From Microbacterium foliorum (GTDB lineage: Bacteria > Actinomycetota > Actinomycetes > Actinomycetales > Microbacteriaceae), in contig NZ_CP041040.1 in NCBI RefSeq assembly GCF_006385575.1, positions 186,001 to 250,000 on the forward strand: a stretch of DNA of 64,000 nt. The letters are read 5' to 3'. The position numbers were made by a program, and so were the translations under genes. Under the pieces are notes generated by a model. The model was not told where the DNA came from, did not search any database, and saw nothing but the letters and a program-made list of their open reading frames with translations. Shown here in pieces: positions 1 to 64,000 of this stretch. Positions within the stretch are counted from its first letter, which is position 1. Each line of letters starts with the position of its first letter.

Positions 1-52
1 GCGTCTGCAGCAGCGAGAGCAGGGCGAGCATGCGCGAGGAACTGCCGGTCAT
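1..52 (-). CDS. Partial WYL/YafY-type HTH transcriptional regulator (N-terminus only)
   Basis: Only the first 17 codons are inside the window, read leftward from an ATG at 52. The peptide begins MTGSSSRMLALLSLLQT, the usual opening of the winged-helix domain of YafY-like regulators with a WYL domain. An ATG at 60 runs into a stop after three codons, so 52 is the start. The gene is divergent from the VOC protein at 154, a common arrangement for these regulators. The call rests on a short opening motif only. Confidence 0.6.
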   Translation of the reverse strand, partial: MTGSSSRMLALLSLLQT

Positions 53-153
53 ATCTTCATTCTGCGGTAAGTAGAGGACTGAAACTGTCCGCTTCTGCTG
101 TGAGTGTGAGTCTCAACGGCATCCCCGCCGTTCGAATCCAACGAGGAGACCCC

Positions 154-618
154 ATGACCATCGCAACCACCACCCACCTGAACTTCCGCGGCACCGCCCG
201 TCAGGCGCTCGAGTTCTATCAGGGCGTCTTCGGCGGAGACGTGACAGTCGCCACCTACAGCGACGTCGGGATGCCGGCGGGCGTGCCCGGCGCAGACAAG
301 GTCGTGTTCGGGCAGGTAGAGAACGCCGACGGCTTCCGGCTGATGGCGTATGACATCCCCGGCGCATCCGAGGACCCGGACGCGACGGCGGGCACGACCT
401 CGCGCGAGAACGGGACGACCATCACCGACCGCACGTTCTTCCAGTCGCTGCGCGCAGACTCGCTCGATGAGATCACCGGATACTGGAACGCTCTCGCAGA
501 CGGCGGCTCTGTCGTCGAGCCGCTCGTTTCGTCGGCCTGGTCGCCCGGATTCGGGATGCTGACCGACCGTTTCGGTGTGACCTGGGTGCTCGACGTGAAG
601 GCGGCGTACGCGGGCTGA
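154..618 (+). CDS. VOC superfamily protein, PhnB-like (glyoxalase fold)
   Basis: 154 residues starting at an ATG preceded by a GAGGAG ribosome site; an upstream in-frame ATG at 100 lacks one. The opening HLNFRGTARQALEFYQGVFGG is typical of the PhnB/3-demethylubiquinone methyltransferase-like branch of the vicinal oxygen chelate fold, and the end (FGVTWVLDV) matches the last strand. These cytoplasmic proteins bind small ligands or metals; most have no assigned substrate, and none is inferred here. It is divergent from the WYL regulator at the window edge, which may control it. Confidence 0.85.
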   Translation: MTIATTTHLNFRGTARQALEFYQGVFGGDVTVATYSDVGMPAGVPGADKVVFGQVENADGFRLMAYDIPGASEDPDATAGTTSRENGTTITDRTFFQSLRADSLDEITGYWNALADGGSVVEPLVSSAWSPGFGMLTDRFGVTWVLDVKAAYAG

Positions 619-625
619 ATCGGTT

Positions 626-717
626 GGCGTTCACAACTCAGCATGAACTGCGTCGAATCGGCCCGAAACCGCAGATTTCGATCCGGATCGTCAGGTTCTT
701 GCTGAGTTGTGAACGCC
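626..717. repeat. Interspersed inverted repeat, family 2, copy A
   Basis: A perfect 18-bp inverted repeat, GGCGTTCACAACTCAGCA at 626-643 and its complement at 700-717, enclosing 56 bases. It sits between the convergent VOC and kinase genes. A second copy with the same arms lies at 8747-8844. It may act as a bidirectional terminator or be a REP-like element. Confidence 0.75.
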
Positions 718-750
718 GGAGGGTGGTGCTACCCGTCGGGGAGCTGACGG

Positions 751-2295
751 CTAGCCCTCGCCGCCTTTGCCTTTGTCCTTCTCGCCTTTGTCGCCCTTGC
801 CGGAATTTCCGGGGTTCCCGTTGTTCCCTGGGTTCCCGCTGTTCCCGGGGTTCCCGCTGTTCCCGGGGTTCCCGCTGTTCCCGGGGTTCTCGCTGTTCCC
901 TGGGTTCCCGGGGTTCCCGTTGTTCGCGGAGTCCTCGGGGTCGGAGACGACCTCGACGGGGGCTGCCGGCGCTTCCGCGGGCACTTCCACGGGCGCTGGC
1001 TCGGCCGGCACTCGGACCACCGGTACAGCCGCTGTTCTCGAGAACTCGGCGGATGCGGGGGCGGTGAATGCCGTGAGCCCGGCGACGATCGCCCCCGTCG
1101 CGACCAGCCCGGCAGCGCCGGCGAGCACGCGGTTACGGGTGCGGGTGCGAGAGGCAGCGCCAGCACCGGAGCCAGCGCCGACACCGGTGACCGCCGTGGC
1201 GCTGGTGTCCGGGGTTGCCGGGAGCACGGCCGTCGCACCGGTCGGCGACGAGTCGACGGCATCCGATCGCCCTGCGTCGGATTCCGCCGCGGCGCCCGCG
1301 GTCGGGTCCGCGCCGGGATGCTCCGCGGGGGCCGCGCCCACGGTCGGATCCGCATCCGCATCCTTCGCGGGGGCCGCGCCCGCGGTCGGGTCCGCGCCGG
1401 CCGACGCGACGATGGCTGCCGCCGCCGCAGCGACCGCGGAACCGTTGGCGTCAGCGGCGTAGCCCCGGAGCAGACCGCGTGCGGCACGAGCGACCTCGGC
1501 CGCCGTCGGTCGCTCTTCGGGCTCGAGCCGCGTCATGCGGGTCAGCAGATCGCGCCACTCCTCGGGCACCGTCTCGGAGATCGCGGGCGGTTGCGCGAGT
1601 CGGGCGATCGCCGCTGCGCGTCCGGAGCCGAGCGCGGCGTACCCGGTCTCGCCGCTCAGGGCCTCCAGCACCACCAGGCCCAGCGCGAAGATGTCGACCG
1701 GAGTGCTGGGGTCGGCGTCGCGCAGCTGTTCCGGCGCCATATAAGTGAGTGTGCCGAGCACGATCCCCGGGGTCGTGAGCCGAGTGTCCTCGATCGAGCA
1801 GGCGATGCCGAAGTCGGCGAGCTTCGCGGTGACGGGGCGGCCCGAGCGCCCTCGAGCCAGCAGCACGTTCGACGGCTTGACGTCACGGTGCACGATTCCC
1901 GCGGCGTGCACTGCAGCGAGACCCTCGGCGAGGTCGCGGGTGATGCGCGCGACGTCTCGCGGCGGCAGGGGACCTTCGGCCATGCGCGTGGCGAGCGTCG
2001 GTCCGTCGACGAACTCCATGACGAGGTACTGGGGTCGTCCGGGGGCGAGCTGCGCGTCGTAGAGCGTCACGAGCGAGGGGTGACTCAGCGAGGCGAGGAG
2101 CGCCTTCTCGGTGTGCGCCCGCTCGATCGACGCGACCGGGCCCTCGCCGTGGATCATCTTGATCGCCACGATGCGCCCGAGGTGAGTGTCTTCGGCGCGA
2201 TACACGGTCGCCATGCCGCCCTGCCCGACACGGTCGTGCAGCACGTACCGTCCGTCGAGGAGCGCCGCCGTCGGGGACACCACTTCCAGGGTCAT
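751..2295 (-). CDS. PknB-type Ser/Thr protein kinase with collagen-like C-terminal tail
   Basis: 514 residues. The N-terminal kinase domain (about 16-275) shows the glycine loop GQGGMATV (24-31), the catalytic lysine in VAIKMI (K46), HRDVKPSN near 137, DFG in KLADFGIA and APEQL. An Ala/Asp/Pro-rich linker with repeats of the type ADPTAGAAPA follows, then one hydrophobic segment near 390-412, so the kinase faces the cytoplasm and the tail is outside. The extracellular part has no PASTA domain; it ends in alternating GNPGN/GNSGN units and a Lys/Glu/Gly end. This is the usual actinobacterial membrane kinase plan with an unusual sensor. Its signal and substrates are unknown. Confidence 0.92.
   Translation of the reverse strand: MTLEVVSPTAALLDGRYVLHDRVGQGGMATVYRAEDTHLGRIVAIKMIHGEGPVASIERAHTEKALLASLSHPSLVTLYDAQLAPGRPQYLVMEFVDGPTLATRMAEGPLPPRDVARITRDLAEGLAAVHAAGIVHRDVKPSNVLLARGRSGRPVTAKLADFGIACSIEDTRLTTPGIVLGTLTYMAPEQLRDADPSTPVDIFALGLVVLEALSGETGYAALGSGRAAAIARLAQPPAISETVPEEWRDLLTRMTRLEPEERPTAAEVARAARGLLRGYAADANGSAVAAAAAAIVASAGADPTAGAAPAKDADADPTVGAAPAEHPGADPTAGAAAESDAGRSDAVDSSPTGATAVLPATPDTSATAVTGVGAGSGAGAASRTRTRNRVLAGAAGLVATGAIVAGLTAFTAPASAEFSRTAAVPVVRVPAEPAPVEVPAEAPAAPVEVVSDPEDSANNGNPGNPGNSENPGNSGNPGNSGNPGNSGNPGNNGNPGNSGKGDKGEKDKGKGGEG
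811..924. repeat. In-gene tandem repeat encoding the Gly-Asn-Pro/Ser tail
   Basis: Back-to-back 9-bp units built on GGGTTCCCG and CTGTTCCCG, with an approximate 18-bp super-period. On the minus strand they encode the GNPGNSGNPGN tail of the kinase. Because the unit is a multiple of three, slippage would change tail length without breaking the frame. Confidence 0.85.
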
Positions 2296-2473
2296 CGCTT
2301 CGTCCTTGCACCAGCATCCGGGTCATGCATCAGAAGAACCTAACCGGCGTGAGCGGAGCTCGTCACAGGGCTTGACGTGGTGGCGAATTGGTGAGTGTGT
2401 CGCTGTGGCGGGTTCGAGGTTGCGCAGGTGCCGCGCATCACGATGCGGCCCCGCCGGTCGAGGGTCTGATTCG

Positions 2474-2529
2474 GTGCGGGGTCAAAAGTGCATCGGAAAC
2501 GGCCGGTTCGGATGCGTTATTGACCCCGC
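2474..2529. repeat. Interspersed palindromic repeat, family 1, copy A
   Basis: GTGCGGGGTCA at 2474-2484 faces TGACCCCG at 2521-2528, with inner arms GCATC/GATGC and a central GGAAACGGCCGGTTC. It occupies most of the 2296-2634 gap between divergent genes; no gene is seen in the rest of that gap. Four further loci carry the same element (5131, 6046, 7486, 61085). Confidence 0.8.
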
Positions 2530-2634
2530 TCCGCCGTGATCATGGCCCGCCCGACGACGGGGCGACGCGCTGTCAAGGGTCTGCTCCCTCTCAGGCCCCT
2601 CGCGTAGAAAGGTGGCAGATCGAAAGGACGTGGC

Positions 2635-2862
2635 ATGGCCGCAGGCGACATCGAGACCTTCCAGCGTGACGGGATCTGGTTCAACCGCATCGAGGGCGAA
2701 TCGCGCACCCTGGGTTCGAGCTTCGGCACTCAAGACGAAGCCGTTCGGGCCGGCCGCGGAGCAGCGGCCGCGCGTCAGGTCCGGCACACCGTGCGCGCCG
2801 ACGAGGGTCCGTCCGACACCGGAAACCTGCACGACTGGCATCCACGCGACCTCATGAACTGA
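2635..2862 (+). CDS. Small DUF2188-like protein
   Basis: 75 residues, ATG preceded by AAAGGA. The core (IWFNRIEGESRTLGSSFG followed by TQDEAVRAGRGAA) resembles small DUF2188 proteins, in which a short sheet precedes a TQxEAxxxGR helix. Function is unknown for the family. The stop shares one base with the next ATG (TGATG), so it appears translationally coupled to the BKACE-type gene at 2862. Confidence 0.65.
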   Translation: MAAGDIETFQRDGIWFNRIEGESRTLGSSFGTQDEAVRAGRGAAAARQVRHTVRADEGPSDTGNLHDWHPRDLMN

Positions 2863-3620
2863 TGCGCCCTGATTCTGTGGAGCGATCAGAGCGACGGATG
2901 CTGTTGCAGGCCTGCATCAACGGCGCCCATCCGGCGACAGAGCACCCGGCGTTGAGCGCCGACGCGACCCTCTCCGCAGCCGACGCGGCGCGCGCCGTTG
3001 CCGCGGGAGCGAACGCGATCCACGTGCACCCGAAGGATGCCGCGGGTCACGACAGCCTTGCTGCCGCTGACGTCGAACGATGGCTGCGGGCTCTGAGAGC
3101 CGCGTGCCCCGACGTGCCGATCGGCGTGACGACCGGAGCGTGGATCGAGCGCGACGTCGAGCGGCGGTTGGCCGCGATCGAGGAGTGGACGGAAGTCCCC
3201 GACTTCGCATCCGTCAACTGGCACGAGACAGGCGCCGACGACGTTGCCGAACTGCTGCTGAGCCGAGGAGTGGGAATCGAAGCGGGCATCTGGGACGCGA
3301 CAGGCCTCGAGACCTGGAGTCAGTCGCCTGTCCGCAGCCGATGCACACGCGTGCTCATCGAGCTGCCCGACGAGGCCGCCGAGGTCGTGCGGCGCCACGC
3401 CGAGGGGCTGATCGCGCACGTCCGGCTCGACGAGCCGAGCATCCCGATCCTGCTGCATGGGGAACTGCGATCGGCGTGGCCCGCGTTCACGCTCGCCGTC
3501 GAGCTCGAGCTCGATTCGCGCATCGGACTCGAAGACACACTGTCTCTGCCCGACGGGCGGACCGCCCCCGACAACGCGACGCTGGTGCGCACTGCGGGCG
3601 GGATCGCCTTCGCCGGCTGA
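2862..3620 (+). CDS. BKACE family protein (3-keto-5-aminohexanoate cleavage enzyme-like)
   Basis: 252 residues from the coupled ATG; a second possible start is ATG 2898 (MLLQACINGAHP), which begins exactly at the conserved core. INGAH, AIHVHPKD and the late DNATLVRTAGG motif are typical of the DUF849/BKACE TIM barrel, which uses a metal to condense a beta-keto acid with acetyl-CoA. At about 240 residues it is shorter than the usual 270-310, as in many actinobacterial members. The substrate cannot be read from sequence. Confidence 0.82.
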   Translation: MRPDSVERSERRMLLQACINGAHPATEHPALSADATLSAADAARAVAAGANAIHVHPKDAAGHDSLAAADVERWLRALRAACPDVPIGVTTGAWIERDVERRLAAIEEWTEVPDFASVNWHETGADDVAELLLSRGVGIEAGIWDATGLETWSQSPVRSRCTRVLIELPDEAAEVVRRHAEGLIAHVRLDEPSIPILLHGELRSAWPAFTLAVELELDSRIGLEDTLSLPDGRTAPDNATLVRTAGGIAFAG

Positions 3621-3693
3621 CCGGACCGGCATACTGACCGTCACTCGCCGAAACGAGAATCGCGCGGCGGGAGGGCCTTCCTTAGTGTGGAAG

Positions 3694-3708
3694 CTTCACG
3701 CTGTGAAG
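3694..3708 (+). promoter_or_regulatory. Small hairpin in the patB leader
   Basis: CTTCAC-GCT-GTGAAG, a 6-bp stem with a 3-base loop, immediately ahead of the AAGGAG that precedes the GTG at 3717. It could occlude or present that ribosome site. Confidence 0.35.
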
Positions 3709-3716
3709 GAGTACTC

Positions 3717-3779
3717 GTGTCTGAGACCACGACCACGACCGCCGGTCGCGCCGGTCGTTCGGCGACGGCGATCGCATGA
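3717..3779 (+). CDS. Possible 20-residue leader peptide upstream of patB-like gene
   Basis: GTG start with a strong AAGGAG five bases upstream. The peptide reads MSETTTTTAGRAGRSATAIA and ends in TGA. Its ATGA overlap leads into a second short frame, 3776-3826 (MSIRRSDAVVRCRFVG), which ends 12 bases before the aminotransferase start. Two coupled short frames ahead of a C-S lyase-like gene suggest translational control. This is inference; either could be a decayed gene start. Confidence 0.35.
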   Translation: MSETTTTTAGRAGRSATAIA

Positions 3780-3838
3780 GCATCCGTCGTTCCGATGCCG
3801 TCGTCCGATGTCGGTTCGTGGGCTGAGGGCCGCTCGCC

Positions 3839-5023
3839 ATGACCGATGACCGCGCGCGCACTGACCCGCATCCGTTCGACTCCCGCACGAGGTTCGACCT
3901 CGATCGGCCCGAGAGCCGCAAGTGGAGCCTGCACCCCGGGCGCATCGGCGCGTGGGTCGCCGAGATGGACTTCGGCGTCGCGCCCGTGATCGCCGATGCA
4001 ATGCACCGAGCGATCGACGAGGAGAACCTCGGATACCTGTCGCCACCGCTCGCCGCCCGGCTCGGTGAGGCCACCGCCGAGTGGATGCAGGGCGAGTACG
4101 GCTGGGCGATCGATCCCGAGCGCGTGCATCCGGTGTCCGATGTGATGGCCGCGCTGCGGGTGGCGGTCGAGGAATATGCGCCCCCCGGGTCGCCCGTCAT
4201 CGTGCCGACGCCCGCATATATGCCGTTTTTGACATATCTGCCCGCGATCGGACATCCGGTGATCGAGATCCCCGGTGTCGAGGTCGACGGGCGCTGGCAT
4301 CACGACCTGCAGCGCATCGATGAGGCGTTCGCCGCAGGTGCTCGCACGCTCGTGCTCTGCAACCCGCACAATCCGACCGGCACGGTGGTCGAGCGCGCTG
4401 AGCTGGAGGCGCTCGCGGAGATCGTGGGGCGCCACGGCGGCCGGGTGTTCGCGGATGAGATCCATGCGCCGCTGCGCTTCGACGGCCGACCGTTCATCCC
4501 CTATGCATCCGTGTCGGAGGCGACGGCCGCGCACACCATCACCGGCACGAGCGCGTCGAAGGCGTGGAACATCCCCGGACTGAAAACCGCTCAGCTGATC
4601 ACCTCGAATGACGCCGACCAGCAGCTGTACCGCCGGTTCGGGTTCTCGGTGCAGCACGGCGCCGCGACGCTCGGCGTGGTCGCGTCGACTGCGGCGTATC
4701 GCGAGGGCAAGCCGTGGCTCGACGGAGTGATCGACTACCTCTACGAGTCGCGACACCTTGTGGGATCCCTTGTCGCCGAACACCTTCCCGGCGCGATCTA
4801 TCGCCAACCGGACGCGACCTACATCGGCTGGATCGACACGAGCGAGCTGGGCATCGAGGGTGCGCCTGCAGCGTTCTTCCGCGACCGTGCCGGAGTCGTG
4901 CTGACGGAGGGCGCGCTGCTCGGACGAGGGTACGAGGATTTCGTGCGGGTCGTGTTCGCGACTCCGCGGCCGATCCTGCGCGAGGCGTTCGCCGCGATGG
5001 GGGATGCCGTTCGGGCACGCTGA
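3839..5023 (+). CDS. PatB/MalY-type PLP aminotransferase (C-S lyase-like), copy 1
   Basis: 394 residues of fold-type I PLP enzyme. It opens with the MalY/PatB hallmarks RKWSLHPGRIGAWVAEMDF and has TPAYMPFL, CNPHNPTGTV, FADEIHAP and the PLP-lysine motif TSASKAWNIPGLK. Family members cleave cystathionine or other cysteine conjugates to a thiol, pyruvate and ammonia; some act as aminotransferases. Full length for the family. A paralogue lies at 6129-7298 in the opposite direction, and the two genes converge on a toxin-antitoxin pair. Confidence 0.88.
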   Translation: MTDDRARTDPHPFDSRTRFDLDRPESRKWSLHPGRIGAWVAEMDFGVAPVIADAMHRAIDEENLGYLSPPLAARLGEATAEWMQGEYGWAIDPERVHPVSDVMAALRVAVEEYAPPGSPVIVPTPAYMPFLTYLPAIGHPVIEIPGVEVDGRWHHDLQRIDEAFAAGARTLVLCNPHNPTGTVVERAELEALAEIVGRHGGRVFADEIHAPLRFDGRPFIPYASVSEATAAHTITGTSASKAWNIPGLKTAQLITSNDADQQLYRRFGFSVQHGAATLGVVASTAAYREGKPWLDGVIDYLYESRHLVGSLVAEHLPGAIYRQPDATYIGWIDTSELGIEGAPAAFFRDRAGVVLTEGALLGRGYEDFVRVVFATPRPILREAFAAMGDAVRAR

Positions 5024-5130
5024 CGCGAGCATCCGCTCGGTGGCGCAGTGCCGATCGCGCCGGTTCCCGGGATCGATCGCGTTCAGCGGATCGATCGCGC
5101 CCCGAGCGTCGTTGCGCCTCGCGGGCGCCG

Positions 5131-5241
5131 GATGCGGGGTCGAAAACGCATCTCCCGCCGGATGCGGGGTCAAAAACGCATCCCTAGTGGGCCTTTGCGG
5201 TGCGAAACTGACCCCGCACCGCCGGGGGGTCGAGAACGCAC
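5131..5241. repeat. Interspersed palindromic repeat, family 1, copy B (compound)
   Basis: Two direct half-units GATGCGGGGTCRAAAACGCA (5131 and 5161), one inverted half (GCGAAACTGACCCCGCACC, ending 5220) and a further direct half (GGGGTCGAGAACGCACC, 5226-5241). The clustering suggests repeated insertion or local duplication of the half-unit. Confidence 0.75.
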
Positions 5242-5271
5242 CGCGCCACACAACCTGTCTGGGCAGTACAG

Positions 5272-5652
5272 CTAGACCCGCGGCCCGGCGTCGAGTCCGA
5301 ATCGCTCCGCTGCTGCCGCGAACTCCAGGTCGAAGGTGAGGATGCTCTCGATCGCATCGCCGATCTCGAGCGCGGTGGCCAGGTGCAGCGCATCCAAAGT
5401 GCGTAATCCGCTGTGCAGCTCGACGGCCCGCGCGAGCGTGTCATCGCTGAGTGAGACGAAAGCCACGCGATCGAGCAACTCCTGCGCGGCATCCGTGCTG
5501 ATCGCGCGCCGGTCCGCGACGGCATGCAGTTCGACCGCCAGCAGTCGGGAGGAGACGAAGGCCGTGCCGTCGGCGAATGCCCGGCGCATCGCTGCACTGC
5601 CGTCCTCGTCGATGAGTGCCTTGGCCGCTGCAGAGGTGTCGAGGTAGATCAC
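5272..5652 (-). CDS. vapC: PIN-domain ribonuclease toxin (VapC-like)
   Basis: 126 residues. PIN-fold acidic residues are visible in MIYLDTSAAAK (D5), LRTLDALHLATAL and ILTFDLEFAAAA. VapC toxins are Mg-dependent RNases that cut tRNA or rRNA unless bound by the antitoxin. Its start overlaps the antitoxin stop by four bases, the normal antitoxin-first order. Length is typical. Confidence 0.88.
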   Translation of the reverse strand: MIYLDTSAAAKALIDEDGSAAMRRAFADGTAFVSSRLLAVELHAVADRRAISTDAAQELLDRVAFVSLSDDTLARAVELHSGLRTLDALHLATALEIGDAIESILTFDLEFAAAAERFGLDAGPRV

Positions 5653-5912
5653 AGCCGGTCGGACCGAAGGTCGTCGAGGATGTCTCGGGTCGAGCGTTCA
5701 CTCGTGGCGGCGGGTGTGGGGAGCGCCCCGGACTTCGATGGCATCGTCACGCGGCCCGACGACACGAGTCGCTCCCAGGCGGTCTGTGCAGGGGGAGCCA
5801 GCTCAGCGATCGGGCGCCCGCGGTCGGTGATGATCAGCCGCTCCCCGGCAGCCACTCGCGCCAGCACCTTCGCGGTCTGCTGATTGAGTTCCGTCTTCGT
5901 CACCCTGGCCAT
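5649..5912 (-). CDS. Phd/YefM-type antitoxin
   Basis: 87 residues. VTKTELNQQTAKVLARVAAG followed by ERLIITDRGRPIAELAP is the Phd/YefM DNA-binding core; the C-terminal STRDILDDLRSDRL is the toxin-binding tail seen on antitoxins partnered with PIN toxins. It is the first gene of the pair and is likely autoregulatory through the inverted repeat just upstream (5931-5952). Confidence 0.9.
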   Translation of the reverse strand: MARVTKTELNQQTAKVLARVAAGERLIITDRGRPIAELAPPAQTAWERLVSSGRVTMPSKSGALPTPAATSERSTRDILDDLRSDRL

Positions 5913-5930
5913 ACCCCCGATTCTACGCTC

Positions 5931-5952
5931 GATCTAGTAGAAGTAGTAGATC
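5931..5952. promoter_or_regulatory. Candidate operator of the toxin-antitoxin operon
   Basis: GATCTA-N10-TAGATC, a perfect dyad 18 bases upstream of the antitoxin ATG, with an internal GTAGAAGTAGTAG stretch. Position and symmetry fit an autorepression site. Confidence 0.45.
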
Positions 5953-6045
5953 GCGTCTCTTGCTCGCTCTCCCTCATCCTGCGCGGGGGTTCGGACATTC
6001 CGCCCTGGTCATATGCGGGTCAATGACCAACGTGCAGGCCTCATC

Positions 6046-6103
6046 ATGCGGGGTCGATTTCGCATCCGAAACGGCCGGTTCCGATGCGAAATTGACCCCG
6101 CAT
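6046..6103. repeat. Interspersed palindromic repeat, family 1, copy C (best-formed)
   Basis: 58 bp. Outer arms ATGCGGGGTC/GACCCCGCAT, inner arms CGCATC/GATGCG, centre CGAAACGGCCGGTTCC. It is nearly symmetric throughout and is the clearest copy in the window. It lies between the divergent antitoxin promoter and the end of the second PatB-like gene. Confidence 0.85.
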
Positions 6104-6128
6104 CGGCTAGGAGCGAGACGAGACGCGG

Positions 6129-7298
6129 TCAGGCGGTGCGGTCGCGCAGCGCGGCGGTGATGCGGTCGACCGCCTCGGCCATGACCGGGCGGGGCAGGGC
6201 GAAGACGAAGCGCGTGTATCCGATCGCGGCCTCGCCACAGGCGGCACCATCCGTCATCGCGACCCCGGCGTGCTCGCGGAACCACTCCCCGAGATCCCCG
6301 GTCAACCCCGTCTCGCGGAAGTCGAGCAGCGCGATGTAACTGCCCTCGGGCACGATCATCCGCACGCCGGGCAGCTTCTCGTCGACGAGCTGCGCCAGCA
6401 TCCGTCGGTTGCCGTCGAGGTACTCGACCACCCCATCGAGCCACTCGCGCCCGCCGGTGTAGGCCGCGATGTTCGCGACGACGCCGAGCGTCGAGGTGCC
6501 GTGTCCTGCCCAGAATCCGAGGCTCTCCCAGAGCGCGGCGTCGGCGTCGTTCGAGAGGATGACCTGCGCGCACTTCAGGCCGGCGAGGTTCCACGCCTTC
6601 GACGCAGACGTCGCGGTGAGCGTGTGGGTTGCTGCGGCATCCGATATTGAGGCGTAGGGGATGTGCTGAGCCGGCGCGTAGACGATGGGCGCGTGGATCT
6701 CGTCGGAGAACACCCGCCCGCCCGCATCCGTCACGACCGAGGCGATCGCGAGCAGCTCGTCACGGGTCGCGACGGTGCCTAGGGGGTTGTGCGGGTTGCA
6801 GAGCACCAGCATCTCGCCGCCGTCGCGGAACGCCTGGGCGACGGCATTCAGGTCCATGACCCAGCGTCCGTCGACCTCGACGCTGGGCACCTCGATCACC
6901 CGGCGGCCGCGCATCGGCGGCACCAGGAGGAACGGCATGTATGCGGGCGTCGGCACGATGATCGCCGAGCCGGGAGTCGTGAAGTGGTCGATCGCCAGTT
7001 CGAATGCGGCGATCACATCGGGCACATGGTGCACCCGCTCGGGCGAGATCTCCCACCCGTACGAGTCGGAATACCAGCGGGCCGTCGCCTGCGAGAGATC
7101 CTTCGCGAGCTTCTCGGGCAGGTATCCGGTGACGCCCAGGTCCAACGCATCCTTCACGGCGGTGCTGACGGCAGGGGCGAGTCCGAAGTCCATCTCGGCC
7201 ACGAACGCGCCGATCATGTCGGGGAAGGTCGTCCATTTGAGGCTGCCCGCCGCGCGCAGGTCGTCTTGAGTGATCTGGTCGAACGTGCCCGTGGTCAT
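6129..7298 (-). CDS. PatB/MalY-type PLP aminotransferase (C-S lyase-like), copy 2
   Basis: 389 residues, the same architecture as the gene at 3839: LKWTTFPDMIGAFVAEMDFG, TPAYMPFLL, CNPHNPLGTV, FSDEIHAPI and the PLP-lysine motif TSASKAWNLAGLK. The two proteins align end to end by eye but differ at many positions, so this is an old paralogue pair. Likely a pyridoxal-phosphate beta-lyase; the substrate is not determined. Confidence 0.88.
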   Translation of the reverse strand: MTTGTFDQITQDDLRAAGSLKWTTFPDMIGAFVAEMDFGLAPAVSTAVKDALDLGVTGYLPEKLAKDLSQATARWYSDSYGWEISPERVHHVPDVIAAFELAIDHFTTPGSAIIVPTPAYMPFLLVPPMRGRRVIEVPSVEVDGRWVMDLNAVAQAFRDGGEMLVLCNPHNPLGTVATRDELLAIASVVTDAGGRVFSDEIHAPIVYAPAQHIPYASISDAAATHTLTATSASKAWNLAGLKCAQVILSNDADAALWESLGFWAGHGTSTLGVVANIAAYTGGREWLDGVVEYLDGNRRMLAQLVDEKLPGVRMIVPEGSYIALLDFRETGLTGDLGEWFREHAGVAMTDGAACGEAAIGYTRFVFALPRPVMAEAVDRITAALRDRTA

Positions 7299-7485
7299 AC
7301 TTCAATCCTTCCATCCATGGGGAGCCCTCGGTCCGGATGCGGAAGGTCTGAGCTGTGCACTCGTCGACACCTGCATGTCCGGATCACACATGATGCCGAG
7401 AACGACGGGTTCGGCCTGTATCCGTGATGTGAGCCTGCATCTGTGAGGGCCGCCCGAGCGCGGCCCCGCACCGAGGGCGTGCCGC

Positions 7486-7543
7486 GTGCGGGGTCACTTC
7501 CGCACCGGAAACCGAGGCCAGCGATGCGTTTTTGACCCCGCAC
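7486..7543. repeat. Interspersed palindromic repeat, family 1, copy D
   Basis: GTGCGGGGTCA at 7486-7496 faces TGACCCCGCAC at 7533-7543. The centre is less conserved than in copy C. The 7299-7641 gap between divergent genes contains this element and no gene I can support. Confidence 0.75.
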
Positions 7544-7641
7544 CGAGAGCGCTCGCCCGAGCCACACCATTGAGCCACCCCCGCACCCGTGCCAGGATTG
7601 CCCCGACTCGGCTCACCGGGGGCGGGGACGAAGGGATTCTC

Positions 7642-8703
7642 ATGCAGCTGGCGATGATCGGACTCGGCCGGATGGGTGCAAACATCGTGCGCCGCCTCAT
7701 GCGCGACGGGCACGAGTGCGTGGTCTATGACGTGAATGCCGATGCGGTGCAGGCGCTGGTCGCCGAGGGAGCCACGGGCGCAGACAGCATGGCCGACCTG
7801 GCGTCGAAGCTCGAAGCGCCGCGGGCCGTGTGGATGATGGTGCCCGCCTCGCTCACGGGCATGGTGGCCGATCAGGCGGCGGAGGTGCTCGATGAGGGCG
7901 ACATCCTGATCGACGGCGGTAACTCGAACTACCGTGACGACGTGCGCCGGGCGAAGACCTTCCGTGAGCGCGGCATCCACTATGTCGATGTGGGCACGAG
8001 CGGTGGCGTCTTCGGGCTCGACCGCGGCTACTGCCTGATGGTCGGCGGCCCGGACGAGGCCGTGCAGCGCATCGAGCCCGTGCTGCGCACGATCGCCCCG
8101 GGCGTCGGCGAGATCGAGCGCACCCCCGGTCGCACGGGAGACCTCACCCCCGAGGAGCAGGGCTACCTGCACTGCGGACCGTCGGGCGCGGGGCACTTCG
8201 TGAAGATGGTGCACAACGGCATCGAGTACGGCATCATGGCGTCGATCGCCGAGGGCCTCAATCTGCTGCACAACGCGGATGCCGGAGTGCGCGAGGCCGA
8301 ACACTCCGCCGAGATCGCCCCGCTGGAGGAGCCGGAGTTCTACCAGTTCCCGATCGACACGTCGAAGGTCGCGGAGCTGTGGCGCCGAGGATCCGTCATC
8401 TCGTCGTGGCTGCTCGACCTCACGGCCGCCGCGCTCTCCGAGAACCCGACGCTCGACGGTCTCGCCGGCCGGGTGTCCGACTCGGGCGAGGGGCGCTGGA
8501 CGGTCAAGGCCGCGGTCGACGTGGGGGTGCCCGTGCCGGTGCTCGCGGCGTCGCTGTTCGAGCGCTTCGCCTCGCGCGGTGAGGATCAATTCGCCAACCA
8601 GGTGCTGTCGGCCATGCGTCTGCAGTTCGGCGGACACCAGGAGCTCCCCGCCGGAGACGTGCTCGAGGCCGGCTCGCGCAAGGCCGACTCCGACAGCGCA
8701 TAA
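7642..8703 (+). CDS. gnd: 6-phosphogluconate dehydrogenase, decarboxylating (short GntZ/YqeC-type)
   Basis: 353 residues from ATG 7642; the open frame extends upstream but the protein proper starts at MQLAMIGLGRMGANIVRRL, the NAD(P)-binding GxGxxG motif. Further signatures are DGGNSNYRDD, DVGTSGGVFGL (substrate loop), HCGPSGAGHFVKMVHNGIEYG with the catalytic lysine, and a C-terminal helical domain. It converts 6-phosphogluconate to ribulose 5-phosphate, CO2 and NAD(P)H. The roughly 330-residue short form is often NAD-preferring and linked to gluconate use. Confidence 0.92.
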   Translation: MQLAMIGLGRMGANIVRRLMRDGHECVVYDVNADAVQALVAEGATGADSMADLASKLEAPRAVWMMVPASLTGMVADQAAEVLDEGDILIDGGNSNYRDDVRRAKTFRERGIHYVDVGTSGGVFGLDRGYCLMVGGPDEAVQRIEPVLRTIAPGVGEIERTPGRTGDLTPEEQGYLHCGPSGAGHFVKMVHNGIEYGIMASIAEGLNLLHNADAGVREAEHSAEIAPLEEPEFYQFPIDTSKVAELWRRGSVISSWLLDLTAAALSENPTLDGLAGRVSDSGEGRWTVKAAVDVGVPVPVLAASLFERFASRGEDQFANQVLSAMRLQFGGHQELPAGDVLEAGSRKADSDSA

Positions 8704-8746
8704 CCGAGTTCTCCCGGTTCGCCGAGTGAGGTCCGCGGAGGTCCGC

Positions 8747-8844
8747 GTTCACAACTCAGCAAGAATCGGGGTCGTGCGTGGGCTCGGCCCCGGAATCCCG
8801 CGGGACCGATGCGTCGGCCGACTCGTTCGTCCTGAGTTGTGAAC
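8747..8844. repeat. Interspersed inverted repeat, family 2, copy B
   Basis: GTTCACAACTCAG at 8747-8759 and its complement at 8832-8844; the left arm continues CAAGAA, matching the inner right arm of copy A (626-717). The 72-base loop is unrelated to copy A except in general GC richness. Confidence 0.7.
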
Positions 8845-8901
8845 CGGCCGACCCGGCGCCGCCAGCCAGAGACGAAGCCCCGACCCGAGAAAGGCATCCA
8901 C

Positions 8902-9372
8902 ATGACCACCGTCACGCGTCGAGCCACCCCGCACGACGCCGACCGCCTCGCCGAGATGCTGCACGCCTTCAACACGGAGTTCGACACCGAGACCCCGGGG
9001 GTCGAGGTGCTCGCCGAGCGATTGCGCACGCTGCTGGCCGGAGCCTCGACCTTCGCGGTCATCGCCGACGACCCTGCCGCGGGAGTCGCGCTCGTGACCC
9101 TGCGCCCGAACGTGTGGTCTGGCGGACCGGTCGCGCTGCTCGACGAGATGTACGTCTCGCCGGAACAGCGCGGCACGGGCGTCGGGAGCGCGATCCTGCA
9201 GCAGATGGTCGAGATCTGCAGGGAACTCGGCGTCGCAGCGATCGAGATCAACGTCGACGAGTCGGATGCCGGCGCGATGCGCTTCTACGAACGGCACGGG
9301 TTCAGCGGCGCCGACCCCGACACCGGCGAGCGGGCGTTCTACTTCTATCGGTCGCTGGAGGCGGGCGGCTAG
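8902..9372 (+). CDS. GNAT family N-acetyltransferase
   Basis: 156 residues from ATG 8902 (GAAAGG upstream). VALLDEMYVSPEQRGTGVGSAILQQM contains the acetyl-CoA binding motif A (Q/RxxGxG/A), and AGAMRFYERHGF is motif B. A cytoplasmic acetyltransferase of unknown acceptor. It stands 34 bases upstream of a small membrane protein and a second GNAT gene. Confidence 0.88.
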   Translation: MTTVTRRATPHDADRLAEMLHAFNTEFDTETPGVEVLAERLRTLLAGASTFAVIADDPAAGVALVTLRPNVWSGGPVALLDEMYVSPEQRGTGVGSAILQQMVEICRELGVAAIEINVDESDAGAMRFYERHGFSGADPDTGERAFYFYRSLEAGG

Positions 9373-9406
9373 CTGCTCCGCACACGCGGCCGGTTAGTCT
9401 GACGCC

Positions 9407-9571
9407 ATGGATCCCTTCCTCACCATCGTCCTCTTCTACGTCGCCGGGTTTTTGATCGGCATCCTGATCCTGTGGCTCGTGATCTACACGGCTGTTCGAT
9501 CTGCGCTGACGTCGCACCGCCAGGCCCTGGCAGAAGAGGCTCGACCGGCGCGGCCCTACGTCGGGCGGTGA
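9407..9571 (+). CDS. Small single-pass membrane protein (54 aa)
   Basis: 54 residues: one long hydrophobic helix (LTIVLFYVAGFLIGILILWL, residues 5-24) followed by a basic/polar tail rich in Arg and Ala ending RPYVGR. No recognised family. Its TGA overlaps the GTG of the next gene (GTGA), so it is probably translated together with the GNAT enzyme that follows. Confidence 0.6.
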   Translation: MDPFLTIVLFYVAGFLIGILILWLVIYTAVRSALTSHRQALAEEARPARPYVGR

Positions 9572-10080
9572 ATGTGGGCACGGTTTTCACGCTCTCGGGC
9601 GCGGAAGCCGCCGGGCTCGACCCTGAAATCCTCGACGTCTGGAGAGCCGCCTTCGGCGACGCCGAGGATGCCGAAGAGTGGCGATCATCCGTCTGGGATC
9701 GGCATCGATCGCGGGCGGGGTTCCGCCTGGTCACGGCGCGTGACGGCGAGCGGATGCTGGGCTTCGCGTGGGGACACACCGGCGAGCGGGGTCAGTACTG
9801 GTCTGACTTCATCTCGCGCGAGGTCGGTCGGGGTGTCGACGACTGGATCGGCGGTCATTTCGAGTTCGTCGAGCTCGCGGTGATGCCCGATGCGCGAGGC
9901 CGCGGAATCGGGCGTCGATTGCACGACGCGCTCCTCGCCGATCTGCCGCATGAGCGGGCACTGCTGTCGACGTCGGCCCGCTCAGATGATCCGGCCGTTC
10001 GTCTCTACTCGTCACGCGGATGGGTCACCCTCGCGACCTATGGAGAGGATCGGCAGGTCATGGGGCGGGTTCTCGCCTAG
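9568..10080 (+). CDS. GNAT family N-acetyltransferase
   Basis: 170 residues from a GTG overlapping the preceding stop; GTG 9574 is an alternative. FVELAVMPDARGRGIGRRLHDALL is the acetyl-CoA motif and DPAVRLYSSRGWVTLATYG is the end of the GNAT fold. Acceptor unknown. It is not closely similar to the GNAT gene at 8902. Confidence 0.85.
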   Translation: MNVGTVFTLSGAEAAGLDPEILDVWRAAFGDAEDAEEWRSSVWDRHRSRAGFRLVTARDGERMLGFAWGHTGERGQYWSDFISREVGRGVDDWIGGHFEFVELAVMPDARGRGIGRRLHDALLADLPHERALLSTSARSDDPAVRLYSSRGWVTLATYGEDRQVMGRVLA

Positions 10081-10105
10081 ACCAGGCGCGCATCGACTCG
10101 AGAGA

Positions 10106-11068
10106 TCAGTCGCAGGCGATCCCGTCACCGTCGCGGTCGAGGTCATAGATGTCCGAGCCGACGATCTGCACCGGGCCCTGCACATACGCAGGTCCGTTCC
10201 CGCTGCCTCCCGCGCAGTCGACGTCGCTGGAGATCGGCACGCACGCTCCGGTGTAGTTCGGATCGCATCCGCCGCCGCCCTGCTGCACGAGCGGAACCGG
10301 CGCAGGTGCGGGAGCCGGCGCGGGAGCGGCGACGGGGGCCGGCGCTTTGCTCCCGATCGCGGTCACCTCGGCGACCGGCGGCACGGAGACCGCCTCGCTG
10401 ACGACCTCGCGAGACACTTCCACGCCATCGACCAGGGTGACCCGATACGTGATCACCTTCACGCCGTTCACGCCCGCGGCGACGAGCGCTGTGGCGCCTT
10501 GATCGAGCTGAGGGTCGTCGACGGTGGTCGCCTCGAACGCAACGGGCACTTCTTCGGTCGCCGTCTCGAACGTGGTCGGCGTGGGGGTCGGGCTGGGCGC
10601 CGGAGTCGATGTCGTCACCGCTGCGAAGTTCTGCGGCTCGGATGCCGTCGGTGTGCCTCCGCTGTTCGCGCTCGCGATGCCGCCGCCTGTGACCAGCAGT
10701 GCGGCGAGGCCCAGGGCGACCACGCCCGACATCCTCGACCGGAGCCCGAGCGCGGGGAGAGGGCGAGCGACCATCACATAGAGGGCGACGCCGACCATGA
10801 CCGTGGCAACCAACAGGATGGCGATCGGCGACAGCCGGGCGAGCACTCCTCCGACCACGAGTGCGCCGATGATGATCCCGGCGTTTCGCCAACCCGCCCG
10901 TCGCTTCGTGGCAACGGATGCTGCGGGTGGGGCAGGCGGAGCCATCTGAGTCGTCACGGCCGCAGCTGGCGACGGTGATGTGGCATCCGTCCAGCGATGG
11001 CCGTCCCACCAGCGCAGCTGATTCGGATTCTCCGGATCTGGATGCCAGGAGGCAGGCGGCAATGACAT
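10106..11068 (-). CDS. DUF2510-TM-G5-Excalibur envelope protein
   Basis: 320 residues. N-terminal DUF2510 (PASWHPDPENPNQLRWWDG), two or three hydrophobic helices (about 60-140), a Thr/Pro-rich linker, a G5 domain (EEVPVAFEATTVDDPQLDQG through VSREVVSEAV) and a C-terminal Excalibur calcium-binding domain ending DLDRDGDGIACD with paired cysteines. G5 domains bind cell-wall sugars, and Excalibur carries a DxDxDG EF-hand-like loop. This is a typical actinobacterial wall-facing protein; its precise role is unknown. Confidence 0.9.
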   Translation of the reverse strand: MSLPPASWHPDPENPNQLRWWDGHRWTDATSPSPAAAVTTQMAPPAPPAASVATKRRAGWRNAGIIIGALVVGGVLARLSPIAILLVATVMVGVALYVMVARPLPALGLRSRMSGVVALGLAALLVTGGGIASANSGGTPTASEPQNFAAVTTSTPAPSPTPTPTTFETATEEVPVAFEATTVDDPQLDQGATALVAAGVNGVKVITYRVTLVDGVEVSREVVSEAVSVPPVAEVTAIGSKAPAPVAAPAPAPAPAPVPLVQQGGGGCDPNYTGACVPISSDVDCAGGSGNGPAYVQGPVQIVGSDIYDLDRDGDGIACD

Positions 11069-11238
11069 GAGAGTTCCCCTCGACAGTGAGGCGACGAATC
11101 GCCAGCGCCCCCAGAGCGCTGTGACCTGTATATCGGTATGTGGACGCGGCGTACAAGTAACGATTCAGTCCTGATCGCTTCGACCGGCGACGCACCATGG
11201 CCGCGATGAGCGTCCGCGCTCGCCGCTATGCTGCTCCG

Positions 11239-11511
11239 ATGACCAGCCAAGAGCAGGAGCCCGCATCGTCGTTGATCCATCAACCCCCGGAGCTGCAGCG
11301 ACGACGGGTGTTCGCGATCACCATGCTCGCGCTGTGGGTGGCCGCACTCGGGCTCTCGATCTTCGGTCTCGTGATGGGGAATCCCAACTGGCTGACCCTC
11401 ATTCTCGGCACGGGATTCACGGTCTACTCGCTGGTGTTGCTACGCCGCGTTCGGAAAGACGTGCAGGCTTTCGAGACGGAACACGGGGTCGACGCCGCCA
11501 TCCAGCGCTGA
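11239..11511 (+). CDS. Small two-TM membrane protein (90 aa)
   Basis: 90 residues from ATG 11239. A polar N-terminus (about 1-24), two hydrophobic helices (FAITMLALWVAALGLSIFGL and WLTLILGTGFTVYSLVLL), then a charged tail RRVRKDVQAFETEHGVD. No family recognised. Divergent from the Excalibur protein. Confidence 0.65.
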   Translation: MTSQEQEPASSLIHQPPELQRRRVFAITMLALWVAALGLSIFGLVMGNPNWLTLILGTGFTVYSLVLLRRVRKDVQAFETEHGVDAAIQR

Positions 11512-11832
11512 GGTCGCCCCGAGCGGATCGACGGCGCCCCGATTCCACCTGAGCGAGCCGCGGCGCAAGATACTGCACTGTCCTCATATGTATGCTTTGC
11601 TACTTCGTGCGGTCGCGATGGCAGGCAAAGACGCCGACACGTCTCTCGACTGCTCGAGCGGGCCTCGGGCACCCGAACCATCCCGGGGTCCGCTCGACAA
11701 CCTCGGGGACGCGAGTGCCGACGAACGGGCGCGCGATCGCGCGCCCGAGAACTCCCGAGGCACGTGCGCGCCGGGAGGGATGCTGGTCAACCGCATCTGA
11801 TCCAGCCTGAACAGACGCCAGCCGCGGCGGCC
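11512..11832. other. Intergenic stretch with a perfect palindrome; no supported gene
   Basis: An ATG at 11588 opens a 70-codon frame, but its composition and lack of a ribosome site do not support it. The stretch holds a 22-bp perfect palindrome (11726-11747) and the motif CATATGTATGCTTT (11585-11598), which recurs at 13912-13925 in the leader of the Ubl operon. Confidence 0.5.
11726..11747. repeat. 22-bp perfect palindrome
   Basis: An 11-base arm CGGGCGCGCGA followed directly by its complement TCGCGCGCCCG, with no loop. The lack of a T-run and of a loop argues against a simple terminator; it resembles a protein-binding or recombination site. Confidence 0.6.
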
Positions 11833-12849
11833 TTAGGCAACTGCCCCGCTTCGAAAGCCCCCTACGGCCGCAGCAAGTCGATCTCTGAGCGATGGCTGTT
11901 TGATGGCCGAGCGTGTTGCCTGAATGAGACGGACGGCCCGCGCGTGACTCTTGGCAATCGATCGTGCCGCACTTCGCGATCCCGCCCCTTGGATCGTCCA
12001 GTCGAGTGATACCCGTCGCTTGTTCCCTCTTCGCCACAGAGTCGAGGCCGTAGAGACGACGAGGGCAGTCATCAGCCCGATACCAGTCGCGAAGCCGCGC
12101 GACGTCCACGTCGGGATAACGATGAAGAAGAACAGCAGCGACACCGCGACCCCTACCAACCATCCGAGGATCCGAGTCAATCGATCGGACGCAGCCCGCA
12201 CGGTCGATACCGCGAACAGGCAGGCGGACGTTTGCAAGGTCGTGAGCGTCGCGTACATGGTGACCGCGAAGCGCGGGTCGAGAGTGGTCGTTGAATCCAC
12301 CTGGTCCGCCGAGGCGACGAACGCGGCCATCGCGACTCCTGCCCCGGCAGCGACCACGACGTTTGCGATCAGGACAATCCATACGGGCCTGCGCGATCGA
12401 ACGCGCAGGGTTCTCGAAAGCGCACGCATGGTGACTCGCGTGCGTTCGGCTTTCGCGAGAGCTAGCTCGCGTTCGAAGACGATGAATCCTCCAAGCTGGA
12501 CAGCAAGGAACAATGTCGCGCCGAGGACCGGGACGATCACGAAGAGAGTTCCAGCAATCCCGGGCTTCGCGATGCAGGCGATCACGATCAGCAGAAGCGC
12601 CGGAACAAGCGAGCTCACCATTGCTTCTGCGATCATGCCCAGAGTCCGCTGAGTCTTCGCCGCGTCGACGGTTGCGGCCAGCTGCCCGCCGATGACGATG
12701 GCATAGAAGGCCAGAAGGATTGGCACGAATACCCCGAACGCCCAGCCGATGTGACCCAGGACTGCCTCCCCTGCCGCACTAGCCAGGCTCCAAACCACGG
12801 TTCCATCTAGCCCAGGCAGCGTCGCTATCAAAGAAGCGAGGACTACCAT
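11833..12849 (-). CDS. Multi-pass membrane protein of unknown function
   Basis: 338 residues with about seven or eight hydrophobic segments in two groups (roughly 20-150 and 165-275), e.g. WAFGVFVPILLAFYAIVIGG and LVGVAVSLLFFFIVIPTW, separated by a basic cytoplasmic loop (RTLRVRSRRP). A basic C-terminal tail of about 60 residues follows. I recognise no family. The sequence is less GC-rich than its neighbours. Monocistronic. Confidence 0.7.
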   Translation of the reverse strand: MVVLASLIATLPGLDGTVVWSLASAAGEAVLGHIGWAFGVFVPILLAFYAIVIGGQLAATVDAAKTQRTLGMIAEAMVSSLVPALLLIVIACIAKPGIAGTLFVIVPVLGATLFLAVQLGGFIVFERELALAKAERTRVTMRALSRTLRVRSRRPVWIVLIANVVVAAGAGVAMAAFVASADQVDSTTTLDPRFAVTMYATLTTLQTSACLFAVSTVRAASDRLTRILGWLVGVAVSLLFFFIVIPTWTSRGFATGIGLMTALVVSTASTLWRRGNKRRVSLDWTIQGAGSRSAARSIAKSHARAVRLIQATRSAIKQPSLRDRLAAAVGGFRSGAVA

Positions 12850-13022
12850 ACGAGGCTTAGCGCGGCAATTTCTGCGAGCGATTCTCGAGTCGGCCGGGAA
12901 GCTTGAGTGTCGGAGATAGCGTGTCTGCCAGTCATGGAGACAAACCTATGGATGAGAACTGCAGCGTGCGGGAGGACACCGATACTCTGGGTTCACCGCC
13001 TGCATCGAAGGAGATCGGCGAG

Positions 13023-13583
13023 ATGAGACCCCTGCGCTACTCGATCAACGTCACGCTCGACGGCTGCGTCCATCATGAGGCGGGGGTCGCTCCCGATGGG
13101 GAGCTGATGCAGTTCTGGACCACCGAGATGCAGCGGGCGGATGCCGTGCTCTATGGCCGAACGACCTACGAGATGATGCAGTCGGCCTGGCGTCGCCCGG
13201 CATCCGGTGTGTGGCCCGACTGGATGGATGAGTGGGAGGTCCCGTTCGCGGAAGCTCTCGACAGTATGCCGAAGTTCGTCGTGTCGCGCACGATGGATGC
13301 CGTCGATTGGAACGCCGAGCTGGTGAGGGGCGACCTGGCCCAGACGGTTCAGCAGCTCAAGCAGCCGCCTGGCGAAGGACTGTCCGTCGGTGGCGTGACT
13401 CTTCCCCTTGCGCTCACCGAGCTGGGGCTGATCGACGAGTACACGTTTGTCGTGCACCCGATCATCGCCGGCCACGGGCCGCGGCTGCTCGACGGGTTGA
13501 GCGAGCGCACCCGGCTCGAGCTCATCAACCGCCGCGAGTTCGCGTCGGGAGCGGTGGCGACGGCGTATCGGCCGGTGACCTGA
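13023..13583 (+). CDS. Dihydrofolate reductase-like (RibD C-terminal domain) protein
   Basis: 186 residues from ATG 13023, preceded by GAAGGAGATCGGCGAG. MRPLRYSINVTLDGCVHH opens the DHFR/RibD_C fold; DAVLYGRTTYEMM, KFVVSRTMDAVDWNAEL and LSVGGVTLPLAL are the NADPH-binding strands, and PIIAGHGPRLLDGL is the usual C-terminal motif. Family members reduce pterin- or pyrimidine-like substrates with NADPH; this one is unassigned. A decayed direct copy lies at 17038-17407, on the far side of the Ubl/E1 operon. Confidence 0.88.
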   Translation: MRPLRYSINVTLDGCVHHEAGVAPDGELMQFWTTEMQRADAVLYGRTTYEMMQSAWRRPASGVWPDWMDEWEVPFAEALDSMPKFVVSRTMDAVDWNAELVRGDLAQTVQQLKQPPGEGLSVGGVTLPLALTELGLIDEYTFVVHPIIAGHGPRLLDGLSERTRLELINRREFASGAVATAYRPVT

Positions 13584-13763
13584 CGATGGTGCGGCGGTCA
13601 CTCGTAGCGGCGGTGCCGTCTGTGCCTCGAGACGCGTTGCACTTCTAGCCCGCGATATCAGACGTCGATCGGGCGCGCGACGGACGATCGCGAGCCCACT
13701 TGCTGGAGTTATTGCGTCGGTTCGATTGACGCGCCGATCGACCGTGCCAGCGCACGCGAGCCC

Positions 13764-13843
13764 GTTGAGCGAGGCCGGCGGAGCGGCCCGAGTCGAGACG
13801 CCGCACCCTCGTTTCGTCTCAGTCGACTTCGTCGTCTTGCTCA
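13764..13843. repeat. Interspersed inverted repeat, family 5, copy A
   Basis: CCGTTGAGCGAG opens the element and CTTGCTCAACGACC closes it, with inner GAGTCGAGACG/CGTCTCAGTCGAC. A related element lies at 45537-45605. The pattern resembles the GTTGAGCGAG...CTCGCTCAACG repeats common between genes in Microbacteriaceae. Confidence 0.6.
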
Positions 13844-13902
13844 ACGACCGGTCCCCAATGAGCTCCATTCTCGCAACCCAAGCCCGACACCGGCATATCA
13901 GT

Positions 13903-13931
13903 TTGTGTCCCCATATGTATGCTTTTATATC
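13903..13931 (+). promoter_or_regulatory. Candidate sigma-70-type promoter of the Ubl/E1 operon
   Basis: TTGTGT (13903-13908), a 17-bp spacer, then TATATC (13926-13931), inside an AT-rich patch and about 105 bases upstream of the Ubl ATG. The match is 3/6 and 4/6 to consensus, but the spacing is optimal and no better pair is visible nearby. Confidence 0.45.
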
Positions 13932-14037
13932 TCAAATGGACGATTTCGATGGTGAAGAAGACGTATTTGACGCCATTCGAACACCGGCGCCGCATCAGTG
14001 CCGGTGCGCCCGTCCATCCGACGAAAGGAACATCACT

Positions 14038-14307
14038 ATGCAGATCGAATTGCGCGGTGTCGCCGAAGCGTGCCTCGACCGCAGCACGCTCGAGATCGAA
14101 CGATCGATGCCGCTTTCTGTGGAAGACATCTTCCGCGAGCTCGGCGACCTGGACGAGCGGATCGAACGGGCGTTCATCGACGCGGAGACCCAGCAGGTGC
14201 GCAGCTATGCGCGCATTCTCGTCGACGGCAAGGTCGCTCGTCTCGAGGATCAGGTCGACGACGACTCGCGCGTCATGGTGTGCGTCGTCGCTCCGTGTGA
14301 CGGCTGA
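14038..14307 (+). CDS. Ubiquitin-like MoaD/ThiS-fold protein ending in Cys-Asp-Gly
   Basis: 89 residues, ATG preceded by GAAAGGA. The C-terminal half (ARILVDGKVARLEDQ, then DDSRVMVCVVAPCDG) follows the beta-grasp sulfur-carrier pattern, in which an 'LVNGxxxxxLxxxLxDGDxVxxxPxxxGG' end is adenylated by an E1-like enzyme. Here the tail is C87-D88-G89 instead of Gly-Gly; the last residue is still Gly. The N-terminal half contains one helix (LSVEDIFRELGDLDERIERAF). First gene of a four-gene operon; its partner is the E1-like protein at 14402. It could carry sulfur as a thiocarboxylate or be conjugated to something. A distant possibility is a modified peptide precursor. Confidence 0.72.
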   Translation: MQIELRGVAEACLDRSTLEIERSMPLSVEDIFRELGDLDERIERAFIDAETQQVRSYARILVDGKVARLEDQVDDDSRVMVCVVAPCDG

Positions 14308-14401
14308 TCAGACGTCTCCCTCGGTGCGGTGGTCGAGCTCACTGCTCGGCCACCGCCCTCGTCCAGCCCGCCGCCGCACCTCTCAGCGCGAAAGAAAGAG
14401 C

Positions 14402-15133
14402 ATGGAGTTTCAGGACACGAGATACAACCGACAGCTGTTGATGCCGCAGATCGGGGAGGCCGGCCAGCGGCGCCTCTCTGAGGCCAGCGTGGTCACCGTG
14501 GGAGCCGGCGGCGTGAAGTCTCCTCTGCTTTACTACCTCGCCGCGGCAGGTGTCGGACGCATTCACATCATCGACTTCGATGACATCGAACTCAGCAACC
14601 TCAACCGCCAGATCCTTTACCGGACACACGACATCGGCAGGCTGAAGGCAGAGACGGCAGCCGAGGAACTGCGAGAGCTGAACCCGTCCATCGACATCTC
14701 GTACTCCACCGACAGAGTCACGCCGGAGAACATCGACGAGATCCTCGGCGGCTATTCCGTCATTCTGGAAGGCGGGGATGGACCCGAGCAGCGCCTCCTG
14801 TGCAATGCGTTCGCCCTGCGCACGCGCACCCCCATGGTTCACGTCAGTGCCCAGTACGGATACGGGTACGTGTTCACGATGGTGAACGAAGAAGACCCCT
14901 GTCTCCAGTGTGTGTACCCCGATCTGCCCGAGAGTCGCAGAGGACCGGTTCCCGTATGGGGCATATCCACGGGTCTCTCCGGAGTCCTGGGTGCCAATGA
15001 GGTGCTCAAGACCATCCTCGACAAGGGCGATCTCGCTCGTGGATATCTCCTGTCGTTCTCGAACTTCCAGAACGACTTCATTCGAATCCCCATCGAGAAG
15101 CGGGACGAGTGCGCGGCATGCGGCCGCAGATGA
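14402..15133 (+). CDS. E1-like ThiF/MoeB/HesA adenylyltransferase
   Basis: 243 residues, the usual MoeB/ThiF length, with GAAAGAAAGAG upstream. The nucleotide loop VGAGGVKSP (33-41), acidic end of strand 2 (IDFDDIELSNLNRQ) with R69, K82 in GRLKAETA and D126 in EGGDGPEQ match the ATP-binding and adenylation residues of MoeB. Two CxxC pairs (C167/C170 and C237/C240) form the structural zinc site. The loop that holds the ThiF thioester cysteine has none (LPESRRGPVP), so it probably works like MoeB: adenylate the Ubl C-terminal glycine and hand it on. There is no MccB-type peptide-clamp domain. Its stop overlaps the MFS start (ATGA). Confidence 0.9.
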   Translation: MEFQDTRYNRQLLMPQIGEAGQRRLSEASVVTVGAGGVKSPLLYYLAAAGVGRIHIIDFDDIELSNLNRQILYRTHDIGRLKAETAAEELRELNPSIDISYSTDRVTPENIDEILGGYSVILEGGDGPEQRLLCNAFALRTRTPMVHVSAQYGYGYVFTMVNEEDPCLQCVYPDLPESRRGPVPVWGISTGLSGVLGANEVLKTILDKGDLARGYLLSFSNFQNDFIRIPIEKRDECAACGRR

Positions 15134-16341
15134 GCGACACCGCGAGTGCGGTTCGACGCGCCGCTCTCTTCGGCTCCGCCATGGATGCGGTGGGAACAGG
15201 CGCATTCGTCAGCGCGGCGGCGATCTTCTTCGCGACCCAGAGCGGTGTCAGCCCCGTGACCGTGGGAATCGGGCTTACCATCTCGGCGGTGAGCGGCGCG
15301 GCGGCTTCGGTTCCCGTGGCCCACATCGCCGATCGTCTCGGACCGCTGCGCGTGTTCACCCTCTCCTATGCGCTGCGTGCCATCGGCATGCTCGGGTGGC
15401 TCTTCGTCGGTGGTGACGTCGCCTTCCTCGTCTACTCGGCAGTCTTCGGCGCCGTAGACCGCTCGGCGGCGTCGCTCACCCGCAGCATCATCGCTGCTCC
15501 CCTCCCGGAGGACGAGGCCGTGCGCCTCTTCGGTCGCATGGCCCTCCCCACCAACCTCGGCTACGGACTCGGCGCCGGCCTCGCCGGGCTCGTGATGTTC
15601 TTCGACTGGCCGCTCACCGTCGTCCTGATCGTCAATTCGGCATCATTCGTCGCGGTCATCATCATCTACCGGTCAGCTCTGCACGGCCGAGATGTCTCAG
15701 ATGCGCGCGTGCGGCCCTCCGCATTGACGTCGTGGACCTCATTCACGACCGCTTTCGGATCGCCACAGCGACTCAACATCACCTGGGAGAACTTCGTGTT
15801 CTCGTTCCACCGAACACTCCTCAATGTGTACCTGCCCCTCTTGGTGGTCACTCATTGGGAAGATTTCGCCTGGATCGTCCCCGCCGCATTCGTCGTCAAC
15901 GCCGCGGTCGTCGCATTCACCCAAGAGAAGGTGAACATCTGGGCGACTGCCGGCGCTCACCATGCCATCGCCTGGGCCGCTTCCGGGATCATCCTCGGAG
16001 TATCCGTCCTGCTGCTGTCGACGACGGTGCCCACCTCGGAGAACACGAGGGGAGTGATCGCGCTGGTGGTGCTCATCCTGCTGCAGATCCTCGCCGAGAT
16101 CCTGCACTCCGCTGCCCTCGCGGTCTACATGGTCAAGCTCAGCAGGCGTGACGCGCGGACCACCGACATGAGCGCGATGAACCTCGGCGGACAACTGCAG
16201 AACGTCGTCGGGCCCTCCGTCTTCGGCGCCATTGTGAGTCCGCACGCATGGGTTCTCGGCGTCGCCGTCGGCGGCTGCATCATCATCACCGGACTGCGTG
16301 CATCCGCAGTCGGCCGCCGAAGGTGGTTCGCCGATGACTGA
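15130..16341 (+). CDS. MFS transporter, probable exporter of the Ubl/E1 product
   Basis: 403 residues from the ATG overlapping the E1 stop; upstream in-frame ATGs at 15109 and 15118 lie inside the E1 gene. Twelve hydrophobic segments are likely; the first is AALFGSAMDAVGTGAFVSAA. The loop VAHIADRLGPLRVFTLSYAL after TM2 is the MFS motif A region (xADRLGxxR). It resembles H+-driven drug/efflux MFS proteins. Position between a tailoring enzyme pair and a methyltransferase suggests export of a small product and self-protection. It overlaps the methyltransferase by eight bases. Confidence 0.85.
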   Translation: MSDTASAVRRAALFGSAMDAVGTGAFVSAAAIFFATQSGVSPVTVGIGLTISAVSGAAASVPVAHIADRLGPLRVFTLSYALRAIGMLGWLFVGGDVAFLVYSAVFGAVDRSAASLTRSIIAAPLPEDEAVRLFGRMALPTNLGYGLGAGLAGLVMFFDWPLTVVLIVNSASFVAVIIIYRSALHGRDVSDARVRPSALTSWTSFTTAFGSPQRLNITWENFVFSFHRTLLNVYLPLLVVTHWEDFAWIVPAAFVVNAAVVAFTQEKVNIWATAGAHHAIAWAASGIILGVSVLLLSTTVPTSENTRGVIALVVLILLQILAEILHSAALAVYMVKLSRRDARTTDMSAMNLGGQLQNVVGPSVFGAIVSPHAWVLGVAVGGCIIITGLRASAVGRRRWFADD

Positions 16342-16999
16342 CTCCGACGCCGGAGAGCGTTGGGATTGGGAGTACAGCATCCGCAACAGCGGTCGGAGGG
16401 ACCCTCTACCCATCGTCGACGCCGTGATCGAGATCGCTCAGCCCGAGCAGCGTCTCCTCTACATCGGGATCGGCGACGGGCGGAACTTCCTCCCCCTCAT
16501 CGACGCCGGTCTCGACATCGTCGGATGCGAGATCTCGAGGGTCGGCATCGATCGGCTTCTGGAAGAACGGCCGGACGTTGCGAACCGCGCTTTCTTCGGG
16601 AGCTTTGACGACGTCTTCGGCGGGGCTGACTTCTTCGACGGGGTCGTGGTCTCGCGCGTCCTTGTCGACAGCGACCTCAGCGTCACCGAGGCTCGGCTGC
16701 GAAGCGCTCGACGACTGCTGCGCCCCGGGGGCTTCATCGCTGCCCAGTGGACTGCCGCCGGCACCGATCCCTGGCCCGGATGGACCCGAGCCGACCTCGA
16801 CGAGAAGGCGAACCTGCACCTCACATACGAAGACGACGGGGTGCGCAAGGTCTACCTCTCGTTCAGAGGATGCGTGGAACTTCTCGAGGGTGCAGACTGT
16901 GCGGTCGAGAGTGGCCTCACGGCCGTCGACCTACCGCGCGTCGCGGCGCCCGGAGGAATCGTTCGAGACTGGATCACCATCGCCAGCCCCACGGGGTGA
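16334..16999 (+). CDS. Class I SAM-dependent methyltransferase
   Basis: 221 residues from ATG 16334 inside the MFS stop region. Motif I is LLYIGIGDGRNFLPL (41-55), the acidic strand-2 end is VGCEISRVGIDRL, and the post-motif segments FDGVVVSRVLVDSD and RRLLRPGGFIAAQWT are typical of small-molecule methyltransferases. The acceptor is unknown. As last gene of the operon it probably methylates the molecule made with the Ubl/E1 pair, or blocks a reactive group before export. Confidence 0.85.
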   Translation: MTDSDAGERWDWEYSIRNSGRRDPLPIVDAVIEIAQPEQRLLYIGIGDGRNFLPLIDAGLDIVGCEISRVGIDRLLEERPDVANRAFFGSFDDVFGGADFFDGVVVSRVLVDSDLSVTEARLRSARRLLRPGGFIAAQWTAAGTDPWPGWTRADLDEKANLHLTYEDDGVRKVYLSFRGCVELLEGADCAVESGLTAVDLPRVAAPGGIVRDWITIASPTG

Positions 17000-17037
17000 G
17001 GGGCCACCCAGAGCCCGCGTCGAAGGAGATCGGCGAG

Positions 17038-17407
17038 ATGAGACCACTGCGCTACTCAATCAACGTCACGCTCGACGGCTGCGTCCATCACGAGGCGGGG
17101 GTCGCTCCCGATGAGGAGCTGATGAGCTTCTGGACTGCCGAGATGGAGCGGGTGGATGCCGTGATCTACGGCCGAACGACCTTCGAGATGATGCAGGAGG
17201 CCTGGCGTCGCCCGGCATCCGGCGCGTGGCCCGACTGGGATGGGAGAGTAAGAGATCCCGTTCGCAGAGGCCATCGACCGCATGCCGAAGCACGGGCCGC
17301 GGCTGCTCGACGGGTTGAGCGAGCGCACCCGGCTCGAGCTCATCAACCGCCGCGAGTTCGCGTCGGGAGCGGTGGCGAACACCTATCGGTCGGTGCGCTC
17401 GGCTTGA
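17038..17407 (+). pseudogene. Decayed direct copy of the RibD/DHFR-like gene at 13023
   Basis: From the ribosome site (17020) on, the sequence is nearly identical to 13005 onward: MRPLRYSINVTLDGCVHH and YGRTTFEMMQEAWRRPASG are kept. After PDW a net one-base change shifts the frame. The sequence then jumps from ATGCCGAAG directly to CACGGGCC, losing the equivalent of 13275-13472 (198 bp, in frame). The final 40 codons survive. The stop region overlaps the end of the opposite membrane gene by 25 bases. Confidence 0.88.
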
Positions 17408-17901
17408 TCACGGCGATACCTGTCTGCTCCCCGCCGCGTCACCAACGCGGTGAAGCCGGCGTAGGCGCCGAAGATCGCCACATGTCCCAGCACGAGGATC
17501 CACAGGCCGGCGCCGGCCTGATAGACGAAGCTCAGGTAGATCAGCAGGAGGATGCTGCCCAAGGATCCACCGATGCCTGCTCCGATGGCCATACTTCGGT
17601 CGACCTTCGATGCGTCGAAGTAGCTCGGCGCCGTGAACCTTTCAACGAACGCGCCGAGTGCCGCGGTCAGACCCGAGACGATGCCCGTGATGACCGTCGG
17701 AATCATGATGAGCGGGATGAGCCAACCGATGGAGGCTTGCGAATCGGGCAGGTGACGGATCATCATCACCGCCTGCACTGCCGCCATCACCACGGTGAAG
17801 AGCACGAAGCCGAAGACGGTGAGGGCGAGGGTCGGGACGCGCGTCTTCGAGACGCGTCCGCCTGGGGGAGCAGCGCGCCGTTCGTGAAGATCATCCCCCA
17901 T
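17383..17901 (-). CDS. Four-TM membrane protein of unknown function
   Basis: 172 residues. A polar N-terminus, then four hydrophobic segments: LALTVFGFVLFTVVMAAVQA, IGWLIPLIMIPTVITGIVSG, a Gly/Ser-rich segment with LLLIYLSFVY, and GLWILVLGHVAIFGAYAGF; a basic C-terminus. No family recognised. It is divergent from the TetR gene at 18031, with a dyad between them, so it may be that regulator's target. Confidence 0.7.
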   Translation of the reverse strand: MGDDLHERRAAPPGGRVSKTRVPTLALTVFGFVLFTVVMAAVQAVMMIRHLPDSQASIGWLIPLIMIPTVITGIVSGLTAALGAFVERFTAPSYFDASKVDRSMAIGAGIGGSLGSILLLIYLSFVYQAGAGLWILVLGHVAIFGAYAGFTALVTRRGADRYRRDQAERTDR

Positions 17902-17950
17902 GCCGCGACTCTATTGTCGGCACGGTCCAGGGGCGCGGAGTCCTGCTCCG

Positions 17951-17963
17951 ACCTGTCACAGGT
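17951..17963. promoter_or_regulatory. Candidate TetR operator between divergent genes
   Basis: ACCTGT-C-ACAGGT, a perfect 13-bp dyad lying 50 bases from the membrane protein start and 68 bases from the TetR start. Size and place are typical of TetR sites. Confidence 0.45.
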
Positions 17964-18030
17964 GTCCGTGAGTGCAACCGCTGGACGCCCTGCGGTGAAC
18001 GCCCCCCGGAGTCGTCGGTAGCCTGTTCTA

Positions 18031-18600
18031 GTGCCCCGTCCCCGAAGTGAAGCCGCGCGCCAATCCGTGCTCGAGGCGATGCGCGCTGCCGTCGTCGCTG
18101 GCACCTACGAAGCGGTGACGATCGAGGGACTCGCCGAGACCGCAGCAGTCTCCAAGCAGACGATCTACCGTTGGTGGCCGTCGAAGGCGGCGATCCTCGG
18201 CGAGGCGCTGCTCGAGGGAGACCTGCCAGGAGCGGACCCCGCAGTCGCGATGAGCGACGACATCCGGGCCGACCTGCACGCGTGGTTCTCGGCGATGTCG
18301 GCCGGGCTCGCGAAGCCCGAGGGTGTCGCACTCGCCCGGGCGCTGATCGCGGTGACCGCCACCGACCACGAACTCGGCCTGGCGCTCAACGAGCGTCTCG
18401 CGGCACCGATTCGCTCGTGGGTCGCCGAACGGATCGCGCGCGGGCAGTCGGCAGGCGAGATCCGGGCCGACGTGGATGCCGACGCGATCGCCGACCAGCT
18501 CGTCGCCATGGCGTCGTACGCGGCGCTCATCGGTCAGCCCTTGAGCGCAGAGCGCGTTGACGAGACGGTGACGCGACTGCTGCGAGGGATCGCGCGGTAG
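18031..18600 (+). CDS. TetR family transcriptional regulator
   Basis: 189 residues from a GTG. The N-terminal HTH reads AMRAAVVAGTYEAVTIEGLA and TAAVSKQTIYRWWPSKAAIL, the TetR pattern with SKxTIYRWW as recognition helix; the rest is a helical ligand-binding domain (TetR_C_33-like). Ligand unknown. Likely acts on itself and the divergent membrane protein through the dyad at 17951. Confidence 0.92.
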   Translation: MPRPRSEAARQSVLEAMRAAVVAGTYEAVTIEGLAETAAVSKQTIYRWWPSKAAILGEALLEGDLPGADPAVAMSDDIRADLHAWFSAMSAGLAKPEGVALARALIAVTATDHELGLALNERLAAPIRSWVAERIARGQSAGEIRADVDADAIADQLVAMASYAALIGQPLSAERVDETVTRLLRGIAR

Positions 18601-18673
18601 GCAGTGCGTGCCGCTCGTTGCGAAGCGGTAACGGCGGCAGTTTGTGGCAGGCTCGGCCGATACGTTTAGGCCG

Positions 18674-19135
18674 ATGAAAACTCCACTCCGCCTCGCGACG
18701 GCTGTCGCTGCTGTCTTCCTTCTCGCCTCCTGCAGCGCTCCCGCTGCTGACACGACCGACGCGACGTCGGCTCCGACCGAACAGGTCGAAGAAGTAGAGG
18801 AGGCACCTGAGCCCGTCGATCTCACCGGCGTGTGGAAGCAGACGAACTCCGGAGCAGAAGACAGCTTTCAGTCGGCCACGATCGCCGGGCAGACTATCGA
18901 AGTCTTCTGGAACAGTCCCGACATGCAGGCGATTTACTGGGCCGGAACGGTCGAGGTCCCGACCGACGGGTCGACGTCATTCACCTGGGATTCCGCGAAC
19001 GACAAGACCAAGACGGACAACGCCCTCATGGCGTCGAGCGATGACACGAAAACCTTCACCTATGCCGACGGTGAGCTTTCGTATGAGCTCACAGCTCTCG
19101 GCACGACGATGACGGTTCGCCTCGCGAAGCAGTGA
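18674..19135 (+). CDS. Secreted lipoprotein of unknown function
   Basis: 153 residues. A signal peptide (MKTPLRLATAVAAVFLLASC) ends at a lipobox LASC, so the mature protein is anchored by Cys20. A Thr/Glu-rich linker (TEQVEEVEEAPEPVD) precedes a beta-rich domain of about 100 residues beginning LTGVWKQTNSG, suggesting a lipocalin-like or small barrel fold. No specific family recognised. Confidence 0.75.
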   Translation: MKTPLRLATAVAAVFLLASCSAPAADTTDATSAPTEQVEEVEEAPEPVDLTGVWKQTNSGAEDSFQSATIAGQTIEVFWNSPDMQAIYWAGTVEVPTDGSTSFTWDSANDKTKTDNALMASSDDTKTFTYADGELSYELTALGTTMTVRLAKQ

Positions 19136-19148
19136 TCGGCTTTCTCTG

Positions 19149-19958
19149 ATGCTCTCGCTGGACTGGATTCTCCGAAGCGCCGACGTCAGGCCCGACGAGG
19201 CCATGGTGATTCGCCATGCCTACGTGCGTGAACATGAGGACAGCGGGCTCCAGGGCATCCATGCCGACTCGACCGACGACGAGATCCTTTACTACACGAG
19301 CCGGCAGAGTGCGACGCAACGAGTCTTTCCCGTCACACCCCCGCGGTATTGGATCGTCTTCATCCGTGAAGACGGAGGCCGTGCTCGGTTCTGGGCTGTT
19401 GTCGAAAACCACGGTGAGGCTTGGAACGACGGCAGGCAGCGCGCTTTCACCCTGACGGTGTCGGAGCAGATGGCCGACCTGCGGAACAGGCTCGTCATCG
19501 GCTGGAAGTCTCCCCGCGCCTGGTGGATCAACGGGGGAACGGCCGCTCCGTACCCGGTGCTGGAGATCGCAGATGCCAAGCCGATTCCGTTCCCCGGGTT
19601 CGATGGCCTGGTTCTCGACTACCCCCAGCTTCAGGCGGTCATGCGTGACCACCGATACGCGTCGTGGCGCACAGCACTGGCTTCGGTGAAGGGGATATAT
19701 CTGATCACCGATACGCGCGATGGTCGTCACTACGTCGGCAAAGCCGATGGGGCTGAGAGCATCCGTCAGCGTTGGGCGGTCTACGCCACGAACGGACACG
19801 GTGGGAATGTCGAGCTGCGGAATCTCGATCCTTCGACCTTCCGATACTCGGTTCTCCGCGTATTCGATCCGGCGACGCCCGAGCGCGACGTCAACGAGGC
19901 TGAGGATCACTACAAGCGTGCGCTTGACTCGCGACGCTGGGGATTGAACCGAAACTGA
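19149..19958 (+). CDS. GIY-YIG nuclease-domain protein
   Basis: 269 residues. The C-terminal 90 residues are a GIY-YIG domain: GIYLITDTRDGRHYVGKADG, then the catalytic arginine in SIRQRW and the metal-binding glutamate in DVNEAEDHYK. The N-terminal 170 residues are an uncharacterised domain. Similar two-part proteins are annotated only as GIY-YIG nuclease family. It is 13 bases after a lipoprotein gene; a functional link is unlikely. A DNA-cleaving role, possibly defensive, is inferred from the catalytic residues alone. Confidence 0.8.
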   Translation: MLSLDWILRSADVRPDEAMVIRHAYVREHEDSGLQGIHADSTDDEILYYTSRQSATQRVFPVTPPRYWIVFIREDGGRARFWAVVENHGEAWNDGRQRAFTLTVSEQMADLRNRLVIGWKSPRAWWINGGTAAPYPVLEIADAKPIPFPGFDGLVLDYPQLQAVMRDHRYASWRTALASVKGIYLITDTRDGRHYVGKADGAESIRQRWAVYATNGHGGNVELRNLDPSTFRYSVLRVFDPATPERDVNEAEDHYKRALDSRRWGLNRN

Positions 19959-20081
19959 GCGCGGAGCCGATCGACGAGACGGTCGCTCGGCTGCTGCGGC
20001 AACCGCGCGGTAGGCAGTTCGGGCGAAGTCGACGGCGGATAACCTTGCCATGAGTACTCGACGTCGACGACGGGAGCTGAA

Positions 20082-20492
20082 ATGGTCATCGCTGACATCA
20101 CCGTCGTTCCGGTGCCGACGGAACGCAAGGCCGCATACCTCGACTTCTCGAAGCGGATGGCGGAGGTCTACCGCGATCACGGTGCCATCAGCGTCGTGGA
20201 CTACTGGCAGTCGAGCGATTCAGCCGACCCGGCTGACTTTCACGCAGACGGGGCGTCGTACGAATCGGGCGAGCTCAAGAGCATCGCCGAACTCGTAGGA
20301 ACGAACGCTGGGGAGTCGGTCGTGGTCACGGTGACGACCTGGCCGTCGCGCGAGGTTCGTGATCGCGGGACCGCTGCCGTCACGAGCGATCCTCGCGTGC
20401 TCGAGACGCTCGATGAAGACCCCGTCTTCGATGGAAGTCGCGTGATCGGCGACAGCTTCGAGATCGCGATGAGCGTTCAGCAGGAAGAGTGA
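20082..20492 (+). CDS. DUF1428 family protein
   Basis: 136 residues. ADITVVPVPTERKAAYLDF with FSKRMAEVYRDHGAISVVDYW is the DUF1428 (YbaA-like) signature, a dimeric ferredoxin-like alpha+beta barrel. A late VTTWPSREVRDRGTAAV segment is also family-typical. Function unknown. Full length. Confidence 0.85.
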   Translation: MVIADITVVPVPTERKAAYLDFSKRMAEVYRDHGAISVVDYWQSSDSADPADFHADGASYESGELKSIAELVGTNAGESVVVTVTTWPSREVRDRGTAAVTSDPRVLETLDEDPVFDGSRVIGDSFEIAMSVQQEE

Positions 20493-20502
20493 CGGGCTCC
20501 GG

Positions 20503-20883
20503 TTACGGGGTGCAGTAGGCGAGCATCGCGTCGGTCGCTGTGCGCATCTCCGTCGTCGCGGCGTCCAGGCCCGTGATGTCACCCGCGATGGCCTTCTCGC
20601 CTTCGGCGGCGAATGCGTCGATGCTCGTCGTCCACGAGTCGCGGAGTGTGACGAACTCCTCGGGACCGTCGACACCGCGGATGTTCTCGGCGACGTTTCT
20701 GACCTCGTCGAGCGCAGCCTGTGCGGCCTCGGGGGTCGGCGAGCTGACGCTGCCGATCACGCCGGTCACCTGCGCGGCCTGAGCTGCGACCTGTCCGCAG
20801 GCCGCGATGGTCGAGGCCTGCGAGCATCCGGACAGCAGCAGGATGCCGACGGCGAGCGTTGCGAGCGCGGGGAGCTTCTTCAT
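20503..20883 (-). CDS. Small lipoprotein of unknown function
   Basis: 126 residues from ATG 20883; earlier ATGs lie in an unlikely upstream extension. MKKLPALATLAVGILLLSGC ends in the lipobox LSGC (Cys20). The mature part is helical and Ala-rich with two further cysteines (AACGQ and LAYC at the end) that could pair. No family recognised. Convergent with the DUF1428 gene, stops ten bases apart. Confidence 0.72.
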   Translation of the reverse strand: MKKLPALATLAVGILLLSGCSQASTIAACGQVAAQAAQVTGVIGSVSSPTPEAAQAALDEVRNVAENIRGVDGPEEFVTLRDSWTTSIDAFAAEGEKAIAGDITGLDAATTEMRTATDAMLAYCTP

Positions 20884-21371
20884 GCGAGCCACTGTAGGCG
20901 GGGGAGATGTGAGGTCTACGATCCTTGCTGTTCGCCGTCCCGGATGAGGCAGAGAGAAGGCCCCTGCACAGCATCGCGCGCGGTGGCGCGACGCCGTGGT
21001 TGGTCTCACACGAGCGACCGCCCACTATTGCGAGGACAACCGCGACCGCACGCCAGCACCTGAACTGCCGATCGTCACTTGTCGTTTTGCTGCAGCCTGG
21101 GACGAAGCGAGATGGAAAGAGTCGCGGTACACCTCGCGTCCCACCGCATCGGGATCCGGTCGCGCGCCTGCACCACGGTCTAGAGACTCTGTGCGGCGAT
21201 GTGTCCTACGTCTACTTGGTGGGTAGTCCTCCGGGTCCAGAAGGGATGCCCCAGGCTCGCGACATACGAGCAGGCGCAGAGCACTTCGTCCGGCGGCGGC
21301 GTAAACAGGTATGCGCCTCTGCTGTCTGTTCTTGCGGCATCATGTGATGAACCACGTTCGAAGGGGAACAC
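20884..21371. other. Long intergenic region, left edge of the defence island
   Basis: 488 bases without a gene I can support; a 140-codon frame from 20925 has no family signature or ribosome site. No tRNA or obvious attachment repeat is seen. It marks the change from chromosome-like sequence to the visibly more AT-rich island. Confidence 0.5.
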
Positions 21372-23084
21372 ATGGCGACCAAGACTGCACGAATCAAGGC
21401 CGGCTTCACACTGGGAGGCGAGCAGGCAGAGGCAGACCCGCTCGCCGGTGAAGCGTTCGTAGAATCGGGACTGTATGAGGTGATCGCCGATCGCCGCGAC
21501 CCTCGGTGTTTTCTGATCGGCCGAACCGGGTCCGGCAAGTCCGCGGCGCTTCAGCACCTCGAAGACACTGAGCCGGACCATGTGATTCGGATCACGCCTG
21601 AAGACTTATCCCTGCCTTACATCACTGATCTTCAGGTGATTCGGTACATGGACTCGCTCGACGTGAAGCTTGATCTCTTCTGGATCGCGCTGTGGAAGCA
21701 CGTACTTCTCGTCGAAATCATCCGCCACCGATACGGTGTCACCTCGCCCGAGACAAAGCAGCGATTTCTCGTGGGACTGAAGGAACGACTGGTTAGGCAG
21801 CCCGGGAAGCAAGCCGCACTCGACTATCTTGACGAGTTTGAAGGAAAGTTCTGGTGTGACGCCGATGAGAGAGTTCGTGAGATAACCGACAGGTTCACGG
21901 AACGGTTGGGCGTCGATGGGAGCGTCTCCGCTTCAGTGGCGTCCTTCGGTGTGAAGGGCGCCGTCTCTTCTGCCACCGAACAGACAACTGAATCCAAGTC
22001 GGAGATGGCCGACCGCTACCAGCGCATTGTTAACGAAACGCAGTTGTCAAAACTGAATCAGATGCTCACGGTCCTCAACGACGAGATTCTGGATGAAGCG
22101 AACTTTACGTATGTTGTGATAGACGATCTCGACAGAGACTGGGTGGATGAACGACTGTCGAATGACCTCATTCGTTGTCTATTCCGAACGGTGCTCGACA
22201 TGCAACGCGTCGCGAACTTGAAGATCGTCGTCGCCCTGCGATCCAACATTTTTCAAGAGCTGGATTTTGCTGCTAGCGGTGGGCAAGAAGAGAAGTTCCG
22301 AGCTCTGGTGCTTGAGATGAGGTGGACTAAGCCATTGCTCGAGGAAGTTCTTGATGAACGCGTCAAGCTTGCGGCTGAATCGTCGAATCTCACTGCCAAG
22401 TCATTTCGTGACCTCACGCCCCATTCCAATAACACGCGCGGGAATCCCATCCAGTACATCCTGCAGCGCACTTTGCTTCGGCCCCGCGACGCGATCGCCT
22501 TCGCCAACCAGTGCTTCGCTGTAGCAGCGGGGAAGCACCGGCTGAGTTGGGAAGACATCCAAGCGGCTGAGCGGCAGTACTCCGCCAATCGGTTGCTCGC
22601 ACTCCGCGACGAATGGAAGCAAACTTACCCAGGAATCGACCAAGTTGTCGTCAAGTTTCGCGGCGCACCGGCACGAATGACCAGAGACGAGTTTCAGGAT
22701 CGCCTCGATGAGTGCATGCTGCTTATGACTGCTCCAGAGTTCACGGGTGTGAGGTGGATGACGGATCTGTCACGCGCAATGTGGGAATCTAGCGCTGGCG
22801 AAGCTTCCTGGAATGAGCTTTACCAACCGCTGCTGGCGTTACTTTACCGAATTGGACTTGTGGGTTGTGCGCTTACAGGAAGCGCCGCACCGCTGTTCTT
22901 CGCCGACGACGCTCTTCTCGTGGAGTCTGAGTCAACCGTGGACCGTTGCGAGTGGTTTCACGTGCACAGGATGTTCCATAAAGCGCTCGACGTTGTTCGT
23001 ACGGGCGAGCGGAGGGAGCAACAGGCGTCATCTGCGCCGAGCCAGAGTGCCAAAGCCGAAGATGTTTCGCAATCAGTGAGTTGA
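21372..23084 (+). CDS. P-loop ATPase, Sll1717-like family
   Basis: 570 residues. Walker A is GRTGSGKSA (50-58); a Walker B/KAP-like VVIDDLDRDW lies near 250, followed by a sensor-type helix LKIVVALRSNIF and a helical C-terminal half. KAP and Sll1717-type ATPases are STAND-related NTPases often found alone or with partners in defence islands. No effector or membrane helix is visible in the protein itself. Visibly less GC-rich than flanking core genes and preceded by a long non-coding stretch, so probably acquired. A defence role is inferred from context. Confidence 0.75.
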   Translation: MATKTARIKAGFTLGGEQAEADPLAGEAFVESGLYEVIADRRDPRCFLIGRTGSGKSAALQHLEDTEPDHVIRITPEDLSLPYITDLQVIRYMDSLDVKLDLFWIALWKHVLLVEIIRHRYGVTSPETKQRFLVGLKERLVRQPGKQAALDYLDEFEGKFWCDADERVREITDRFTERLGVDGSVSASVASFGVKGAVSSATEQTTESKSEMADRYQRIVNETQLSKLNQMLTVLNDEILDEANFTYVVIDDLDRDWVDERLSNDLIRCLFRTVLDMQRVANLKIVVALRSNIFQELDFAASGGQEEKFRALVLEMRWTKPLLEEVLDERVKLAAESSNLTAKSFRDLTPHSNNTRGNPIQYILQRTLLRPRDAIAFANQCFAVAAGKHRLSWEDIQAAERQYSANRLLALRDEWKQTYPGIDQVVVKFRGAPARMTRDEFQDRLDECMLLMTAPEFTGVRWMTDLSRAMWESSAGEASWNELYQPLLALLYRIGLVGCALTGSAAPLFFADDALLVESESTVDRCEWFHVHRMFHKALDVVRTGERREQQASSAPSQSAKAEDVSQSVS

Positions 23085-23119
23085 GCCCGCAAGGATGACA
23101 GTTTATTGAAATGAGGAGG

Positions 23120-23146
23120 GCCCCTCCCGTTCGGGTCGGGAGGGGC
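23120..23146. terminator. Bidirectional rho-independent terminator
   Basis: GCCCCTCCCG-TTCGGGT-CGGGAGGGGC, a perfect 10-bp GC stem between the convergent ATPase and SDR genes. Toward the SDR side's downstream direction a TTTCAATAAA stretch follows. Confidence 0.75.
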
Positions 23147-23162
23147 GTGGTCATCGGGCTGC

Positions 23163-24164
23163 TTACTGCACCGACCATCCACCATCGGATGCCAGCACCG
23201 CACCGTTGATGTTCACGGCGTCGTCCGACAGCAGGAACGTGATCGATGCGGCGAGGTGCTCGGCGGTCGCGACCGTCGGGATCGCCTGCTGGAACGGGGC
23301 CAGGCGGCCGGAGCCGTACTCCGACATGTTCGGGGGCATCGGGATGCCGGTGGCGACGCCGCCCGGAGCGACGGAGTTCACGCGGATGCCCTTCGGTCCG
23401 TACATGAAGGCCGCGGACTTCGTGACGCCGACGATGCCGTGCTTGCTGGCCGTGTAGGCGTTGCCCGACGCGTTGCCGCGCAGACCCGCTTCGCTCGAGA
23501 CGTTGAGGATTGAGCCGCGGCCGGCCTTCTCCATGATCGGGAGCACCGCGCGCATGAGCTTGAACGGGGCGGTGAGGTTGATGGCGATGACGCGGTCCCA
23601 GACGGCATCCGTCGTCTCGCCTGCGGGGGAGAAGTCGTCGTTGATGCCGGCGACGTTCGCGAGGGCGTCGATGCGGTCGCCCGCGGCGGCGATGACGGCG
23701 TCGATCGCGTCCTGCTTGGTGAGGTCTCCGGCGACGGTGGTGATGTCGGCATCCGGCAGCTCGGCCTTCAGCGCGTCGAGCTTGTCGGCGGCGATGTCGG
23801 AAGCGATGACGCGTCCGCCTTCGCGGGCGATGCGGGATGCGGTGGCCTTGCCGATTCCGGACGCCGCACCCGTGACGATCACGGTCTTGCCGGCAAAACG
23901 TCCGGTGGTGGGCTTCTCGATCCAGCCCTCCGACTCGTCGGCCTCGGGGATCTCGCCGCCGTTGGCTGCGCGCACGAGGTCGTCGACGACGGACTGCGGC
24001 AGCTGTCCCTGGCTCATCGCGACGAGCTGCTGCAGCGGCAGTCCGAGCACGGGGGTGAGGAGCTCGGGGTCAGCGTCCGTCTGCTCGAAGAGCGCGCGGA
24101 TGAGCGGCCCGCCGGTCGGGTCGTTCAGCCAGTCGCCGATGGTGGAGTGCGCGGTGAGGGCCAT
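23163..24164 (-). CDS. SDR family oxidoreductase
   Basis: 333 residues from ATG 24164, preceded by AGGAGCACC. An N-terminal helical extension of about 90 residues (DWLNDPTGGPLIRALFEQ) precedes a classical Rossmann SDR: VTGAASGIGKA, ANVAGIND, catalytic Ser in LNVSSEAG and YTASKHG. The C-terminus DDAVNINGAVLASDGGWS is typical. It reduces or oxidises a hydroxyl/keto group with NAD(P); substrate unknown. GC-rich like core genes, so it separates two defence segments and may be an old chromosomal gene. Confidence 0.9.
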   Translation of the reverse strand: MALTAHSTIGDWLNDPTGGPLIRALFEQTDADPELLTPVLGLPLQQLVAMSQGQLPQSVVDDLVRAANGGEIPEADESEGWIEKPTTGRFAGKTVIVTGAASGIGKATASRIAREGGRVIASDIAADKLDALKAELPDADITTVAGDLTKQDAIDAVIAAAGDRIDALANVAGINDDFSPAGETTDAVWDRVIAINLTAPFKLMRAVLPIMEKAGRGSILNVSSEAGLRGNASGNAYTASKHGIVGVTKSAAFMYGPKGIRVNSVAPGGVATGIPMPPNMSEYGSGRLAPFQQAIPTVATAEHLAASITFLLSDDAVNINGAVLASDGGWSVQ

Positions 24165-24226
24165 GAGGGTGCTCCTTGGGCTTAGGTTTCGCAACGGTGC
24201 GTCTACTTATGAAACAGTGTAAACCC

Positions 24227-24403
24227 GAACGCGATCGTGTGCTCACAGCGAGGGCAGCCCGTCCATTGGCGGGTACTCTGATGTCCCCGCACCGGCTTCT
24301 GGCGGACCGACGCGTGGCGAGCTTTGGGGTGTCCGATCTCGAAGACGCCTCAGCATCCGCCGCCACCGGCGGCGACATTCTCGATGATTTACGTGCGGGG
24401 CGC
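24227..24403 (+). pseudogene. Relic of a Phd-type antitoxin gene
   Basis: A frame reading ERDRVLTARAARPLAG and then RRVASFGVSDLEDA with GGDILDDLRAGR strongly resembles Phd antitoxins that pair with PIN toxins; the intact one at 5649 ends RDILDDLRSDRL. There is no convincing start or N-terminal DNA-binding half and no PIN gene follows. Most likely what is left after a recombination that built this region. The rest of the 24165-24524 gap shows nothing. Confidence 0.55.
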
Positions 24404-24524
24404 TCACCGGGACGGACCTCGGGTCAAACGCCATCAGTATCAGGCTAACCTCGAGCCGCAGTTCGCCCACTTAGCCTTGACGCGTTGGCGCCCGCGCTCG
24501 CTGGGACACCCATGTCTGGTGCGA

Positions 24525-24815
24525 CTAGTCGTGCGACTCTGCGGCTGCCCGACGGATGGCGATCAGAAAAGGTTCGTCCTTTGGGCGCGTCGTTTCATCC
24601 AGTTCGGAGTAGGGCTCGATCGACTCGTGTCTTGGGTTGATACCGAGCATCCACGCCGACCAAGCGTCGTGGACATCCTCTGCTTGCACATTGATGCCCT
24701 TCGCGCGCATGAGTACGGCGCAGGTCAAGAAAAGTCGCTCGGCTCCATCCTGCACGGAGCTGTCCTCGGGGAGCGCAGAACGTATGCGCGCGGCATCGGC
24801 GGCCAGATAGTTCAC
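24525..24815 (-). CDS. DUF7701 family small protein
   Basis: 96 residues. MNYLAADAARIRSALPED, LRKG-like VLMRAKGINVQAEDVHDAWS, then HESIEPYSELDE and EPFLIAIRRAA match my recollection of a small actinobacterial family found next to TIR-like and two-TM proteins. No catalytic motif; mostly helical. Its ATG overlaps the stop of the two-TM gene (ATGA), so it is translated with it and is likely an accessory of that module. Confidence 0.65.
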   Translation of the reverse strand: MNYLAADAARIRSALPEDSSVQDGAERLFLTCAVLMRAKGINVQAEDVHDAWSAWMLGINPRHESIEPYSELDETTRPKDEPFLIAIRRAAAESHD

Positions 24816-25348
24816 CGTGGCAACAGCCTCCCAGCCAAGAGCGTCACGTACAACAGCCCGAACACTATCGGCACGATCCGCTCGACGTTGCCAAGTTGAC
24901 GGAGGCCGGCCTTCACCTTCACGAGACGCACCTCTGGCGCATCACCCTCGCTGAGCACGGCCCACTCCTCAAGGAACGGTTTCACCGGCAGGTGGTCCGC
25001 CTCGATCTGGTTGATCACCGCGAACTTCGCCTCGCTTAGCTTCCGGTAGTTGCGCAGGAGAAACCACCAACATGCAGCGACTGCGATGCCGGCCACGCAG
25101 ACCGAGATCGGCAACAGGGCCGGCACGTCGGTCTCGCTGCGCAAACCCACTACAGCGACAAGCATCGTGTTCACCGCCAAGAAGGAAGCATTTGCGAGCG
25201 CACGCCGCGCGGACATGCGGTCCGCCATCTCGACCGCCAACTTGTAGATCTCCATCACCCGAGGGTCGGGCGACGGAGCTAGAGTCTGCCGACGCCTCAA
25301 GATCAACGTGGGCCGCCCACGAGGGCTTTCAGGTTGTCCCAGGTCCAT
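24812..25348 (-). CDS. Two-TM membrane protein (RipA/SLATT-like), candidate effector partner of TIR protein
   Basis: 178 residues from ATG 25348. No start has a good ribosome site; TTG 25306 (overlapping the TIR stop as TTGA) or ATG 25255 (MEIYKLAVEMADRMS) are equally possible. Core: an amphipathic helix EIYKLAVEMADRMSARRA, two hydrophobic helices (ASFLAVNTMLVAVVGL and LLPISVCVAGIAVAACWWFL), then RNYRKLSEAKFAVINQIE and LPVKPFLEEW. This plan, a membrane hairpin with a cytoplasmic helical tail, fits proteins often called RipA-like or SLATT-like next to TIR and nucleotide-signalling genes. It could form a pore that opens after TIR signalling. That role is inference. Confidence 0.65.
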   Translation of the reverse strand: MDLGQPESPRGRPTLILRRRQTLAPSPDPRVMEIYKLAVEMADRMSARRALANASFLAVNTMLVAVVGLRSETDVPALLPISVCVAGIAVAACWWFLLRNYRKLSEAKFAVINQIEADHLPVKPFLEEWAVLSEGDAPEVRLVKVKAGLRQLGNVERIVPIVFGLLYVTLLAGRLLPR

Positions 25349-25680
25349 GTGAAGAGCTTGTCGCTAGCGGTTGCGGTGCTCGGCTTCGCGCTGCCAGTCT
25401 TGTAGCCCGCGAGCAGGAAGTAGGGCACGCCCTCTTCCTCTGCGATGCGCAATTCCTCGGCTACGCCAACCGGGTGTGTGTTCTGTCCGCATAGGACGAT
25501 GACCAGCCCCGCGGCCTTGACGCGACGTCGGGCCTCGGCCCTCCAGTTTGGCCACGCGGTTTTAATGGGCCAGTCCGCGATCTCGAACGGCGTTTCAGGG
25601 TTCTTTGCCTGACCGACGAGCAGGTCCTTCAGACGTGCCTTGTTGTCGTAGTTAAGACTAATGAATGCGCGCTTAGCCAA
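25303..25680 (-). CDS. TIR-like (DUF1863/ThsB-type) domain protein
   Basis: 125 residues. MAKRAFISLNYDN is the first strand and loop of TIR-like DUF1863 proteins such as Thoeris ThsB; WPNWRAEARRRVKAAGLVIVL and CGQNTHPVGVAEELRIAEEE are the helix and central strand, followed by GVPYFLLAGY. TIR enzymes of this group make cyclic-ADP-ribose signals that activate an effector. The candidate catalytic Glu lies in VAEELRIA. The next gene encodes a two-TM protein. No ThsA-like SIR2 effector is present, so this is not type I Thoeris. Confidence 0.8.
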   Translation of the reverse strand: MAKRAFISLNYDNKARLKDLLVGQAKNPETPFEIADWPIKTAWPNWRAEARRRVKAAGLVIVLCGQNTHPVGVAEELRIAEEEGVPYFLLAGYKTGSAKPSTATASDKLFTWTWDNLKALVGGPR

Positions 25681-25737
25681 GAGAGGCTCCCTAGAAAGCT
25701 ACGTGTGCCGAGATGAATCTCGACAAATGAGATCGTG

Positions 25738-25997
25738 TCACGAACCACCGACATCGAGATCGTTCCTTGATGCAGGCAATGCGACCGCCAGTCCTAGCAC
25801 CGCGGCCACCTTCGCTAAAGGCGCCGTCGATACGTCGTCGCCGCGCTCAATTCGCGCGACCGTGGGTCGAGAGGCGTCCGCACGCTTGGCAAGCTCGCGT
25901 TGGATCCAGGGGCACGCGATGCGCGAATCGCGATTTTGACCGCAATCTCCGGCATCGTCGCGCCGGACGTCTGATCGCGGTTCTCGGTCGTCGTCAC
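25738..25997 (-). pseudogene. XRE-family HTH regulator, frameshifted
   Basis: A GTG at 25997 overlaps the stop of the methylase half (GTGA) and reads MTTTENRDQTSGATMPEIAV then KIAIRASRAPG. Near 25905 the frame must shift by one base to continue QRELAKRADASRPTVARIER and GDDVSTAPLAKVAAVLGLA, a textbook XRE helix-turn-helix. The gene ends at 25738. A one-base error or mutation is the simplest reading. If intact it would be a small repressor translated with the restriction genes. Confidence 0.65.
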
Positions 25998-27031
25998 ACC
26001 ATGGGCTTGACGTGTGACTCGATGAAGGCGATTTCGTTGGGGTCGAGCTTGTGCCTCGCGTAAAGCTGTTGGTCAATCTCGGGGATCGATCTCGACCAGT
26101 CGATCTCCGACCCGGTCGTGAAGTCTTGAGCCGGCACATACTCCCAGACGCGCGCAAGATTGTCCTGCGTGACTTTCAACACGCCAAGCAAGGTGCGCGC
26201 GAACTTGGACTTCACGTACTTGAGGCACGCCTCCGCCTGGGCCTGAGTATCGAAGGCGCCGATGGTGATGAACGTGCCTGTCACTGCCGTCGCGGGCTCC
26301 AACGCGATCGGGGGAGCAAGCGTCTCGCCGAATGCTCCAGACCCGTTTGCCTTTGGCAGCGCGACTTTGTGCTTGAAAAGCGCAACGGGGCCCGTGATGT
26401 AGTCGCTACGGATCCAGCGATACGAGCGCTTCCTGCCATCGAGCCCAAGAACGCGCATGTATTCGGCGCCATCAGTGGGCCTCTCTTCAAAGAAGACCGC
26501 AGCGAGACGCTCGAACGCTCGCGAGTCCAACTTGAACTGATTCCCGCCCGACATCAGCGCTCGCAGTTGAGGATGCTCGTTGTGCATGGTTTGCGTGTAG
26601 CGGTAGACGCGATCATTTGAGATTCCGAGAGACACCAGCGACGAGCTGTGCTGTTCAGTGAGCTTGTGGATGATCGAGTTCAGCTCGGGGTACTTGGTGA
26701 AGATTCCGATCGGCTCGCCGGTACGCGTGGTGTCGCGATACGTGACCACGACACCACCCTTGATGTCAGTTCCGGGAAAGAGGGAAGCACTGTCGGGCAC
26801 GTAATGGGGAACCGTGAGATGCGGATCTTCTAGCATCTTTGCATTCCAGGCCTTCGGCGTGTACCCGGCGTTGAACAGGAACCGGGCGGGAGTGATAAGT
26901 ACCGCCTTCTCGCCTACTTCGTAGGCCGCCTCCATGAAGCGGTGGTAGATAGGCATCTGGTTGGTTGCGTCGCCCTGAGCTTCCTCTTGGTAGGGAGGGT
27001 TGCCGATGACGACGTCGAACTTCTTGCTCAT
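25994..27031 (-). CDS. Adenine DNA methylase half with NPPY catalytic motif (Eco57I/type ISP-like)
   Basis: 345 residues. It opens directly at MSKKFDVVIGNPPYQEE (NPPY at 11-14), the motif IV of N6-adenine methyltransferases, with no upstream SAM-binding motif I. The rest (VLITPARFLFNAGYTPKAW, SASLFPGTDIKGGVVVTYRD, then ANGSGAFGETLAPP and DTQAQAEACLKYVKSKFART) looks like the C-terminal part of Eco57I-type enzymes, including target recognition. It starts two bases after the helicase stop with AAGGAAAC as ribosome site. The helicase's C-terminus ends with what should directly precede this motif. It appears to be one half of a split methylase. Confidence 0.85.
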   Translation of the reverse strand: MSKKFDVVIGNPPYQEEAQGDATNQMPIYHRFMEAAYEVGEKAVLITPARFLFNAGYTPKAWNAKMLEDPHLTVPHYVPDSASLFPGTDIKGGVVVTYRDTTRTGEPIGIFTKYPELNSIIHKLTEQHSSSLVSLGISNDRVYRYTQTMHNEHPQLRALMSGGNQFKLDSRAFERLAAVFFEERPTDGAEYMRVLGLDGRKRSYRWIRSDYITGPVALFKHKVALPKANGSGAFGETLAPPIALEPATAVTGTFITIGAFDTQAQAEACLKYVKSKFARTLLGVLKVTQDNLARVWEYVPAQDFTTGSEIDWSRSIPEIDQQLYARHKLDPNEIAFIESHVKPMV

Positions 27032-27033
27032 GA

Positions 27034-30000
27034 TCAGTTTCCTTCCGTCAACATCTCGTCGACGATCTGCTCGCGCTCCTGGGCACTCATCCTGGTGATG
27101 TCACCGAACCTGAAGTGTCCGGATTCCTGAAGCCATTCGCGACGCTCTGACACGCCGCCCGAGACCGACTCGATCGTGATCTTGTGCAGCAGCTCGTTGT
27201 GGCTCATCTCGAAGATCTGCTTCGTGAGAATGTGGCGCAGGCGTTCTTCGCGGTCGGGGATTTTGTCCGCAAGACCCGCATCGAGGCGTCGCACTAGCTC
27301 CATCAGGAACAGGCCGGCGGTCGAGAAGAGGTCAGCGAATGTCTTCGACTCGTCCGAGAAGATGCCAGGGTTATCCGACTCCAGCGCATCGACCATCGTC
27401 TCGACAACCACGCGGGGGGTGAAGACCAGCGACGTCTTCTGGTGCGGGATATACGCGAAGATGTCCTCAGTCTGCGACTCGTCGAAGTAATCAGCGAGCG
27501 CCTCTTTCTTGTCGAGGAACTCCTGCACGGCCTTGTCGAAGACTGCCTCATCGAACATCCCCGGGATCGAAACAACAGTGCCATCCTCCTCGGTGACGTC
27601 CTGCCCATCGCGCAACACGCGGAAGTCAGCCTCAGTGATGCCGGTGATCTCCTCGAAGACGTGGTCAGGTGTGTAGTCATCGAAGTTCGCCAGACGAAGA
27701 TCTCGGTCCCCGTACGCCATGAGGAACATCGGGATCGTGCGTGAGAACCCGCGCAGGTGCGAGCGCGCGTCATCCATCGTCTGGTTCGCGCGCTTCTGTT
27801 CCTTCTTCGTCTCTTCACGGCTCACGACGTCGTGAGTGATCGCGTCGGTGCGCGCATTCACCAGCGCGAGGATGTCGGCGTTGAACGACTCATCGTGCGC
27901 AACCTTGTCCTGCACGATGGCCGCAGCGTCCGCTTCAGTGGCGGCATCCTCCAACGCATCCTCGAATCGCTTCTCAGCGATGCTTCGCTCCGTGAGAACG
28001 CGCTCGACGTCAGCCATCACACGGGCCTCGGTCTGCTTCTCATCCCGCTCGACCTGCTTGGCTGAGAGTCCGTACTCCTGGGCGAGCTTGTCACGAATCT
28101 CGCGGACCTTATCGTTCACCAGCTTCGCGACCTGTCGAGCGGTGGCCAGCGGCGACCCCTCGCGATCAACCGGCGCGATGTCCTCGATGCGCCAGACGGG
28201 CTTGCCGAGCTCCGCAACCTTGGGATTGATGACGGTCTCGACGTCGACCTGGACGTTGCCGTCCGGGTCAAAGGAAGGGGCCGGCTCCGGGAGGCCGATA
28301 GTGCCACCCGACTTCGTCTTGCCCTGCTTCGCCTCCGGCAGCTTCTCCAGGATTTCCTTGACGTGCTCCGAGTACCGGAAGATTCCCGCCACGTTGGCGA
28401 ACAGAAGGTTCGAGAGGAATCCACGGCGAACGACTTCACGAGCTTTGTAGACCTGCGGGAAGGTCAATACCTGTGCGGCATCGAGCTCAACCATTCGGCC
28501 CTCGGAATCTTCACCGATGACGGGGAAGAAGTTCAGGAGCTCACGAATGTTCTCCTGTCGTACGCTCTGGTCGCCCGACGGGGTCGAGCTGAGGTTGTTG
28601 GCGAACGCGTCGAAGATCGTGAGCGTGCGCTCGGGAGCGAAGTCGAAGATGTACGCATTCTTCTTCTGGAACACCGTGCCGGCGCGCTCGAACGTGCACG
28701 GGTTCTGCGCACGGAACGCCGCCTGCATGTAGAGCGCCGGCGACGAGAGATTCGACAGCATGATGACTGCAGTCCATTCGGGTACAGTGACGCCCGTCGT
28801 GAGCTGCCCAACCGACAGTGTGATCGTCCTGCCGCCGACGTTCTCGGCTGCGTCGATCGCGCCGCGCACGGTGTCCAACGACTTCCCGACAACAGCCAGA
28901 TCGGCATCGTCGTTGCGCCCATCACCAGCAGCGAGGACGACCTCGTAGTCCTTAAACACGGGATGGTTCTTCAGGAGACGCCGGAGCGCCTTCGCAGAGG
29001 CCACCCGGTTCAGCAGCCAGAACGAGTGACGGATTTCATCGCGCAGCTCGGGAGTCGAGAACGGGTACTTCTCGTTCGTCGCGAGACAATCGAGGAACTT
29101 TATGACCTCCGCCTCGTGCTCGAAGAAGCCGCTGTCCTTCGTGCTGAAGAACTCGTTCAGATCGAACGTGTAGTCGATGTTCGCGCCATCCTCGTCGCTG
29201 GCAACACCGACGGCAAGTTGATCCGTGATCATCCGCGAGATCTGGTATGTGAGCATGTTGAGGCGTGGGAGAGCGCCGTACGGATTCTCTACGGCATCGT
29301 CGTCCCAGTTCTCGCGAGCCATCTGCTCGTCCTCATACGTCCAGTTGAAGATCTGCTCGTTACCGAACCGCCCAGAGCTCAACGCTTTGAACGGGGTGCC
29401 AGAAAGGTGCAGCGTCCACGCGCGAGTGATCTGGTCGAACGCGACATCGGTCTTTGTCGTATCGACACCCTCATGGGCCTCGTCGATGACCAACAGGTCC
29501 CACTCAAAGTCAGCGATGTGCCGAAGCTTCCTGTGAACCCCGCCAAAGTACTGCGAGCCCTTGAGGTCCTGGAGGGAGACGAATTCGACGATCCTAGGGT
29601 CTTCGCTCGCGTCATCTGCAAGGTGCTTCACCCACTGATCGCGCGTCATCGCAGAGCGTGAGGCGAGCGACGGCGACTCAGACACGAACTTATACGTCGT
29701 CTGGTGCCCGATGAAGCGGGAGAAGTCGTCGAACCACGAGTTGGCGATCGCGGGCCGGTTTGTGACGATGAGCACCTTCCTTGCGCCGATCTTCCGCATC
29801 AGATCATAGGTCGTGAGCGTCTTTCCGAACCGCGGCTTGGCGTTCCACAGGACTTCATTGCCGCCCTCGTTGAACACCGAGAGCGCTTGCTCGACCGCAG
29901 CGCGCTGTTCGGGGCGCAACTCATAGTCGTCCTCGCCCACCATCTGGAAGTCAGAGAAATCCTGGCCTGCGAACGAGTTGAAGTAGTCGAGAGAAGACTT

Positions 30001-30318
30001 CGACGCGCCCCTGAACTTGTGCCATTCGGTGCGCTCGGGCTTGAGCTCGCGCTCCACGCCGACCTGACGCAGATACGCGTGGAAGTCGCCATCGCGGAAT
30101 GCGCCGCCCGCTTCCGAGGTGAAGAGGGCGCGACGCGACCAGTTCTGCACCTTGGCCACGGACAGCTGCGAAGCCTGCTGGTTGATGCGCGTGGCGGCAC
30201 TGTCCTGCTCCGTGTAGCCGATCTTCTCCCAGCCGTCGTATTTCGGGATGTCAGGCGTCGACCACGAGTAGATTAACGGGGTGATTTCTCGGTAGGTCTT
30301 GATGTCCGGGCTAGTCAT
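27034..30318 (-). CDS. GIY-YIG (T5orf172-like) nuclease-DEAH helicase fusion with N-terminal half of a methylase
   Basis: 1094 residues. N-terminus: a GIY-YIG-like domain with IYSWS (16-20), KIGYTE (32-37), R44 and a later FHAYLRQVGVERE. Then a superfamily 2 helicase: WNAKPRFGKTLTTYDLM (motif I, about 160-175), LLVIDEAHEG (motif II), LHLSGTPFKA (motif III) and later motifs through MLSNLSSPALYMQAAFRAQN. A charged coiled-coil stretch near 720-860 follows. The last 120 residues read SLVFTPRVVVETMVDALE, TFADLFSTAGLFLMELVRRL (993-1012), NELLHKITIESVSGG and FRFGDITRM, i.e. methylase motifs X, I and II with a degenerate motif I (STAG). Motif IV is in the next gene. It may cut or translocate DNA as in type ISP/type III restriction. 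Confidence 0.88.
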   Translation of the reverse strand: MTSPDIKTYREITPLIYSWSTPDIPKYDGWEKIGYTEQDSAATRINQQASQLSVAKVQNWSRRALFTSEAGGAFRDGDFHAYLRQVGVERELKPERTEWHKFRGASKSSLDYFNSFAGQDFSDFQMVGEDDYELRPEQRAAVEQALSVFNEGGNEVLWNAKPRFGKTLTTYDLMRKIGARKVLIVTNRPAIANSWFDDFSRFIGHQTTYKFVSESPSLASRSAMTRDQWVKHLADDASEDPRIVEFVSLQDLKGSQYFGGVHRKLRHIADFEWDLLVIDEAHEGVDTTKTDVAFDQITRAWTLHLSGTPFKALSSGRFGNEQIFNWTYEDEQMARENWDDDAVENPYGALPRLNMLTYQISRMITDQLAVGVASDEDGANIDYTFDLNEFFSTKDSGFFEHEAEVIKFLDCLATNEKYPFSTPELRDEIRHSFWLLNRVASAKALRRLLKNHPVFKDYEVVLAAGDGRNDDADLAVVGKSLDTVRGAIDAAENVGGRTITLSVGQLTTGVTVPEWTAVIMLSNLSSPALYMQAAFRAQNPCTFERAGTVFQKKNAYIFDFAPERTLTIFDAFANNLSSTPSGDQSVRQENIRELLNFFPVIGEDSEGRMVELDAAQVLTFPQVYKAREVVRRGFLSNLLFANVAGIFRYSEHVKEILEKLPEAKQGKTKSGGTIGLPEPAPSFDPDGNVQVDVETVINPKVAELGKPVWRIEDIAPVDREGSPLATARQVAKLVNDKVREIRDKLAQEYGLSAKQVERDEKQTEARVMADVERVLTERSIAEKRFEDALEDAATEADAAAIVQDKVAHDESFNADILALVNARTDAITHDVVSREETKKEQKRANQTMDDARSHLRGFSRTIPMFLMAYGDRDLRLANFDDYTPDHVFEEITGITEADFRVLRDGQDVTEEDGTVVSIPGMFDEAVFDKAVQEFLDKKEALADYFDESQTEDIFAYIPHQKTSLVFTPRVVVETMVDALESDNPGIFSDESKTFADLFSTAGLFLMELVRRLDAGLADKIPDREERLRHILTKQIFEMSHNELLHKITIESVSGGVSERREWLQESGHFRFGDITRMSAQEREQIVDEMLTEGN

Positions 30319-31009
30319 CGGCTCTCACTTCCTTGTGAACTTGGTCGATTCGGCACTGCTGGTAGGTCGCGTAGACCGTGAAGTCGAAAGCGCCGACACC
30401 TGCTCCACGAAGCGAGGCAAGAGTGAACGGATCGCGCTGCACGAGGCCGGGCACGTTGAGTACCCGGTGCCACCATGAGAACTCAATCGGCTCGCCGTTG
30501 GCATCGAGGCCTGTGAGCGTGTCTCCCAGCGCAACGTTCGCACCGATGAGGTACACCGCTGAGCGGTACATGTTCGTGCGGGAGCTGCAGACCACGCCAT
30601 GGGCTGCATGGAACGCAGCGAACTCAGCGAGCAGTCCAGCGCGTGCCGCGATCAGATTGTCTTCCAGCAGCTCAACACCGTAGATCGACGCGAGCGCGAA
30701 GAGCGACTCGGTCGGCCAGAACTCCGGCTGATAGCGCTTCTCGATGGCGTGAAGCTTGCGCCGCAGAATCGCGATCAAGAAGTTGCCGTCTCCAGCGCTC
30801 GGCTCAAAGAAGGTCTTGTCGACGAACCCCGGCCCGGTCTCCAGCTCAGCACACACCAGATCGAGCATCTGCTCCACCATGCGGCGAGGAGTAAATACCT
30901 CGCCGTGAGCTTTCACTCGTTCGCGTGACTTGATGAGCTCTTCGCTCAGTTCATCACGCGAGGCCACGGTAAAAGCTTGACCGTCTGGCCTGAGGGGTGC
31001 GGCGGTCAT
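30311..31009 (-). CDS. Adenine methylase-like subunit with intact SAM motif and degenerate motif IV
   Basis: 232 residues. HGEVFTPRRMVEQMLDLV (35-52) is motif X, KTFFEPSAGDGNFLIAIL (65-82) is a good SAM-binding motif I, and IYGVELLEDNLIAARAGLL is motif II. At the place of NPPY stands FDFTVYATYQQCRIDQVHKE (208 onward), i.e. YATY (213-216), which should not support adenine methylation. This pattern is the mirror image of the other two methylase pieces. Its stop overlaps the helicase start by eight bases. It may form a two-subunit enzyme with them, or act as a SAM- or DNA-binding specificity subunit. Confidence 0.82.
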   Translation of the reverse strand: MTAAPLRPDGQAFTVASRDELSEELIKSRERVKAHGEVFTPRRMVEQMLDLVCAELETGPGFVDKTFFEPSAGDGNFLIAILRRKLHAIEKRYQPEFWPTESLFALASIYGVELLEDNLIAARAGLLAEFAAFHAAHGVVCSSRTNMYRSAVYLIGANVALGDTLTGLDANGEPIEFSWWHRVLNVPGLVQRDPFTLASLRGAGVGAFDFTVYATYQQCRIDQVHKEVRADD

Positions 31010-31187
31010 GACTCTCTTCTGGGGTGCAGTGGTGTTGCTTGTATAAACAACTTACGTGATTGCTCTGGTCCGGCGGCGAAGTCGGGACCTCGTGTCACCT
31101 GTACTTCGTTCCGTTTGTGTTCGCGGATGGGGAGGAAAGCTCGATACGCATGTGCTGATCATGGCGCGTCAGTGATTCGTGAAAGGA

Positions 31188-32417
31188 TCATCGCTTCTGC
31201 GCATTCTGGTCAGAGCCCACCGACGCGACGAGCGCACGCCCCAGCTCTGCAACCCGTGTGACCAACTCCTCCGGCCCGCCGCTCGCATCCACCGCATGCG
31301 CAACAACCGTCGTCCCGGTCGACGCGATCTCGTACCGCCGCGGCTCCACATCTCCTGACACATACAGCAGATGCACCTCGGGCACATGCGCTGCGATCGC
31401 GTATGCCAGCCCTTGGTACACATCGGCATTCGGGGGCGAGCCATCATTCTCGCCCCACACCTTGTACTTCGTGTCCGCCACAGCGACAACCCGGCCGCGA
31501 TGCGAGATGACGATGTCCGGCCTCATCCTCACTTTGCCGCCGGTGTCCAACCGCCAGTCCGACACCTGCAGATCGACCTCGAAGCCGTCGGGTCTAAGCG
31601 ATGCCCGCAGCACCGACCCGACGAAGTCCTCGTACACCTTCGCGACCTTGAGCAAGAACGCCGAGCCGGAACTCGCGCCCTCTGCGTGCGCCCACGATGT
31701 CGCCTCGAGGATCCATTGCGCGAGGCGCAGCGCCGGCTGGTAATGCGCGTTCAAGCGAGTCTCGGCCGGCAGAGTCACCCGACCGCCAGTCCGCAGATCT
31801 GAGATCTCGGAGAACATTCCGAGCAGCGGGCCCAGTTCGTCGACGATGTGACGGGGCAGCTGCTCGAGCCGCACCAGCGCGCGCAGCGCCGCCTTGACGA
31901 TCCGGTTCTCCGCGACGTCCTCGGTGTAGTCGTCGTAGGTCAGCTCGACCGGGACCGGAATGCCAGGCCGCGCCTTGAGCTGGCGCGCCACATCCCATCG
32001 GCCCCGAATCACCGTGCCCGTCTCCTCGACGGACACATAGCCCTTCAGCAGCCCCCGTCCCGTCGCTGCCTCGACCGCTTGGATCAGCGCTGAGGCCAGA
32101 GCCGACGGCAGATGTTGATCGGCCGCGAAGGCGAACGTAGCATGGCTCACGTCAGCCTGCACGCCCGAGTACGACGCCATGAAGATCAGGCTCCGCAACG
32201 GAGTCTTCGGCCTAATGATCAGTCGAAGTTCGTCGAGACCGACGACTCCCACACGCGTGACGTCGGTGATTCGCCAGATTCCCGAGTCCCCTGTCGGAGA
32301 CACGCGACAGAACTTCAGCTCTTGCAGACGCACTGCCTGTGACGTGGTCAGCGAGACGAAGGATTCGCCTTTCTCAGCGATCTCCTCGACACGGATGCCG
32401 AACGTCGTCGAGGTCAT
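31188..32417 (-). CDS. mcrC: McrC-like PD-(D/E)xK nuclease subunit
   Basis: 409 residues from ATG 32417, which overlaps the McrB stop (ATGA). The C-terminal nuclease core shows MRPDIVISHRGRVVAVADTK with YKVW, the PD-x-DTK catalytic residues of McrC; upstream VAENRIVKAALRAL and KVYEDFVGSVLRASL are family-typical. McrC associates with the McrB GTPase ring and cuts DNA carrying modified bases. Length is usual for the McrC family with an N-terminal beta domain (FGIRVEEIAEKGESF). Confidence 0.88.
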   Translation of the reverse strand: MTSTTFGIRVEEIAEKGESFVSLTTSQAVRLQELKFCRVSPTGDSGIWRITDVTRVGVVGLDELRLIIRPKTPLRSLIFMASYSGVQADVSHATFAFAADQHLPSALASALIQAVEAATGRGLLKGYVSVEETGTVIRGRWDVARQLKARPGIPVPVELTYDDYTEDVAENRIVKAALRALVRLEQLPRHIVDELGPLLGMFSEISDLRTGGRVTLPAETRLNAHYQPALRLAQWILEATSWAHAEGASSGSAFLLKVAKVYEDFVGSVLRASLRPDGFEVDLQVSDWRLDTGGKVRMRPDIVISHRGRVVAVADTKYKVWGENDGSPPNADVYQGLAYAIAAHVPEVHLLYVSGDVEPRRYEIASTGTTVVAHAVDASGGPEELVTRVAELGRALVASVGSDQNAQKR

Positions 32418-34552
32418 GTCTCCGACGCTGCCGCCTCGGCGCCAGACGCGCCGAGACCGGCGAGCAGCGTCTTCAGCCCGTACTTCACGTGCACGTCGAC
32501 ACCGGTTCCGATGTGACGCTCCTCGAGCAACGGCAGGATGCTCTCCTCCCACACCGCGTGCAGGTCGTCCTCTTGGAGGTCCTCTGTTCGAAGCAGATGA
32601 CTTGGACCTACGCGATCTTCGCGATCGCGAATGCTCGAGTTGAGGCGCTCGAAAAGCTCGGCCACTGGCAGGGTCTGCGGGTGGTGCGCCGCCCAGCGAA
32701 CGAGGATGTCCTTCACCGGCGCGACATCGGGGTGCAGCTCGAAGAACGAGAAGCGGCGGCGCATGGCCGAGTCGAGAAGCGCGATCGATCGGTCCGCGGT
32801 GTTCATCGTGCCGATAATGAGCACGTTCGCCGGGAGGGTGAACGATTTGCCGCCGTCATCACCCGAGCCCGCATACAGCACGTCGATGGCGTCATCGCGG
32901 TACTCGAGCAGGTAGTAGAGCTCACCAAAGACTTTGCTGATGTTCGCGCGGTTGATCTCATCGATCATCAGCACGTGCGGAACATCCGGGTTCTTGCGCG
33001 CCTCGTCCGCGATCTCGCGGAGCGGGCCGCGCGTTAGAGAGAACGACAGCTGGCCGGCAGCATCCGTCACCGGCCGATATCCGGCGAAGAAGTCCTCGTA
33101 CGTGTACGAGGGGTGGAACTGGATGCGCTTGATGACGCTGCCCGGCTTGCCGAGTCGGTCCGCGAGGGCGCGGGCGACGTAGGTCTTGCCAGTTCCGGGC
33201 GGGCCGTACAGGATCACCTGCCCGCGCCGGTGGAGAGCGCTCGTCACCTTGCCGAGCCATGCTTCATGCAGGTGGGTGGCGTCGGCGAGTTCCGTGAGGC
33301 TGATCTCTGAGGGCAAGAACCCCCGCGGGTGTGGGACGTCGGGCGAGGGATCCGACAGCGGAGAGGACTCGAGTTCATGCTCTACGTCGTCTCCCTTCTT
33401 CCACCGACCCTCAAGATCGCCATAGAGAGCGATGGGCTTGCCTTCTTTTACCTGCAGAGCAATCACGATCTTCTGGAGGTCAGCATCCGGATCATCGGAG
33501 AAATCGCCACCGATCTCTCCGATAAACGCGTCGCGGATCCGCGCACGATGGTCAAGCGATATCACCGGTCCGAAGAACCCGGGATGCACAAGGTAGAGCA
33601 GCGAGTATCGCTGGGTAGGGAATCCGTCGTCCTTGCCGAGGACGAGCTCGCGCCAGCGGAGGGGGTCGTCGAGAGCAAGCTGCTGCTCCTCATCACTCAG
33701 TTCGCTCCAGTCGAGGAGGACATCCAACACGACGGTAATTGCACGGTTGATATGACCCTGCATCCCGCGCCCGGGGTTGAAGGCGCCGCCGGTAAATGCG
33801 GCGTCGAAGACTCGTGGAATCTCCACAGGGTGGCGCATGGCCCCAAGGACTGACTCCACCCGTTCTCGCTTCTTTGCGTGACCCATGACCTTGGCGATTG
33901 GGAGCAGCTGAAACGCCAGCACCTCGGCCATGAGAAGCTTTACATCGTCCGTCGCATCGGCGAACTGCAGCTCGAGGTTCGCATTGAAGCCCTTTCCTTC
34001 GACCTTCTCCGCTGCCGTCCATAGGGCGTGCAGTTCGCGAATGTTCCCTGGGGTCCAGACCTCGCGAGACGGTGCGAAAGCGGACAGCCCTCTTCGGAGT
34101 CCCTCCTCGACGACTACCTCGGCCGCAGCAAGCAATGTTCGCTGGCTAGAATCTCCGCTCACCCAGCGCTCCGGGAGCGCGCGCTCGATCTCGTTTCGTT
34201 CGTTATCGCGCTTGATGGCTTTCAGCCTTTGGGCTTCGGTGAAGAGCTCATTGCCCGGATGCTCATCGAGTGCGGCGAGGCCGCTCGCCGTGATGGCCCA
34301 TTCCCCCGCGAGGGATGGGTTCTTCCGCAGCCAGCCCGCCGGGACGAACTCGGAGCTGGCGAAGCGCCAGTTTGTTTCGCCTCGAGGCTTGTTCGCCGTG
34401 TTGATCTCCGACTCATACGGGGTGAGGGGGGCCCGGGCCAGCGATTCTCTCCAGATGTCGCCAACAGGAACATACGAGCCATCAGGTGCTCGCTCAGCGA
34501 GGATCTCAAGCGCAATCCGCACTCGCTCGGCCGTTTTGAGTTCTTTCTCCAT
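32414..34552 (-). CDS. mcrB: McrB-like AAA+ GTPase subunit
   Basis: 712 residues. A long N-terminal part (about 1-400) probably binds target DNA, with a winged-helix-like start (RIALEILAERAPDGSYVPVG). The AAA+ motor shows ILYGPPGTGKTYVARALADR (near 440), PSYTYEDFFAGYRP, VLMIDEINRANISKVFGELY (Walker B) and the McrB signature GTMNTADRSIALLDSAMRRR. It hydrolyses GTP and drives the McrC nuclease. It follows the GTPase gene by 60 bases on the same strand. Confidence 0.9.
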   Translation of the reverse strand: MEKELKTAERVRIALEILAERAPDGSYVPVGDIWRESLARAPLTPYESEINTANKPRGETNWRFASSEFVPAGWLRKNPSLAGEWAITASGLAALDEHPGNELFTEAQRLKAIKRDNERNEIERALPERWVSGDSSQRTLLAAAEVVVEEGLRRGLSAFAPSREVWTPGNIRELHALWTAAEKVEGKGFNANLELQFADATDDVKLLMAEVLAFQLLPIAKVMGHAKKRERVESVLGAMRHPVEIPRVFDAAFTGGAFNPGRGMQGHINRAITVVLDVLLDWSELSDEEQQLALDDPLRWRELVLGKDDGFPTQRYSLLYLVHPGFFGPVISLDHRARIRDAFIGEIGGDFSDDPDADLQKIVIALQVKEGKPIALYGDLEGRWKKGDDVEHELESSPLSDPSPDVPHPRGFLPSEISLTELADATHLHEAWLGKVTSALHRRGQVILYGPPGTGKTYVARALADRLGKPGSVIKRIQFHPSYTYEDFFAGYRPVTDAAGQLSFSLTRGPLREIADEARKNPDVPHVLMIDEINRANISKVFGELYYLLEYRDDAIDVLYAGSGDDGGKSFTLPANVLIIGTMNTADRSIALLDSAMRRRFSFFELHPDVAPVKDILVRWAAHHPQTLPVAELFERLNSSIRDREDRVGPSHLLRTEDLQEDDLHAVWEESILPLLEERHIGTGVDVHVKYGLKTLLAGLGASGAEAAASET

Positions 34553-34612
34553 CGTGCTCCTCGGATCAACCTGTTGCGAGTCTAAGAGAGTGAAATTCGT
34601 CCGGAAGGATGC

Positions 34613-35743
34613 TCAGGCCCTACCACCGCTCACCTTCTTGAACCACAAGGCGACCTGCGACTGGAATAGTTCACGGACCAGATCATTGTCGAGCGCGCCG
34701 TCTACTCCGCGCAGTCGGCCCTGCGTAAGTTCTCCGCACACCACAGACCATGCGTATCCGATTGCAAGGGTGAACGAGCTGGCAACCGCTCCCGAGATCA
34801 CACCGCCAACAAGCGTGCCCGCTCCCGGGATGAGCTTCAGCAGTCCCGCGACAGCGCTTCGCCCAGCAGCGGAGACGGCCACGGTTGCCGCGGTTGCCGC
34901 GATCGACGCGGTGTCGACTCTGACGCCATAGATCGCCGCTACTCTCGCCATCATCCCGAGTTGTATGGGAACGAGCACGCCTGCGTCAGCTACAGGGATG
35001 GGGATGGCGCCGACCGTCAGCGCCGCCGTGGCGGCCGCGCGGACAGCTGTTTGAGCCTGCTTGCGCTTTCTTGCCAGATCGACCTTTTGGGCTGCAGCGA
35101 ACGCAGCTTCAACACCCTCGGGAGCTGCGCGAAACGTCGCATCGACCAGGTTGGTGAGCCCATGCTGGACTTGACCGGTGAAGTCATCGGCAGTCGACAT
35201 TACAAGGATCGGACGGCCCCCTACAATCGGCAGGTCGAGCGCCGCGATGTGATCCGCAAGAGCCAGTGCATCGGTGTGGTACTCGCCAGCTCGCGACTGT
35301 ACCTGCGTCAAGACCGCGACGACCGGCAGATCAAGCGCATGCAGGCGACGGATGAACTCCGCCTCGGTGTCCTCGAACCGGCGGTCGGTCGATCGGACGC
35401 AGTACCAGGCGACATGGATCTGCTCACGGAGCGGCTGCTGACGCATTCGCTTCAGATACTCGCTGAGTTCCTTGATCAGCTCATCGGTGTCCTTGCCGAT
35501 CTCGAGCCCGCGGGTGTCCAGTAGGCCGAGGAAGCCAGAGCGGTGGATGTAGAGATGCTCATCCATGGTCACGGGGTCGCCGACTCCCGTGGGGGCAACC
35601 TCCTCGCCGAAGATCGCATTGATGAGGGTGGACTTGCCGACGCCGGTCTTGCCGAAGATAGCGAGGTTAAAGCGGCCGATTTCATCCGCCTGCTCTTTCC
35701 ATTGAGTGCGAAAGTCGTTCTCAGAAAAGGTCTCGCCTGTCAT
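34613..35743 (-). CDS. Ras-like GTPase with hydrophobic DUF697-like C-terminal region
   Basis: 376 residues. G1 IFGKTGVGKSTLINAIFGEE (30-49), a G2-like TGVGDPVT, and G3 LLDTRGLEIG; the expected NKxD is replaced by LTQVQSRAG. The C-terminal half (about 215-330) is rich in Ala/Gly/Val with likely membrane-associated segments, as in DUF697 (YcjF-like) proteins. Eukaryote-like septin/AIG or dynamin-type GTPases in defence islands often sense infection. Here it is the first gene of the minus-strand array, 60 bases upstream of McrB. A role as McrBC accessory or independent abortive system is possible; neither is shown. Confidence 0.75.
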   Translation of the reverse strand: MTGETFSENDFRTQWKEQADEIGRFNLAIFGKTGVGKSTLINAIFGEEVAPTGVGDPVTMDEHLYIHRSGFLGLLDTRGLEIGKDTDELIKELSEYLKRMRQQPLREQIHVAWYCVRSTDRRFEDTEAEFIRRLHALDLPVVAVLTQVQSRAGEYHTDALALADHIAALDLPIVGGRPILVMSTADDFTGQVQHGLTNLVDATFRAAPEGVEAAFAAAQKVDLARKRKQAQTAVRAAATAALTVGAIPIPVADAGVLVPIQLGMMARVAAIYGVRVDTASIAATAATVAVSAAGRSAVAGLLKLIPGAGTLVGGVISGAVASSFTLAIGYAWSVVCGELTQGRLRGVDGALDNDLVRELFQSQVALWFKKVSGGRA

Positions 35744-36566
<823 letters not shown>

Positions 36567-36959
36567 TTGGGCTTGCACAGCAAAAATCCTGTGGAGAGAC
36601 TATTGACTTATCACATCTACGTCGACAAATCAGGCGCGCTAGAACTATTCACTGGACGCGACGAAAAGCTACTTGAACAGGGTTCCTTCGTGCTTGAGTC
36701 CGGTGGATCTCAAGCCGTTGCAAAGCTCGCGGACGGATACTGGGACGTGTGGCTGCGGATACCCAATGACTCATCAGAACCGCTTGGCGTCGCCAGACCG
36801 GGAAAGCGGATCGGAGAAGTTCATATGAAGGAAGGCTTCCCGCATATTTGGGAAGCGTATCAATGGGCAGACGATGGCTCAGGGGTCGCGACCGTACCAT
36901 CACCGTACGGCTCCGGTTCGATCGGTGCAGCAGTACTGGAGTTGCTCAGACTGCGCTGA
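36567..36959 (+). CDS. Hypothetical protein (130 aa)
   Basis: 130 residues from a TTG preceded by GAGGGAA; there is no in-frame ATG near the front, so the start is uncertain. The protein begins TYHIYVDKSGALELFTGRDE and contains DGYWDVWLRIPNDS; it looks like a small beta-rich globular protein. No family recognised. Visibly lower GC than the core genes, so probably part of the acquired island. Confidence 0.55.
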   Translation: MGLHSKNPVERLLTYHIYVDKSGALELFTGRDEKLLEQGSFVLESGGSQAVAKLADGYWDVWLRIPNDSSEPLGVARPGKRIGEVHMKEGFPHIWEAYQWADDGSGVATVPSPYGSGSIGAAVLELLRLR

Positions 36960-37096
36960 GCGGGTCGGGAAGTATGGGTTCTACAGTCTCATCGACGCCC
37001 CGTCAGAATTTTCGAGGCCCGAGTGGACGTTCGATTGACCCATTAACGTTCTTGACCTGATGAATCCGCGCCATTTCGACGGCTCATAGGTAGGGG

Positions 37097-37981
37097 CTAG
37101 ACCCGCTCCCGCCAGGAGATCCCGCGCCCGGCAATCCGCCTCCCGGCCTCCTCGGCCGCGACCGGCTCACCAACATCCGCACCGACCTCAAGTCCCACAA
37201 CTGAATGCACGATGGTCCCGTCATACACGTGCACGAGGTTGTACCCCTGCGCAGCATCCTGCCCGCGTGTCGCTCCCACCGGCTGAGCGAGATCCTGCCC
37301 GTACGCACTCGACGATGCCGCCGACACCGGAACCCCCGCGAACGTGCCGAACGACGGGTGGTGCACATGCCCCGACAGGATCCCCCGCACATCCGACCCC
37401 GCCAGCACCGCAGCCAGCGCCGCCTGTTCGCGCAGCTCGACAGTCACGGCGAGGTCGAGCACCGTCGGCAGCGGCGGGTGATGGATCAGCAACAGCGAAC
37501 CCTCCGGCGCAGGCGCCGACAGCTCCGCAGACAGCCACTCCAACTGAGCCTCGTCGACCCGCCCCCAGTGCTGCCCGGGAACCGTCGAATCCAGCACGAT
37601 CACCCGCATCCCACCGAACCAGCGCACCTCGACGACAGCATCCGAAGCGCCACCGGCAAGCCCCAACTCCGCCCGCATCGCCCCGCGCTCGTCGTGGTTG
37701 CCCATGGCCCACACCACCTCACACCCCAGCGCATCCACCGCTGGCTCCACCAACTCCCGCAACCGCCGATACGACGACGCGTCCCCTCGATCCGCGAGAT
37801 CCCCCGTGAACAACAGGGCGTCAGGCTTCAACCCCGAAGACACCAACCGCGACAGCACAGATGACAGGTTCGCATCGGCATCCGCCCCACTGCCATACAG
37901 CGGTGCGCGTTCACCGGGAAGGTGCGTATCGGAGATGTGCACGAAAGTGTGCGATGGGCGAGAGTGCTCGGTAAGGATCAT
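37097..37981 (-). CDS. Calcineurin-like metallophosphoesterase (CpdA/Icc-like)
   Basis: 294 residues. All metal-binding motifs are present: FVHISDTHLPG, LFTGDLADRG, WAMGNHDERG, LLIHHPP and LSGHVHH. These two-metal phosphodiesterases split cyclic nucleotides or glycerophosphodiesters. It lies 40 bases downstream of the LacI gene on the same strand and is probably the last gene of the importer operon, which would fit uptake and breakdown of a phosphate ester. Confidence 0.9.
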   Translation of the reverse strand: MILTEHSRPSHTFVHISDTHLPGERAPLYGSGADADANLSSVLSRLVSSGLKPDALLFTGDLADRGDASSYRRLRELVEPAVDALGCEVVWAMGNHDERGAMRAELGLAGGASDAVVEVRWFGGMRVIVLDSTVPGQHWGRVDEAQLEWLSAELSAPAPEGSLLLIHHPPLPTVLDLAVTVELREQAALAAVLAGSDVRGILSGHVHHPSFGTFAGVPVSAASSSAYGQDLAQPVGATRGQDAAQGYNLVHVYDGTIVHSVVGLEVGADVGEPVAAEEAGRRIAGRGISWRERV

Positions 37982-38021
37982 TTCTCTTCCAGTGAGACGA
38001 CGAACAAGTACAAGACAGAAG

Positions 38022-39053
38022 TCAGACGGCGGCGGCAGTCGACCCGGGCACGAGGGTTCCGACGAACGGCTGCCGGACGGTCTCCGCAGAATCAGAATCC
38101 GAATCCGCAGTCAGCAACCGCTGCATCGTCTCCACAGCCGCGGCGGCAACCGCCTCGACCGGAATCCGCAACGTGGTCAGCCCCAGCAGATCCGCACCGG
38201 GCAGGATGCCGTCGCACCCCGTCACGCTCACATCCCCGGGCACAGCCAGCCCCGCAGCACGCAGGGTGCGCATGACCGCCAACTGCCGATAGTCCGACGC
38301 GCACATCACTGCCGTCGCCCCAGAACGCACGGCATCCACCGCCTCATCCACTCCGTCGGTCGGCGCCGCTCCCGCCGACACCAGAGTCACCGACGCCCCG
38401 CCGGCAATCAGCGCCTCTTCCATCGCCGAAGCCCGCAGATGCTCAGCGAACGAGACATCCTCGGCACCCGAGAGCACGACCACGCGCCGATGCCCCAACG
38501 ACAGCACATGCGCCGCCAGCATCCGCCCATGCTCCGGGTCGTCGTAGTGCGCAGTATGAATCCCCTCAGCCGTCTCGACGCGCCCCGCGCGCACGATCGG
38601 CACCTGGTCGGCGAAGGGCTCGAGCTGCGCGGCCGTGATGCCACCGGTCGCGACGATCAGTCCGGCGACGCGCATGCCGAGCAGCCGGTGCAGCGCGTTG
38701 ACCTGCTCGGCTCCCTGTTCGTCGGCGCCGATCGTCACGGTCACGAGGTCGAGGCCACGCCTATGCGCTTCATCTTGCAACCGCGAGAACAGCAGACCGT
38801 AGGCCGGGTTGCTCGCGTCGCGCAGCATCAGCCCGACCGTGCCGGTGCGCCCGGCGGCGAGCTCGGCGGCCATCGTATTGCGCACGTATCCGAGGCGCTC
38901 GGCCTCGGCGAGGATGCGCTCCTGCGTCTCGGGCGCGAACCGCCCCTCGCCCTTCAGCGCTCGGGTCGCCGTCGCCCGGGAAACCCCGGCGGCCGCCGCC
39001 ACGTCGCTCACCGTGACTCGCAAGCCAGGCCCACCGGGCTCCACAGAACTCAC
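38022..39053 (-). CDS. LacI family transcriptional regulator
   Basis: 343 residues from a GTG that overlaps the permease stop (GTGA). N-terminal HTH: VTVSDVAAAAGVSRATATRA with hinge NTMAAELAAGRTGTVGLM; the remainder is the periplasmic-binding-protein-like sensor ending in TLRIPVEAVAAAAVETMQRL. Being coupled to the importer genes it probably controls that operon; a candidate site is the dyad at 43107-43125. Confidence 0.92.
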   Translation of the reverse strand: MSSVEPGGPGLRVTVSDVAAAAGVSRATATRALKGEGRFAPETQERILAEAERLGYVRNTMAAELAAGRTGTVGLMLRDASNPAYGLLFSRLQDEAHRRGLDLVTVTIGADEQGAEQVNALHRLLGMRVAGLIVATGGITAAQLEPFADQVPIVRAGRVETAEGIHTAHYDDPEHGRMLAAHVLSLGHRRVVVLSGAEDVSFAEHLRASAMEEALIAGGASVTLVSAGAAPTDGVDEAVDAVRSGATAVMCASDYRQLAVMRTLRAAGLAVPGDVSVTGCDGILPGADLLGLTTLRIPVEAVAAAAVETMQRLLTADSDSDSAETVRQPFVGTLVPGSTAAAV

Positions 39054-40924
39054 GCGCGAGCCTTCTTGGCCTTGCGGGGCGCTCCGGCGCGCGAACCTCG
39101 TCCATACACGAGATACATGGTGACACCCATGATGATCATCAGCAGCACTGTGTAGACGAACGTGATCGGCATCGCGTCGAGATTGTTCTCGCCGCGCGTG
39201 CTCTCTTGAATCGCCACACCGAGCGGCTTGAACAGCGGGTGGTAGAGGAAGATCGCCGCGTCGTAGTCGTCGAGCAGGCTGTTGAAGTTCAGCGCCGTGA
39301 TCGCCGCGGCCGTCGGCAGCACCAGCGGAACCAGCACCTTGCGGAACGTCGTCAGCGACTTCGCTCCGAGAATGCGCGAGGCGTCTTCGAGCGAATCCGG
39401 CACCGACGCGAACCCGGCCTTGAGCAGACGCAGCGTGAACGGGATCTTCACGCAGATGTAGGCGATGAGCAGCAGGATCGGCGTGCCGGTGAGCACGAGT
39501 CCGCCCACGATCGCCCGGGGCTCGTCGAACGCGGTCACCAGGGCGAGCGCGATCAGCACGATCGGCAGGATCCACGGGATGTGCAGCACATACTCGATCG
39601 CGGTGGTCAGCAGGTTGCGGTGCTTCTGCAGCATCCGCGCCACGAACAGCAGACCGCCGACCACGACGATCGAGGCCACGGCGCTGTAGACCACGCTGAC
39701 GATGAACGGACGGATCGCCTCGGCGCTCGAGAACACGGTGATGTAGTTGTCGAGGGTGAAGCTGTCGAGCGTGATGGACCCGGCGAGGATGCTGCGCGCA
39801 TCGACGAACGAGAAGATCACGATCAGCACGACCGGGATCAGGTAGATCACCCACAGCAGGTAGGCGACGACGTGCACGACGACGTTCGCGAACGGGTTGC
39901 GGATCTTCTGCTTCTGGATCGGCGTCGCAACCTTGGCGACCGAGAAGTACACGCCCGACTTCTCGAAGCGGTTCATGATCGCGAGCAGGATGATCGTCGC
40001 GATGCCCAATACGATCGCCAGGAGAGCCGCGATGTCTCGAGTGATCGGGCTGCGCGAGAGGTCGATGATCAGCGGCGCCACGGTCTGGAAGTCGGGCCCG
40101 CCGAGCACGAGCGGAGCGGTCAGCGCCCCGAGCCCGATCAGGAAGGTCAGCACGGTCACGGCGAACAGCATCGGTTTCATCACCGGCAGCACGATGCGGC
40201 GCAGGATCGTCCACGTCGAGGCGCCCATCAGCTTCGCGGCCTCGATCGACGCGTAGTCGACCTTGCCGAGCGATGACGACAGGAACAGCATGTGGTTCGT
40301 CGTGGTCGCGAACGTCATGACGAAGACGACGGCGAAGTATCCCGAGAACCAGTCGCGGTCCATGTCGGGCCACCAGTTGACCATCATGTTCGTGAAGAAC
40401 CCGAACCGGCCGTAGATGAAGTTGTAGCCGGCGGCCAGCACGATGCCGCCGTAGATCAGGGTGGTGGCATAGCCGAGCCAGAGGATCTTCGCGCCGCGCA
40501 CCTGGAAGTACTTCGTCACCAGCACGATGAACACACCGACCACGTTGACCGTGATCGAGAGGGTGATCGCGAGCACGAAGCTGTTGCCGAGCGTCTTCAG
40601 CGCGCGCTCGCTGCCGAACAGTTTCTCGACGGCACGGATGCTGAACTGCCCGTCGGGGAAGAACGTGACGCCGAGCAGTGCGGCGTTCGGCAGCACGAGG
40701 AACGCCGCGGCGAACCAGATGACGATGATGCCCGTGATCCAGGCGAGCGGCGAGCGGAGCATCGCCTTCACGCTGCCGGGCTTTCCTCGTTTGCGGGGCC
40801 GCGGTCCCGGCGTCTGACCCTCGACGACCGCGTGGGTGGTCAAGGAGCCGGCTTCTCCGGTCACGGCCGCTGACGGCGGGACCGCGGGGTCTGTGTTGTT
40901 CTGCGAGTTCTGGGGAGTCGACAT
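39050..40924 (-). CDS. ABC transporter permease, two permease domains in one chain (FbpB-like)
   Basis: 624 residues from ATG 40924, two bases after the ATPase stop. A polar N-terminus of about 60 residues, then twelve predicted TM segments in two sets with one BPD_transp_1 domain each; EAA-type loops are EAAKLMGASTWTILRRIVLP and ASRILGAKSLTTFRKVLVPL. Fused double permeases are typical of iron(III), polyamine-like and phosphonate-type importers. Next to the binding protein and ATPase it forms the membrane channel. Confidence 0.88.
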   Translation of the reverse strand: MSTPQNSQNNTDPAVPPSAAVTGEAGSLTTHAVVEGQTPGPRPRKRGKPGSVKAMLRSPLAWITGIIVIWFAAAFLVLPNAALLGVTFFPDGQFSIRAVEKLFGSERALKTLGNSFVLAITLSITVNVVGVFIVLVTKYFQVRGAKILWLGYATTLIYGGIVLAAGYNFIYGRFGFFTNMMVNWWPDMDRDWFSGYFAVVFVMTFATTTNHMLFLSSSLGKVDYASIEAAKLMGASTWTILRRIVLPVMKPMLFAVTVLTFLIGLGALTAPLVLGGPDFQTVAPLIIDLSRSPITRDIAALLAIVLGIATIILLAIMNRFEKSGVYFSVAKVATPIQKQKIRNPFANVVVHVVAYLLWVIYLIPVVLIVIFSFVDARSILAGSITLDSFTLDNYITVFSSAEAIRPFIVSVVYSAVASIVVVGGLLFVARMLQKHRNLLTTAIEYVLHIPWILPIVLIALALVTAFDEPRAIVGGLVLTGTPILLLIAYICVKIPFTLRLLKAGFASVPDSLEDASRILGAKSLTTFRKVLVPLVLPTAAAITALNFNSLLDDYDAAIFLYHPLFKPLGVAIQESTRGENNLDAMPITFVYTVLLMIIMGVTMYLVYGRGSRAGAPRKAKKARA

Positions 40925-40925
40925 G

Positions 40926-41942
<1,017 letters not shown>

Positions 41943-41983
41943 GCTGTCTTTCCGGCTAAGTGGTGAAGAGGGGTTCGGTTCGA

Positions 41984-43057
41984 TCAGCCGATGTACTCGA
42001 GCGTGACCTTCTCGACCCACGCGCCGAGGTTCTCGCTCACGAAACCGAAGTCGATGTCCTGACGGTCGAGGGTGCCCATGAGCTCGACGACCTCGGGGTT
42101 GGCCTGCTCGACCGCGCCCTCGTTGACGGGCATCGAGTTGAACTCGGCCGCGAACTCGCCCTGCACCTCGGCGCTGCCGAACCAGTCGATGAACTCCTGG
42201 GCCTTCTCCTCGTTGCCGGTGCCGTTGATCTGCGCGATCTGCTCGGTGACATACGGCACGCCGTAGTCGGGCACGATCATGCCGGTCGTGGTGCCGTACT
42301 CCTCGTCACGGGCGGCGATGCCGCTCGAGGGGAGCACGCCGTAGTCGATCTCGTCACGCGTGATGCGGGCGTAGAGGTCGGTGCCCTCGACCGCGGGCGA
42401 GCCGTTGGCGTAGTACGCCTCGACGAGCTCCCAGCCCTCGTCGCTGACGTCCAGGTCGCCGTCTTCGTCGAGGTGACGCGACAGGATGCTGGCGAGCACG
42501 AGCTGCGGGGTGGCCTGGCCGAGTGCGGGGTTGACCTCGTAGCGGCCCGCATACTCCTCTGTCCAGAGGTCCTCCTCGTCGGAGGGCGCGTCGGTGATCC
42601 TGTTCTCGTCGTAGACCGTGACGATGGCCTGCTCGACGAGCGGCCAGAAGGCCCCGTCGGCGGGGTCGCCCGCGTCGGCGGGAACCTCTCCGCTCCACTC
42701 GGGCTCGTAGGCCGTGATCGCCTCTTCAGCCTTGAGCTGCTCGAAGAACATGTTGTTCAGACCGAACACGACATCGCCGACCGGGTTGTTCTTCTCGGCG
42801 ATGATGCGGTTGGTGAGGTCGGCGCCGCCGAGGCCCACGATCTCGATGTCGATGCCGGCATCCGCTGCCTTCTCGGTGATCCACTCGCCACGGCCGTCGC
42901 TGTTCGAGTTGGTGTAGACGATGAGGGTCGCATCCGACCCGCCGTCGCTCGAGCCGCCGTCGGGCTCGGTGCTGCCGCCTGTGCAGCCGGTCAGGGTCAC
43001 GGCCGCCACCGCAGCGATTCCCAGGAGAGACCAGCGCTTCTTTCGGATGTCGACCAT
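41984..43057 (-). CDS. ABC transporter substrate-binding lipoprotein (family 1, iron/phosphonate-type)
   Basis: 357 residues from ATG 43057, chosen because GAAAGG lies at the right distance; ATG 43075 lacks a site. KKRWSLLGIAAVAAVTLTGC is a lipoprotein signal ending in LTGC. The mature part (TLIVYTNSNSDGRGEWITEK, NPVGDVVFGLNNMFF, TGMIVPDYGVPYVTEQ) matches type-1 solute-binding proteins of the Fe3+/2-aminoethylphosphonate/thiamine branch. No Tyr-pair typical of FbpA iron binding is obvious, and a phosphoesterase is in the operon, so an organophosphate or phosphonate ligand is a reasonable guess. Confidence 0.87.
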   Translation of the reverse strand: MVDIRKKRWSLLGIAAVAAVTLTGCTGGSTEPDGGSSDGGSDATLIVYTNSNSDGRGEWITEKAADAGIDIEIVGLGGADLTNRIIAEKNNPVGDVVFGLNNMFFEQLKAEEAITAYEPEWSGEVPADAGDPADGAFWPLVEQAIVTVYDENRITDAPSDEEDLWTEEYAGRYEVNPALGQATPQLVLASILSRHLDEDGDLDVSDEGWELVEAYYANGSPAVEGTDLYARITRDEIDYGVLPSSGIAARDEEYGTTTGMIVPDYGVPYVTEQIAQINGTGNEEKAQEFIDWFGSAEVQGEFAAEFNSMPVNEGAVEQANPEVVELMGTLDRQDIDFGFVSENLGAWVEKVTLEYIG

Positions 43058-43106
43058 GGTCGCCTTTCTCGTCATCGAGGTGTGTCTGATCTGACTTTAC
43101 CCCGGA

Positions 43107-43125
43107 GTTGTGGTTTATGTACAAC
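43107..43125. promoter_or_regulatory. Candidate LacI-type operator upstream of the importer operon
   Basis: GTTGT-N9-ACAAC, 50 bases upstream of the binding-protein start. On the minus strand TTGTAC and TAAAGT, 19 bases apart, are a possible promoter overlapping it. Confidence 0.35.
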
Positions 43126-43163
43126 GATTTGTCTGATTCTTAGCCGCGTTCGCGCGACCGCAC

Positions 43164-43523
43164 TCAAGATAGGCGGCGGAGATGAACACACGGGGAGTGC
43201 GGGGTGAACGGTGCCGTGATGAAGAGCATCGACTTGCGTCCGACGCGGTCGCCGAAGTGGCCGAAGAGAATGCCGCCGATCGGCCGGGAGACATAGCCGG
43301 CGAGCAGGATCACGAACGACAGCGCGGCGCCGAGAGCCGGGTCCATCGTCTCGGGGAAGAACAGGATCGGGAACACCAGTCCGGCTGCTGCGCCGTACAG
43401 CAGGAAGTCGTAGTACTCGACCGTGGAGCCGAGGAAACTCGAGATCAGTGCTCGGCGCGACTGCTTGCGGGTCGGCTCGTACGTCGCCGTATCGTGGCGC
43501 GAGGTGAGTGATTCTTCGGTCAT
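43164..43523 (-). pseudogene. Truncated MHS-type MFS transporter (N-terminal fragment)
   Basis: 119 residues from ATG 43523. KQSRRALISSFLGSTVEYYD with FLLYGAAAGLVFP, RPIGGILFGHFGDRVGRKSM is the front of a metabolite:H+ symporter (ProP/ShiA-like), but after TM3 the frame continues as an unrelated tail PHSPCVHLRRLS and stops. About three quarters of the usual 430-450 residues are missing, and the importer operon begins 100 bases further on. Confidence 0.8.
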
Positions 43524-43654
43524 GGTGTCTCCCCAGATGGCCGGAACTCGCCCGCGCATCGTCGCATCGGGCGCTCCCGAGCATCGGGCACGGAAGCCCG
43601 ACCGCGAACGTCGTGTGCCGCAGGGTGGAACGGCGGCGTGGTCCGGGGGATGCC

Positions 43655-43910
43655 GGCGAGACCCCTCTTCTGGGGTGAGGCTCGTGTCGTGGCGGTGGGT
43701 CTCGCGCAGGGATGTGGGTCGTGCGCTCGTGGGGTGCCCGCTTCTCGGCGAGACCCCTCTTCTGGGGTGAGACTCGTGTCGTGCGGGTGGGTCTCGGCCC
43801 GGGATGTGGGTCGTGCGCTCGTGGGGTGCCCGCTTCTCGGCGAGACCCCTCTTCTGGGGTGAGACTCGTGTCGTGCGGGTGGGTCTCGCCGCGAAAGCTG
43901 GGTCTCGCCG
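43655..43910. repeat. 92-bp tandem repeat, about 2.7 copies
   Basis: Units start at 43655, 43747 and 43839, each beginning GGCGAGACCCCTCTTCTGGG; the third diverges after about 55 bases. Each unit holds a small hairpin ACCCC-TCTTCT-GGGGT and copies of GGTGGGTCTCG/GGGTGGGTCTCG. Copies one and two differ at a few positions only. With the MFS fragment it fills the 43524-43955 gap. Confidence 0.9.
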
Positions 43911-43955
43911 ACCGGCCAGCCAGCCCGCCGGCCAGCCTGCCCGCCGGATCTGCGA

Positions 43956-45452
43956 CTACTCGAACCCGCCGGTGAGCCTTCCCCGCATCCGCTGGCTGCT
44001 GTCGTTCATCCCGACGATCTCGACCGTCTTGCCGAGCGCCGTGTACTTCGTCTCGATCGCGTCCAGAGCCGCGACCGTCGATGCATCCCAGATGTGCGAT
44101 CCGCTGAGGTCGATGACGACGCGATCGGGATCCTCCGGGTAGGAGAACAGCGTCGTCAGGTCGTTGCTCGAGGCGAAGAACAGCTCGCCGGTCACGGTGT
44201 AGGTGACGACGTCGCCGTCGACCGAGCGGGTCACCGAGACGAAGTGCGCCACCCGCCGCACGAACAGCACCGACGCGACGAGCACCCCGCCGACGACACC
44301 GACCGCGAGGTTGTGCGTCAGCAGCACCAAGACGACGGTGGCGATCATCACGAACGTCTCGCTCTTCGGCATCCGCTTCAGGGTCGACGGCTTGACGCTG
44401 TGCCAGTCGAAGGCTCCGATCGCGACCATGATCATCACCGCGACGAGGGCCGCCATGGGGATCGTGCTGACGAAGTCGCCGAACACGACGACCAGCAGGA
44501 ACAGGAAGATGCCGGCGCAGAACGTCGAGATGCGGGTGCGTGCGCCCGAGGCCTTGACGCCGATCATGGTCTGGCCGATCACGGCGCATCCGCCCATGCC
44601 GCCGAAGATTCCCGAGAGCATGTTCGCCACGCCCTGCGCCCACGACTCCCGCGTCTTGTTCGAGTGGGTGTCGGTGATCTCGTCGACGAGCTTCGCGGTG
44701 AGCAGCGACTCCATGAGTCCGACCAGCGCGACCCCGAGCGCGAACGGCGCGATGATCGTGAATGTCTCCCACGTCAGCGGCACGTTCGGGATGAAGAGCT
44801 CGGGCAGGCTCTTCGGCAGCTCGCCCTGATCGCCGACCGTCGGCACCGTGATCGCGAACGCCATCACCACGGCGGTCACGATGATCACCGACACGAGCGG
44901 CGCCGGCACGATCGTGGTGATCTTCGGCATCGCGATCATCACGACGATTCCCAGCGCGACCAGCGGATAGACCATCCACGGCGCGTCGATCAGCTGCGGG
45001 AACTGCGAGCTGAACACGAAGATCGCCAGCGCGTTCACGAACCCGACCATGACGCTGCGCGGAATGAACCGCATCAGCTTCGCGACGCCCAGCACTCCGA
45101 GGAGCACCTGGAAGATGCCGGCGAGGATGACCGTCGCGATGAAGTAGTCCATCCCGTACGCCGGCGCGACCGGTGCGATCACGAGCGCGACGGCTCCGGT
45201 CGCCGCTGTCACCATCGCCGGACGCCCACCGAGGAACGCGATCGACACCGCCATGATGAACGACGAGAACAGACCCACCTTCGGGTCGACGCCCGCGATC
45301 ACCGAGAACGCGATCGCCTCGGGGATCAGCGCGAGCCCCACGACGAGGCCCGCGAGCACTTCGCGCGTCAGCATCCGCGGACTCTTCAGCGCCTGAAGCA
45401 CCGTGGGGTTCGCCCGATAGCGGGCACGATCGTCGACCGCAGTTGCAGACAT
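43956..45452 (-). CDS. SulP family anion transporter with STAS domain
   Basis: 498 residues. Ten or more TM segments begin at MLTREVLAGLVVGLALIPEA with IAFSVIAGVDPKVGLFSSF, the SulP signature, and GGMGGCAVIGQTMIGVKASG. The C-terminal STAS domain reads VVIDLSGSHIWDASTVAALD. SulP proteins carry sulfate, bicarbonate or dicarboxylates; short bacterial members of this size are often bicarbonate or unknown. Monocistronic. Confidence 0.92.
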   Translation of the reverse strand: MSATAVDDRARYRANPTVLQALKSPRMLTREVLAGLVVGLALIPEAIAFSVIAGVDPKVGLFSSFIMAVSIAFLGGRPAMVTAATGAVALVIAPVAPAYGMDYFIATVILAGIFQVLLGVLGVAKLMRFIPRSVMVGFVNALAIFVFSSQFPQLIDAPWMVYPLVALGIVVMIAMPKITTIVPAPLVSVIIVTAVVMAFAITVPTVGDQGELPKSLPELFIPNVPLTWETFTIIAPFALGVALVGLMESLLTAKLVDEITDTHSNKTRESWAQGVANMLSGIFGGMGGCAVIGQTMIGVKASGARTRISTFCAGIFLFLLVVVFGDFVSTIPMAALVAVMIMVAIGAFDWHSVKPSTLKRMPKSETFVMIATVVLVLLTHNLAVGVVGGVLVASVLFVRRVAHFVSVTRSVDGDVVTYTVTGELFFASSNDLTTLFSYPEDPDRVVIDLSGSHIWDASTVAALDAIETKYTALGKTVEIVGMNDSSQRMRGRLTGGFE

Positions 45453-45536
45453 GGGGATGCTCCAGAGAGGGTGCCCGGTGGTGGGGCAGAACAGTTAAGG
45501 GTACGGCGGATGCTGGAGGGGCGCGTCCCTCCGGCC

Positions 45537-45605
45537 GTTGAGCGAGCGCTCTCACGGGGATGGCGCGTGTCGTCTCCGTCGGCTTCGCCGTCTCCGCTCA
45601 ACGAC
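45537..45605. repeat. Interspersed inverted repeat, family 5, copy B
   Basis: CCGTTGAGCGAGCGCTCTCA at the left and CCGCTCAACGACC at the right, with inner GTGTCGTCTCC. Same outer arms as 13764-13843. Confidence 0.55.
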
Positions 45606-45672
45606 CGAGAGAAGCACCTGGGAGCGATGTGCTCACTCTGAGGATGAAAAGCGCGGCGGAGTGACAACTCTA

Positions 45673-45702
45673 TGAGCGCATTTCATGGGCTATCTGCGCT
45701 CA
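45673..45702. promoter_or_regulatory. Dyad upstream of the pantothenate operon
   Basis: TGAGCGCA-N14-TGCGCTCA, a perfect 8-bp dyad about 70 bases before the first gene of the operon. The spacing fits a dimeric regulator. The 45453-45774 gap holds this and the family-5 repeat. Confidence 0.4.
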
Positions 45703-45774
45703 GATTTTGCACATACGCCGCTGCGGGCGGATACTCATCCCATCCGCGCCGCACGTCTCGGCCGGGGAAACGAC

Positions 45775-46596
45775 ATGCACAGCACCCCTGCTCTCGCACC
45801 TGAGACGACCATCGCCATCGTCGGCGCTGGCCGTCTCGGCGGCGTACTCGCACGAGCGCTGCGCACAGCGGGCTTCGTCGTCCTGGGTCCCCTCGGGCGG
45901 GACGACCGGATGCCGGATGCCGATGTCGCCCTGCTCTGCGTTCCCGACTCGGCCATTGCGGCGGTGGCCTTCGCCGCGCGGCCCCATGCGCGCCTCGTCG
46001 CCCATGTCTCGGGTGCGACGCCGCTCACCGACGTCGACTTCAGCCTGCACCCGCTGCAGACCTTCACCGGCAAGGAGACGTCCGAGGCCTTCCGCGACAT
46101 CGGCGTGGCCGTCGACGGCCGCACGCCAGAGGCGCTCGAGGTGGCCGAAGCGCTCGCGCGGGCGCTCGGTGCGAACCCCTTCCGCGTCGACGACGCCCAC
46201 CGCGCGGAGTATCACGCCGCGGCATCCTTCGCCTCGAACTTCGTGCTCACCGTGCTCGATGCGGCCGAACACCTCGCGCGGGATGCCGGGGTGGATCGCG
46301 CACACCTCGCACCGCTCGTGCGCCAGACGGTCGACAACTGGGCGGCATCCGGCGCAGCATCCGCACTCACCGGGCCGATCGCTAGAGGTGACGAGGCGAC
46401 CGTGGCGCGGCAGCGCGCAGCATCCGCCGACTACCGAGAACTCTTCGACGCACTCGCCACCGCCACCCGCGCGGTCGCTGGACGCGCACCGCGCGCGGCC
46501 ACCACCGACACGAACGACGCGGACACGACCGCCACCGACACGACCACCGACACGACCGCCGATCACGCGGCCACGACCGAGGAGCCCGGGGCATGA
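45775..46596 (+). CDS. Rossmann-DUF2520 protein, candidate ketopantoate reductase of the pan operon
   Basis: 273 residues from ATG 45775 (GGGGAAACG upstream). [20 protein letters not shown] is an NAD(P)-binding motif; [20 protein letters not shown] and the helical C-terminal domain with [20 protein letters not shown] are DUF2520. This family sits next to panC in many Actinobacteria, where a classical PanE may be missing, so it is a candidate for the reduction of ketopantoate. The C-terminal tail is a Thr/Asp-rich low-complexity stretch. It overlaps panC by four bases. Confidence 0.82.
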
Positions 46597-47498
46597 GAAT
46601 CCTGCGCACGATCGCCGAGGTGCGAGCAGCGGTCCGCGACGCCAAGGCAGCGGGCCGGTCGGTCGGACTCGTACCGACCATGGGCGCGTTCCACGAGGGG
46701 CATCTCTCGCTGATGCGCGCGGCACGGGAGCAGGACGCCCTCGTCGTCGTCTCGCTGTTCGTCAACCCGACCCAGTTCGCCGCGAACGAAGACCTCAGCA
46801 CCTACCCGCGCGACGAGGCTCGCGACGCCGCGCTCGCCGAGGCCGAGGGCGTCGACATCCTGTTCGCACCAAACCCGGCCGAGATCTACCCCGACGGCTT
46901 CGCCACGAACATCCACGTCGAGGGCATCACCGATGTGCTCGACGGCGCGAGCCGCGGGCCCCACCACTTCGACGGGGTCGCCACGGTCGTCACCAAGCTG
47001 TTCGGCATCGTTGGCCCCGACGTCGCCTACTTCGGCCAGAAGGATGCGCAGCAGGTGCTCGTCGTGCGCCGGGTCGTGCGCGACCTCGACCTCGACGTGC
47101 GGATCGTGGCCTGCCCGATCGTTCGCGAGCCCGACGGACTCGCCATGAGCTCGCGCAACGTCTACCTCGACGCGGGCGCACGCTCCCAGGCGACCGCACT
47201 CAACCGGGCGCTCGACGCGGCGGATGCCGCCCACCGAGCGGGGGAGCGCGACGGCATCCTGCCTGCTGCCCATGCTGTTCTGGCGGAGGCGGGAATCGAC
47301 GCCGAATACCTGGAACTCCGGGATGCCGAGACCCTGCAGCCCGTGACCCGCATCGAACGAGACGCGCTGCTGCTCGTCGCCGCCCGTGTGGGTGCCGCGC
47401 GACTCATCGACAACCACCTGCTGACCGCCACCTCGGCCATCGAGAGCGGCTCGACCACCGAGACCAACACGACCCCCGACGGAAAGGGCGACGCGTGA
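46593..47498 (+). CDS. panC: Pantothenate synthetase
   Basis: 301 residues. [20 protein letters not shown] contains the HIGH-like ATP site, [38 protein letters not shown] and MSSRNVYLD (KMSKS-like) are all conserved. It joins pantoate and beta-alanine with ATP. Start overlaps the DUF2520 stop (ATGA) and its own stop overlaps panD. A low-complexity tail ([20 protein letters not shown]) extends beyond the usual end. Confidence 0.95.
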
Positions 47499-47884
47499 TG
47501 CGACGCACGATGCTGAAGTCGAAGATCCACCGCGCGACCGTCACGGGCAGCGATCTGCACTACGTCGGCTCGATCACCGTCGACCCCGACCTGCTCGAAG
47601 CCGCCGACATCCTGCCGCACGAGCAGGTGCACGTCGTCGACGTCGACAACGGTGCGCGCTTCGAGACCTACACGCTGGTCGGCGAGCGCGGGTCCGGCGT
47701 GATCCAGGTCAACGGTGCCGCCGCCCGCCTCGTGCGCACCGGCGACACCATCATCGTCATCTCCTACGCCGACTACTCGCCCGAAGACCTCGCCGATTAC
47801 GAACCCGTCGTCGTACACGTCGATCGGTCGAACTCGATCGTCCGCGTCGACGACGCCGTCGGTGAACTGGTGGTGACCTCATGA
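47498..47884 (+). CDS. panD: Aspartate 1-decarboxylase, pyruvoyl-dependent
   Basis: 128 residues. [20 protein letters not shown] then [15 protein letters not shown]; the Gly-Ser in YVGSIT is the self-cleavage site that creates the pyruvoyl group. [18 protein letters not shown] and [10 protein letters not shown] are conserved. It makes beta-alanine from aspartate for PanC. Its ATG shares a base with the panC stop and its stop overlaps panB. Confidence 0.95.
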
Positions 47885-48750
47885 GCGCCCACGCCGCACC
47901 GACGAAGCGCCTGACCCTGCGCGATCTCGACGCGAAGAAGCATGCGGGTGAGCCCATCGTCATGGTCACCGCCTACGACTTCCCGAGCGCGCAGATCGTC
48001 GAAGAAGCCGGCGTCGACATGGTGCTCGTCGGCGACTCGGCCGCGATGACGGTGCTCGGCTACGACAGCACCGTTCCGGTCACGACCGACGAGATGCTGA
48101 TGCTCACGAAGGCCGTGCGGCGCGGACTCACCAAGCCGCTGCTCGTCGGCGACCTGCCCTTCGGCTCATATGAGGCATCGGACGAGATCGCCATCGCGAC
48201 CGCGCAGCGCTTCATCAAAGAGGCGGGCGTCGACCTGGTCAAGATCGAACGCGGCGGCGCCACCGTCGAACGTGCCCGCGCGCTCGTGAATGCCGGCATC
48301 CCTGTCGTCGGACACGTCGGACTCACGCCGCAGACCGCCACCTCGCTCGGTGGATACCGCGCACAGGGGCGCACGGCCGATGCCGCGCTCGCCGTGATCG
48401 ACGACGCCCTCGCGTTGCAGGATGCCGGAGTCTCGGTGCTGGTCATCGAAGCAGTGCCGTCGGAGGTCACCGCGGCACTCGCGCCCCTGCTGCGCATTCC
48501 GCTGATCGGCATCGGAGCCGGAGCGGATGCCGACGGCCAGGTGCTCGTCTTCCACGACCTGCTCGGCATCTACGCCCGCGGAGTCGCCAAGTTCGTCAAG
48601 CGCTATGCCGACGTGCGGGGCGTGTCGGTCGCCGGGGTCGCAGCCTATGCGAGCGAAGTGCGTGAGGGCGTATACCCAGGGCCCGAGCACGGGTACGGGA
48701 TGGCCGACGGCGAGGCCGCACGGCTGCAGGAGCTGCTCGCGGGGCGGTAG
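47881..48750 (+). CDS. panB: Ketopantoate hydroxymethyltransferase
   Basis: 289 residues. [68 protein letters not shown] and [20 protein letters not shown] are the PanB motifs, including the metal-binding Asp and the catalytic Glu region (IEAVPSEV). It adds a hydroxymethyl group from methylene-THF to ketoisovalerate, the first step of the pathway. It closes the operon. Confidence 0.95.
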
Positions 48751-48756
48751 GCCGCG

Positions 48757-48819
48757 GCATCCGGCATCCGGCATCCGGCATCCGGCATCCGGCGTCCGGC
48801 ATCCGGCGTCCGGCATCCG
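48757..48819. repeat. Heptamer tandem array, nine GCATCCG units
   Basis: Nine 7-base units GCATCCG, two of them GCGTCCG, directly after panB. The unit corresponds to the very frequent GGATGC word of this genome. Confidence 0.9.
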
Positions 48820-48845
48820 GTTTCCTGTGCGCCAGCGAAGGCGAT

Positions 48846-48913
48846 GTGCGCTTGCGAAGTCCGGATCCCGCGTCTCCGGCCTTCGGAAGCGCACGCGGAC
48901 TTCGGAAGCGCAC
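48846..48913. terminator. Inverted repeat after panB, possible bidirectional terminator
   Basis: GTGCGCTTGCGAAGTCCG (48846-48863) faces CGGACTTCGGAAGCGCAC (48896-48913) with one mismatch over 18 bp and a 32-base loop. It lies between the convergent panB and XRE genes. Confidence 0.5.
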
Positions 48914-48939
48914 GCGACGCGCGGGCGACTTCCCGATCC

Positions 48940-49143
48940 TCACGCCTCCCAGCGAAGGATGTCGCCCGGCTGGCACTGCAAGACCTCGCACAGTGCGTCC
49001 AGGGTCGAGAAACGCACAGCCTTGGCGCGGCCGTTCTTCAGCACTGCGAGATTCGTCGGGGTGATGCCGATGCGCTCGGCCAGCTCGCCGACTCCCATCT
49101 TGCGCCGCGCCATCATCACGTCGATGTCGACCACGACGGGCAT
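48940..49143 (-). CDS. XRE-family HTH regulator (YozG-like), partner of DUF2975 protein
   Basis: 67 residues. VDIDVMMARRKMGVGELAER with IGITPTNLAVLKNGRAKAVR and LDALCEVLQCQPGDILRW is the compact Cro/C1 helix-turn-helix of the YozG group. Its ATG shares a base with the stop of the upstream DUF2975 gene (TGATG). The pairing is conserved across Gram-positive bacteria; the regulator is thought to control the membrane protein. Confidence 0.9.
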   Translation of the reverse strand: MPVVVDIDVMMARRKMGVGELAERIGITPTNLAVLKNGRAKAVRFSTLDALCEVLQCQPGDILRWEA

Positions 49144-49631
49144 CAGATCACCTCGTTGTCGAGCTCCGCGCGCAGCGACTGTGCTTCGGTGTCGCGCTCG
49201 ATCGCCTGCCGCAGCAGCGCCTTCATGACGACGACGAGCAGGGCGATGCCGCCGAGCACCACGCCCGCGCCGCCGATGAGCGCCACAAGTCCCGGTGCGG
49301 CCGAGCCCGGTGCGAGTATCGCAGCGAGGATCCACATGAGCGCTGCGGCCACGAGGATCGCGCCGATGATCACGTCGATGTAGCGGAACGACGAGGTCGA
49401 GAAGATCGATCCGCGGCGCACCTTCGTCAGCAGCATCCACACGCAGATGCCGAAGACCTGCAGGGTTCCGACGCCGAGAACCATGATCGATACGAGCGCG
49501 ATCCGGCCCCACAGCTCTTCGGCGCCGAGGTCGATCCACAGCAGCGGCACGATGAGCGCCTGCACTGCCACGGATCCGATCAGCGCCAGCACGATCACGA
49601 CTTTCAACACGACGATCGTCGACTTCGCCAT
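49143..49631 (-). CDS. DUF2975 membrane protein
   Basis: 162 residues from ATG 49631. Four TM segments, starting with IVVLKVVIVLALIGSVAVQA; the loop VRRGSIFSTSSFRYIDVIIG between TM2 and TM3 is the DUF2975 hallmark. Role unknown. It is the first gene of a two-gene unit with the XRE regulator. Confidence 0.88.
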   Translation of the reverse strand: MAKSTIVVLKVVIVLALIGSVAVQALIVPLLWIDLGAEELWGRIALVSIMVLGVGTLQVFGICVWMLLTKVRRGSIFSTSSFRYIDVIIGAILVAAALMWILAAILAPGSAAPGLVALIGGAGVVLGGIALLVVVMKALLRQAIERDTEAQSLRAELDNEVI

Positions 49632-49714
49632 GACTCCACCTCTCATCGAGAAACAACAGAAATCTATCGTTAATCGTTCGATATGGGAAGTCGGCGGATG
49701 CAGGGGCGCGGCCC

Positions 49715-49886
49715 TTCGGGAGGAGAACTGCCGCTCCGGAGGAGATCTGCCGCTGGAAGTCGGCGCTTCAGGAGGGGATCTGCCCCTCGGGAGGAGGGAT
49801 TCGCGGGAAGTCTCCTCCCGAGGCGCAGTTCTCCTCCCGAAGAGGTCGGGTTCTCCTCCCGAAGAGGTCGGGTTCTCCTCCCGAGG
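49715..49886. repeat. Interspersed inverted repeat, family 3, copy A (compound)
   Basis: Several copies of the arm TTCGGGAGGAGAA / CTCGGGAGGAG on the left and CTCCTCCCGAG / TTCTCCTCCCGAA on the right. The right side includes a 22-bp unit GAAGAGGTCGGG-TTCTCCTCCC in tandem (two copies). It fills most of the 49632-49943 gap. A simpler copy lies at 51601. Confidence 0.8.
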
Positions 49887-49943
49887 GTGAGGGCTTCGTG
49901 ATGCGCGTCTTGCCGATGCGGCCTGCCGAACGGGGGCGCGTGC

Positions 49944-51161
49944 CTACTCCGCGCGGCGCACCCGAAGCACCAACGCGACCACTGCGAGCACGATGACCGC
50001 GACCCCATATCCCACGCACACCGCGCCGAGCCCGAACACCCCGACCAGGGTTCCGGCGACGACGGCGGGCACTCCGAATGCGAGGTACGCGAGCAGGTAG
50101 ATCACGGCGAACGTGTCGGCGCGGTCGGTGGCGGGGATGCGCGGTGCGAGCGAGGCGACGACTCCTGAGAAGGCGGTGCCGAAGCCCATGCCGGTCACGG
50201 CCGTCGCAGCGAGGTAGAAGGGGAGCGACTCGACGCCGAGGGCGATGAGCGACAGCGCTGTTCCTGTCGCGAGGGTGGCGGTGCCGAAGATCACAGAGGT
50301 GCGCGGTCGGCGATTGCGGAACACGAACGCGGTGATCGCGCCGACGCCCGCCAGCATCGCGACTGCGAGCCCCTGCCAGACATGGGCTTCGCCGCCGAGC
50401 TCGGTGCGCACGATGGTGGCGCCGAGCGAGAGGAAGAGGCCGCCCGTCGCCCACCCGGCGATGATCGCCGGTGCGCCGCGCCAGAAGTCCGAGCGGATGC
50501 CGGCGGGCACCGACAACCGGAAGCTCAGCGACCGCCACGCCCCCGCATGCAGCGGCGCGGTCTCGGGTGCGAGGAAGAACAGCGTGGCGAGCACGAGGTA
50601 GATGACGGTGAGTGGCGCGAAGACGTCGAACAGCGGCTGGCCGGTCACGTCGAGGGCGATGCCCGAGACGAGTGCGCCGAGCGCCAGCCCGATTCCGGGG
50701 CTCAGGGCATTCCAGAGGGCGGCGACCCTCGAGCGTCCGCCGGGTGCCAGATCGAGCGCGGCGGCCGAGAGCGCGGCGATGAGCACGCCACTCGCGGCGC
50801 CCTGCAGGATGCGCGCGAGCATGAGCGTCGCGACCGAGTCGGCGTGCCAGAAGAGCAGCATGCTTGCCGCGAGCAGCAGCAGTCCGCCGATCGCGACGGG
50901 GCGGCGTCCGATGTGGTCGGAGAGCGAGCCGGCCGAGAGCAGCGCGAGCAGCAGGGCGATCGCGTAGACGGCGAAGACCGCACTGATGACGATCGCGTCG
51001 AAGCCGATCTCGGCGGCGAGCACGGGGTAGAACGGCGAGGGAGCGCTCGCGCCCATCATCATCGCGATCTGCGTCACGATCGCCAGCGCGAACCCGAACC
51101 GCGGGCGGCGGATAGCGGATGCTGACGCCGTGGTTGTGGCGGTCGGTGACGTGGTGGTCAT
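49944..51161 (-). CDS. MFS transporter (drug/efflux-like)
   Basis: 405 residues, twelve TM segments. After TM2 the motif A loop is AGSLSDHIGRRPVAIGGLLL. ALSPGIGLALGALVSGIALD in TM5 resembles the efflux motif C (GxxxGPxxGG-like). Divergent from an ArsR regulator with twin dyads between, so probably an inducible exporter. Substrate unknown. Confidence 0.88.
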   Translation of the reverse strand: MTTTSPTATTTASASAIRRPRFGFALAIVTQIAMMMGASAPSPFYPVLAAEIGFDAIVISAVFAVYAIALLLALLSAGSLSDHIGRRPVAIGGLLLLAASMLLFWHADSVATLMLARILQGAASGVLIAALSAAALDLAPGGRSRVAALWNALSPGIGLALGALVSGIALDVTGQPLFDVFAPLTVIYLVLATLFFLAPETAPLHAGAWRSLSFRLSVPAGIRSDFWRGAPAIIAGWATGGLFLSLGATIVRTELGGEAHVWQGLAVAMLAGVGAITAFVFRNRRPRTSVIFGTATLATGTALSLIALGVESLPFYLAATAVTGMGFGTAFSGVVASLAPRIPATDRADTFAVIYLLAYLAFGVPAVVAGTLVGVFGLGAVCVGYGVAVIVLAVVALVLRVRRAE

Positions 51162-51195
51162 GCGTGCTCCCGCAGGGTCGGTCTCGAATCATTGG

Positions 51196-51213
51196 GTTCG
51201 ACAATCATCGAAC
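51196..51213. promoter_or_regulatory. Candidate ArsR operator 1
   Basis: GTTCGA-N6-TCGAAC, a perfect dyad 35 bases upstream of the MFS start. The same 18-bp layout recurs at 51243. Confidence 0.6.
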
Positions 51214-51242
51214 TATCGGAGCGTACTCGCGTTCCATCGATT

Positions 51243-51260
51243 GTTCAACTATTCTCGAAC
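51243..51260. promoter_or_regulatory. Candidate ArsR operator 2
   Basis: GTTCAA-N6-TCGAAC, one mismatch from operator 1, ending two bases before the ArsR ATG. The spacing between dyad centres is 47 bases. Confidence 0.6.
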
Positions 51261-51261
51261 C

Positions 51262-51567
51262 ATGCCAGGCGAACTTCCGCATCCGGATCGCTCCGAGATC
51301 CAGCTCACTGACGTGCTCTTCGCGCTCAGCGACCCCGAGCGCCTGGCCATCGCGCGGCAGCTCGCCGACGGTCCGCTCGACATGGCTGCGTGCCACGCGA
51401 CCGATCCGAACCTCCCCAAGTCGACCAAGTCGCACTTCATGAAGGTGCTGCGCGAGGCGGGCGTCATCCGCAACGAGCCCCTCGGTCGACGGCGGATGCT
51501 GACGCTGCGGCGCGACGACCTCGACGCGCTGTTCCCCGGGTTGCTGGAGTCCGTGCTGCGCGGCTGA
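51262..51567 (+). CDS. ArsR-type winged-helix regulator
   Basis: 101 residues from ATG 51262. LTDVLFALSDPERLAIARQL, then KSTKSHFMKVLREAGVIRNE and PLGRRRMLTLRRDDLDALFP is the ArsR (HTH_20-like) fold. No metal-binding cysteine cluster is present (single Cys in ACHATD), so the inducer is probably not a metal. It likely represses itself and the divergent MFS gene through the twin dyads. Confidence 0.9.
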   Translation: MPGELPHPDRSEIQLTDVLFALSDPERLAIARQLADGPLDMAACHATDPNLPKSTKSHFMKVLREAGVIRNEPLGRRRMLTLRRDDLDALFPGLLESVLRG

Positions 51568-51600
51568 ACTCCGGGCCGCGGGCGCGGAGCGAGCTCGCCG

Positions 51601-51679
51601 CCTCGGGAGGAGATCTGCTCCTCGGGAGGAGAGATTCGCGCGACGCCTCCTCCCCAGGGACAGTTCTCCTCCCGAGGGT
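51601..51679. repeat. Interspersed inverted repeat, family 3, copy B
   Basis: CTCGGGAGGAGATCTGCTCC and a second CTCGGGAGGAGA, facing GCCTCCTCCCC and TTCTCCTCCCGAGG. Same arms as 49715-49886. It separates the convergent ArsR and SDR genes. Confidence 0.8.
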
Positions 51680-51688
51680 GTGCAAGAC

Positions 51689-52447
51689 CTACCGGAAGTA
51701 CGACGCCCCGTTGAGGTCGAGCACCGTACCCGAGGCCCATACGGCAGTGGGTGAGGTGAGGTAGGCGACGGCATCCGCCACCTCTTCGGGTGTGCCCACG
51801 CGGCCGAACGGGCTCTGCTCGCGGATGCTGTCGCCCTGCTCGCTCTCGAGCTTCGCCGACTGTCGCTCGGTCGCCACCATGCCCGGCGCGACGGAGGTCA
51901 CCGAGATGCCGTGCGAGGCGAGCACCAGTGCCATCGACTGGCCGAACGCCTGCAGCCCCGCCTTCGTCGCGGCGTATGCCGGATGGTCGGCCTCGCCGCG
52001 GAACGCTCCACGCGACCCGACGTTGACGATCGCCCCACCCGATCGGCGCGCGATCATGTGCTGCGCCACGAGCATCGTCACATTCGACGCTCCGAGCAGG
52101 TTGACCGACACCATCGCAGACCACGCGGACTGCCACTCGGCATACGACGTCGAGTCGACGCGATGCTCGTTGGCCGCACTCGGCGCCACCGCAGCGTTGT
52201 TCACCAGGATGTCGAGTGAACCCAGGGCGGCGATGGCCTCATCGACCACGCGCTGCGCCTCGGCAGGATCACCGAGATCGCCTCGCGCGAGCGCATGACC
52301 GGAACCCTCGAGCGATGCGAGGGTCTCTTCTGCGGCGACCCGATCCCGGCCGTAGTGCACGACGACCCGGTCACCTCGTCGAGCGAGCACCTGCGCGACC
52401 GCGCGGCCGATGCCGCGCGAGCTGCCCGTGATCAGCGCATGCGCCAT
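51689..52447 (-). CDS. SDR family oxidoreductase (3-oxoacyl reductase-like)
   Basis: 252 residues from ATG 52447. ALITGSSRGIGRAVAQVLAR, LDILVNNAAVAP, GGAIVNVGSRGAF and YAATKAGLQAFGQSMALVLA are the classical SDR motifs. C-terminus EEVADAVAYLTSPTAVWASG. It follows the XRE gene by one base and is probably cotranscribed. Substrate unknown. Confidence 0.9.
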   Translation of the reverse strand: MAHALITGSSRGIGRAVAQVLARRGDRVVVHYGRDRVAAEETLASLEGSGHALARGDLGDPAEAQRVVDEAIAALGSLDILVNNAAVAPSAANEHRVDSTSYAEWQSAWSAMVSVNLLGASNVTMLVAQHMIARRSGGAIVNVGSRGAFRGEADHPAYAATKAGLQAFGQSMALVLASHGISVTSVAPGMVATERQSAKLESEQGDSIREQSPFGRVGTPEEVADAVAYLTSPTAVWASGTVLDLNGASYFR

Positions 52448-52448
52448 C

Positions 52449-52730
52449 TCAGGACGCGACCTGTGCGCGACCGATCGCGCGCACCGGGGGCTCGATCTCG
52501 GCCCAGACCGAATCGAGTGAGAGGTGCAGCACGCCGGCGATCGCCGCGATGGTCGAGAAGGCGGGCGTTGCGACGCGTCCGGACTCGATCTTGCGCAGGG
52601 TCTCGGGCGAGACGCCCGCATCGAGGGCGACGCTCAGCATCGACCGCTCGCCACGTGCTCGTCGCAGCAGGGCGCCGAGACGCTCTCCGCGTTCGACCTC
52701 GGCGGGAGTCAGCGGCATCCGAACCATCAT
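52449..52730 (-). CDS. XRE-family HTH regulator
   Basis: 93 residues. A short N-terminal helix, then LGALLRRARGERSMLSVALD, AGVSPETLRKIESGRVATPA and FSTIAAIAGVLHLSLDSVWA, a regular five-helix HTH. Divergent from methionine aminopeptidase and probably autoregulating through the direct repeats at 52745. Confidence 0.9.
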   Translation of the reverse strand: MMVRMPLTPAEVERGERLGALLRRARGERSMLSVALDAGVSPETLRKIESGRVATPAFSTIAAIAGVLHLSLDSVWAEIEPPVRAIGRAQVAS

Positions 52731-52744
52731 GTGCCCATTCTAAT

Positions 52745-52770
52745 CCCGGGATAGTATTACCGGGATAGTT
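52745..52770. promoter_or_regulatory. Direct repeats between XRE regulator and map
   Basis: CCGGGATAGT at 52746-52755 and again at 52760-52769 (14-base period), 15 bases from the XRE start and 33 from the map start. Typical size for an XRE operator. Confidence 0.5.
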
Positions 52771-52801
52771 ATTGGAACTGATGCCGGATGCGGAGACAAC
52801 C

Positions 52802-53602
52802 ATGATCGAGATCCTCAACGACGACCAGCTCGCCCGGGCGCGGGAAGCCGGCGCGCTCGTCGGCAGCATCCTGCAATCGCTCAAGCAGCGCACGACGGTC
52901 GGTGTGAATCTGCTCGACCTCGACCGCTGGACCAAGCAGATGATCGAGGATGCCGGCGCGGTGTCCTGCTACGTCGACTACGCCCCGTCGTTCGGCCGCG
53001 GGCCCTTCGGTCACTACGTCTGCACGGCAGTGAACGATGCCGTGCTGCACGGGATGCCGCACGACTACGCCCTCGCCGACGGCGATCTGCTCACCCTCGA
53101 CCTCGCCGTCACGCTGCGCGGGATCTCGGCGGATGCCGCCATCAGCTTCGTGGTCGGCGGCGGCGGTGGCGGCGGCGGTGCCGGTGCCACCGCCAGCGCA
53201 GCATCCGATCTCGCGATGATCGACGCGACCGAGCGCGCGCTCGCCGCAGCCATCGCCGTGGCTCGCCCGGGCGCCCGCATCGGCGACCTCTCGCATGCGA
53301 TCGGCACGGTGCTCAGCGATGCGGGCTACCCGATCAACCTCGAGTTCGGCGGCCACGGCATCGGCTCGACGATGCACCAGGACCCGCACGTCGCCAACGA
53401 CGGACGCCCCGGCCGCGGTTACACGCTGCGCCCGGGCATGCTGCTCGCGCTCGAGCCCTGGGTCATGGCCGACACCGACGTGCTGGTCATCGACGAAGAC
53501 GGCTGGACCCTCCGCAGCGCCATCGGCTGCCGCACGGCCCACACCGAGCACACGATCGCGATCACCGAGACCGGCGCCGAGATCCTCACGCTCGCGCGCT
53601 GA
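52802..53602 (+). CDS. map: Type I methionine aminopeptidase
   Basis: 266 residues from ATG 52802 (GGAGACAACC upstream). VCTAVNDAVLHGMPHDYALA, LLTLDLAVTLRG, INLEFGGHGIGSTMHQDPHV, LLALEPWVM and RTAHTEHTIAIT supply the five metal ligands (two Asp, one His, two Glu). It removes N-terminal Met. A Gly run followed by AGATASAASD interrupts the middle of the protein, a loop absent from usual forms. A second, housekeeping map may exist elsewhere; unusual copies are common in Actinobacteria. Confidence 0.92.
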   Translation: MIEILNDDQLARAREAGALVGSILQSLKQRTTVGVNLLDLDRWTKQMIEDAGAVSCYVDYAPSFGRGPFGHYVCTAVNDAVLHGMPHDYALADGDLLTLDLAVTLRGISADAAISFVVGGGGGGGGAGATASAASDLAMIDATERALAAAIAVARPGARIGDLSHAIGTVLSDAGYPINLEFGGHGIGSTMHQDPHVANDGRPGRGYTLRPGMLLALEPWVMADTDVLVIDEDGWTLRSAIGCRTAHTEHTIAITETGAEILTLAR

Positions 53603-53605
53603 GAG

Positions 53606-55186
53606 TCACTTCTTCTGCGACCCGCTCCGCACGCGGCGCACCGCACGACCGGCCAGGTCTTTGAGCCGCCCGCCGGGCCACTGCCGACGCAGTTCGACGG
53701 TGCCACCGCGTCCGGCGACGGGCGTGCAGGTGCGACCCGCGAACAGCGGTGAGCGTCCGGCTGCGGCGAGCGTCTCGGCATCCGCGGTGAGGGGGACGTC
53801 GAAAGTCCAGCCCGCGCGACGCACCGTCACGAACAGCTTCGCGCCGCGCGTCTCATCATCGGGCCGGAACACCCTCAGAGGGTCGATGGCGACGGCGATC
53901 GCGCCGAGATTCCGCGGTTGCAGACGCGCCACGCGACGCTCGACTCCGGCGGCCTTGTCGCGCCACAGCAGCTCGACATGATCGTTCTGCAGCTCGCGCC
54001 CTGCTTCGACGACCCCGGTCGGCAGGCCGTCCATCGCGATGGGCAGCGATGTCATCACGCCCGTGCCGGACTCGAACACGAGAGCGTCCTGCCCGTCGCG
54101 GGTGATCGAGACATCGATCGTCAGATACAGCCCGCCGCCGCGCGACCACCGCGCTGAGGTCACGACCGCGCGGCATGCGAGCTCGGCCTCGAAACGGGCG
54201 AACGTCAGCAGGTCGGCACGCCGGTCGGCGCGGAGCAGTGCGGCTCGGATGCGGTTCGGAAAGGCCAGGCCCCCGTCGACACCGGGACCGAAGCGACGTC
54301 GCGCGAGCGGGATCACGACGTCGAGCAGACGTGCGCGGTACTCCTCGGGATACCCGGCGTACTTCTTGCCCGACACCCGCTTGAGGATCTTGCCGCGGAA
54401 CCAGTGCCGCAGCAGCCTGTCGCGCAGGCGCCCGGGCTCGGTGTACCGCTCGACCAGGTCGAGAACGGCCTCGAGGTGGGGGAAGTACGTCTCGGGTTCG
54501 ATCCGCGATGAACTCGCACTGCCCGCGTGCTTGACCCACGCGTAGCACGGCTGGCTCGCGAGGATCGAGATCGTCGACGCCTCGAAGTATGCCCGCATCA
54601 CGAACAGGTGATCCTCGAGCCGCACCTTGCCGTCGGGGAAGCGGATGCGCTTCTCGCGCAGGAACGAGGTGCGGAACATCTTGTGCGGCGTGAGCATCTC
54701 GAGCAGCGGATCCTGGCCGAGGCGGGCGCGCGGGATGTCCTTCCGGAAGATGCGACTCGGCAGCCGGCGTCCGATGCCCACCTCCTTGCCGACCACGACA
54801 TCGGATGCATGCTGGTCGGCGTAGTCGCACAGGGCTTCGAGGGCGCCGTCATAGAGCCAGTCGTCCTGATCGACGAACTGGATGTACGTGCCGCGTGCAT
54901 CGTCGATGCCGTGGTTGCGCGGGGTTCCCGGCCACCCCGAGTGCGGCAGGTACGCGACGCGGATGTAGGGACGATCGCGCGCGATCTCGACCAATCGGGC
55001 CGCTGTCTCCTCGCCCGAGCCGTCGTCGCACAGCAGCACCTCGAACCGGTCGTGATCGAGTGTCTGTCGATCGAGAGAGGCGATCAGCTCGTCGAACGCC
55101 GCCCCCGGTCGGAACACGGGGACGACCACGCTCACCCGGACGGAAGTGGACGCAGGGGAAACGGCAGGAGAATTCGACATCACCAT
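53606..55186 (-). CDS. Family 2 glycosyltransferase
   Basis: 526 residues from ATG 55186 (ATG 55180 is an alternative). VRVSVVVPVFRPGAAFDELI, VLLCDDGSGEETAARL and YIQFVDQDDWLYDGALEALC are GT-A fold nucleotide-sugar motifs, with DQDD as metal site; a Glu-His-containing RLEDHLFVMRAYFEA helps define the TagF-like/CPS branch. The C-terminal 240 residues are a beta-rich domain seen in teichoic-acid and capsule transferases. Probably makes a wall polymer or exopolysaccharide. Monocistronic. Confidence 0.88.
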   Translation of the reverse strand: MVMSNSPAVSPASTSVRVSVVVPVFRPGAAFDELIASLDRQTLDHDRFEVLLCDDGSGEETAARLVEIARDRPYIRVAYLPHSGWPGTPRNHGIDDARGTYIQFVDQDDWLYDGALEALCDYADQHASDVVVGKEVGIGRRLPSRIFRKDIPRARLGQDPLLEMLTPHKMFRTSFLREKRIRFPDGKVRLEDHLFVMRAYFEASTISILASQPCYAWVKHAGSASSSRIEPETYFPHLEAVLDLVERYTEPGRLRDRLLRHWFRGKILKRVSGKKYAGYPEEYRARLLDVVIPLARRRFGPGVDGGLAFPNRIRAALLRADRRADLLTFARFEAELACRAVVTSARWSRGGGLYLTIDVSITRDGQDALVFESGTGVMTSLPIAMDGLPTGVVEAGRELQNDHVELLWRDKAAGVERRVARLQPRNLGAIAVAIDPLRVFRPDDETRGAKLFVTVRRAGWTFDVPLTADAETLAAAGRSPLFAGRTCTPVAGRGGTVELRRQWPGGRLKDLAGRAVRRVRSGSQKK

Positions 55187-55279
55187 CAGTGAAACATCGC
55201 CGGCTGTGGAGCGCAGGGGGCTTGCTTTCAGGAATACGCCGTGCCATCGGTACCGGATTCCCACCCGGCACTCAGCCTT

Positions 55280-55293
55280 AACGATATATCGTT
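55280..55293. promoter_or_regulatory. Candidate PadR operator
   Basis: AACGATA-TATCGTT, a perfect 14-bp palindrome 31 bases upstream of the PadR ATG; PadR proteins usually bind such short AT-centred dyads near their own gene. GACTATCG follows as a half copy. Confidence 0.55.
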
Positions 55294-55324
55294 GACTATC
55301 GCTCACCATTTCCGGGAGGTCATC

Positions 55325-55912
55325 ATGAACAACGCATTCCCCTCGAACCCGTTCGGCGGATCCGGCTTCGGCTCGGGCCCCGGCGGACCCGCATCCGCGA
55401 TCTTCGATGCCATGGAGCAGCTCCGCAAGACGTTCGAGCAGCGCCCCAGTGGCGGCTCGCGCATGGCGAAGGGCGACGTCCGCACCGCGGTGCTGTCGCT
55501 GCTCGCCGAGAAGCCGATGCACGGCTACCAGATCATCAACGAGATCGCCGACCGCAGCGGCGGCACGTGGAAGCCCAGCGCAGGCTCGGTCTACCCCACG
55601 CTGCAGCTGCTCGCAGACGAGGGCCTCATCGAGGCTGACGAGCAGAACGGTCGCAAGACCTACTCGCTCACCGAAGCCGGCCGTGCCGTCGCCGCCGAGC
55701 ACACCGAGACGCGGGCGCCGTGGGAGTCGCAGTCGAAGGGCGAGGGCTCGCACGACAACCCCCGCTACAGCGCACTGCCCAAGGCCGGCGTCGACCTCGC
55801 CGCGGCAGCTGCGGCCGTCGGCCGCAGCGGCAGCACCGAGCAGGTGCAGCAGGCGGTCGAGATCCTCGACGAGGCCCGCCGTAGGCTGTACTCGATCCTC
55901 GCTCAGGACTGA
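55325..55912 (+). CDS. PadR family transcriptional regulator
   Basis: 195 residues from ATG 55325 (GGGAGGT upstream). A Gly/Pro-rich N-terminus (about 1-45), then the PadR winged helix: RTAVLSLLAEKPMHGYQIIN, GTWKPSAGSVYPTLQLLADE, GLIEADEQNGRKTYSLTEAG. The C-terminal helix VQQAVEILDEARRRLYSILA dimerises. It is 24 bases upstream of the UbiB-like gene and likely shares its transcript. Confidence 0.92.
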   Translation: MNNAFPSNPFGGSGFGSGPGGPASAIFDAMEQLRKTFEQRPSGGSRMAKGDVRTAVLSLLAEKPMHGYQIINEIADRSGGTWKPSAGSVYPTLQLLADEGLIEADEQNGRKTYSLTEAGRAVAAEHTETRAPWESQSKGEGSHDNPRYSALPKAGVDLAAAAAAVGRSGSTEQVQQAVEILDEARRRLYSILAQD

Positions 55913-55936
55913 TCGCACACGACCCAGGGACGACAC

Positions 55937-57628
55937 ATGACGGATGCTGCGGCGCAGGGCGCCCATCGTGCCCGGTACCGCCGCATCGTGTCGTTCGCGG
56001 CGCGCGAGTTCCTCAAGGTCTGGTGGTTCGAGCTCGTCCTGCCGCGCTTCGGCATGAGTGCGCTCGCAGAGCGCACCCGCGCCCCGCGCATGCAGCGCTT
56101 CGCGAAGCGGTTCCACGTGCTCGCGGTCGAGCTCGGCGGACTCATGATCAAGGTCGGGCAGTTCATGTCGTCGCGCCTCGACGTGCTGCCCCCTGAGATC
56201 ACGAAAGAGCTCGAGGGGCTGCAGGACGAGGTTCCGGCCGTGCCGTTCTCCGGCATCCGCGCCGCCGCCGAGGCCGAACTCGGCATGCCGCTCGAGCAGG
56301 CGTACGCATGGTTCGACGAGAATCCGGTGGCCGCGGCATCCCTCGGTCAGGCGCACCGCGCGCGCCTGTCTGCGCAGGATGCCGCCGACACCGGCCTCGG
56401 CGACGTGGTCGTCAAGGTGCAGCGCCCCGGCATCGACGAGATCGTCGCGGTCGACCTCGCGGCTCTGCGCCGCGTGGCGCGGTGGGCGATGCGCGTCAGG
56501 CTCGTCAGCGACCGGGTCGACGCCCCCGGCCTGGTCGAGGAGTTCGCGCAGACGAGCCTCGAGGAGATCGACTACCTGCACGAGGCCGCGAGCGCCGAGC
56601 GTTTCCGCGAGAACTTCGCCGGAGACCCGCGCGTCAGCGCCCCCGAGATCGTCTGGGAGCGCTCGACGCGTCGCGTGCTCACGCTGTCTGACGTCACGGC
56701 GATCAAGATCAACGACACGGATGCTCTGCGCGCGGCGGGCATCGATCCGTCGGAGGTCGCGGATGTGTTCGCCGAGGTCATGTTCGACCAGGTGTTCACG
56801 CACAGCTTCGTGCACGCCGACCCGCACCCCGGCAACATCTTCGTGACGCCCGAGCCGGAGTCCACGGCGGGCAGGAACTTCCGCCTCACCTTCATCGACT
56901 TCGGCATGATGGCCGAGGTGCCCGACACTCTCCGCAACGGCCTGCGCACGCTGCTGATCGCGGTCGCCGGTCGCGACAGCCGCGGGCTGGTCACCGCAGC
57001 TCAAGAGATCGGCGTGCTGCTGCCGTCGGCCGACACCGCCGAGCTCGAACGGGCGCTCCGGGCGCTGTTCGCCCGCTTCGGCGGCATGGGCTTCGCGGAG
57101 CTGAGCAAGGTCGACCCCCGTGAGTTCACGGACTTCGCCGACGAGTTCGGCGACATGGTGCGCTCGCTGCCGCTGCAGCTGCCCGAGAACATGCTGCTGC
57201 TGATCCGCGCGGTGTCGCTGACCTCGGGCATGTGCTCGAGCCTCGACCCCTCGTTCAACGTGTGGGATGCCGCCGAGCCCTACGCCGCACGGCTGCTGCG
57301 CGACGAGTCGGGCAACCTCATGCAGGACATGGCGCAGCAGGCCATGGAGACGGCCGCCGTCACCTATCGCCTGCCCAAGCGCATCGACGCGATCATCACC
57401 CGCGTCGACGACGGCAACGTCACGTTCGACACGTCGGCCCTCGAACGCCGCCTCGACCGACTCGAGGGCATCGCCCGACGCATCGGGTCGGGGGTGCTGT
57501 TCGCCGCGATGCTCGTCGGCGGCGCGCTGCTCGTTCCTTCCCTTCCGCCGCTCGGCATCACCCTCATCTGCGTCTCGGCGCTGCCGCTGCTGCACTCGGT
57601 CTTCGGCGGGCGCCGCGGCCTGCGCTGA
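55937..57628 (+). CDS. UbiB/AarF-type atypical kinase
   Basis: 563 residues. GGLMIKVGQFMSSRLDVLPP (the KxGQ motif), AAASLGQAHRARLS (Ala-rich loop), VVKVQRPGIDEIVAVDL (catalytic Lys), SFVHADPHPGNIF (catalytic Asp/Asn) and LTFIDFGMMAEVP (DFG). Two TM segments at the C-terminus (VLFAAMLVGGALLVPSLPPL). ABC1/UbiB proteins use ATP to support quinone or lipid metabolism at membranes; in Actinobacteria the exact role is unknown. Confidence 0.93.
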   Translation: MTDAAAQGAHRARYRRIVSFAAREFLKVWWFELVLPRFGMSALAERTRAPRMQRFAKRFHVLAVELGGLMIKVGQFMSSRLDVLPPEITKELEGLQDEVPAVPFSGIRAAAEAELGMPLEQAYAWFDENPVAAASLGQAHRARLSAQDAADTGLGDVVVKVQRPGIDEIVAVDLAALRRVARWAMRVRLVSDRVDAPGLVEEFAQTSLEEIDYLHEAASAERFRENFAGDPRVSAPEIVWERSTRRVLTLSDVTAIKINDTDALRAAGIDPSEVADVFAEVMFDQVFTHSFVHADPHPGNIFVTPEPESTAGRNFRLTFIDFGMMAEVPDTLRNGLRTLLIAVAGRDSRGLVTAAQEIGVLLPSADTAELERALRALFARFGGMGFAELSKVDPREFTDFADEFGDMVRSLPLQLPENMLLLIRAVSLTSGMCSSLDPSFNVWDAAEPYAARLLRDESGNLMQDMAQQAMETAAVTYRLPKRIDAIITRVDDGNVTFDTSALERRLDRLEGIARRIGSGVLFAAMLVGGALLVPSLPPLGITLICVSALPLLHSVFGGRRGLR

Positions 57629-57730
57629 CGCGGCTCGCGGCGTCCGGCAATACCACCTCTCAATCGAGATGCGGCTGTTCGTGCGCGCCTCGTCCGCGTG
57701 AGGTTCGCCCGCACGCGCCGACACGAACCG

Positions 57731-58930
57731 TCACGTGTCATCCGTGAGAGTTCTGAGCACTCTCGGAGCAAAGAATCGTCGATCATAGGTGTCACCGGGT
57801 ACTTGGCGGAGGATGCGCAGATCGACGAGTTGACCGACAAGCTTGTTCGCCCGCGTGTACGACAGGTTCAGATCTGACTCCACCTTTCGCACGGTGAAGG
57901 ATGGATTGGCTACGGCAAGATCGACCAGCGCGTGGGCGGAGTCTGCTCGAAGGGTGGAGGCTCTCACGAGTTCTTTTAGTTCCGTCTGTACTGCCACTAG
58001 CGCGACCATTTGGCGACGGGTCTGATCCGCCGCGGCTTGCAGACCGCGTGCGAAAAAGCGTACGAAACTATCCCAGTCTCCGTCGGCGCTGACTCCGAAA
58101 AGCATGTCGTAGTAGTCCTGGCGGCGCGACTCAAACCAAGGTGACACCGTGAGCGTGGGTTCCTCGAGCACTCCACTGAGCTGGAGATGCAACACGATGA
58201 GGAACCGTCCCAGTCTGCCGTTGCCGTCGCGGAAGGGATGGAGAGTCTCGAACTGGTAGTGAGACATCGCAGCTGCAACGACTGGATCGATGTGGCCGCC
58301 GTGAGGCCGCTGCATCCAATCGGCGAGATCGCGCAGGTTCGCCTCCAGCTGGAGGCCGGGGGGCGACGGGATGAATCGGGCCGCATGCGCGGGAAACCCG
58401 AGCACGTCGGCATCGGGACGTCTGCCGATAACGACCTGGTTGTCTCTTACCCGCCCCGACACGGCATGCAAGGGCGTGCCCCTCATCAGGACTCCCTGTA
58501 GCTCGCTGAGCAACGAAACGGAGATCGTCTGCCCTCGCGCGATCTTGTCGAACCCAAGGTTGGCCATTCGAACGTAGTTCAGGACCTCGACGAGTTCGGC
58601 GGTGGAGGCGTTGTTCTCGTCGGCTGTGAGAACGGCAGCCAGAGGAGCGTACGTCCCCTCGAGCGCGGAAGTGCTCTGTGCCTCTCTTCGCAACGTGGGC
58701 AGCCGGAGCAGCTGAGGGTTCGGTAGTTGCCGGGAGGTACTGTCGAGTGCGGCCAATGCCGCGCGGGCATCGGACACGGCCAAAAAGGTTGCAGTGGTCA
58801 GATCGGGCATTTCGCTCGCGAGGGGCACCGGCACGAACGCTTTGTGGGCCCAGGGCCCGAGTTGGGGGTCGTGGCCGTCGATCGGCACGAGTGATCCCAT
58901 GGCTGAGTTCTGGAACATTTGAAGGTCCAC
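57731..58930 (-). CDS. Fic family AMP-transferase, class II (self-inhibited)
   Basis: 399 residues from ATG 58930; ATG 58915 is also possible. The active site HPFRDGNGRLGR (HxFxxGNGRxxR) is intact. TSALEG at 87-92 fits the N-terminal [S/T]xxxE[G/N] inhibitory helix of class II Fic proteins. A C-terminal winged helix (VRKVESDLNLSYTRANKLVG) follows. It transfers AMP to a protein target and is held off by its own Glu91. It is divergent from the BCCT gene. Confidence 0.9.
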   Translation of the reverse strand: MDLQMFQNSAMGSLVPIDGHDPQLGPWAHKAFVPVPLASEMPDLTTATFLAVSDARAALAALDSTSRQLPNPQLLRLPTLRREAQSTSALEGTYAPLAAVLTADENNASTAELVEVLNYVRMANLGFDKIARGQTISVSLLSELQGVLMRGTPLHAVSGRVRDNQVVIGRRPDADVLGFPAHAARFIPSPPGLQLEANLRDLADWMQRPHGGHIDPVVAAAMSHYQFETLHPFRDGNGRLGRFLIVLHLQLSGVLEEPTLTVSPWFESRRQDYYDMLFGVSADGDWDSFVRFFARGLQAAADQTRRQMVALVAVQTELKELVRASTLRADSAHALVDLAVANPSFTVRKVESDLNLSYTRANKLVGQLVDLRILRQVPGDTYDRRFFAPRVLRTLTDDT

Positions 58931-59056
58931 AATGTAACTCTATGGGGTCATGAAGCACATTTGAAGTGCGGGAATGTTCCTTTCGTGTTGAGCTATGTCT
59001 GCTGCGATCGGAGCCTGTCCTCGGCACGGCATTCGATCCGGCCGCAGAATGCCGGC

Positions 59057-61075
59057 ATGGGAGAATTGGTTCCCATGGACACTCCGGACGACAACCCCAC
59101 CTCACGGACCGACGCTCCGAAGACCAACACCGCAGCAGTCCGCCAAGCCGCGAAGGCCACGGAAGCCGCGCAGAAGATCGTCCGCGACATCGCCGCGGTG
59201 CCGCCGCGCGGCGTGCACCCGGCGCTCGTGCCCGGCGTCTCGGTTGAAGAGACCGGTCGCACGTACCGCACCGATCCGCTCGTCTTCGGCATCGCGGTCG
59301 CGCTGACCATCGCCTTTATCGCCTGGGGAGTCTTCGCGGGCGACAACCTCTCTGGAACGACCGCGACCGTGCTCGCATGGGTCGTCGAGTACTTCGGCTT
59401 CTTCTTTACGACGATCGCCACCGTCATCCTCGTCTTCATGCTGTTCATCGGCTTCAGTCGCTACGGACGCATCCCGCTCGGCCGTGACGACGAAGAGCCC
59501 GAGTTCTCGATGTTCTCGTGGATCTCGATGCTGTTCGCCGCCGGCATGGGCATCGGTCTCGTCTTCTGGGGCGCGGCCGAGCCGCTGACCTTCTTCGAGA
59601 CCCCTCCGCCCGGCACCGTCGAAGCCAACACTCTCGAGGCCATGCACACCGCCCAGGCCCAGGTGCTCTACCACTGGGGCCCGCAGGCGTGGGCCTTCTA
59701 CGCACTCGTCGGTGGCGCGATCGCCTATGGTGCGTTCCGCCGCGGTCGCACCCCGCTGATCTCGTCGATCTTCGCTCCGCTGCTGGGCGAGGGCCGCACG
59801 ACCGGCCCCCTCGGCCGCACGATCGACATCTTCTCGATCATCGTGACCCTGTTCGGCACCGCCGCATCGCTGGGCCTCGGAGCCCTGCAGATCGGCCACG
59901 GCGTCGAGATCGTCAGCGGCATCGGCGAGCTCGGCAACGGTGTGCTCATCGCGGCGATCGCCGTGCTCACGGCCTGCTTCATCGCATCCGCCGTCTCGGG
60001 CGTCTCGAAGGGCATCCGCGCGCTGTCGAACATCAACGCGGTCGTCGCGCTGCTGCTCGCCTTCTTCGTGTTCTTCGTCGGCCCGACGCTGCTCATCCTC
60101 AACGTCATCCCCTCCGTCGCCGTGCAGTTCCTCGGCGATCTGCCCGAGATGGTCGCCCGCTCGGCATCGCAGGGCGATGAGGCGCAGATGTTCCTGTCGA
60201 GCTGGACGATCTTCTACTGGGCGTGGTGGATCTCGTGGTCGCCGTTCGTCGGCATGTTCATCGCCAAGATCTCGCGCGGCCGCACGCTGCGCCAGTTCGT
60301 GTCGGTCGTCATCGTCGTGCCCGCCGTCATCTCGCTCGTGTGGTTCGCGATCTTCGGCACGACGGCGATCCAGCAGCAGATGGACGGCGCGAACCTCACC
60401 GTGGATCCGCCCGAGGAAGTGCTCTTCGGCGTGCTCGAGAACCTTCCGTTCCCGCTGATCACGAGCATCGTCCTCATCCTGCTCATCTCGATCTTCTTCA
60501 TCACCGGTGCCGATTCGGCCTCGCTCGTGATGGGCACGCTCTCGCAGCAGGGTCGCCCCGAGCCGTCGCGCTGGGTCGCTGTGGTGTGGGGTGTGCTGGT
60601 CGGAGTCATCGCCGCGGTGCTGCTCGTCACCGGCGAAGAGGGCAGTGGGCTCAAGTCGCTGCAGAATGTCACGATCATCGCCGCTCTGCCGTTCGCGGTG
60701 ATCATGGCGTTCATGATGGTCGCGTTCATGAAGGACCTGCGGCGGGATCCGATGATCCTGCGCGAACGCTATGCCCGTATGGCCGTGCGCCACAGCGTCA
60801 TGGCCGGTCTCGAGGAGTACGGCGACGACTTCGCCCTCGTGCCCGTCGAATACGACCACTCCGAAGACGACCTCGCCTGGATCGACGAGGCCGACGTCGA
60901 CGACAGCCTCGCCGAGGTCTACGCGACGGCGACCGAGGCGATCGACATCATCCCGGCCTCCGACGGAACCGCTGCGGATGCGGGTGCCGATGCGGATGCG
61001 GATGCTGATGCGGATGCCGGTTCGGGTTCGGACCCCGGTTCAGACGCGGCCGGCCTCGCCGAGCGCCCTTCCTGA
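59057..61075 (+). CDS. BCCT family betaine/carnitine/choline transporter
   Basis: 672 residues from ATG 59057; ATG 59075 is possible. Twelve TM segments; FSWISMLFAAGMGIGLVFWG with AAEPL and YWAWWISWSPFVGMFIAKIS are the BCCT substrate-site signatures with the Trp box. The N-terminal cytoplasmic tail is about 70 residues. The C-terminal tail is acidic and ends in alternating Asp-Ala (ADADADADADAGSGSD), possibly an osmosensing region. It imports a trimethylammonium osmolyte, likely Na+-driven. Confidence 0.93.
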   Translation: MGELVPMDTPDDNPTSRTDAPKTNTAAVRQAAKATEAAQKIVRDIAAVPPRGVHPALVPGVSVEETGRTYRTDPLVFGIAVALTIAFIAWGVFAGDNLSGTTATVLAWVVEYFGFFFTTIATVILVFMLFIGFSRYGRIPLGRDDEEPEFSMFSWISMLFAAGMGIGLVFWGAAEPLTFFETPPPGTVEANTLEAMHTAQAQVLYHWGPQAWAFYALVGGAIAYGAFRRGRTPLISSIFAPLLGEGRTTGPLGRTIDIFSIIVTLFGTAASLGLGALQIGHGVEIVSGIGELGNGVLIAAIAVLTACFIASAVSGVSKGIRALSNINAVVALLLAFFVFFVGPTLLILNVIPSVAVQFLGDLPEMVARSASQGDEAQMFLSSWTIFYWAWWISWSPFVGMFIAKISRGRTLRQFVSVVIVVPAVISLVWFAIFGTTAIQQQMDGANLTVDPPEEVLFGVLENLPFPLITSIVLILLISIFFITGADSASLVMGTLSQQGRPEPSRWVAVVWGVLVGVIAAVLLVTGEEGSGLKSLQNVTIIAALPFAVIMAFMMVAFMKDLRRDPMILRERYARMAVRHSVMAGLEEYGDDFALVPVEYDHSEDDLAWIDEADVDDSLAEVYATATEAIDIIPASDGTAADAGADADADADADAGSGSDPGSDAAGLAERPS

Positions 61076-61084
61076 CTTCACGCC

Positions 61085-61203
61085 GAATCGACCCCGCACA
61101 CGGCTTCTGCTCGGTGCGGGGTCGATTTCGCATCGGAATGGGCCGTTTGGGGTGCGAAAGTGACCCCGCACGCGGTCCCGGATGCGAAAGTGACCCCGCA
61201 CGC
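61085..61203. repeat. Interspersed palindromic repeat, family 1, copy E (compound)
   Basis: An inverted half at 61085-61099 (ATCGACCCCGCAC), a direct half GTGCGGGGTCGATTTCGCAT at 61114-61133, and two inverted halves GTGCGAAAGTGACCCCGCAC / ATGCGAAAGTGACCCCGCAC ending at 61171 and 61201. It separates convergent genes. Confidence 0.75.
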
Positions 61204-61232
61204 GAGTCGCGAGGGGGCAGCAGGCAGGGAAC

Positions 61233-62903
61233 TCAGCTGACGACGGATGCCGCGCCCGAAGCGGATGCCGAACCTGCCGCACCCGAAGCGGATGCCGAAC
61301 TCGCCGCGCCCGAAGCGGATGCTGCACCATCCGCGACCGTCTCGACCGGCACCGCCGCAGCGTCGGTGATCCTCGCCGCCATGCCCGCGAAGATGAAGCC
61401 GTGGAACGGCAGTACGCCGAGCCAGTACAACCGGCCGGCGAGCCCTCGGGGGAAGAACACGGCGCGCTGCTCGTAGCGCGACCCGTCGCCGTCGGGCAGG
61501 GCGCGCAGCTCGAGCCACGCATCGCCCGGCACCTTCATCTCGGCGCGCAGGCGCAGCAGTCCGCCGCTCGCGGGTGACGAGTCGGTCGCTCGTCCGGGCT
61601 CCTCGACGGCCTCGACGCGCCAGAAGTCGATCGCGTCTCCGACCCGCGCCTCTGCCTTGCTGCGGCGTCCGCGGCGAAGGCCGACTCCGCCGACGAGGCG
61701 GTCCATCCACCCGCGCACAGCCCACAGGAACTTCGACGAATACCAGCCGTTCGACCCGCCGATGCCGATGATCACTCGCCACAGGCTGTCGACCGGTGCG
61801 GCGGTGCGCAGCTTGCGGGTATCGGTGAACACGGTGCGTCCGGCCCAGTCCGGGTCGCTCGGCAGGGGATCGCTCGGAGCGCCCGAGACTTCGGCATCCT
61901 GCCAGCTCGTCTCGATGGTGTCGGCGGCGTCGCGACCCAGCGCGAGCGAGACCGCCGTGCGGTACGGGGTCAGCCCGCCCTCGGGCTGCGGAATCAGCTC
62001 GTCGATCGCGTGGTCCTTCACGATGCACTCGTTCTGCAGCGACGCGACGAGCGGGCGTGCGATCGACCGCGGAACCGGCGTCACGAGATTCACCCAGTGC
62101 GAGGCGAGACCGGGGGTCAGCACCGGCAGAGAGGCGATCGCACGCTGACGGAGTCCGGCTTCGAGCGCATAGCCGTTCATCATCTGGCCGTAGCGCAGCA
62201 CGTCTGGCCCGCCGATGTCCACTGCGCGATTCACCTCGTCGTCCACGCGGGCAGCACCCAGCAGGTAGTGCAGCACGTCGCGCACGGCGATCGGCTGGAT
62301 GCGGTTGCGCACCCACTTCGGCGCCGGCATGTACGGCAGCACATCGGTGAGGTGACGGATCATCTCGAACGACGCAGAACCCGAGCCGATCACGACGCCC
62401 GCCTGCAGCACCAGCGTCGGCACACCCGACTCGAGGAAGATCTCGCCGACCCGCACGCGCGAGCGCAGATGCGGCGACAGCTTCACGTCGTCGGGGTGCA
62501 GGCCGCCGAGGTAGACGATGCGTCGCACGCCGGCCTTCGCCGCGGCATCCGCCACCGTGGTGGCCGCTCGCTCATCGCTCTCTTCGAATCCCTTGCCCGC
62601 GGTCATCGAGTGGATCAGGTAGTAGACGACGTCGACGTCTTTCATGGCCTCGGCGACGGCATCGGCATAGTCGGCCGAACCCTCGACGATCTCGCACTCG
62701 GCACCCCAGGGGAAGGATGCCGCTCGTGCGGCGTCACGCGCCAGTGCGCGCACCCGGTATCCGGCGTTCAGTAGTCGTGGTGTCAGCCGTCCGCCGATGT
62801 ATCCGGTGGCACCGAGCACCAGGGCGCGAGGCGCGGATCCGTCGTCGCGGGGGAGGGCGCGCAGGGCCTCTTCGTGCCCGGTGGGCTGCGTGAGCTCGGT
62901 CAT
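61233..62903 (-). CDS. NAD(P)-binding SDR/epimerase with DUF2867 C-terminal domain
   Basis: 556 residues from ATG 62903. ALVLGATGYIGGRLTPRLLN is the atypical-SDR nucleotide motif; YYLIHSMTAGKGFEESDERA and RIVYLGGLHPDD continue the domain to about residue 330. The C-terminal part (LWRVIIGIGGSNGWYSSKFL, then DFWRVEAVEE and LEMKV-like LRAEMKVPGDAWLELRAL) is DUF2867, a lipid-binding-like fold. It ends in Ser/Ala repeats. A redox protein of unknown substrate. CACTAG/ACTAG-N5-CTAGT sequences at 62937-62967 may be a regulator site. Confidence 0.88.
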   Translation of the reverse strand: MTELTQPTGHEEALRALPRDDGSAPRALVLGATGYIGGRLTPRLLNAGYRVRALARDAARAASFPWGAECEIVEGSADYADAVAEAMKDVDVVYYLIHSMTAGKGFEESDERAATTVADAAAKAGVRRIVYLGGLHPDDVKLSPHLRSRVRVGEIFLESGVPTLVLQAGVVIGSGSASFEMIRHLTDVLPYMPAPKWVRNRIQPIAVRDVLHYLLGAARVDDEVNRAVDIGGPDVLRYGQMMNGYALEAGLRQRAIASLPVLTPGLASHWVNLVTPVPRSIARPLVASLQNECIVKDHAIDELIPQPEGGLTPYRTAVSLALGRDAADTIETSWQDAEVSGAPSDPLPSDPDWAGRTVFTDTRKLRTAAPVDSLWRVIIGIGGSNGWYSSKFLWAVRGWMDRLVGGVGLRRGRRSKAEARVGDAIDFWRVEAVEEPGRATDSSPASGGLLRLRAEMKVPGDAWLELRALPDGDGSRYEQRAVFFPRGLAGRLYWLGVLPFHGFIFAGMAARITDAAAVPVETVADGAASASGAASSASASGAAGSASASGAASVVS

Positions 62904-62994
62904 GACTCGAGCGTAGGCGCGATACTCGAAATTTTCACTAGGCTGGCGAATCACTAGTTCATCTAGTAATCTTTTGGCCGAGGAAGGGAATCGC

Positions 62995-63243
62995 ATGTCG
63001 ACAGCAGCACAGCACGCCACACGGCGCGATCTCCGCTCGCGCCGACTCGCCCCGATCGACTCCGTCGATCTCGCTCCGCTCTCGGCCCGTGATGCGGTCG
63101 GTCGCGCGACCGGAATCCGCCGCATCCCACTGGCCCCCGCCCGCCCGCCGCTCTGGAAGTCCGCCGGAGTCGCCGGCCTCATCGCGGTGATCGCTGCAGC
63201 AACTTTGCCGCTGGCTGCCTCCGCACTCGACATCCCCCTGTGA
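62995..63243 (+). CDS. Small membrane protein (82 aa)
   Basis: 82 residues from ATG 62995 (GGAAGGGAA upstream). A basic N-terminal region (RRDLRSRRLAPIDSVDL), then one hydrophobic helix SAGVAGLIAVIAAATLPLAA near the end. No family recognised. It precedes a CsbD stress gene by 57 bases. Confidence 0.6.
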   Translation: MSTAAQHATRRDLRSRRLAPIDSVDLAPLSARDAVGRATGIRRIPLAPARPPLWKSAGVAGLIAVIAAATLPLAASALDIPL

Positions 63244-63300
63244 GTCGACACCACAGGATCCCGACCACAGACCACCGCTGAGAAGAGAAAGGAGCCCCCC

Positions 63301-63474
63301 ATGGGACTCGATGACAAGATCAAGAACGCCGCACAGGACATCGCCGGCAAGGCGAAGGAAGCTGCCGGCAAGGTGACCGACAACGAGAAGCTCGAGGCGG
63401 AGGGCCGCGCCGATCAGGCGAAGGCCAACGTCAAGAAGGCTGGCGAGAACGTCAAGGACGCTTTCAACAGCTGA
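63301..63474 (+). CDS. CsbD-like stress-response protein
   Basis: 57 residues. MGLDDKIKNAAQDIAGKAKE and EGRADQAKANVKKAGENVKD is the CsbD pattern of charged 11-mer-like helices. Family members are abundant, unstructured or helical proteins induced by general stress. AAGGAGCC upstream is a strong ribosome site. A good terminator follows. Confidence 0.9.
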   Translation: MGLDDKIKNAAQDIAGKAKEAAGKVTDNEKLEAEGRADQAKANVKKAGENVKDAFNS

Positions 63475-63489
63475 CACCAGCGACACAGC

Positions 63490-63519
63490 GCGGGGAGGTG
63501 GCGGAAGCCGCCTCCCCGC
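63490..63519 (+). terminator. Rho-independent terminator after csbD-like gene
   Basis: GCGGGGAGGTGGC-GGAA-GCCGCCTCCCCGC, a 13-bp stem with one G-T pair and a tetraloop, followed by CGTTTGTG. Confidence 0.8.
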
Positions 63520-63576
63520 CGTTTGTGCGTTCCGTCCTCTGAGACGCGGATGCCGCAAGAGAAGGAAGATGGCACG

Positions 63577-64000
63577 ATGTCCGATCCCCTGAAGAGCACC
63601 ACCCCGAACCTGTGGCAGCGACTGATCCGTCGTCTGCGACCCGGCGCGGACGAACCACGACGTCTCACGGTCGACGACGTCACCGTGGTCGACCGCCCGA
63701 TGCTGCGCCGCGCAGTCGCCGGCACGGTGGTCGGCAACCTCATGGAGTGGTACGACATCGGCATCTACGGCTATCTCGCCGTGATCATCGGCCGCGCGTT
63801 CCTGCCCGATGCATCAGCCGGTGCGCAGTCGCTCTTCTCGCTCGGCGTGTTCGCGGTGACCTTCATCGCCCGTCCGCTCGGCGGCGTCGTGCTCGGCCAG
63901 CTCGGCGATCGGCTCGGCCGTCAGCGCGTGCTGGCCTTCACGCTGATCATGATGGCCGCGGCGACGTTCCTCATCGGCGTGCTCCCCGACTTCTCGGTGA
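63577..64000 (+). CDS. MHS-type MFS transporter, partial (cut by window end)
   Basis: 141 residues in the window, starting at ATG 63577. After a polar N-terminus of about 40 residues: [20 protein letters not shown] with [13 protein letters not shown], and [20 protein letters not shown], the ProP/metabolite:H+ symporter signature. It takes up an osmolyte or organic acid. It is the same family as the truncated gene at 43164 but a different gene. Confidence 0.88.

Follow-up and report, generated by a model that had tools for sequence, protein, structure and literature searches.

A compact operon with a ubiquitin-like protein of unusual tail probably makes and exports a small product in a microcin-C-like layout

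The window (the whole stretch of DNA analysed, 64,000 nucleotides) carries four genes in the same-strand order ubiquitin-like protein (Ubl), E1-like enzyme, MFS transporter and class I SAM methyltransferase. The features of the locus and its flanks are listed below.

13023..13583, + strand: flanking RibD_C gene, intact, outside the cassette (Pfam, comparison of copies)
13971..14037, + strand: conserved upstream region with a Shine-Dalgarno sequence (upstream alignment)
14038..14307, + strand: Ubl, predicted MoaD/ThiS-type beta-grasp, 89 aa, C-terminus ...VVAPCDG (AF2 model, fold searches, 17-member alignment)
14323..14359, + strand: hairpin between the Ubl and E1 genes, candidate attenuator or terminator, 15-pair stem with one mismatch allowed (folding)
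14402..15133, + strand: E1-like adenylating enzyme, 243 aa, PF00899, two CxxC motifs (Pfam, structure and database matches, alignments)
15130..16341, + strand: MFS transporter, 403 aa, PF07690 at 4e-25 (Pfam; 5 homologues aligned)
16334..16999, + strand: class I SAM methyltransferase, 221 aa (Pfam, Foldseek of the model)
17013..17395, + strand: flanking second RibD_C copy, degraded (comparison of copies)

The E1 and MFS genes overlap by four bases (ATGA), and the MFS and methyltransferase genes by 8. The compact operon given in the initial annotation is confirmed. That annotation had also reported MoaE, ThiG, a JAB protease, an E2 and the MccB clamp as missing, and all are absent from the operon (Pfam searches, covering the four genes and three neighbours for ThiG, JAB and E2). 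The cassette holds no protease gene, and no MccE/MccF-type gene lies directly after the methyltransferase in the window. Two RibD_C copies, intact on the 5′ side and degraded on the 3′ side, bracket the cassette. Because the alignment of the two Microbacterium-like upstream regions has frameshifting gaps, and no small ORF common to the lactobacillar upstream regions was seen, we rejected a 5′ extension of the Ubl gene and a hidden small peptide gene upstream of it.

The E1 keeps the R, K and D adenylation residues, the PF00899 domain and two zinc CxxC motifs (Pfam and alignment), in agreement with the initial annotation. By structure and sequence matches it is nearer to ThiF and MoeB than to MccB, and its close homologue P0013 is named MoeB by its source. 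It has no ThiF-type catalytic cysteine, which we take to be Cys184 of the ThiF crossover loop: the alignment shows a gap opposite the NC of ThiF, and none of 23 aligned database relatives of the E1 has a cysteine in this loop (the alignment also included the window E1 and the host MoeB, and was drawn from 120 listed of 2730 matches). MccB, as judged by eye in the alignment, has no cysteine at this place either. The MccB-type N-terminal clamp is missing: the match to MccB begins at MccB residue 93 in the PDB sequence and at residue 113 in the longer annotated CDS.

The Ubl is predicted to adopt a MoaD/SAMP1-type beta-grasp (AF2 model and fold searches), consistent with the MoaD/ThiS fold initially proposed. 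Pfam ThiS is matched at E<=1 by 12 of the 17 Ubl members, the window Ubl itself having no such match at this cut-off. Residues C87-D88-G89 are invariant, so that the tail reads CDG, not Gly-Gly, in every row of the 17-row alignment (P0122, whose sequence equals that of the window Ubl, is not among the rows). The tail is unchanged in lactobacillar Ubls down to 25-35% identity, whereas the lactobacillar E1s are at 67-68%; the canonical MoaD of the host ends in AGG.

Among the matches listed, the top Foldseek rows of the methyltransferase model are natural-product methyltransferases, led by CcbJ and then the RiPP enzyme CypM, and several are N-methyltransferases. These N-methyltransferases favor a reading, modeled on LysW, in which a small metabolite would be attached to the C-terminus of the Ubl, undergo methylation in this bound state and then be released and exported. 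It would also account for the presence of the methyltransferase and the transporter and for the missing sulfur genes, but the cassette has no release enzyme and two genomes have no methyltransferase, and we regard it as improbable. The MFS protein would work in the export direction. It is weakly similar (E 0.004) to the MFS protein beside a ThiF on a Lactobacillus plantarum plasmid. Pairwise BLASTP detected no similarity between the MFS protein and MccC (E 2.0) or between the methyltransferase and MccD (E 4.1), and direct descent from the mcc operon was rejected on these grounds.

The order Ubl-E1-MFS is kept in all six genomes found with this E1 (two Microbacterium-like, four Lactobacillaceae). 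The methyltransferase is present in four of them and absent in the other two, and so is not universal. The initial annotation is supported in tying a Ubl-E1 pair to an MFS protein and a methyltransferase, and the finding that it named as refuting, homologues that regularly stand alone or beside moaE or thiG, was not made in these six genomes. The cassette is rare (2/366 congeners, 4/397 Lactobacillaceae), and in a sample of 396 own-phylum genomes the E1 occurs at 1e-55 in its own genome only. A wider E1 clade is 44-58% identical to the window E1 (e.g., P0019, P0027 and P0117), and names of homologues include the lactic acid bacteria L. johnsonii, L. casei, L. helveticus and Pediococcus pentosaceus. 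Of nine further loci, L001 was studied; eight, at 31-45% identity and in several cases partial, were set aside. Three further candidates were rejected: plasmid carriage, as none of the plasmid-borne E1 relatives, which make up 606 of 72,556 records at E<=0.01, reaches 60% identity; viral carriage, as 18 pattern matches in viral_contigs include 0 relatives; and a role in defence, as the match of the E1 to PADLOC E1-E2 models (best 59 bits) is expected from the shared E1 domain, and the Ubl matches no PADLOC model.

The conserved order and the four-base overlap of the E1 and MFS genes in the window argue against E2-less protein modification of the SAMP/Urm1 kind, in which the Ubl would be attached to cell proteins, with the transporter and methyltransferase as bystanders or regulated neighbours. 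A deconjugating enzyme is also missing from the cassette, and a penultimate Asp is unusual for SAMP/Urm1-like modifiers; we consider this explanation quite improbable.

Could the Ubl and E1 be spare molybdenum-cofactor or thiamine genes that neighbour a transporter and a methyltransferase by chance? The MoeB name of P0013 agrees with this idea, as do short matches to the ThiG model (38-91 of 247 positions, 19-36 bits) that occur in four of the six carrier genomes, with no match in G820 and G845; the matches of the two Microbacterium-like genomes exceed the cut-off. However, no carrier genome has a full-length ThiG match, and MoaE is found in none of the four lactobacillar carriers and elsewhere than the cassette in the two Microbacterium-like genomes. 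The host has a separate locus with MoaD, a MoeB-type E1 and MoaE, together with MoaC- and MoeA-like genes (these two identified by eye; genes named by eye are MoaC and MoeA in L024 and the transposases in L018 and L019). Given also the conservation of gene order across phyla, the spare-gene explanation is largely contradicted and very improbable.

The main rival is a sulfur carrier: after adenylation of the Ubl by the E1, added sulfur would yield a C-terminal Ubl thiocarboxylate that passes sulfur to a host metabolite, and the thio-product would be methylated and exported, similar to PDTC, quinolobactin or BE-7585A. Most of the closest matches listed, by fold and by family, are sulfur carriers or E1s that serve them (MoaD, CysO, SAMP1, ThiF and MoeB), the zinc CxxC pairs are kept, and Ubl-E1 operons tied to siderophore-like sulfur chemistry are described in the available text of PMC1779556. 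Yet genes for an acceptor enzyme, a rhodanese, a desulfurase, SirA or JAB are missing from the cassette, the E1 has no ThiF-type cysteine, the tail is Gly-Gly in none of the 17 aligned members, and two genomes carry Ubl-E1-MFS only. Sulfur transfer, which the initial annotation had put forward, is thereby weakened, and we view it as somewhat unlikely.

The hairpin after the Ubl gene, the microcin-C-like layout and the CDG tail are observations that go beyond the initial annotation. Folding covered five loci from the six carrier genomes (the window locus, L016, L001, L017 and L018; G845 was left out), and all five have a hairpin between the Ubl and E1 genes. By eye, its sequence is similar between the two Microbacterium-like copies and unrelated to the three lactobacillar ones. 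In random same-locus windows, which may overlap the hairpin itself, the stem length is attained by 1, 2, 0, 1 and 41 of 400 (the stem of L018 being unremarkable), and the total folding energy is matched by 110, 28, 19, 25 and 7 of 400. The hairpin stretch of the window has a z of -2.17; elsewhere in that genome, two stretches come close to it, with -1.65 and -1.26. No T-run follows the hairpin in the two Microbacterium-like copies, and therefore termination at the window hairpin is something that we infer. A strict terminator scan of four loci gave no call for the Ubl-E1 hairpin on the strand of the operon; in L017, the hairpin scored on the opposite strand only. In microcin C, a terminator at the equivalent place raises the mccA transcript over those of the enzyme genes, according to the available text of PMC6495379. 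The mccA-mccB gap of the E. coli cluster folds with a z of -3.31; the gap was bounded by an MccB start other than that of the annotated CDS, whose first base is the final one of the mccA stop codon. By stem length, the known hairpin there does not stand out (87/400 random windows).

We conclude that the cassette, in a microcin-C-like layout, probably makes a small product by means of a Ubl of unusual tail and exports it. That it is a self-contained biosynthesis-and-export cassette, with the Ubl as a consumed precursor and not a recycled carrier, we give somewhat less than an even chance. The Ubl would be made in excess over the enzymes, as suggested by the hairpin that follows its gene, and the E1 would recognise the beta-grasp fold itself and for that reason need no leader-binding clamp. 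The conserved adenylation residues suggest that the E1 activates the flexible Cys-Asp-Gly tail by adenylation of its C-terminal Gly. Because the E1 has no catalytic cysteine, a nucleophile may attack the acyl-AMP directly. This may be the tail Cys or Asp, the phosphate (the route of microcin C) or a small molecule with an amine or thiol group. A housekeeping peptidase would then cut off the modified tail or conjugate, and the MFS transporter would export the product, after methylation in those genomes that have the methyltransferase. In the two genomes with Ubl-E1-MFS only, the product must arise from these three genes and host functions. The logic would resemble that of microcin C or pantocin A, with a ubiquitin-fold protein replacing the short peptide. 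In favour of the Ubl as a precursor are the conserved gene order, the hairpin after its gene, the tail that stays fixed as the Ubls diverge, the lack of a ThiF-type cysteine and the natural-product methyltransferases among the Foldseek rows. Against it, the cassette has no protease, an 89-aa folded precursor would be unusual, MFS pumps move small molecules, the E1 lies nearer to ThiF and MoeB than to MccB, and an invariant tail is also expected of a carrier. A more specific version, possible if rather doubtful, makes the Ubl the folded precursor of a new class of ribosomal products, with the beta-grasp as leader, CDG as core and a clamp-less E1 yielding a small exported metabolite.

Two roles are known for E1-type enzymes: some activate ubiquitin-like proteins, and others take part in making peptide antibiotics, microcin C among them. 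If our reading is right, a ubiquitin-fold substrate in a microcin-type operon bridges both roles, linking ubiquitin-type activation to microcin-type antibiotics by a path along which the origin of one from the other becomes testable. Since lactic acid bacteria appear in the names of homologues, an exported product could matter for competition among them. Searches of genomes for ThiF-type RiPPs would probably miss the cassette if they set out from E1s with RRE motifs, as outlined in the available text of PMC12150305.

In line with the initial annotation, literature searches found no description of this operon or of its combination of four parts. The closest solved fold to the Ubl, among the matches listed, is SAMP1 of Haloferax, at 12-13% identity and with a different tail; we know of no linkage of SAMP1 to an exporter. 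The MoaD-MoeB, ThiS-ThiF and CysO systems share the Ubl fold and the E1 adenylation residues, but their carriers end in GG and not in CDG; unlike MoaD-MoeB and ThiS-ThiF, the cassette operon has no MoaE, ThiG or ThiF-type cysteine and is linked to a transporter and a methyltransferase. The Ubl-E1-JAB operons of Iyer et al. 2006 resemble it as sporadic Ubl-E1 operons, one subtype of which (PDTC/quinolobactin) leads to secreted sulfur compounds; in contrast to them, the cassette has no JAB, rhodanese, CaiB or AMP-ligase genes, and the available text of PMC1779556 describes no subtype with an MFS transporter and a methyltransferase.

Microcin C (mccA-B-C-D) offers the same succession of precursor, hairpin, E1-like adenylyltransferase, MFS pump and enzyme of class I SAM fold, as far as the available texts of PMC6495379 and PMC12250964 describe it. 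Both operons have short overlaps between the last three genes and an E1 with no ThiF-type cysteine; in the E. coli cluster (plasmid NZ_CP101927.1, L039), the E1, MFS and class I methyltransferase genes follow in order with 4-base overlaps. However, the microcin C precursor is a 7-aa peptide ending in Asn, compared with an 89-aa beta-grasp protein ending in CDG, and MccB has an N-terminal peptide clamp that the cassette E1 lacks. As MccC and MccD are not detectably homologous by BLASTP to the cassette proteins, the shared layout may be a coincidence. Pantocin A (PaaP-PaaA-PaaB-PaaC) differs in that PaaA has an N-terminal extension (the PDB match of the E1 starts at PaaA residue 105) and, in the available text of PMC12250964, in its 30-aa precursor with an internal core, its oxygenase in place of a methyltransferase and its EamA-family transporter in place of an MFS one. 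From the same text, pantocin A shares with the cassette a ThiF-like enzyme, one tailoring enzyme, one exporter, a small product and three critical conserved residues in the precursor.

The four-gene operon proposed in the initial annotation, which encodes a ubiquitin-like protein (Ubl), an E1-like adenylating enzyme, an MFS transporter and a class I SAM methyltransferase (MT), was located in full at positions 14038-16999. The earlier start at 13903 takes in an upstream extension of the Ubl that is not conserved. The genome is a single contig of 3.62 Mb, and close homologues of the Ubl and E1 bear Microbacterium names.

Cassette genes and flanks in the window
13023-13583 (alternatively 12998-13577): intact RibD_C (dihydrofolate-reductase-like) gene, cassette flank
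14038-14307: Ubl, 89 aa
14402-15133: E1, 243 aa
15130-16341: MFS, 403 aa
16334-16999: MT, 221 aa
17013-17395: degraded second RibD_C copy with an internal deletion, other cassette flank

The cassette combines a Ubl of predicted ubiquitin-like fold with an E1 that has the adenylation and zinc residues, in a conserved gene order with intergenic hairpins, and the usual partners are absent from the operon, as initially noted. A profile search for the Ubl yielded 15 proteins, each at E<=1.5e-23, and nothing more up to E 1. All 17 aligned Ubl sequences end in Cys-Asp-Gly (CDG), an invariance toward which the profile seed, seven members ending in CDG, may have biased the result. L5, R6, G7, A9, E10, L13, V28, D39, G64, V79 and V84 are also invariant among the 17.

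The E1 was found in 2 of 148 relatives at E<=1e-60. At E<=1e-55, it was found in 1 of 396 genomes of its own phylum (its own genome alone), 2 of 366 of its own genus (the same pair as among the 148 relatives) and 4 of 397 of the family of Bombilactobacillus, the Bombilactobacillus carrier included. Ubl, E1 and MFS genes are adjacent and in constant order in all six carriers. The MT follows the MFS gene in four of them: the window, Microbacterium-like G005, L001 of Bombilactobacillus, and G824, which has an E1 almost identical to a Lacticaseibacillus casei protein. It is missing from G820 and G845, with an E1 matching an L. johnsonii protein. Transposase-like genes, recognized by eye, flank this three-gene version 3′ of the MFS gene (loci L018 and L019; G820, G845), and its MT may have been lost to IS insertion. 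Amino acid identity between the window and Bombilactobacillus is 68% for E1, 44% for MFS, 36% for MT and 35% for Ubl; dN/dS within the Microbacterium-like pair is 0.06, 0.15, 0.19 and 0.23, respectively. GC content of the cassette genes is 32-37% in Bombilactobacillus versus 61-66% in the window, a difference that points to a split of long standing. A wider E1 clade, ~44-58% identical to the window E1, includes proteins under the names Thermomonospora, Nocardiopsis, Parvibaculum, Pseudomonas and others; its aligned members share a Cys-less loop.

The two RibD_C copies bracketing the cassette are 91%, 79% and 95% identical over three aligned blocks. Relative G001 has a single full-length RibD_C match with the same TetR gene nearby, and the cassette E1 was not found there at E<=1e-60. 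These observations suggest that the cassette was inserted with duplication of RibD_C. Elsewhere in the window, a lower-GC stretch (25994-35743) is likely a restriction/defence island. It encodes an Eco57I-type methylase and a DUF697/dynamin-like GTPase (LeoBC model, 8e-10); its ResIII helicase matches a type IIG R-M model, and its AAA_5 protein matches type II restriction models. A 570-aa AAA_16 P-loop ATPase at 21372-23084, with a weak PADLOC PDC-M28C match (3e-7), is a possible defence ATPase.

The cassette is very unlikely to be a cofactor pathway. Separate MoaE, MoaD (ending AGG) and MoeB-type E1 genes lie ~135 kb away in the host, accompanied by MoaC- and MoeA-like genes (by eye), and MoaE was found in none of the four lactobacillar carrier genomes. 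ThiG gave partial matches alone (38-91 of 247 positions, 19-36 bits) in four of six carriers, exceeding the cut-off in the two Microbacterium-like genomes; we read these as putative other TIM barrels. We tentatively propose, as a reading somewhat short of even odds, that the Ubl is a precursor consumed to give an exported small product. The E1 would adenylate Gly89 of the Ubl and, lacking a catalytic Cys, would let a nucleophile meet the acyl-AMP directly; the Ubl would be consumed, the product would exit via the MFS transporter, and the MT, where present, would tailor it. The family ties of both Ubl and E1 speak for a sulfur carrier, a role to which we give somewhat lower odds than to the precursor. 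A sulfur carrier normally requires a dedicated acceptor enzyme, and the three-gene core, having none, therefore favours a consumed precursor. Among the open-licence PMC papers listed by the literature searches (in two cases 15 of 94 and 10 of 15 matches), no title or abstract described a Ubl-E1-MFS-MT operon, subscription papers being outside this scope.

A stem-loop lies between Ubl and E1 in all five folded loci (the window, Microbacterium-like L016, and lactobacillar L001, L017 and L018; G845 was left out). By eye, its sequence is alike within the Microbacterium-like pair, with no other likeness among loci. In the order just listed, the stems have 15, 18, 20, 19 and 11 pairs, equalled in 1, 2, 0, 1 and 41 of 400 random windows of the same length and locus. 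Dinucleotide-shuffle z values are −2.17, −3.27, −5.24, −7.49 and −1.98, and folding energy was equalled in 110, 28, 19, 25 and 7 random windows. Because two other host-genome stretches reach z of −1.65 and −1.26, energy alone says little for the window hairpin; the argument rests on stem length and recurrence. At L017 both the 3′ arm and the tail of the hairpin are U-rich, and L018 shows a short U-run; neither the window nor L016 has a U-run at the hairpin. A strict terminator scan reported no hairpin site on the operon strand in the window, L001, L017 or L018, and scored the L017 site on the opposite strand. The hairpin would probably raise the Ubl transcript above the enzyme transcript.

In microcin C, as passages of PMC6495379 describe, a terminator between mccA and mccB gives the mccA transcript in greater abundance. 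The precursor is followed by an E1, an MFS pump and lastly MccD, which has the class I methyltransferase fold and whose transferred group is an aminocarboxypropyl (passages of PMC12250964). The cluster on E. coli plasmid NZ_CP101927.1 is arranged as follows.

Microcin C cluster of the E. coli plasmid
4665-5792: ThiF
5789-7003: MFS
7000-7803: class I MT

Its mccA heptapeptide lies at 4642, and the three genes overlap by 4 bases each. The mccA-mccB gap, bounded by what we take to be the MccB start, folds with z of −3.31. As 87 of 400 random windows equal its stem of 10 pairs, even the known terminator does not stand out by stem length. Two lactobacillar plasmids also carry ThiF-family genes. L. 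plantarum plasmid LP2025_2 (L041, 1957-4415) has an E1 then an MFS gene with IS elements on both sides, a possible microcin-C-like pair, and L. gasseri plasmid pEB01-1 (L040, 1994-7147) has a ThiF-family protein, three hypothetical proteins and an ABC transporter, possibly an uncharacterised RiPP cluster. In pairwise comparison, the window E1 and MccB align over 101 residues at 38%, and no similarity was detected between the window MFS and MccC or the window MT and MccD. The microcin C cluster and the window cassette have a common layout; the homology detected between their parts is confined to the E1 superfamily.
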